22,778 bases of DNA, taken from positions 1-22,778 of IMG/VR virus record IMGVR_UViG_3300025122_000176; one strand, written 5' to 3'. The notes below the pieces were generated by a model, which saw only the letters and a list, made by a program, of their open reading frames with translations, ran no database searches and was not told where the DNA came from. Positions within the stretch are counted from its first letter, which is position 1. Each line of letters begins with the position of its first letter. The DNA comes from a virus. The position numbers and the translations under genes are program-made. Shown here piece after piece: positions 1-22,778 of this stretch.

Positions 1-2709
1 GTTTAACGGGGCAATGGTAAACCCTTGCGACTTGGCTACATTGATCGCCGCCTCTTTACGACTTTCCGGTTCCTTGTCAAGAAACGCTGCCATCCACTCA
101 GAAGGATAGTAATTAAGAAGATGGGCACACTGGTAACTAAGGATGCTGTAGCTAACAGCGTGGGACTTATTAAATCCGTATCCTGAAAAGTATTCAAATT
201 TTTCCCAGAGTGCCTCGGCGTCGGCTTTTGAAAGCCCCTTATCGACACAACCTTCGACGAACTTGTTGTGGAGTTTATCTTTCTTGGCATCAACAGCGCC
301 CGTCCCTTTCTTTGTTAAAAGTTTTCGCAGCATATTCCCCTCATCAAGAGAGAGGTCTTTACCCAGCTTATGTGCCAACAGCGCAATCTGTTCTTGGAAG
401 ATCAAGAACCCATAAGTCTCTTCCGTCACTTCTCTGATTAGCTCGTGCCCATATGAAATGGCATCCGGATCGTTCTTCGCGGCTACATATAGTTCGTGCA
501 CGTTTGCGCTCAAAGGACCGGGGCGATAAATAGAGGTGATGGCAGAAATATCAATGATGCTCGTTGGCAGCGCTTTCTGACAAAATCCCTGCGCACCTTT
601 CTCTGTAAACTGAAAGACGCCAGCCCACTTGCCTTTGTGGAATATATTCTCGTATACCTGTTGGTTGTCGAAATTAATTTTATTCGGGTGGAGATGCTCG
701 TCATAGTATTCCTTCACTTGCGCAAAGGTTGGATCGGGAACCGCATGGTGTCGCCGCAGGATATGTTTGATCGCACCCTCCATCATCCGCAGAGAAGCCA
801 ACCCAAGTATATCAAACTTAATAAAGCCCAGTGGCTCAAGATGGCGCACGTTCATACCCTCAGACCATGGGGTTTGCCGGACTCCACCGCTGTTGATTAT
901 GGGCATCCATTGGTTAAGATTCTCGCCCACCACAACACCGCCAGCATGGCGGCTCAAGCTCCGCACCTGACCATGCAACGCTTGGATGTGTGTCTTAATG
1001 TCTGGGTACTTGTCAAAAAACTTCTGCAAGCTTGGCGAAAACTCCATCACCTCATCAAACGTTGGAGTGTACACGCCTGCCTTTATGCCATGGCGTTTCT
1101 TTGCCTCGGGCGTTGCCTCGTACATCATTCGAGAAGTAACGGGGTTAACCTCTGTAAATGGCACCTCATATAATTTCGCGATGTCTTTGATCAACGACCT
1201 CAACTTAAGAGTGTTGAAGTTGGAGATGGGTACAACCGTATTATCACCCCATTCCGCGATCAGCCTCTCTTTTAATTCCATTGGATCGGAAACATCGTAA
1301 TCAATGTCTGGGTAGTCCGTCTGATCCTTACGCATAAATCTCTCAAAGAGAAGATTGTGTTTAAGAGGATCAACTTGAGTAATCCCGATCAAGAAAGAAA
1401 CCAGTGACCCGGCTGCGGACCCGCGACCGGCTCCGACGAGTTGATTTTCTGATGCCATGTCCGCGATGGTCTTCATGGTCAAAAAATATTTAGTAAAGCC
1501 TCGGTCTTCGATGACGTCTAGTTCGCCTTTGAGCCGCTGAATGTATGCTGGCAAGCGAGGATCATCTTCCGGAAGATATTCGCGGAGACCGGCAACGCAA
1601 AATTCCCGCAACGCTGCCTCTGCCGATTTTCCGTCAGGAACAACAAAGTTTGGTAACCTTACGGTGGCATCTGGCGTAAAGCTTTCAATCTTATTGTGTG
1701 CAATGTCGTGAGTTCTCCGGATGGACTCTAATACCAGTTCATCGTCATATTCTTTGTTGGACTTTGCCGAGTATGTTTTGTAAGACTCCCACATTTGGTC
1801 GCCGTTCTTTGGGTAAAGCTCATAACCAATTTCTTCTACACCCTCTGGAAGCTCTGAACTCATCCAGCTTGGCATGCCACCCTTCCCAAGCCAGCCGAGG
1901 CGCTTATAGAGTTCTCGGTCGCGCCATGCGTCTGGGTTTGGGTAATGACTGTCAGCAGTAGAAATCAGTTCCACGCCGTACTCCGTAGCAACTTGAATGA
2001 TGTATTTATTTAGATTGTGTTGGTCTGGAATGTTGTTCCATTGCAACTCTCCGTACCACCGCTCCCCAAAAATAGATTGCATCCTCTCTGTTGTGAGCCT
2101 CATGGCATCCATGATAGCATCAGGACCATCAGCTTTATGATCCCAATAATCGCCAGCATAAACGCCACCCAAACAAGCAGACGTGGCAATAATACCCTCA
2201 CCATAAACAGCAAGCATATTATAATCAACACGAGGGTACCGATAAAAGTTTGCACTCTTGAAGCTCTCCGATATGAGCTTAAATATGTTGTTCAAACCGG
2301 TTTGGCTCATCGCAAGTAAAATAAGATGGTTGCGTTTGTTCAGTGTACTCTTGGCGTTTTTGCTGGCATTTTCATCTTCAATAGCCAAGCTGTTCGTCTT
2401 CCTCTTCTTTTTTGCCTCCTTCGAAGCTTCATATGCAGCTTTCCACTTTGAAATAGATGGAAGGAAATATGCTTCAACCCCAAATATAGGTTTAAAATCT
2501 TTGTCCTGCTCCATCATTTTTTTTGCGTGCAACACCTGATAGGCGAGCCCGTTCATGTGCCCGTGATCGGTGAGGGCTAATGCGTCATTACCATTCTGAT
2601 AAGCGAAGTCCATGTGTTCTTGAGGGTATCCCAGCCCATCAAATAGTGACAACCCGCTGTGGGCATGGAGCCCCACAAATGGTATACTAGAAACGGTTCG
2701 GTCACTCAT
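1..2709 (-). CDS. dnaE: DNA polymerase III alpha subunit (DnaE-type, PHP domain), 3' end cut off by window edge
   Basis: This is a replicative family C DNA polymerase. It is open for 903 codons and leaves the window without a stop, so the C-terminal part (OB fold, clamp-binding end) is not visible. The N-terminal PHP domain keeps metal-binding motifs: HAHS at residues 15-18, a TDHGH motif near 48-52 and a later TADSHY. The palm has VGAGRGSAAG at about 424-433. The catalytic Asp pair is in PDIDYD (D470 and D472), with a third Asp, D633, in KFDILG. The fingers carry YRPGP, FQEQ and YGFNKSHA. The start ATG at 2709 overlaps the upstream gene by 8 nt and has an AGGAG site 9 nt upstream. Family assignment is very secure. 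A cellular-type Pol III alpha is uncommon in phages, which more often encode family A or B replicases, so this is probably the phage replicase. It appears to be co-transcribed with the overlapping upstream gene. Confidence 0.95.
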   Translation of the reverse strand, partial: MSDRTVSSIPFVGLHAHSGLSLFDGLGYPQEHMDFAYQNGNDALALTDHGHMNGLAYQVLHAKKMMEQDKDFKPIFGVEAYFLPSISKWKAAYEASKEAKKKRKTNSLAIEDENASKNAKSTLNKRNHLILLAMSQTGLNNIFKLISESFKSANFYRYPRVDYNMLAVYGEGIIATSACLGGVYAGDYWDHKADGPDAIMDAMRLTTERMQSIFGERWYGELQWNNIPDQHNLNKYIIQVATEYGVELISTADSHYPNPDAWRDRELYKRLGWLGKGGMPSWMSSELPEGVEEIGYELYPKNGDQMWESYKTYSAKSNKEYDDELVLESIRRTHDIAHNKIESFTPDATVRLPNFVVPDGKSAEAALREFCVAGLREYLPEDDPRLPAYIQRLKGELDVIEDRGFTKYFLTMKTIADMASENQLVGAGRGSAAGSLVSFLIGITQVDPLKHNLLFERFMRKDQTDYPDIDYDVSDPMELKERLIAEWGDNTVVPISNFNTLKLRSLIKDIAKLYEVPFTEVNPVTSRMMYEATPEAKKRHGIKAGVYTPTFDEVMEFSPSLQKFFDKYPDIKTHIQALHGQVRSLSRHAGGVVVGENLNQWMPIINSGGVRQTPWSEGMNVRHLEPLGFIKFDILGLASLRMMEGAIKHILRRHHAVPDPTFAQVKEYYDEHLHPNKINFDNQQVYENIFHKGKWAGVFQFTEKGAQGFCQKALPTSIIDISAITSIYRPGPLSANVHELYVAAKNDPDAISYGHELIREVTEETYGFLIFQEQIALLAHKLGKDLSLDEGNMLRKLLTKKGTGAVDAKKDKLHNKFVEGCVDKGLSKADAEALWEKFEYFSGYGFNKSHAVSYSILSYQCAHLLNYYPSEWMAAFLDKEPESRKEAAINVAKSQGFTIAPLN

Positions 2710-3607
2710 TATTATCAACTCCTATTGGGTTCCATTCTTTATATGAAAGGATACATTTTGCGGGTTTGCAAACCGTATTGCCACTGCTGGTGTATTCACA
2801 AAAACCTTTCCAACTATCAATACCATGATACCAATCAACTTCTAATACCACAGCTTCCTCTACTTTAGCAGATCCAAAAACTTTGTCAAGAGAAAAGAAC
2901 CTCGCGGACCACTTTTTATGTAAAGGCAATCTCTCCGTTGGAATCTCGCCATCGCGATGTTGCCCTGGCACCTTGTCACCTGTGCCTGACCGAATTATCT
3001 TCATGTACTCGGAGTAGCTATCCGCATCAAAAGTGAAGCCCAGGTATTTTCCTTCTCGCACCGTTTCATTTTTGTAACTTAGAAAAAATGCACGGCGGCT
3101 GGAAATTTCTTTGCGGTGTGAGCGGAGTACGGCTGGGTCGTAAACTCCGTATGGGAACGCAACATAATATCTGTCCGGGGCAACCCAAATACTTATTTGT
3201 GTCGAAACATCGAAGGCTGCTCGGGCACCATATAAAGCACTCCAGGCAAGGCAGTCCCTTTTCTTTCGATCATTTGGATGCACTGGGGTGTAATAGATTG
3301 TTATTGGCTTTTTCTCATCGGTGGGCTTAAGCCCATAGTTCCTTCCCAGGCAGACAGGATCAAAAATATAATCTCCTATGCGATGCCGAATCAAAGGCTG
3401 CATATCGTCATTACATACGATCCATATGGTTTCGCAACCTGCCCAAGCGCACTCCAATACCGCTCGTTCAACTGCCAAATAGTTCGGAGCAACGGGCATA
3501 AGAGAGTCGTGCCAGGGAAAATTGAAATCCAGTGGCTGTCCCGCGACGGGCACAATTCCAGCCAGGTGGAATGTCTTTTCACTAGTGAAACTTTTGCGCA
3601 AGGACAT
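2702..3607 (-). CDS. putative nucleotidyltransferase-like protein (GT-A fold suspected)
   Basis: A 301-aa protein read from the ATG at 3607. The N-terminal third (residues about 14-75) looks like a sugar-nucleotidyltransferase Rossmann half: a beta strand ending in PVAGQPLDF, then MPVAPNYLAVERAV, then a helix and strand ending in TIWIVCND. The classical GGxGTRL phosphate loop is absent, so the call is by pattern and activity is unproven. The C-terminal half shows no motif I know. A TTG at 3634 would extend the protein by 9 residues. I reject it because it lies inside the spacer of a good promoter whose predicted transcription start falls on the 3607 ATG. The gene overlaps the polymerase III gene by 8 nt, suggesting coupled translation. 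Its role could be modification of sugars or bases, or a purely binding function. Confidence 0.45.
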   Translation of the reverse strand: MSLRKSFTSEKTFHLAGIVPVAGQPLDFNFPWHDSLMPVAPNYLAVERAVLECAWAGCETIWIVCNDDMQPLIRHRIGDYIFDPVCLGRNYGLKPTDEKKPITIYYTPVHPNDRKKRDCLAWSALYGARAAFDVSTQISIWVAPDRYYVAFPYGVYDPAVLRSHRKEISSRRAFFLSYKNETVREGKYLGFTFDADSYSEYMKIIRSGTGDKVPGQHRDGEIPTERLPLHKKWSARFFSLDKVFGSAKVEEAVVLEVDWYHGIDSWKGFCEYTSSGNTVCKPAKCILSYKEWNPIGVDNNE

Positions 3608-3613
3608 AAGAAT

Positions 3614-3642
3614 ATAATAACAAACTACTTGCAAAAAGTCAA
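3614..3642 (-). promoter_or_regulatory. sigma70-type promoter for the 3607-1 unit, predicted leaderless
   Basis: The minus strand reads TTGACT (3642-3637), 17 bp, TATTAT (3619-3614). The next six bases bring the predicted transcription start to the A of the ATG at 3607, so the message would have almost no 5' leader. I see no Shine-Dalgarno sequence before that ATG, which fits. The region upstream of the -35 is A/T-rich. Confidence 0.65.
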
Positions 3643-3684
3643 ATTATATTTATAAGTTTTAGATTTTTTATTTGGCATATGCTG

Positions 3685-4593
3685 TCATTTTCGGGCGAGA
3701 CCGCCAAGCATTTTATAACATTGGTTTGCTTTGGATGTATGCTCTAGAATAACTTCTTCTATCTTTCTGCTGTCAAAAATTATATTATCTGTGTCGAAAT
3801 ATTTATTTTGTTTTATCGGGAGAACCTCCCGATGGGCAGGCTTAATCCGCACCGCATAATATTTATATTTGTCTGGATTTTTTTGGTCGCGACCATTACG
3901 TGCGCCGCGCAACCCAAGTGACTTCATCATCTGCAAAACTTTGAATCTAACTGCAACGTCAGAATAATCAATGTCTGACAATTGTGATCGCGATAATCGA
4001 GAAACTACCACCAAATCTTTATAGCTGTGATTCCGTGCTGCGAATCGCTCGGAGGCATAAAAATATATTTCTTGTGCCAAGCAACTTTCATCCCCATACA
4101 AATAATCATACTCATGACAGCAGCCAGTCTTTACATCAAACCAATCCAGAACTTTAAAATGTTGCGGCTCTAAATTTTCTTCTGGTACGATGCCCTGGAT
4201 GTTGTCGTCATCAAAAATTCTTACGGTCTGGTAACCGTATTCAACAGCGGCATTTCCCGAGGTGATGACTTTGATTGTATTAGTCTCAGAATCGATTCTT
4301 AAAGCATGAGCCTTGTCTGAAAATGGTAATTTGCCCGCAATAGAAAGAGTAAATAATAACCTATGCCAAAGATCTTGCTTAGGGTGCCCAACGATCTTGT
4401 CGGCACAGTTGGTTCGCATAGTATAAACAACTGGGTCTATCATAAATAAACCCAAGTCAGACGTCGGCTCAAAAAAATCGAACGGGAATGGAGCGAACTC
4501 TGGCTTGTTGTTCACAAGCACGGCATCATTCAAATACGCATATGCTAGGGCAGCAAGGCTATGCCCGACTACGATCTCATCACACTGCCTCAT
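3685..4593 (-). CDS. hypothetical phage protein, 302 aa
   Basis: I do not recognise this protein. It begins with a short hydrophobic strand-turn-helix (IVVGHSLAALAYAYL, residues 7-21) followed by a second strand, AVLVNN. This resembles the start of a nucleotide-binding Rossmann fold but lacks a clear GxGxxG. The C-terminal third is basic and Lys/Tyr-rich (KNPDKYKYYAVRIK) and could contact nucleic acid. No signal peptide or membrane segment is seen. The ATG at 4593 overlaps the end of the GroES-like gene by 14 nt with only a weak GGTAGAAG ahead of it, so translation is probably coupled. It is the last gene of the unit started by the promoter near 5160. Coding status is secure from length and codon pattern; function is unknown. 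Confidence 0.8.
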   Translation of the reverse strand: MRQCDEIVVGHSLAALAYAYLNDAVLVNNKPEFAPFPFDFFEPTSDLGLFMIDPVVYTMRTNCADKIVGHPKQDLWHRLLFTLSIAGKLPFSDKAHALRIDSETNTIKVITSGNAAVEYGYQTVRIFDDDNIQGIVPEENLEPQHFKVLDWFDVKTGCCHEYDYLYGDESCLAQEIYFYASERFAARNHSYKDLVVVSRLSRSQLSDIDYSDVAVRFKVLQMMKSLGLRGARNGRDQKNPDKYKYYAVRIKPAHREVLPIKQNKYFDTDNIIFDSRKIEEVILEHTSKANQCYKMLGGLARK

Positions 4594-4864
4594 CTTCTAC
4601 CAAGGCAAGAACATAATTTTCCAGCACGAGACATGAAGAGACACAACCGTCAATACTAACAGATTTAATCATGTGCCCCTCGACGATTGCGCATTGCCCC
4701 GACTCGTAAACAGACTCTGGGGGTGCTGCCAAGATGCGGACCAGTTGATACTGGTCCGCGACAGTGACGGCATAGTCGTCAGGCACCAAAATTGTCGGTG
4801 TGTCCTTTTGTTCTGGTTGTATTGTTTCCACCAGTAGATGTCTATTTTGTGGTTTCACGCTCAT
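4580..4864 (-). CDS. GroES-like co-chaperonin
   Basis: A 94-aa protein of co-chaperonin size. It starts with VKPQNRHLLVE, equivalent to the first strand of GroES (IRPLHDRVIV), then a stretch ending TILVPDDY at the place of the mobile loop, which normally carries a hydrophobic tripeptide that docks on GroEL. It ends with ENYVLALVEDE, matching the C-terminal strand of the family (ESDILAIVE). The usual GVK-like segment appears as HMIKSVSIDG. Phage co-chaperonins such as T4 gp31 replace host GroES to fold the major capsid protein; that role is inferred here. I choose the ATG at 4864, which overlaps the preceding stop as ATGA, over a TTG two codons upstream. No GroEL partner is seen in the window. 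Confidence 0.65.
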   Translation of the reverse strand: MSVKPQNRHLLVETIQPEQKDTPTILVPDDYAVTVADQYQLVRILAAPPESVYESGQCAIVEGHMIKSVSIDGCVSSCLVLENYVLALVEDEAV

Positions 4865-5115
4865 TTGCAAGTATCCCGAACATGATTATAAAAATCTAAT
4901 AGCTGATCAATGTCAGTGTCTTCTTTGACCATGCGATAGGCTTTAACTGCCATACTAATCTCGTCTCTTGAGAGCCAACCATTCTCTACATAGTTACTCT
5001 TCAGGGCACGCTTTTGATCCTTGTATGGTTCCATCGCGTCCTCAATGGTCCGCAGTGATTTAATGTAGGTCGTGATACGACCTTCCTTCTCTTGATACTC
5101 GTTGTCATTAGCCAT
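4861..5115 (-). CDS. small helical protein, possible GapR/DUF2312-like DNA-binding protein
   Basis: An 84-aa, charged, apparently all-helical protein and the first gene of its unit. It begins with an acidic tail and then a long helix, RITTYIKSLRTIEDAM, followed by DQKRALKSNYVENGWLSRDEI and a final helix with YRMVKED and LDFYNHVRD. This order (a helix with a central IE, a KxxLK stretch, a short linker, then a helix near R/KxxKED) recalls the GapR/DUF2312 family, which clamps overtwisted DNA. That likeness is by eye and tentative. A strong AAAGGAG lies 7 nt before the ATG at 5115. The promoter and palindrome upstream suggest tight control. If not GapR-like, it is a small unknown phage protein. 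Confidence 0.75.
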   Translation of the reverse strand: MANDNEYQEKEGRITTYIKSLRTIEDAMEPYKDQKRALKSNYVENGWLSRDEISMAVKAYRMVKEDTDIDQLLDFYNHVRDTCK

Positions 5116-5138
5116 TAACTTTCTCCTTTGTAAAAGCT

Positions 5139-5160
5139 ATAGGGTCAGTATACACCCTAT
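5139..5160 (-). promoter_or_regulatory. palindrome over the -10 and start site (candidate operator)
   Basis: Perfect 7-bp arms ATAGGGT and ACCCTAT, separated by 8 bp, enclose the TATACT -10 element and reach the predicted transcription start. A dimeric repressor bound here would block RNA polymerase. No matching regulator gene is seen in the window, so the operator role is inference. Confidence 0.4.
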
Positions 5161-5175
5161 CTATTCTTTTGTCAA
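5147..5175 (-). promoter_or_regulatory. strong sigma70-type promoter for the 5115-3685 unit
   Basis: TTGACA (5175-5170), 17 bp, TATACT (5152-5147). An A-tract that starts in the TAA stop codon of the reductase gene lies just upstream and resembles an UP element. The predicted start near 5140 gives a leader of about 25 nt that contains the AAAGGAG site at 5129-5123. Confidence 0.75.
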
Positions 5176-5183
5176 GTGTTTTT

Positions 5184-7628
5184 TTATCCACACTTTGCAT
5201 AGCCACATTGGCTGCATGTGGCGCAACCGTCTTGATAGTTCAGCCCTTTCTCATCGCCGCATTCCGGACATGCTTTATCTCCAACTGGTTCGCCGTTCTG
5301 AATATAATTTTTAAGAATTCTCGCGACGCACCTTGCAAAGCTGAACATGTCACTATCTTTATCTTTCTGCAATTGCTCTACCAAGAGGCGAGGCTTTGCG
5401 CCGTGCCTCAAAGCCAGTGAGATCATCCGAGTAAACGCAGATTCGTTTGGATTATCAAACACTTGCACTACATCTCGTACTACGGTTGTGTCGTCGTCCA
5501 CGCCGACAGTTAAATCGTATCTATTGGCTCTTGTCTTGAAACGATGTTTGGTTAAGCGCCCAGCTATGTGTCTTTTTGGAATCTCAATTAAATTTGACAG
5601 CCCTCCTAAAACCTCATACGGTTTTCCGTGGAGGAGCCCAACCAAAATAGTCCACTTTTCACCTTTAATTGTTGTGTGATGTACGTCACAATCAACAACC
5701 TCTGGACGATGGGGCGCACCGTTTTGCGGGAATATTCCCCCCTTCTCCTCGTCCTGATTGGATACCAAAACTCCGCTTCGGCTGCCATCAACATAAATCG
5801 TGATGCCCTTCAGCCCTTCGCGCCAACCCCTCAAATATAGATCTCCAACAACCTTGGGATCGGTACCTTTCGGAAGATTAATTGTCGAACTAATCGCGTG
5901 GTCAATATTGCGTTGAATGATTTCTTGAATAGTGACACGCTGAGCCCAATCAATCTCATTACTCTGAACAAAAAAATCAGGCAACTCAAGCTCATCAGCC
6001 CAGCCCCCATGGGAGTTGCACCACTCTTGAACGTTGTGGTGGAATACTTTGTACTCAACCCAGCGATCTCCCAGGTCATCTACGAAGTCCGGTTCGACAC
6101 CTTGCTCATTGTGATTTAACTTGCGCCGTCGAGTATATGAATTTCTAAAAACTGGCTCTAATCCCGAGCTTGTCTGAGATAAAATTGATACGCTGCCAGT
6201 TGGAGCATTCGTCAAAATGGATATGTTTCTGCGTCCGTGCGCGGACAGGGCTTTGCGGATCCGGAGCGGAAGCCGCTTGATGAATGCATTATTTTTTTCA
6301 GTTTCCCAATCAAAAATTTCAAAAGCTCCGCGCTCTTGTGCCAGAGCGACGCTCTCTTCGTACGCCTTGTCTCGCAACATCGTATAAATCTTTTCAATGA
6401 CGGCAGTGCTTGAATCAGAATCATACCGAAGGCGCATACAAGCCAGCGCGTCAGCCAAGCCGTGAGTGCCCAAGCCGGTGCGGCGACCAAGCAAGCAAGC
6501 TTTTCGCAGCTTGGTCCACAAAGCCTTTTCGTCTTTTGTGTCAGCTATTTTAATTATTCTTGTCAGTTGCTCAGACTCTAGTTCCACAAGATCATCGGAC
6601 AGCCTCATTGCCATGGAGGCAATCTTGCCGAACTCTTCATAATCGAAGTAAGCTTTTTCAGTGAATGGGTTTTTTATAAAGTTCTTTAGATTAATAGAAA
6701 TTAGTCGGCAACTATCGTGTGCCGATAACGGAATCTCTGCACATGGATTTGTTGAAATCGTCTCGAAGCCGTCTTCTATATAGCAGTCAGCCGGGAGATT
6801 CCTTTTAATATTATCCCACATTAACAACCCTGGTTCGGCAGTCTTTGTGGCGCTGTCCACAATAGTTCTCCAAAGCTCGCGAGCCTTGATAGTTTTAGTA
6901 AAACCAACCTTTTGATCCGGGGCTGCATCGACCGGATAGCGCAGCAAAAAATCAGCATCAGATTCCACTGCTTGCATAAAATCATCACTCAACTTAATAG
7001 AGACATTCGCTCCCGTTACCTTCGTTAAATCATGTTTCATCGTCGCGAATTGTTCAATGTCTGGGTGCCGAACATCCATCGTAATCATCAAAGCACCACG
7101 ACGACCATTTTGTCCGACCATACGACAAACATAGGAATAAAAGTCTGCGAACGACCACGCGCCTGTGGTAGTGCCAGCCGAATTATTAACGGGTGTGTTC
7201 TCTGGGCGAAGCTGGGAGATATCCAACCCGACACCACAGCGACGTTTAAAAAGGTTAGCCAAGTTCTTGCCTGTTTCTATAATAGACGACATGCTGTCTT
7301 CCGGGCTGGCGACAACGACACAATTAGACAGCGATGCGTGCACGTGCTTGTTGCCACAGCCAAACATCACCGAGCCTTGCGGAACGATATATTTGAAACC
7401 GTCGAAGGAGCTACGGATATCCTCATACGATAACTGACGGTCGCCGCCAAACTTCTTCTCAATCCTTGCGAACTCTTTAGCAAGGCGGTCGTGCATCTGG
7501 TCTGGGCTCTTCTCAAGAACTTCGCCATCCTTATTTTTAAGCGCGTATTTTGTTATAAATACGTTGGCAGCCAATTCATCTCCGCCAAAATATTTTAAAG
7601 TTGCATTTCGTATGATCTTTGATGTCAC
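5184..7628 (-). CDS. nrdJ: adenosylcobalamin-dependent (class II) ribonucleotide reductase
   Basis: An 814-aa single-chain reductase that makes deoxyribonucleotides for phage DNA synthesis. The catalytic set is visible: N294, C296 and E298 in NPCAEIP (thiyl radical Cys and its partners), with the redox pair C103 (SNCVVV) and C307 (DSCRLISINL). The later NAPTGSVSILSQTSSG stretch is the family phosphate-binding segment. After about residue 640 comes the extra C-terminal domain of B12-dependent enzymes. The protein ends in a zinc ribbon, CPECGDEKG then CATCSQCGYAKCG, which supplies the terminal redox cysteines. No beta subunit or activase gene is seen, as expected for class II. The start is GTG at 7628 with AGGGG six bases upstream, 12 nt after the helicase stop. 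It is the last gene of the exonuclease-helicase unit. Confidence 0.95.
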   Translation of the reverse strand: MTSKIIRNATLKYFGGDELAANVFITKYALKNKDGEVLEKSPDQMHDRLAKEFARIEKKFGGDRQLSYEDIRSSFDGFKYIVPQGSVMFGCGNKHVHASLSNCVVVASPEDSMSSIIETGKNLANLFKRRCGVGLDISQLRPENTPVNNSAGTTTGAWSFADFYSYVCRMVGQNGRRGALMITMDVRHPDIEQFATMKHDLTKVTGANVSIKLSDDFMQAVESDADFLLRYPVDAAPDQKVGFTKTIKARELWRTIVDSATKTAEPGLLMWDNIKRNLPADCYIEDGFETISTNPCAEIPLSAHDSCRLISINLKNFIKNPFTEKAYFDYEEFGKIASMAMRLSDDLVELESEQLTRIIKIADTKDEKALWTKLRKACLLGRRTGLGTHGLADALACMRLRYDSDSSTAVIEKIYTMLRDKAYEESVALAQERGAFEIFDWETEKNNAFIKRLPLRIRKALSAHGRRNISILTNAPTGSVSILSQTSSGLEPVFRNSYTRRRKLNHNEQGVEPDFVDDLGDRWVEYKVFHHNVQEWCNSHGGWADELELPDFFVQSNEIDWAQRVTIQEIIQRNIDHAISSTINLPKGTDPKVVGDLYLRGWREGLKGITIYVDGSRSGVLVSNQDEEKGGIFPQNGAPHRPEVVDCDVHHTTIKGEKWTILVGLLHGKPYEVLGGLSNLIEIPKRHIAGRLTKHRFKTRANRYDLTVGVDDDTTVVRDVVQVFDNPNESAFTRMISLALRHGAKPRLLVEQLQKDKDSDMFSFARCVARILKNYIQNGEPVGDKACPECGDEKGLNYQDGCATCSQCGYAKCG

Positions 7629-7640
7629 TGTCCACCCCTT

Positions 7641-9008
7641 CTATTTTTTTCTAAACTCTTTGTATTTTTCTCGCAGTTGTTTCCCCTGCTCAACGGCTGT
7701 ATGAGCGTGCACACTTTCGATGGTCTGACCATTAGGCGGCAAGATTTTTATTTTAACCCTAGAGGGGTCCATAAATATAGGGAAGATCAAACCATCCGGT
7801 CCATTCCTATTTTTTGCAATAAAAACTCTACCCCCGTTTGTATTTTTATCTTCAATGGTTCTAGAAAAAGAAAAAATAAAATCTGCTACAAAGCATTTAT
7901 TGAATGCTTCTGAAATAGATTCCATCGTAATAACTTCTGCGTTTAATCCCGACCTGTTTGTTTGTGAAGCAGTATAGCAAGGGCACTTACACTCTTGCGC
8001 TATGCCTCTGAGGTCTTCATAAATAGTCTCCAGTTCATGTCTCTTTTCTTTTCTTATAACATTTGGTCGCAATAAATCTGCATAGTCAACAATAATCAAA
8101 TCAGGCTTAATGTCGCGCTGATGTAACCTTTCCAGATGATTACGAATAACATTAGGAGATGCTGTTTTGGTCGGGTACTCCTTGATAATTAATTGCCCTT
8201 CCAGTTCTTTTACCGTTTCATAGATACCTTCTTTGCAACTGAAAAGCTGAGAAATTGGGATCCCTGTCATGCAACTATCATAACGACTGGCAATCACCGT
8301 AGAACCTAATTCCAACGTGTAATGAATTACCGTCTTCCCTTGCTTCAAGGCTTCTGTGCCGAGGTGCACCAGAACCATTGACTTGCCTGCGCCCGTTGGC
8401 GCAATCACAACGCCGAGTTCTCCAGAACCGAGCCCTCCTTTGTTGTGGTCATCAATGATTTGCCAGCCACTGCTCACTGGGTTGCGTGCCTTAATTGTAA
8501 AGCGTTCTTCGAAGTCTGCTTTATAATCATATCCAAAATCGGTGCTAGCTCCAAGCTTAAGCGCGTCATTAATGACCGAACTGATTTCATCAAACGAGGA
8601 AGTTTCCAGCAAGCCCACCGATTGGATCATGGCTTCTTTTAATTTTTGCTTGCGGCAAAAGTCCAGCGCGGTTTCCTTGATATATTCTTCGCCGCCAATT
8701 TCTATCTCAGATTTATATATTCTTGCAAAGAAATCACGTGTTTGTTTTTGTATGGAAGCGTTTTCATCTTCTAGCTCTGCGCGAAATACAGTCAGCATGG
8801 CATCCTTCGACGGGTGAACACCATACTTTTTCTTGAACTCAAATATTTTCCGAGTGAAAACTTGAAGATACTTTAATTCAAAAAAATCAATTGCCAGGAC
8901 CTCTTGTAGCTGGTCAGCAAAGGCGCGTTGCTCCATAATAAGCTGAGCCAATCCCTCTTGGAAGGCTTTGCCAAATTTTGAAAAATCAGAATTCTCAGTT
9001 CGTGCCAT
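7641..9008 (-). CDS. DnaB-type replicative DNA helicase
   Basis: A 455-aa hexameric 5'-3' helicase of the RecA-fold DnaB family (T4 gp41 role). The N-terminal 160 residues are helical and would form the collar. The ATPase domain has Walker A APTGAGKS at 203-210, a catalytic Glu in HYTLELG (about 230-235), Walker B LIIVDYADLL (about 304-313), sensor-like YTASQTNRSG (about 345-354) and a late FIAKNRNGPDG arginine-finger region. I start it at the ATG at 9008 because GGAGG stands exactly 6 nt upstream; an earlier TTG at 9029 has no such site. It overlaps the exonuclease gene by 14 nt. No primase domain is present, so primase must lie elsewhere or come from the host. Confidence 0.93.
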   Translation of the reverse strand: MARTENSDFSKFGKAFQEGLAQLIMEQRAFADQLQEVLAIDFFELKYLQVFTRKIFEFKKKYGVHPSKDAMLTVFRAELEDENASIQKQTRDFFARIYKSEIEIGGEEYIKETALDFCRKQKLKEAMIQSVGLLETSSFDEISSVINDALKLGASTDFGYDYKADFEERFTIKARNPVSSGWQIIDDHNKGGLGSGELGVVIAPTGAGKSMVLVHLGTEALKQGKTVIHYTLELGSTVIASRYDSCMTGIPISQLFSCKEGIYETVKELEGQLIIKEYPTKTASPNVIRNHLERLHQRDIKPDLIIVDYADLLRPNVIRKEKRHELETIYEDLRGIAQECKCPCYTASQTNRSGLNAEVITMESISEAFNKCFVADFIFSFSRTIEDKNTNGGRVFIAKNRNGPDGLIFPIFMDPSRVKIKILPPNGQTIESVHAHTAVEQGKQLREKYKEFRKK

Positions 9009-9990
9009 CGGCAACCTCCGAGGCAACAATACGTTTCATTGTTTGAAACAAGCTTGACCAATCAAACGCCCCAAAGCCGTCCACCGTCATCATCTTTAAC
9101 ATCTCTGTTTTATTAAATTCCAAAGTTGTTTCCTCGACCGTATAGCGAATAATCTTTTTCGACTGGGGCGAAAGGCTGGGCAAATATAATTGCATTAGCC
9201 GATAGTTCTTCTCTATTATATCGCGACCAGCGAGAATGTTATGGTGTACTTTTAATTTTTTCTCGACTCTTTCGCAAAAATCAAAAAGCTCGTTAAAGGT
9301 ATAAGACTTCGCTTCCGCCAAGAAAGGAAATCTTTTTGAAATTGTCGCAAGTCCTGCTCCGCCTACGCCGGGGAGGTTATCGCTTTTGTCTCCGGCAATT
9401 GCTCGCGCCAAAGCGAAATTCAAAGGATGGATCCCGTGCTCTTCAGTGATCCTATGCTTATTCAAAGTAACCTTTTGAATGGGTCTATGCAATACAGTTT
9501 CATCGTCACACAATTGATAAAAATCTTTATCGCTTGATACAATAACTTTCTGCCACCCTCTCAAAGATGGCATACCAACCACATGTGCAATAACGTCGTC
9601 TGCTTCAATGGCTGGCAGCATTATCTGACAAACTGGCATGCAGTTTAAATATTCCACGAGGCGAGTCTGCTGCCAAACTTTATTTTTTAGCTCCTCATTC
9701 TCGGAAAGATTACGAATTTCTCTGTTGAGGCGAATGGGCTTGCGACCTTCTTTATAATTCTTATCCACAGCCTTCCGGCGTTGCGAACCGCCAGCGCCGT
9801 CCCAGGCGATTATTACCTGATCGGGCTTGGTTTCTCTGATTAACTTTTGGAGGATTTTCAAAAATCCTTTAGTGCCGCCGATTGGCTGACCGTTGGTGGA
9901 GAGGCTTGGATCTACGATGTATGCCCTAAAGTACATATTGAGGGCATCAATGATTAATATTCGGGGGGATGTCACAGTTCTATTATCCAA
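8995..9990 (-). CDS. 5'-3' exonuclease / flap endonuclease (RNase H type)
   Basis: A 331-aa structure-specific nuclease of the PIN/FEN superfamily, likely removing RNA primers and flaps. It has the metal-binding motifs in order: LIIDALNMYFRAY (D15), AWDGAGGSQRR followed by basic NYKEGRK, AIEADDVIAHV, VIVSSDKDFYQL, and the helix-hairpin-helix motif GDKSDNLPGVGG. It is a free-standing exonuclease, not fused to a polymerase, and the family A polymerase encoded upstream lacks any such domain, so the two may act together. The start is uncertain. TTG at 9990 gives the N-terminus read here; GTG at 9978 is the alternative. Neither has a good Shine-Dalgarno site. First gene of its unit. Confidence 0.93.
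   Translation of the reverse strand: MDNRTVTSPRILIIDALNMYFRAYIVDPSLSTNGQPIGGTKGFLKILQKLIRETKPDQVIIAWDGAGGSQRRKAVDKNYKEGRKPIRLNREIRNLSENEELKNKVWQQTRLVEYLNCMPVCQIMLPAIEADDVIAHVVGMPSLRGWQKVIVSSDKDFYQLCDDETVLHRPIQKVTLNKHRITEEHGIHPLNFALARAIAGDKSDNLPGVGGAGLATISKRFPFLAEAKSYTFNELFDFCERVEKKLKVHHNILAGRDIIEKNYRLMQLYLPSLSPQSKKIIRYTVEETTLEFNKTEMLKMMTVDGFGAFDWSSLFQTMKRIVASEVADGTN
9015..9019 (-). promoter_or_regulatory. ribosome binding site that fixes the helicase start
   Basis: A full GGAGG lies inside the end of the exonuclease gene, 6 nt before the ATG at 9008. It rules out the longer reading from the TTG at 9029. Confidence 0.85.
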
Positions 9991-10006
9991 GTTCTTCGAT
10001 GTTCAT
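9983..10006 (-). other. seven-codon mini-ORF in the exonuclease leader
   Basis: ATG at 10006 begins MNIEELG and ends at TAA followed immediately by TAG. The ATG sits at the predicted transcription start of the promoter just upstream, and the stop overlaps the first codons of the exonuclease reading frame. It could be translated as a leaderless peptide and feed ribosomes to the weak TTG or GTG start. It may also be chance. Confidence 0.25.
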
Positions 10007-10012
10007 ATCTAT

Positions 10013-10041
10013 ACTATATGACAATGGGCGAATAAAGTCAA
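10013..10041 (-). promoter_or_regulatory. sigma70-type promoter for the 9990-5184 unit
   Basis: TTGACT (10041-10036), 17 bp, TATAGT (10018-10013), with an A-tract just upstream that begins in the TAA stop of the secreted-protein gene. The predicted start is near 10006. It would drive exonuclease, helicase and reductase. Confidence 0.7.
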
Positions 10042-10048
10042 GCGCTTT

Positions 10049-10675
10049 TTAGCGATTGCGTCGTTTATGCTTGATAGGCTTATGACTCTTATAATTTTTA
10101 TTTTTAGAACGCTTTTGATAATAGTCCCGAGGGCGTACCTTCCGCTTCTTGAATTTTTGTGGCTTCTGGCGGCGGTGCTTGTGGCGGTGACCATATGGAT
10201 CATGAAGGGTCGTTCGCGGTTTGGCTCGATGATGACGATAGTGCATCCGGTGAGGGTGGTGAACGTACCCTTTATATCCTGGACTGTACTGGTACCAGTC
10301 ATAAGTATAATGGTGGCGATATGGCTTGAAATAGTATTGCGCTCGGTAGCCCATGCAAGCCCAATATTGCTGCCGGTGGGCTTGCCAGTGACGATGAACC
10401 ATCCGAATGATCTCGTCTGGCACGTACCCATAAAACAGCCAGGTATGCTTGCTTGAATCGAATTCAGCCACAAGGAAATCTGTACTATAATGCCCTTCTG
10501 TATAGCCAAAGTAAATCGTTGGTGCGGAGGCTTTGTGCCAAACAACATTATAACTATAGTGATAAATCGATTGCGGTGCCGGGTCACAAGGTTGCGCTTG
10601 ACTTACGCCGTTTCCAAAAACCAACAAAAACAAAAATGTTAGCGATGTTGTGGTAAAGAATAATTTATTTTTCAT
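10049..10675 (-). CDS. secreted, strongly basic His/Tyr/Lys/Arg-rich protein of unknown function
   Basis: A 208-aa protein with a textbook signal peptide: MKNK, a hydrophobic core with LTFLFLLVF, and a probable cleavage after VSQA near residue 27. The mature part begins with an ordered-looking region rich in Tyr, His and Trp (residues about 30-120). It ends in about 60 residues dominated by Lys, Arg and His (KFKKRKVRPRDYY, KHKRRNR). I do not recognise it. The ATG at 10675 lies 11 nt inside the end of recA and has GAGG 9 nt upstream, so it is coupled to recA; longer in-frame starts are rejected. Alternative frames are also open here because of the codon bias, but only this one has a start site and a signal peptide. 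Possible roles are binding to the envelope, a nucleic acid or a superinfecting phage; none is shown. Confidence 0.75.
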   Translation of the reverse strand: MKNKLFFTTTSLTFLFLLVFGNGVSQAQPCDPAPQSIYHYSYNVVWHKASAPTIYFGYTEGHYSTDFLVAEFDSSKHTWLFYGYVPDEIIRMVHRHWQAHRQQYWACMGYRAQYYFKPYRHHYTYDWYQYSPGYKGYVHHPHRMHYRHHRAKPRTTLHDPYGHRHKHRRQKPQKFKKRKVRPRDYYQKRSKNKNYKSHKPIKHKRRNR

Positions 10676-11798
10676 TTTCAGTTTCCTCGTCATCTCCATA
10701 AAAATCAGATGCTTCGCCCAAACGTTTATCAAATTTTAGGATGACCTCTTCATCCATAATCTGAAGCACTCTGGTGCGAAACTTTTCTTCTTTAAGCTTG
10801 CCCATCCAGTGCGCGGTTTGGAACTTATCCACCGAACCATCCTCGTGGACTAGCTGGAACCATGCGCCAGCGTTCTTCAAGTTGTCAGAACCTTTGATGG
10901 CATCAAGCCAACTCTCTTCATCCTGAACTCCGATCTCTCCGCCCCAAAGAATTTTGAAGGCACTTTGCCTTCCTTGAGTACCAAAGCGAGATTTCTGAAT
11001 CTTTGCTTTGACTTCAGAACCAATGCGGAAGCCCTTGTCGTCCATGACAAAGGCGTTCTTGGCTTTGCGACCAGTCAGCCAGATTCGAAGTGAATAGGCA
11101 TAATGCATTGCCTTCCCACCGGGGGTGAAATAAGGCGTCGTAAGAGCCTCGGCAACATTCATGGTAATGTTTGTCTTAAGCTGGTTGAGCACTAAGAACG
11201 TTGATTGGCTGTTCGCAATCGGCACGGTCAGCTTTGACATCCCCTTTGATAAAATCCTCGGCTTCACTGCCATAGACGACAGCGGGTTAAAATCACCCTC
11301 TATATCTGTTGTCGATGGCGTGAGAGCCAAAGAGTCCCAGATGAAAAGCATGCGGTTTTCGTTTGTCCCTAACAGATCCTCAATAGTTTCCAAAACAAAC
11401 TCAACTGATTGAGCCTGTACATACAGCACACGATCAATATCGCATCCACTGCGAGCCAAAAAATCGGGGTCAATCGCGGATTCAGAATCAAAATAAATTA
11501 CATCAATGCCCATCTTCTGAGCATTTGATGCGACTTGGGCGGCTAGAAATGATTTACCCGTGGATTCTAATCCCGCGATTTCAGTAATTTTTCCGACTGG
11601 AATTCCTGCCAAGTGCCCGCGGCAAATAATGGAGTCTAGCCAGCGTGAGCCTGTGGGGATCCAATCACAAACCTCTGTGGGGTTTTTTTCTGCTAGGTTG
11701 TGCGCGACATTAAGTCCCGCTTTCTTATTGATGAGGGCTCGCATGTCGGCAATACTTAATTTGCCGACTTTTGTTTTTCCCGATTTTGGTCTTGCCAT
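10665..11798 (-). CDS. RecA/UvsX-type recombinase
   Basis: A 377-aa strand-exchange ATPase. A basic N-terminus (MARPKSGKTK) leads to the RecA core. Walker A is GLESTGKS at 76-83 and Walker B is LFIWDSLAL with D155. A DNA-binding-loop-like region follows with PLSSMAVKPRILSKG. Later, VLNQLKTNI and YFTPGGKAMHYAYSLRIWL match the conserved NQ and PGG segments of RecA. The C-terminus is acidic, as in many RecA proteins. It probably serves phage recombination-dependent replication and repair together with the ssDNA-binding protein encoded just upstream. The ATG at 11798 is chosen because GGAGG lies 5 nt before it; a GTG-initiated extension to 11837 would read through that site. RecA and UvsX are hard to tell apart by eye. 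Confidence 0.93.
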   Translation of the reverse strand: MARPKSGKTKVGKLSIADMRALINKKAGLNVAHNLAEKNPTEVCDWIPTGSRWLDSIICRGHLAGIPVGKITEIAGLESTGKSFLAAQVASNAQKMGIDVIYFDSESAIDPDFLARSGCDIDRVLYVQAQSVEFVLETIEDLLGTNENRMLFIWDSLALTPSTTDIEGDFNPLSSMAVKPRILSKGMSKLTVPIANSQSTFLVLNQLKTNITMNVAEALTTPYFTPGGKAMHYAYSLRIWLTGRKAKNAFVMDDKGFRIGSEVKAKIQKSRFGTQGRQSAFKILWGGEIGVQDEESWLDAIKGSDNLKNAGAWFQLVHEDGSVDKFQTAHWMGKLKEEKFRTRVLQIMDEEVILKFDKRLGEASDFYGDDEETENEK

Positions 11799-11803
11799 TT
11801 CTT

Positions 11804-11808
11804 CCTCC
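11804..11808 (-). promoter_or_regulatory. ribosome binding site that fixes the recombinase start
   Basis: GGAGG is 5 nt before the ATG at 11798. It selects the shorter reading of the RecA-like gene. Confidence 0.85.
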
Positions 11809-11830
11809 GGTCGAGTGACACATTGATGGC

Positions 11831-11865
11831 GAGGCACCTGATAACCCTATGCCTCCCTGTGGGGA
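11831..11865 (-). promoter_or_regulatory. two small hairpins in the ssb-recA intergenic gap
   Basis: GAGGCA and TGCCTC (11831-11855) form a 6-bp stem with a 13-nt loop. Just upstream on the message, TCCC and GGGA (11854-11865) form a 4-bp stem with a 4-nt loop, sharing two bases with the first stem so that only one can form fully. No U-run follows, so this is not an intrinsic terminator. It could tune recA translation or be an RNA-processing point. Confidence 0.3.
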
Positions 11866-11871
11866 TTATTC

Positions 11872-12645
11872 CTAACTGCCGAGCAGTTCGTCAAAAGCAT
11901 CTGAAACGGAAGTTGCCTCGGAAGACTTACCACTGTCAGCAGACGAAGCATACTTTACAGTTTCGGTTGAGGCAGTTTCAGCATCTTCATCGGACAGAAG
12001 GAATTCATCGAGAAGTGCCTGAGTCTCCGCTGAAGTTTTGCGATCAAACAAATCCTCAAACTTCGGGATCCCTTCCAAAAGCTCTTTGCAGCGTTCTGGT
12101 GTGACATCTTCACAGAACTGCGTAGTGGAACGCTTTGGCGTGAGTTTGGTCAGCGGGAACTGACCTCCGGGGGGCTTGCCATACTTCATAACTAGGTCTG
12201 TGCCTGCGTCGGTGTCGGTAATGTCGCCATATTCTGGATTCAAAACCAAGTTGAGGAGGGTTTCGTACGCCATCTTGCCGTAACCCCAGACACGGACACC
12301 TTGTTCTTCCTCTCCGCGAACTAGAACGGGAGAGAAGAATCGTTGGCGAGCAAAAAGGGACTTTGCCATCTTCTTACTTCCATCATTGTCTTCGCGCCAA
12401 AGCTGACTAGCGAAATCGCAAACCGGGCAATCGTCTCCATAGTTTTTTTTCGGGCACAAGAAGCCCGATGCCTTGCCTACATTATAGTGAAACCAATAAT
12501 CTTTGAACGGATCCCCATCTGCGGTTGGGATGATCCGAATTGTTTGTTCGCCGTCTTGAGGCTTCCAAAACCCGCTGGATCTAGAACCGCCGCGGTTCTC
12601 AAGTGCATATTTTCTTTGTTGAATCTTTTTTATGTCAATAGCCAT
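11872..12645 (-). CDS. T4 gp32-like single-stranded DNA-binding protein
   Basis: A 257-aa protein with the three-part plan of T4 gp32. The N-terminal basic segment (IKKIQQRKYALENR) would give cooperative binding. The core has a zinc site formed by H53, C64, C73 and C76 (LCPKKNYGDDCPVC), with spacing close to the His-Cys-Cys-Cys site of gp32. The Ser/Asp/Glu-rich tail ends in SVSDAFDELLGS and would recruit replication partners. It coats ssDNA at the fork and in recombination; its place directly before recA suits that. An AGGAG lies 8 nt before the ATG at 12645, and a hairpin sits at the start of the message. First gene of its unit. Confidence 0.88.
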   Translation of the reverse strand: MAIDIKKIQQRKYALENRGGSRSSGFWKPQDGEQTIRIIPTADGDPFKDYWFHYNVGKASGFLCPKKNYGDDCPVCDFASQLWREDNDGSKKMAKSLFARQRFFSPVLVRGEEEQGVRVWGYGKMAYETLLNLVLNPEYGDITDTDAGTDLVMKYGKPPGGQFPLTKLTPKRSTTQFCEDVTPERCKELLEGIPKFEDLFDRKTSAETQALLDEFLLSDEDAETASTETVKYASSADSGKSSEATSVSDAFDELLGS

Positions 12646-12670
12646 TAATTTTTCTCCTAACTATTAAAGC

Positions 12671-12694
12671 AAACTTAGCTAATCTTCTAAGTTT
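12671..12694 (-). promoter_or_regulatory. hairpin at the 5' end of the ssb message
   Basis: AAACTTAG, an 8-nt loop and CTAAGTTT form a perfect 8-bp stem. It begins about 2 nt after the predicted transcription start near 12696 and ends 13 nt before the AGGAG site. In T4 the gp32 message is controlled by its own protein through a 5' RNA structure; a similar role or simple RNA stabilisation is inferred. Confidence 0.5.
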
Positions 12695-12702
12695 CTACCT
12701 AC

Positions 12703-12731
12703 ACTATAACACAGTGCCAACACCTTGTCAA
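12703..12731 (-). promoter_or_regulatory. sigma70-type promoter for the ssb-recA unit
   Basis: TTGACA (12731-12726), 17 bp, TATAGT (12708-12703). The A-tract upstream starts in the TAA stop of the tubulin-like gene. It would drive ssb, recA and the secreted protein. Confidence 0.75.
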
Positions 12732-12739
12732 GCATTTTT

Positions 12740-13573
12740 TTATTTTTGTATTGCTGAACTGCGATACGCTGCATAAATGTAGTCATCCGCATAGTTTGTT
12801 GAATATATTCCATAAGATACAACCGCCTGGTCGTGTCCTGCTTCTGATATTTGCATGTTAATTTTTTCAAGTAAGGTTACATCTGTTGCAAGTTTTTCTT
12901 CATTAATAGCATAATAATAACACTTCTCGCGAGGATAGTCAAGTGGAAAAAACATATTTTCTTCGCCGGTTTCGAAGTCCTTAATCCCGATTGTTAAAAT
13001 CCGGGAAGCTTCGTGGGGCGTTGCCAAGGTCCCATGGTCTGCGGCTGTTCGAGAGAATATCTCAATCATATGTAAAGTGGAAGCGATGGTTTGACGAATC
13101 GTAGAATAGTAAGTCTTTACCGTCATGTTTGGTAAGATTGTGCCAACCAGTTCGAGGTCCACGAAAATTATTTTTTCAAAGACAGCGGATCTGGCATACT
13201 CCTGCAAGACACCTCGCACCATCTGCTCATTAAGTTTCTCCCTCTCCGAAAGCATTTTAATATTTGTCTTGAGATATAAAATAGTAATGTTGCATTCCCT
13301 GATCTCCGATAATATTTTCAATGACGTTGCCGATACAGGTTCCGAGCCGTCTACAATAAATAAAACATCGTCAGCGACAGAGTTTAAAAACTTCTTGAGC
13401 GAAGGGCATTGCGCCTCATATTGCTCAGGATCGTTTTGAGGTTCAATATAAAATTTCTTACCATAAACTCGTTTGTCGCCCGTCAGGATATTATACACAG
13501 TATATTGCGGGTACTTCTTGAATTCTTTAGCGAGGGCGCATGCCGATTCACCCAAGCCAATAATGTTGCTCAT
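12740..13573 (-). CDS. putative FtsZ/tubulin-fold protein with degenerate GTP signature
   Basis: A 277-aa protein whose layout follows FtsZ. It has a first strand and glycine turn, IIGLGESACALAKEF (4-18), where FtsZ has its GxGGxG turn. Next comes strand LFIVDGSEPVSATS (71-84) in the place of the GGGTGTG signature, then a helix, strand ITILYLKTN, a long helix with LNEQMVRGVLQEYA, and strand KIIFVDLELV. The C-terminal sheet has RILTIGIKDF and ends with VVSYGIYSTNYADDYIYAAY. The GTP signature is not conserved, so it may bind nucleotide weakly or not at all. Phage tubulins such as PhuZ position DNA in the cell; nothing shows that here. The ATG at 13573 overlaps the polymerase stop as ATGA, with AAAGG 8 nt upstream. 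The call is by eye; otherwise it is an unknown phage protein. Confidence 0.45.
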   Translation of the reverse strand: MSNIIGLGESACALAKEFKKYPQYTVYNILTGDKRVYGKKFYIEPQNDPEQYEAQCPSLKKFLNSVADDVLFIVDGSEPVSATSLKILSEIRECNITILYLKTNIKMLSEREKLNEQMVRGVLQEYARSAVFEKIIFVDLELVGTILPNMTVKTYYSTIRQTIASTLHMIEIFSRTAADHGTLATPHEASRILTIGIKDFETGEENMFFPLDYPREKCYYYAINEEKLATDVTLLEKINMQISEAGHDQAVVSYGIYSTNYADDYIYAAYRSSAIQK

Positions 13574-14757
13574 CTGATATACCTTTTCATATTGCCATAG
13601 TCTTTACCCACTGAGACGTTTGTAAGATATCTTCCAAAATCGGTGTCGCTAAATACTGCAATAATATCGTTTAATAAATTAGTGTCCTCTTTTGCAAAAT
13701 CAATCACCATGGAGTCGTGGAGTAAAAAAGCGATGTCCGACTTCTTATCTTGTAATATTTTACCAACTTCTACTGCTCTCTTTAAGAACAAATCGCTCGT
13801 GGTGCTCTGAATAATATAATTTAATGCGTGATGGTCGTCCGCTGGAATCACCCTATCGAAGAAAGTTTTTACTTGGTTCTCCTCGAAGTATTTTTGGACC
13901 ACAGCTTCTCTATTATACGCACGGCTGGCTAGGCGATCTTTTGAACTGGGATTATAGAGCCACGCAAATATTCTCCGCTTTGCATCGTCTCTCGTTACCT
14001 GCCCCCTATAAACATTTTTGACGTTCCACTCGTGTAAATCTTCTTGTGGTTGTTCGCGACCCGACAACGCTAGGAGGGTGCGAAGCTCGGCGGCATTGAA
14101 GTCAAGCTCTACAAAATAATTATTTTTTGGTTTAATAATAGACCGGAAAGTCCGGTCCAACGTAAGAATTGGAAAACTAGACTTGGTTGTTGTCAAGCGA
14201 CCTGTTTTCGATTTAAATGGATCATAGTCTATACGGTGTCGGTTTTTAACAGCGAGTTTCTTATACAGTGATCGTGCACGGGGGCGGGAGATCATCTTTT
14301 GAAGAGGCGAGAAGTCAATCTCCAAATCGCGCTCTTTAATCGCTGCCAACATTTTTACCACAGACAGTAGAAAATCATAATTTTCTGGCTTCGGATAATT
14401 TTCAATAACGTGTTGGGTGATCTGATTGCGCAACTCACAATAATCCAATAAAAACTTTTCTGGTATCAGATCATAAAAACAATTTTGTTCTAAATCTACT
14501 TTTGCGGTCTGACATGCACTGAGATGGTGGCGAAGGTGTCCGTTGAGTGCCAACCACTCCTCTTTCTTGCTCAGAGGGCATACCTCGTGCATAGGTTTGC
14601 CTGCGCAGTACAAATTGGCATACAAAACTGGTAGGTCTAGGTGCGAAGAATATTTCCACGTGGCAGTTAAGCCCGCGGGAATCTGACCGGAAAGGAATGA
14701 GCCTTGCACATATACACCAGCGCACTCTTTTTTGGTGTCCAAGTTTTGAAAAATCAA
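13570..14757 (-). CDS. reduced family A DNA polymerase (palm/fingers only), motif C HDS
   Basis: A 395-aa protein with the polymerase A core but no 3'-5' or 5'-3' exonuclease domain; E. coli Pol I has 928 residues. A TGRLTT motif lies at 185-190. Motif A is VELDFNAAELR, with D219, the steric-gate Glu E224 and R226. Motif B has R256, K260 and F264 with the exact spacing of Pol I R754, K758 and F762. A conserved NYIIQSTTSD lies at 313-322. Motif C is LLHDSMVIDF, with D348 present but Ser349 where most enzymes have Glu. The start is TTG at 14757 with only AGG before it. The frame is open up to the TAG of the preceding gene, two codons earlier. It may be a gap-filling or translesion enzyme. Confidence 0.8.
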   Translation of the reverse strand: MIFQNLDTKKECAGVYVQGSFLSGQIPAGLTATWKYSSHLDLPVLYANLYCAGKPMHEVCPLSKKEEWLALNGHLRHHLSACQTAKVDLEQNCFYDLIPEKFLLDYCELRNQITQHVIENYPKPENYDFLLSVVKMLAAIKERDLEIDFSPLQKMISRPRARSLYKKLAVKNRHRIDYDPFKSKTGRLTTTKSSFPILTLDRTFRSIIKPKNNYFVELDFNAAELRTLLALSGREQPQEDLHEWNVKNVYRGQVTRDDAKRRIFAWLYNPSSKDRLASRAYNREAVVQKYFEENQVKTFFDRVIPADDHHALNYIIQSTTSDLFLKRAVEVGKILQDKKSDIAFLLHDSMVIDFAKEDTNLLNDIIAVFSDTDFGRYLTNVSVGKDYGNMKRYIR

Positions 14758-14763
14758 AATAGC

Positions 14764-16020
14764 CTACAGCTTCGGTGTTTCATCCGGCAGTACCTTTCCT
14801 GGTAAATGCGGCGTCGGAGTTTTCTTAATTGTTATATTAACATATTCCTTGGCAATGTCAAGTCCAAACTTCCTATAAACTTGAATTATTTTTTTAACTT
14901 CGCGATTAAAACGCCCCGAATCTTGTGGTGCGCCAAGTTCTCGTAGGCGAATAAAATAATATAATTCTAGCCAAAACTCATTTGGATAAAGGAGATAGGC
15001 TTCATCGGGATCGATGAATCCTCGGTTAACAAGCTTGGTCTTAGTTACAATGTTATCACCCTCTACACAGGCGGATACTTTATTATAAGAAGGATAAGAG
15101 CGGCAATATGTATTGTACGCACCAATAAAAAAGTCTTGAAGATTTTCAATATCGTATTGATATGAACGATAAAAATACTTATCAAATAGATTGGCGGCTG
15201 TCACACCATAATGCGCTCCATCTCTGCCTGCCATATATCCTTGCATGACTGAGTGATTAATATCTGCGACCAATCGCCAAGGGGCATTGGTGTCCACCAT
15301 AAACCCGTGGTTCTCTGCTGCTGATTTATAAAACATAAAATTTGGATCTGCGAGCCACCTAATTTTATCCTGGTCGGTGCCGTGTTCGCCATCACCTAAT
15401 TCAACCACGAGACCACTTCCAAAGTTTGCAAATGTGTTGGAAGAAATAAGCCCAGACAGGCTAATAAACGCGGCTCCATTATTAGTCACCATAAGCTCCA
15501 TAGTCGCTTTGATGAATGATGTCAAGTCATGAACTTTCTTTTCTCGACCATCTTGCTTAAACCAGTTGCCGACCAAACTGTCATATAAGCTAATCAAATA
15601 TTGATTATATGCTTGATGAACGCTGGTCCACCCTTTTATTGCTTCAGGGGCAATTATGTTAAAGATGCCGTCCGGAGATAATTTCTGCCCCAGCCGCGCT
15701 TGCATAAAATGTAACTGCAAATCCGAGAAAGCATCTACAACAAAATCTGCACCAAATACAATATCGCTCGCACCGGGACCAGTTCTTTTAAACTCTTTTA
15801 AATTCGTTTCTGATAAATAAATTATATTTCCAGTTGGGTCTAACTTCCCATGGAAGTTTCGATCATACCAAAAATCTATGGTTTGCTCTAAAAGCCAATC
15901 GGTCGCAATAATATGTTTCCAATAATTTCGTAAGTCGAAAATTGCCTGCGAATCCTTGCCGTTCTCTGCTTGCGCTAGAAAAAAATCAAAGTTTGCCTGA
16001 TTTGGATTTGGACTAGCCAT
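14764..16020 (-). CDS. hypothetical phage protein, 418 aa (possibly structural)
   Basis: I do not recognise this protein. It is soluble-looking, rich in Tyr, Phe and Trp, with a helical N-terminus (DLRNYWKHIIATDWLLEQ), a Gly/Ser-rich central part (SGLISSNTFANFGSGLVV) and a motif-like NAPWRLVADI near residue 245. The C-terminus is basic and Pro-rich (KKTPTPHLPGK). No signal peptide or membrane segment is visible. It follows the tail-hub gene by 13 nt, with an AGGAG that overlaps the hub stop codon 10 nt before the ATG at 16020. That position suggests a virion or tail role. Its TAG stop is followed, in the same frame, by GCT ATT and then the TTG of the family A polymerase. Its codons look more A/T-rich than those of the tail genes upstream. 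Confidence 0.8.
   Translation of the reverse strand: MASPNPNQANFDFFLAQAENGKDSQAIFDLRNYWKHIIATDWLLEQTIDFWYDRNFHGKLDPTGNIIYLSETNLKEFKRTGPGASDIVFGADFVVDAFSDLQLHFMQARLGQKLSPDGIFNIIAPEAIKGWTSVHQAYNQYLISLYDSLVGNWFKQDGREKKVHDLTSFIKATMELMVTNNGAAFISLSGLISSNTFANFGSGLVVELGDGEHGTDQDKIRWLADPNFMFYKSAAENHGFMVDTNAPWRLVADINHSVMQGYMAGRDGAHYGVTAANLFDKYFYRSYQYDIENLQDFFIGAYNTYCRSYPSYNKVSACVEGDNIVTKTKLVNRGFIDPDEAYLLYPNEFWLELYYFIRLRELGAPQDSGRFNREVKKIIQVYRKFGLDIAKEYVNITIKKTPTPHLPGKVLPDETPKL
14834..14861 (-). promoter_or_regulatory. possible internal promoter for the reduced polymerase gene
   Basis: TTGACA (14861-14856), 16 bp, TAATAT (14839-14834), inside the end of the 418-aa gene and about 75 nt before the TTG start. 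The -35 is exact, but the site is coding, its spacer is 16 rather than 17, and exact TTGACA also occurs elsewhere in coding sequence of this window. Confidence 0.3.
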
Positions 16021-16033
16021 ATTTGCTGTACTC

Positions 16034-19000
16034 CTAGTATTTCTTTATAATCTCGTTGACCTTTCTCTGGGTCGCGACTTTCTCAACTGCTTTTTCCGCT
16101 GCTTTTTGTGCTTTCTCGACCGGCTTGTTGCGTGTGTTGGGCGTTACCCCGGAAAATACCCCAGGTCGGCTGCCGAGCCATTCATTTCGTTTGTTGAAGA
16201 ATCTACCACCTGGCTGTGGGTACCCCTCTACCGTCTGCGTCCACCCATTTTCACTAATCGAGCCAACAAGCTTGGTGCAGCCAAAATATCCGCCGAATCC
16301 CATTGCAAGGGCTATCTGGTAATCCTGCGTCTTCCCGATACTGCCAATATCAATATAAAAATCTTTTCCAAGATCAAACAAATTATTGCCGAGCATCTTA
16401 ACAGTACACTTTTGGGGCACACTTACCTCGCCGCCTGCGGAGATGACGGCTGCGCCGCCTTTCCCGTGCGTGTTTTGGGTAGTGCTGAATTCTTCTTGGT
16501 CCATGCGCTCAAACGAAACTTCCATTGATGGTCCCTTATCATGGTTAAACCCGATATGGTAGCATCCGTTTTTGGCGTCCGTCTTATAGTCTCCTGTACG
16601 GTCATTTACACCATATACGTTGGTCGATATGGAAACATATTTGTGCTTCACCGGGAGATAGTGTCTTGGGTCTGGACCCAAGGAGCGCTTTGGGGGCGTG
16701 AAGGTTTTAGTATTAAGTCGCGATACGTTGCCAAGCGGGTCTGCGCCACCTTTAACGCCATCAACCTCGAAGCCCTCAAACTGAATCCCCCCTGCGCCAT
16801 CGCCCACTTTGTGCATGTCGGCAGACCAAAAGCAGCCTCCCATCACAGCGCCGTTGGGCGAACCGCCGAGGGCGGGCACAATCAAGTCCTTAACAATATC
16901 TGTGAGAAATCTCTGAAGCCCCATTGTTGTCTTCTGTGGTCCGATAACATTATGCAGCATCCACGCCTGGAAAAGCTTCAGACTAATTGGTATGTCTGCC
17001 AACGGGCACGAGTACAACGTCCCGCCTTGGTTGAAATCTTTATAGTCCATTGGACCCAGCAATATACGAGTGCGCTTGCCGTCCCGAACGACCTGATTTG
17101 CATAAGCTCGCTGAATCGCGGCTGATAGAATGTCGCCAAGATAAACATAATGCAGTTGAATGTACATACCTGTTGGGTCTATCGGTAGGTGCCCGGTGCC
17201 TGTGGTAATACCCTCGGCAATCTTCTTCTGCCTTTCTTGGCTAGCACCTGCTTTTTTGGCTGCTGCCAGAGCATCAAATTTGTTTTTGTATTCGGTTGCT
17301 TGACCCTTGCCTGTCTTCCCTTTCATCTTGTCCGACTCCACTTGGACATTCTGAGGGTTTGCCAAGATATTTGTGGCTCTCTTTTTTACCCGTGCTCTGA
17401 AGTCAGCCCACTCTTTTTTGCATTCCGCAGATGCAGTCTCGACATTCGCGCACTTCGGCGGGGTCTTCCAGGCAGAATCGCCGCCGTTGTTCTTCGTCGT
17501 AGAGACCTCAGACTCCATCCGCGAGACTTCTTTGACGGCTTTCATGGCAGCCTCATTAGCACCGACCATGGATCCGATGCCGGTCACGACCATCTTCTTC
17601 AGCAAGTTGGCAACAGGGACGCCTGCACCAGTGACGTCAAGCTTCTTCACCGCGTTGACTGCCGAAGATGGCTGTTCGACCACAAGTCCCAGTAACTCCT
17701 TCTTTACGTTCATTGTATAAATGGAGTTGTTCATAGCCAAATCACTCATAATCGCTGACCACTTTTTTAGACGGGGGTCGGCGGTCAGGGCTTGGTATTC
17801 TGCCTCGGCTTTGGCGTGGGCTTTCCCCGTTTTTGCCGAGTCCCAGGCGGCTTTTAGGGCGCTCCCCTTACCCCGGTCATCAACATCGACGCCAATTATG
17901 CCCGCCCGCGCGACCTCCGAAAGCGCGTTATTTTCCACCTCGAAATCCTTCGCCATCGCCTCGTGTTTGACGGCATTCAGATCAATCTTATCAACATCTC
18001 CTGCGATGCCCCATTTTTTGAAGTATGCCTCGGCTTTGTCATTCTGAGGTTGACCGCTCGCATCCGGGTTACTGACAATCTTTTTAATGTGTTTTATGTG
18101 TTTGACAAGGGCTGCTTTGGCTTCAGTCCGTTTTTTCTGTGCGGCTGCTGCCTCTTTAGAAGCTTTGGTGCCCTGGTACTGAGACGGTGGCGGTCCAAAA
18201 ACATCCATTCCAGATGCGTCGCCCTTCTGCGCCACCTCTACTGAGGCAAGGTAAGTGCATTCTAACTCCACTGACCCGTCTTCTCCCAGTGTTATCTTCG
18301 GAGTATCGCTCTGGTGGAGAAGGAGACTCGTCACCTGATTTTTGATTTGGTCAATCTGCTTTAAAGTAAAATGCAATGGCGCATTTTGCGGCAATGCCCA
18401 ACCATAATTGATACGAATGATAAACGCATCTGGATTGGCCACCTTTTCCCCCTTGATATTGAGGATCTTGAACGGAGGCTCCATGGCTAGATCCAAAGGA
18501 GAGGCGAACTTACCGCCAGATCCGCGTGTATCTAACGCTGCCAAAGATTCCGCGACAAACTTTAATTTTGCAACTCTGGTCCTTTTGACCTCTTTGCCCC
18601 CGGCACCACCTCCATCAGCTTCATAAGAAAATTCTTTCAAACCGCAAGATGCGCCGCGTGGCTGACTACCGTCCATTATGCGTTGGATGCTCTCAGTCGT
18701 AGTCCAATTCGCAAACAGCACTTGTTTTGCGGTACCGCTCGTTGCATTCTGTTTTTTGCCTTCGACAGCATTCTGCTTCGCAAGCTCCGGATTATCGTGG
18801 TTGACCAGATAAATATCGACATATGGCACCAACATTGCCATCTGGTGGGGGCTCATTTCCATGAAGGTTTCCAGACCGCTTTTTAGCGTTAACTTTTGTT
18901 GAAGCTCCTGCGGATCTCCGTCAAAGACAGTGAGCCCCTTATATGCTTTGGGTCGATTTTTTGGCGACGTGAAATAAGGCAGGTTCTCCATTAAAAAACA

Positions 19001-19186
19001 TTGGGCATTAATTCGTTGTTGTTTTGCCGCGTCGGGATTTTCGGTGTAATAGTTATTCATCTTCGCGACGTCACCCTTGGTGAGACTTGGATCGGTCTTT
19101 TGATTACCGGTCGGGATCTTCTTTGGATCCGGAGTGTTTTTAGCCGCTACATTTTTCTTTGCGTCGCCTGTGCCTGTACCGCTCAT
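16034..19186 (-). CDS. large structural protein, probable tail/baseplate hub with long Ala/Lys-rich insert
   Basis: A 1050-aa protein. The N-terminal 320 residues look folded (FMEMSPHQMAMLVPYVDIYL near 115-134, LDLAMEPPFKILNIKG). Residues about 330-660 are Ala/Lys-rich, charged and largely helical. Residues about 670-1010 are again a folded domain, with YIQLHYVYLGDIL, SCPLADIPISLKLFQAW and FLTDIVKDLIVPAL. It closes with LGKDFYIDIGSIG and GFGGYFGCTKLVGSIS. This closing strand-rich end, with a GxYF segment followed by a WTQTVEG strand, is the pattern of contractile-tail hub proteins (P2 gpD, T4 gp27 role). The gene comes right after a LysM protein, as gpD follows gpX. AAGGGG lies 7 nt before the ATG at 19186. 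That it is structural is likely; hub identity is an inference. Confidence 0.75.
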   Translation of the reverse strand: MSGTGTGDAKKNVAAKNTPDPKKIPTGNQKTDPSLTKGDVAKMNNYYTENPDAAKQQRINAQCFLMENLPYFTSPKNRPKAYKGLTVFDGDPQELQQKLTLKSGLETFMEMSPHQMAMLVPYVDIYLVNHDNPELAKQNAVEGKKQNATSGTAKQVLFANWTTTESIQRIMDGSQPRGASCGLKEFSYEADGGGAGGKEVKRTRVAKLKFVAESLAALDTRGSGGKFASPLDLAMEPPFKILNIKGEKVANPDAFIIRINYGWALPQNAPLHFTLKQIDQIKNQVTSLLLHQSDTPKITLGEDGSVELECTYLASVEVAQKGDASGMDVFGPPPSQYQGTKASKEAAAAQKKRTEAKAALVKHIKHIKKIVSNPDASGQPQNDKAEAYFKKWGIAGDVDKIDLNAVKHEAMAKDFEVENNALSEVARAGIIGVDVDDRGKGSALKAAWDSAKTGKAHAKAEAEYQALTADPRLKKWSAIMSDLAMNNSIYTMNVKKELLGLVVEQPSSAVNAVKKLDVTGAGVPVANLLKKMVVTGIGSMVGANEAAMKAVKEVSRMESEVSTTKNNGGDSAWKTPPKCANVETASAECKKEWADFRARVKKRATNILANPQNVQVESDKMKGKTGKGQATEYKNKFDALAAAKKAGASQERQKKIAEGITTGTGHLPIDPTGMYIQLHYVYLGDILSAAIQRAYANQVVRDGKRTRILLGPMDYKDFNQGGTLYSCPLADIPISLKLFQAWMLHNVIGPQKTTMGLQRFLTDIVKDLIVPALGGSPNGAVMGGCFWSADMHKVGDGAGGIQFEGFEVDGVKGGADPLGNVSRLNTKTFTPPKRSLGPDPRHYLPVKHKYVSISTNVYGVNDRTGDYKTDAKNGCYHIGFNHDKGPSMEVSFERMDQEEFSTTQNTHGKGGAAVISAGGEVSVPQKCTVKMLGNNLFDLGKDFYIDIGSIGKTQDYQIALAMGFGGYFGCTKLVGSISENGWTQTVEGYPQPGGRFFNKRNEWLGSRPGVFSGVTPNTRNKPVEKAQKAAEKAVEKVATQRKVNEIIKKY

Positions 19187-19196
19187 AATTTACCCC

Positions 19197-19508
19197 TTAA
19201 AACCCCCAATATGTCAATAGTCGCCCAACTGGAGTTGGTATAAGAATAGTTGTCCCGGTGCGAACATGCCCTTCGGTGGGGAGCCCGTTGTACATCGCGA
19301 TTACCCACCAAGCTGTGGGATCTCCATAATGCTGTTCAGCTAATTTATAAAATCGATCCCCCACTTTCCATGTGTGGCGAATGTTGGTTAACTCGCGGCG
19401 CTCATCGTCAGTCAAATCTGACCAAATTGGGCTGGTGTAATGAGTGCCGATGGGTATGTCGCGACGATATAACCAGCTATGTTTTTTTTCTCTCTTATTA
19501 TATCTCAT
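19197..19508 (-). CDS. LysM-domain baseplate protein (T4 gp53 / P2 gpX type)
   Basis: A 103-aa protein with one LysM fold in its C-terminal half: TWKVGDRFYKLAEQHYGD, then TAWWVIAMYNGL, then a final TGTTILIPTP strand, which is the usual beta-alpha-alpha-beta order. The N-terminal half is charged (NKREKKHSWLYRRD). In contractile tails, small LysM proteins of this size join hub, tube and wedges in the baseplate. The order tape measure, initiator-like protein, LysM, hub supports this role over cell-wall binding, and there is no signal peptide or lytic domain. The ATG at 19508 overlaps the preceding stop as ATGA and has AGGA 9 nt upstream. Confidence 0.85.
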   Translation of the reverse strand: MRYNKREKKHSWLYRRDIPIGTHYTSPIWSDLTDDERRELTNIRHTWKVGDRFYKLAEQHYGDPTAWWVIAMYNGLPTEGHVRTGTTILIPTPVGRLLTYWGF

Positions 19509-21193
19509 TGGTTTGTGTCCTGCATCGTTTTGTTTGCCTCTGCTTGCTGAGCCTTTGATAGTTGAGTTGGCAGGGCAGGCAAACCTGCCTCTGCCCTCCG
19601 AAGATTCTCGACCTCCAGATCGGTCATTTGAACCTCCCCCGCTGCCACCGCGGCGGCTCTCTCCGGGTCTACCCCCTCTGGTATGTCCGGGTTGCCCGAT
19701 GCCCGCGCTGCCAGTGTTTCATCCAGGGCGCGTTCTTCGGCGTTGGTTCGCACTTGCTGCACGATGGTGGAACTTATTTGGTAAGGAAACGACGTGAAAT
19801 CCCCCACGCCGACCTTGCCTCTTGCAAACCCAAGCGCATGTTCATGCAGGACTGTTATTTCAAGGCTCAAAGATATGAGCTTCGGATAGATACTCCCGCC
19901 GTTAGTATATACCCCCTGATCAAAATCGGGGGAAACATCCACGCCGGATACGGTGCCAAACAAACCACTCGCCAAGGCAGCAGACCCATCTCCGCCACTA
20001 TTACCAGAAGGTCCCACCCCAGAAGATGCCAAATTTGCGAATTTGAACTTAAAATAAGGTGGCGAATCTAAGGATGAAGCCAATGCTTCTTTGCCGCCGG
20101 TAGCCCAAGTTGGATACATCATCTGTACTAGCCGTTGACATTTGTCAAGATTTTCCCACGCCTCTAAAAGACTCCCGGCAACGACATCCCATTCAATGCT
20201 GATTACGCGCTGGGTGTTTTGGAAGGTTTGGATCGGATCCATCCGCCCGGAAGCATTAACCGAGTTCCAGTTGCACTTGTATGAGTCTGTATACGAAGTA
20301 ACAAAAGCCCCAAAACTAACCCCGGCACCCGTTGGAACACTTAAAATATCTATAGCAATATTTGATTCCAATACCTTGGCAGGATTTGGCCACTTCGGCG
20401 CGTTGGGGTCCTGTTTCGGCTTGGGAATCGTCTGTTTTGGTGGTGGTGGCGGTGGTGGTGGGGTGTTTCCGGTTTTTCCAGCTTCTTCTGCCGTTGCCCC
20501 AGGCGTGCCGAGAACTCCGTCGTTTACAGCAGGCGCACTCCCCTTGGCAACTTTCGCGTCTTGGGCGGCGTTGGCTTCGGCTGTGGCTGCGTCGGTGGTT
20601 TTTGCGGTGGCATTGGCACTTGCCGATGCATCCGCTGCCTGGGTATTTGTGACAGCTTTAGTGTCCTTGGTTGGAGTATCCGCCACAGCGTTCTTTGCCT
20701 GGGGATTTGCTTTGTCCCATTCTGCCTGAGCTTTTTGCTGCTGCTCCCAGCGCTTAAAATCTCTCGTGTATGCCGCATGCAGAGCATCGTTTTTTGCATC
20801 GGCATTAGGAGCTTCGTCGTCCACCCACTGCGGAACTTTAGGAGGTACTATTTGATCTCCCGGTTTCCAGGGAGTTTTTGTCGTTGCTGGTGGTGGCTTT
20901 GATTCCGTGATCTGTGGGCTGGGAACGTCCTTTTTTGGTGCATCGGGCGGCTTTGATTCCGTGATCTGTGGGCTGGGTGTGTCCTCTTTCGGTGCATCGG
21001 GTGGCTTTGAATCCGTGATCTGCTTGCTGGGTTTGTCCGGTGGTGGAGCAGGCGGGGCTTCGGACTTACCTGCACCAATCAAAGCGTTGATCATGGCATC
21101 CGACTTTTTCTTATTGGCAGCCTCATTGGCTGCTGCCTGCGCTTCACATGCGGCTTTGTCTTTTGCTTCAGCACAATGCTTGTAATCACCCAC
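19505..21193 (-). CDS. Pro-rich baseplate / tube-initiator-like structural protein
   Basis: A 562-aa protein in two parts. Residues 1 to about 270 are low-complexity: a Cys-containing Ala/Lys N-terminus, three 18-residue Pro-rich repeats (PQITESKPPDAPK) at about 48-100, an Ala/Asp/Thr-rich stretch and a run of eight prolines. Residues about 275-480 form the folded domain, with FGAFVTSYTDSYKCNWNSV, RMDPIQTFQNTQRVISIEWD, CQRLVQMMYPTW and PKLISLSLEITVLHEHALGF. This domain resembles myophage tail-tube initiator or baseplate proteins. A helical, charged tail of about 80 residues follows. The start is GTG at 21193 with AGGAGA about 8 nt upstream. The flexible N-terminal arm may be a phage-specific addition; the eight prolines would stall ribosomes without host EF-P. 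Confidence 0.8.
   Translation of the reverse strand: MGDYKHCAEAKDKAACEAQAAANEAANKKKSDAMINALIGAGKSEAPPAPPPDKPSKQITDSKPPDAPKEDTPSPQITESKPPDAPKKDVPSPQITESKPPPATTKTPWKPGDQIVPPKVPQWVDDEAPNADAKNDALHAAYTRDFKRWEQQQKAQAEWDKANPQAKNAVADTPTKDTKAVTNTQAADASASANATAKTTDAATAEANAAQDAKVAKGSAPAVNDGVLGTPGATAEEAGKTGNTPPPPPPPPKQTIPKPKQDPNAPKWPNPAKVLESNIAIDILSVPTGAGVSFGAFVTSYTDSYKCNWNSVNASGRMDPIQTFQNTQRVISIEWDVVAGSLLEAWENLDKCQRLVQMMYPTWATGGKEALASSLDSPPYFKFKFANLASSGVGPSGNSGGDGSAALASGLFGTVSGVDVSPDFDQGVYTNGGSIYPKLISLSLEITVLHEHALGFARGKVGVGDFTSFPYQISSTIVQQVRTNAEERALDETLAARASGNPDIPEGVDPERAAAVAAGEVQMTDLEVENLRRAEAGLPALPTQLSKAQQAEANKTMQDTNQ
20895..21038 (-). repeat. 54-bp tandem repeat, nearly three copies, encoding 18-aa Pro-rich units
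   Basis: Copies start at 20895, 20949 and 21003 on the plus strand. The first two are nearly identical. The third matches for about 36 bp with a few changes and then diverges. The period is a multiple of three, so copy number can change without breaking the frame. Confidence 0.85.
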
Positions 21194-21239
21194 TGTTTGA
21201 ATCTCCTGCCAATGTCCACATTAATATCATTTGTAACAT
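21186..21239 (-). CDS. possible 17-codon leader ORF before the Pro-rich structural gene
   Basis: ATG at 21239, preceded by AGGAG, reads MLQMILMWTLAGDSNSG. Its TGA lies just inside the GTG start of the next gene, an 8-nt overlap. It could couple translation to that GTG start. The spacing from AGGAG to this ATG is only 3 nt, and the next gene has its own AGGAGA, so it may be chance. Confidence 0.25.
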   Translation of the reverse strand: MLQMILMWTLAGDSNSG

Positions 21240-21279
21240 ATACTCCTAATTATAATCCCAAAAATTTTTGCGCCTACGA

Positions 21280-22778
21280 TCAACCTTTAAACTTTCCGCG
21301 TATTCGATCTCGTTCGTTCAGCTTCTTGGCAGTAAAACGAGCCAATTCGGTGCCGTCAACTTCCAAAATAACAGTTTGAGGGATGCCTCCGCCGCCTGCG
21401 GTGGACGCCTTCTTGGATTTAGTTCCGCCACCAAGAGCACCCTTTATCATTTCCGCAAAGCTATCAATTCCTCCACCAAGACGAACGGCGGCTGAATATT
21501 CATGTGCCTGTTCCACGAGATCGCCAACGTTATCTACAACCGCAGGGGTAATTTTTTGCATGGTGGGTCCAGCGTCTTCAAGCGTTTCAAACATTCTCGT
21601 AAATGTTTCTGCTTTTCCCTCTGGAATGTCCGAAAGTGCAGCCGACAGCCCAGCCGCTAAGCCTACAACAGCTAATATACCAAACCACGCAAAGCCAATG
21701 CCAAGTAGTGCAAGAGCCAAGCCGCCCATCAATAAGACAAACATTGGAAAAGTTTTCATCAACTCGGCTTGAGCTTCTGCCCATTTGCCCATTGCTTCGG
21801 CAATTTGAAACAAAGGAGACGCCATGAGCGGAAGTGTCTCAGCGGCAATACCTGCGCCCGATCCAACAACTATGAAGCCCATGCCCAGCTTTCGCATTGC
21901 GCCTGGTAAATCATACGCAATCACAAGTGTTGACATCCCAAGGAGCCCCTGCATTAAAGCCTTTACTCCCGGCACTGCCTCACCCATTCCCTTGCCGGAA
22001 AATTCTGCAAGCTTGCCCATGCCTTGCATCATTTGACCCAAGGCTTGCAAGTCCTCGGTGTCTATAAATGCTAGAGCGAGTGCCAGTGCGATCAAGCCAA
22101 TAGACATTAGCATAAGCCCGCCCACCGCCATGATACCACCAACGCCAAGAAGGATGGCTGCCACTGCTAAGAGAGCCATTAGCCCAACGAACATGGCAAA
22201 TGTCCCGATGTCTCCTGCCACTGCCAAGAAGGCTTGTGCAAATAACCACAACCCGACACCTGCCAAAGCCACACCGGCTCCAACCAAAAGCATAGCTACA
22301 CCAAACAATAACATAGGCACTGCCGCGGCGGCTGAAGCTGGAGCAAGACCAAAGATAGCCGGGATCATGATGTAGATAGCTGCGGCAATTGCCAGAATCA
22401 CAACCGCAAATGCAAGCATCTGCCCACCCGACATATCTTTCATCTGACTAGCCAGTACCGCGAGTGACAAAACGATTATTCCGATGCCGATGCCGATCAT
22501 GATGAACGTCGCGCCAAGCGTAAGAAGCCCTTTGACGTTTTCTCCCGCCGCCTTTCCAATGGACCTAATTGTTTCTGCAAAACTTTTGCCCTGCTCGCTG
22601 GCGGCTTTAGTTGTCTTTTTTCCAAACATATCTCTCATTTTTTGAGTTGCTTTGGGAAATTTCTTGGTAGTAATCTCTACAATCTTTCCAAGCTGTCCAC
22701 TCACAAACCCAAGGAGCTTCGGCACCAGCCTAAGCCCGAGGAAGGCTGTTACCATCAAGCCGATGGTGCCAATCCACC
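21280..22778 (-). CDS. tail tape-measure-like protein, 5' end cut off by window edge
   Basis: The C-terminal 498 or so residues of a longer protein; the frame stays open to the right edge, so the ATG at 22758 is probably internal. The visible part starts with a basic helical stretch (PKLLGFVSGQLGKIVEITTKK). Several hydrophobic, Gly/Ala/Leu-rich, membrane-like segments follow between about residues 75 and 245 and again at about 285-375. The end is a Gly-rich linker (STAGGGGIPQ) and a short VILEVDGTELARF strand pair often seen at the end of tape measure proteins. Tape measures set tail length and can insert into the host membrane during DNA entry. Position before the baseplate genes agrees. A membrane protein of another kind is the alternative, but seems less likely. 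Confidence 0.7.
   Translation of the reverse strand, partial: WIGTIGLMVTAFLGLRLVPKLLGFVSGQLGKIVEITTKKFPKATQKMRDMFGKKTTKAASEQGKSFAETIRSIGKAAGENVKGLLTLGATFIMIGIGIGIIVLSLAVLASQMKDMSGGQMLAFAVVILAIAAAIYIMIPAIFGLAPASAAAAVPMLLFGVAMLLVGAGVALAGVGLWLFAQAFLAVAGDIGTFAMFVGLMALLAVAAILLGVGGIMAVGGLMLMSIGLIALALALAFIDTEDLQALGQMMQGMGKLAEFSGKGMGEAVPGVKALMQGLLGMSTLVIAYDLPGAMRKLGMGFIVVGSGAGIAAETLPLMASPLFQIAEAMGKWAEAQAELMKTFPMFVLLMGGLALALLGIGFAWFGILAVVGLAAGLSAALSDIPEGKAETFTRMFETLEDAGPTMQKITPAVVDNVGDLVEQAHEYSAAVRLGGGIDSFAEMIKGALGGGTKSKKASTAGGGGIPQTVILEVDGTELARFTAKKLNERDRIRGKFKG

Follow-up and report, generated by a model that had tools for sequence, protein, structure and literature searches.

The closest described relatives of the gene reported here are the divPolA1 proteins, exonuclease-inactive, additional PolA proteins of 14 phages with genomes of 155–190 kb, in which a regular polymerase of family A, B or C is encoded as well (Yutin et al., 2024; PMC11348598). 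The same study reported divPolA2 in barbaviruses, which is likewise an extra, exonuclease-less PolA found beside a regular polymerase, and proposed it as a possible RNA polymerase. A third point of reference is the characterized DNA polymerase of phage Tt72, a family A enzyme of 703 residues with an active proofreading domain, a glutamate steric gate, the phenylalanine of motif B, and an Asp-Ser motif C in which serine occupies the position of E. coli E883 (PMC9324360). Tt72 mutants retained 76% of activity for S616A, 35% for E389A, and 4% for D384A and D615A (PMC9324360).

A Compact Family A Polymerase

The window analyzed is the entire IMG/VR record IMGVR_UViG_3300025122_000176, which is 22,778 bases long. 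Its minus strand holds, from 14757 to 13570, an open reading frame of 395 codons that begins with TTG; the plus strand of the same stretch is packed with stops. The product matched the Pfam profile DNA_pol_A (PF00476; E = 1.4e-10, 41.2 bits against a curated cut-off of 34.3) and the PHROG DNA polymerase profile phrog_17 (E = 3.1e-14), and on the strength of these two values the match is beyond chance. A sequence-only reading of the window had called this protein a 395-residue family A DNA polymerase lacking an exonuclease domain, and the analysis bears out both parts of the call, confirming a gene that is real, intact and widespread. The DNA_pol_A profile matched 72 of the 72 family members scanned, and the roughly 60 residues that precede the thumb helices match no exonuclease profile.

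The same reading had proposed looking for a palm fold, and the AlphaFold2 model built on a 72-sequence alignment was confident (pLDDT 93.1, pTM 0.90), predicting a right hand of palm, fingers and thumb that matches Pol I structures. The top Foldseek matches in the PDB were the apicoplast polymerase, KlenTaq, Klenow, Bst, pol nu and pol theta, with no RNA polymerase among the 50 matches listed, and a BFVD structure search returned ordinary phage PolAs only, at 12–18% identity. In the model the first ~60 residues (1–60), a putative N-terminal remnant, have little regular structure, and are followed by three long helices (62–84, 100–120 and 127–141) that look thumb-like and span the putative thumb region at 62–141; palm and fingers come after. 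The chain has no room for an exonuclease domain of ~190 residues.

Alignment placed D219, E224, R226, R256, K260 and F264 at the positions of D705, E710, R712, R754, K758 and F762 of E. coli Pol I, as the sequence-only reading had them, and H347-D348-S349 at H881-D882-E883; the equivalences were checked on the actual sequences of E. coli Pol I, T7 DNA polymerase and T7 RNA polymerase. Motif A thus reads D219xxxxE224xR226 and motif B R256xxxK260xxxF264xxxY268. Pol I spacing, also claimed earlier, holds within each motif but not between them, where the distance from the Asp of motif A to the Arg of motif B is 37 residues against 49 in E. coli (12 shorter) and that from the Lys of motif B to the Asp of motif C is 88 against 124 (36 shorter). 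Because both stretches are shorter than in Pol I, the fingers are reduced as well, and the template-contacting R841 of Pol I is without an equivalent in the alignment. The protein shares with Pol I and its Klenow fragment the palm, fingers and thumb fold, motifs A and B, the His-Asp of motif C and the steric gate, but differs from Pol I in lacking both the 3'-5' and the 5'-3' exonuclease domains, in its shorter fingers, and in having serine in place of E883.

Relationship to divPolA1

In Flavobacterium phage immuto_3-5A the first gene encodes a family A polymerase of 441 residues, and it is followed by two small genes and then by genes for a single-stranded DNA-binding protein (SSB), a recombinase, a 5'-3' exonuclease, DnaB and ribonucleotide reductase, which is the order seen in the window. 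Microcystis phage Mel-JY01 and the 484-kb uncultured jumbo phage LR756508 have the same order, which can be written as polymerase – x – gp32-like SSB – UvsX – 5' nuclease – DnaB. Profile comparison with hhalign joined the window branch to the Immuto branch (99.1% probability, E = 3.9e-19) and to the Mel-JY01 branch (96.7% probability). A maximum likelihood tree placed the window protein with those of Immuto, Mel-JY01 and the jumbo phage in one group (support 100/99), apart from six other PolAs, and divided that group into two sister branches with 100/98–99 on each side; some branches of the tree are long, so that the split is more secure than its depth.

The active sites divide in the same way. 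Seven diagnostic residues tell the two apart: E R K F Y H S in the window branch and, without exception, H Y K F Y Y A in the Immuto/Mel-JY01/jumbo branch. The equivalents of E710, R754, K758, F762, Y766 and H881, together with both catalytic aspartates, are invariant in 82 distinct sequences of the window branch, while all 124–125 sequences of the sister branch carry His for E710, Tyr for R754, Tyr for H881 and Ala for E883. Since these residues differ, we place the window protein in a sister branch and not inside the Immuto branch, and, as judged from sequence, it is a catalytically conservative sister of the Immuto divPolA1. It has lost the exonuclease domain and is accompanied by a DNA polymerase III alpha (Pol III alpha) as the second, regular polymerase. 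With divPolA1 it further shares homologous palm, fingers and, putatively, thumb, the gene order with SSB, recombinase, 5' nuclease and DnaB, genomes of 150–190 kb, a regular polymerase that in some divPolA1 phages is also of family C, and the lack of an active 3'-5' exonuclease. The Immuto protein differs in its length of 441 residues and in a longer, inactivated exonuclease remnant. From a MAFFT alignment the ~60-residue N-terminus of the window protein is likely homologous to that remnant, although the hhalign match stops short of it. divPolA2 is more distinct, having no homologous thumb and variable neighborhoods, in contrast to the thumb-like helices and fixed neighborhood of the window protein.

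These sequences add to divPolA1 a large and mainly uncultivated branch in which the polymerase retains its catalytic residues, and some of the 14 published divPolA1 genomes (LR796xxx, MK892xxx) may fall within it. With residues kept in one branch and replaced in the other, at one locus, the two form a natural experiment that bears on the purpose of a second phage polymerase and on which residues it needs. In the sister branch, where motif C is Y-D-A, the gate is His and Tyr takes the place of R754, active-site function cannot be assumed, and its substrate and activity make a better question than those of the window branch. Annotation of this locus can mislead: in Mel-JY01 the 5'-3' exonuclease at 17342–18382 is annotated as DNA polymerase I, and the actual polymerase (11947–13173) is called hypothetical.

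Replication Genes Around the Polymerase

Downstream of the polymerase, and also on the minus strand, the window encodes a T4 gp32-like SSB (11872–12645; Pfam gp32, 5.9e-14; phrog_1192), found at 87 of the polymerase loci, a UvsX/RecA-like recombinase (10665–11837; Pfam RecA, 2e-35; phrog_97, UvsX), a 5'-3' exonuclease of the Pol I N-domain/FEN type (8995–9990; Pfam 5_3_exonuc_N, 2.7e-28; phrog_107), a DnaB-like replicative helicase (7641–9029; Pfam DnaB_C; phrog_19) and the large subunit of ribonucleotide reductase (5184–7628; Pfam Ribonuc_red_lgC, 8.5e-89; phrog_84). The free exonuclease mentioned in the sequence-only reading is indeed a separate nuclease, but it is this downstream 5'-3' enzyme and not a detached 3'-5' proofreading domain; among the genes here it comes closest to a detached Pol I 5' nuclease. 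Upstream neighbors of the polymerase include a baseplate wedge-like protein. Directly upstream, at 14764–16020 (minus strand), is a gene for a 418-residue protein that occurs in 88 of the loci examined and has no Pfam or PHROG match.

At the edge of the window, which cuts it, lies the gene for the Pol III alpha, a DnaE-like protein with a PHP domain (1–2718, minus strand; Pfam; phrog_405, 6e-205), so that its reported presence in the same genome holds. Two proteins encoded on the minus strand between this gene and a set of small genes (2702–3634 and 3685–4593) matched nothing in Pfam or PHROG; the first, with 64% identity in one related record, is well conserved where present. Pol III alpha was found in nine of 11 related records, the two without it being fragments; full open frames of 1142–1169 residues occur in relatives, and it is about 13–21 kb from the short polymerase where both were mapped. 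A single family A polymerase gene was found per related record, and family B polymerases are absent from the six longest. A DnaG-type primase, missed by a Toprim search, was found with the PHROG primase profile in five of these six, the sixth being a 93-kb fragment. Searches of the phage records for ATP- and NAD-dependent DNA ligases gave no match, and for this reason Okazaki maturation would need a ligase that comes from the host or escaped detection. The T4-type sliding clamp profile PF02916 had no match in the phages, and none in the controls either.

An FtsZ-Fold Protein Coupled to the Polymerase

Between the polymerase and the SSB is a gene for a 277-residue protein (12740–13573, minus strand) whose ATG overlaps the polymerase stop codon as ATGA, and which by this overlap is predicted to be translationally coupled to it. 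The protein has no Pfam or PHROG match. Its AlphaFold2 model (pLDDT 94.1) found FtsZ/TubZ first with Foldseek, and as the sole kind among the matches listed, at E values of about 1e-13, TM-scores of 0.62–0.72 and 8–13% identity. Sequence- or profile-level similarity to E. coli FtsZ was sought and not found, and the apparent FtsZ kinship is seen in the predicted fold alone. The family keeps a T1-like glycine loop (GLGxAGCNIA), and the GTPase motifs GGGTGTG and NxDxxD are absent from a 41-sequence alignment.

The association of the two genes is strict. The FtsZ-fold gene was present in 93 of 95 polymerase loci, and a reverse search that started from the FtsZ-fold protein found the polymerase upstream in each of the 57 loci that have 1 kb or more of upstream sequence and the SSB downstream in all 69 loci with room for it; tblastn did not find the gene in the Immuto, Mel-JY01 and jumbo phage stretches. 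This coupling was unexpected and makes the FtsZ-fold protein a testable partner. It is a speculative and on balance improbable idea that the polymerase and this protein, which lacks the GTPase motifs, form one functional unit, in which the partner could be, for example, a clamp, an anchor or a filament that organizes phage replication. If true, it would put the FtsZ/tubulin fold to a new use and add a new kind of accessory factor for polymerases.

Proposed Role

The explanation we favor begins with an intact family, for which the analysis shows the fold, the catalytic residues, the synteny, and the presence of Pol III alpha and primase in the same genomes. The polymerase would be a complete, template-directed family A enzyme reduced to thumb, palm and fingers, in which the ~60-residue remnant replaces the exonuclease domain, and which would incorporate dNTPs and not rNTPs, without proofreading. 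It would act within the run of polymerase, FtsZ-fold protein, gp32-like SSB, UvsX, 5' nuclease, DnaB and ribonucleotide reductase. Pol III alpha is likely the replicase of these 150–190 kb phages, and the short polymerase and the separate 5' nuclease would together amount to a split Pol I. We regard this explanation as a whole, a dNTP-using, proofreading-free sister of divPolA1 that serves as a split Pol I beside Pol III alpha, as probable. The gene context raises the more particular prospect that the short polymerase may fill gaps behind the 5' nuclease as RNA primers are removed, and/or may extend the strand-invasion and recombination intermediates made by UvsX, a role to which we give an even chance. 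With shortened fingers and no exonuclease domain, its activity could be low without a partner.

A dedicated repair or translesion enzyme that works outside the replication machinery, in the manner of pol nu, pol theta, or Pol I in repair, is the most serious alternative, if an unlikely one. Such an enzyme could well lack proofreading and have shortened fingers, its structural matches would include pol nu and pol theta as they do here, and replication could be left to the separate replicase encoded in the same genome. Against it are the place of the gene, which is fixed within the core replication run in all branches, and the absence of added insertion loops of the pol theta kind.

The sister branch raises a different thought, since by losing several of its catalytic residues it shows that the gene at this locus can be retained for a purpose other than ordinary synthesis. 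The window polymerase might similarly be retained chiefly as a part of the replisome with a structural or regulatory task, its catalysis weak or dispensable, and the constant coupling of the window branch to the FtsZ-fold protein would suit such a part. We nevertheless consider this quite unlikely, because the residues replaced in the sister branch, E883 excepted, are invariant in the window branch, a pattern that would be difficult to account for if catalysis were not under selection.

It is more doubtful still that the short polymerase serves as the main replicase, with some other purpose for Pol III alpha. The idea draws on position, as the short polymerase, and not Pol III alpha, sits between the tail genes and the SSB-recombinase-helicase run, a placement that Yutin et al. 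pointed out for divPolA1 (PMC11348598). Against it, the short polymerase has no proofreading domain, no processivity factor was detected, and Pol III alpha keeps a full frame of ~1150 residues in every record long enough to show it.

DNA or RNA as the Product

The sequence-only reading took HDS in motif C, which also occurs in T7 RNA polymerase, as a sign that the choice of substrate was open. Its description of the motif stands for the window protein, where serine follows H347-D348 in place of the glutamate usual in family A, but the serine is not fixed: it is the usual third residue in the window branch, N, L, F, Y and A also occur, and glutamate was never seen. That glutamate is not truly a defining feature of family A, given that Tt72 is active with serine. 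The meaning attached to HDS is not supported. At the positions of the invariant E224 and F264, T7 RNA polymerase has Gly542 at the gate and Tyr639, and HDS is also present in an ordinary phage DNA polymerase, the 567-residue protein of Bajarodcaudo virus 5. Because E224 and F264 are invariant, the serine varies, and Tt72 with its serine is a DNA polymerase, use of dNTPs is favored, and from its residues the window enzyme is very probably active with them. Tt72 polymerase is itself longer and proofreading, and is not a near relative as far as tested.

An RNA polymerase or primer-making enzyme is accordingly a far-fetched reading. The resemblance to T7 RNA polymerase extends from HDS to the Arg and Lys of motif B, and divPolA2 offers a precedent in having been proposed as a possible RNA polymerase, but the T7 enzyme has 883 residues and a promoter-binding N-terminal domain, for which the window protein has no counterpart, and a DnaG-type primase is encoded elsewhere in the genomes. 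An RNA polymerase is rejected on the gate residues together with the Tt72 data, which removes HDS as a false lead.

Distribution of the Family

A first scan of IMG/VR found 17 loci with 46–69% identity across nearly the full length, and a profile scan found relatives encoded in at least 578 IMG/VR stretches. Nearly all relatives examined have 390–401 residues, the exceptions being two in which the match starts late. With half the residues of Pol I, the frame could have been what is left of a normal-length polymerase gene after breakage, a check that the sequence-only reading had suggested. This is ruled out by hundreds of same-length homologs with a conserved N-terminus, by a window open frame of 397 codons that extends only two beyond the gene, and by the lack of any longer upstream frame common to the relatives.

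Related records reach 147–190 kb, and the carriers are large, mostly uncultivated viruses of bacteria. Among the cultivated or annotated phages of INPHARED, tblastn at a threshold of 1e-3 found no near relative of the window protein, and a second family member used as the query gave distant matches only, so that no host can be named from this source. A polymerase 47% identical to the window protein, together with FtsZ-fold, SSB and UvsX genes, was found in CP070664.1 (2244052–2261236), a metagenome-assembled chromosome labelled candidate division WOR-3, where the locus is possibly an integrated or co-assembled phage and gives a weak hint to a host.
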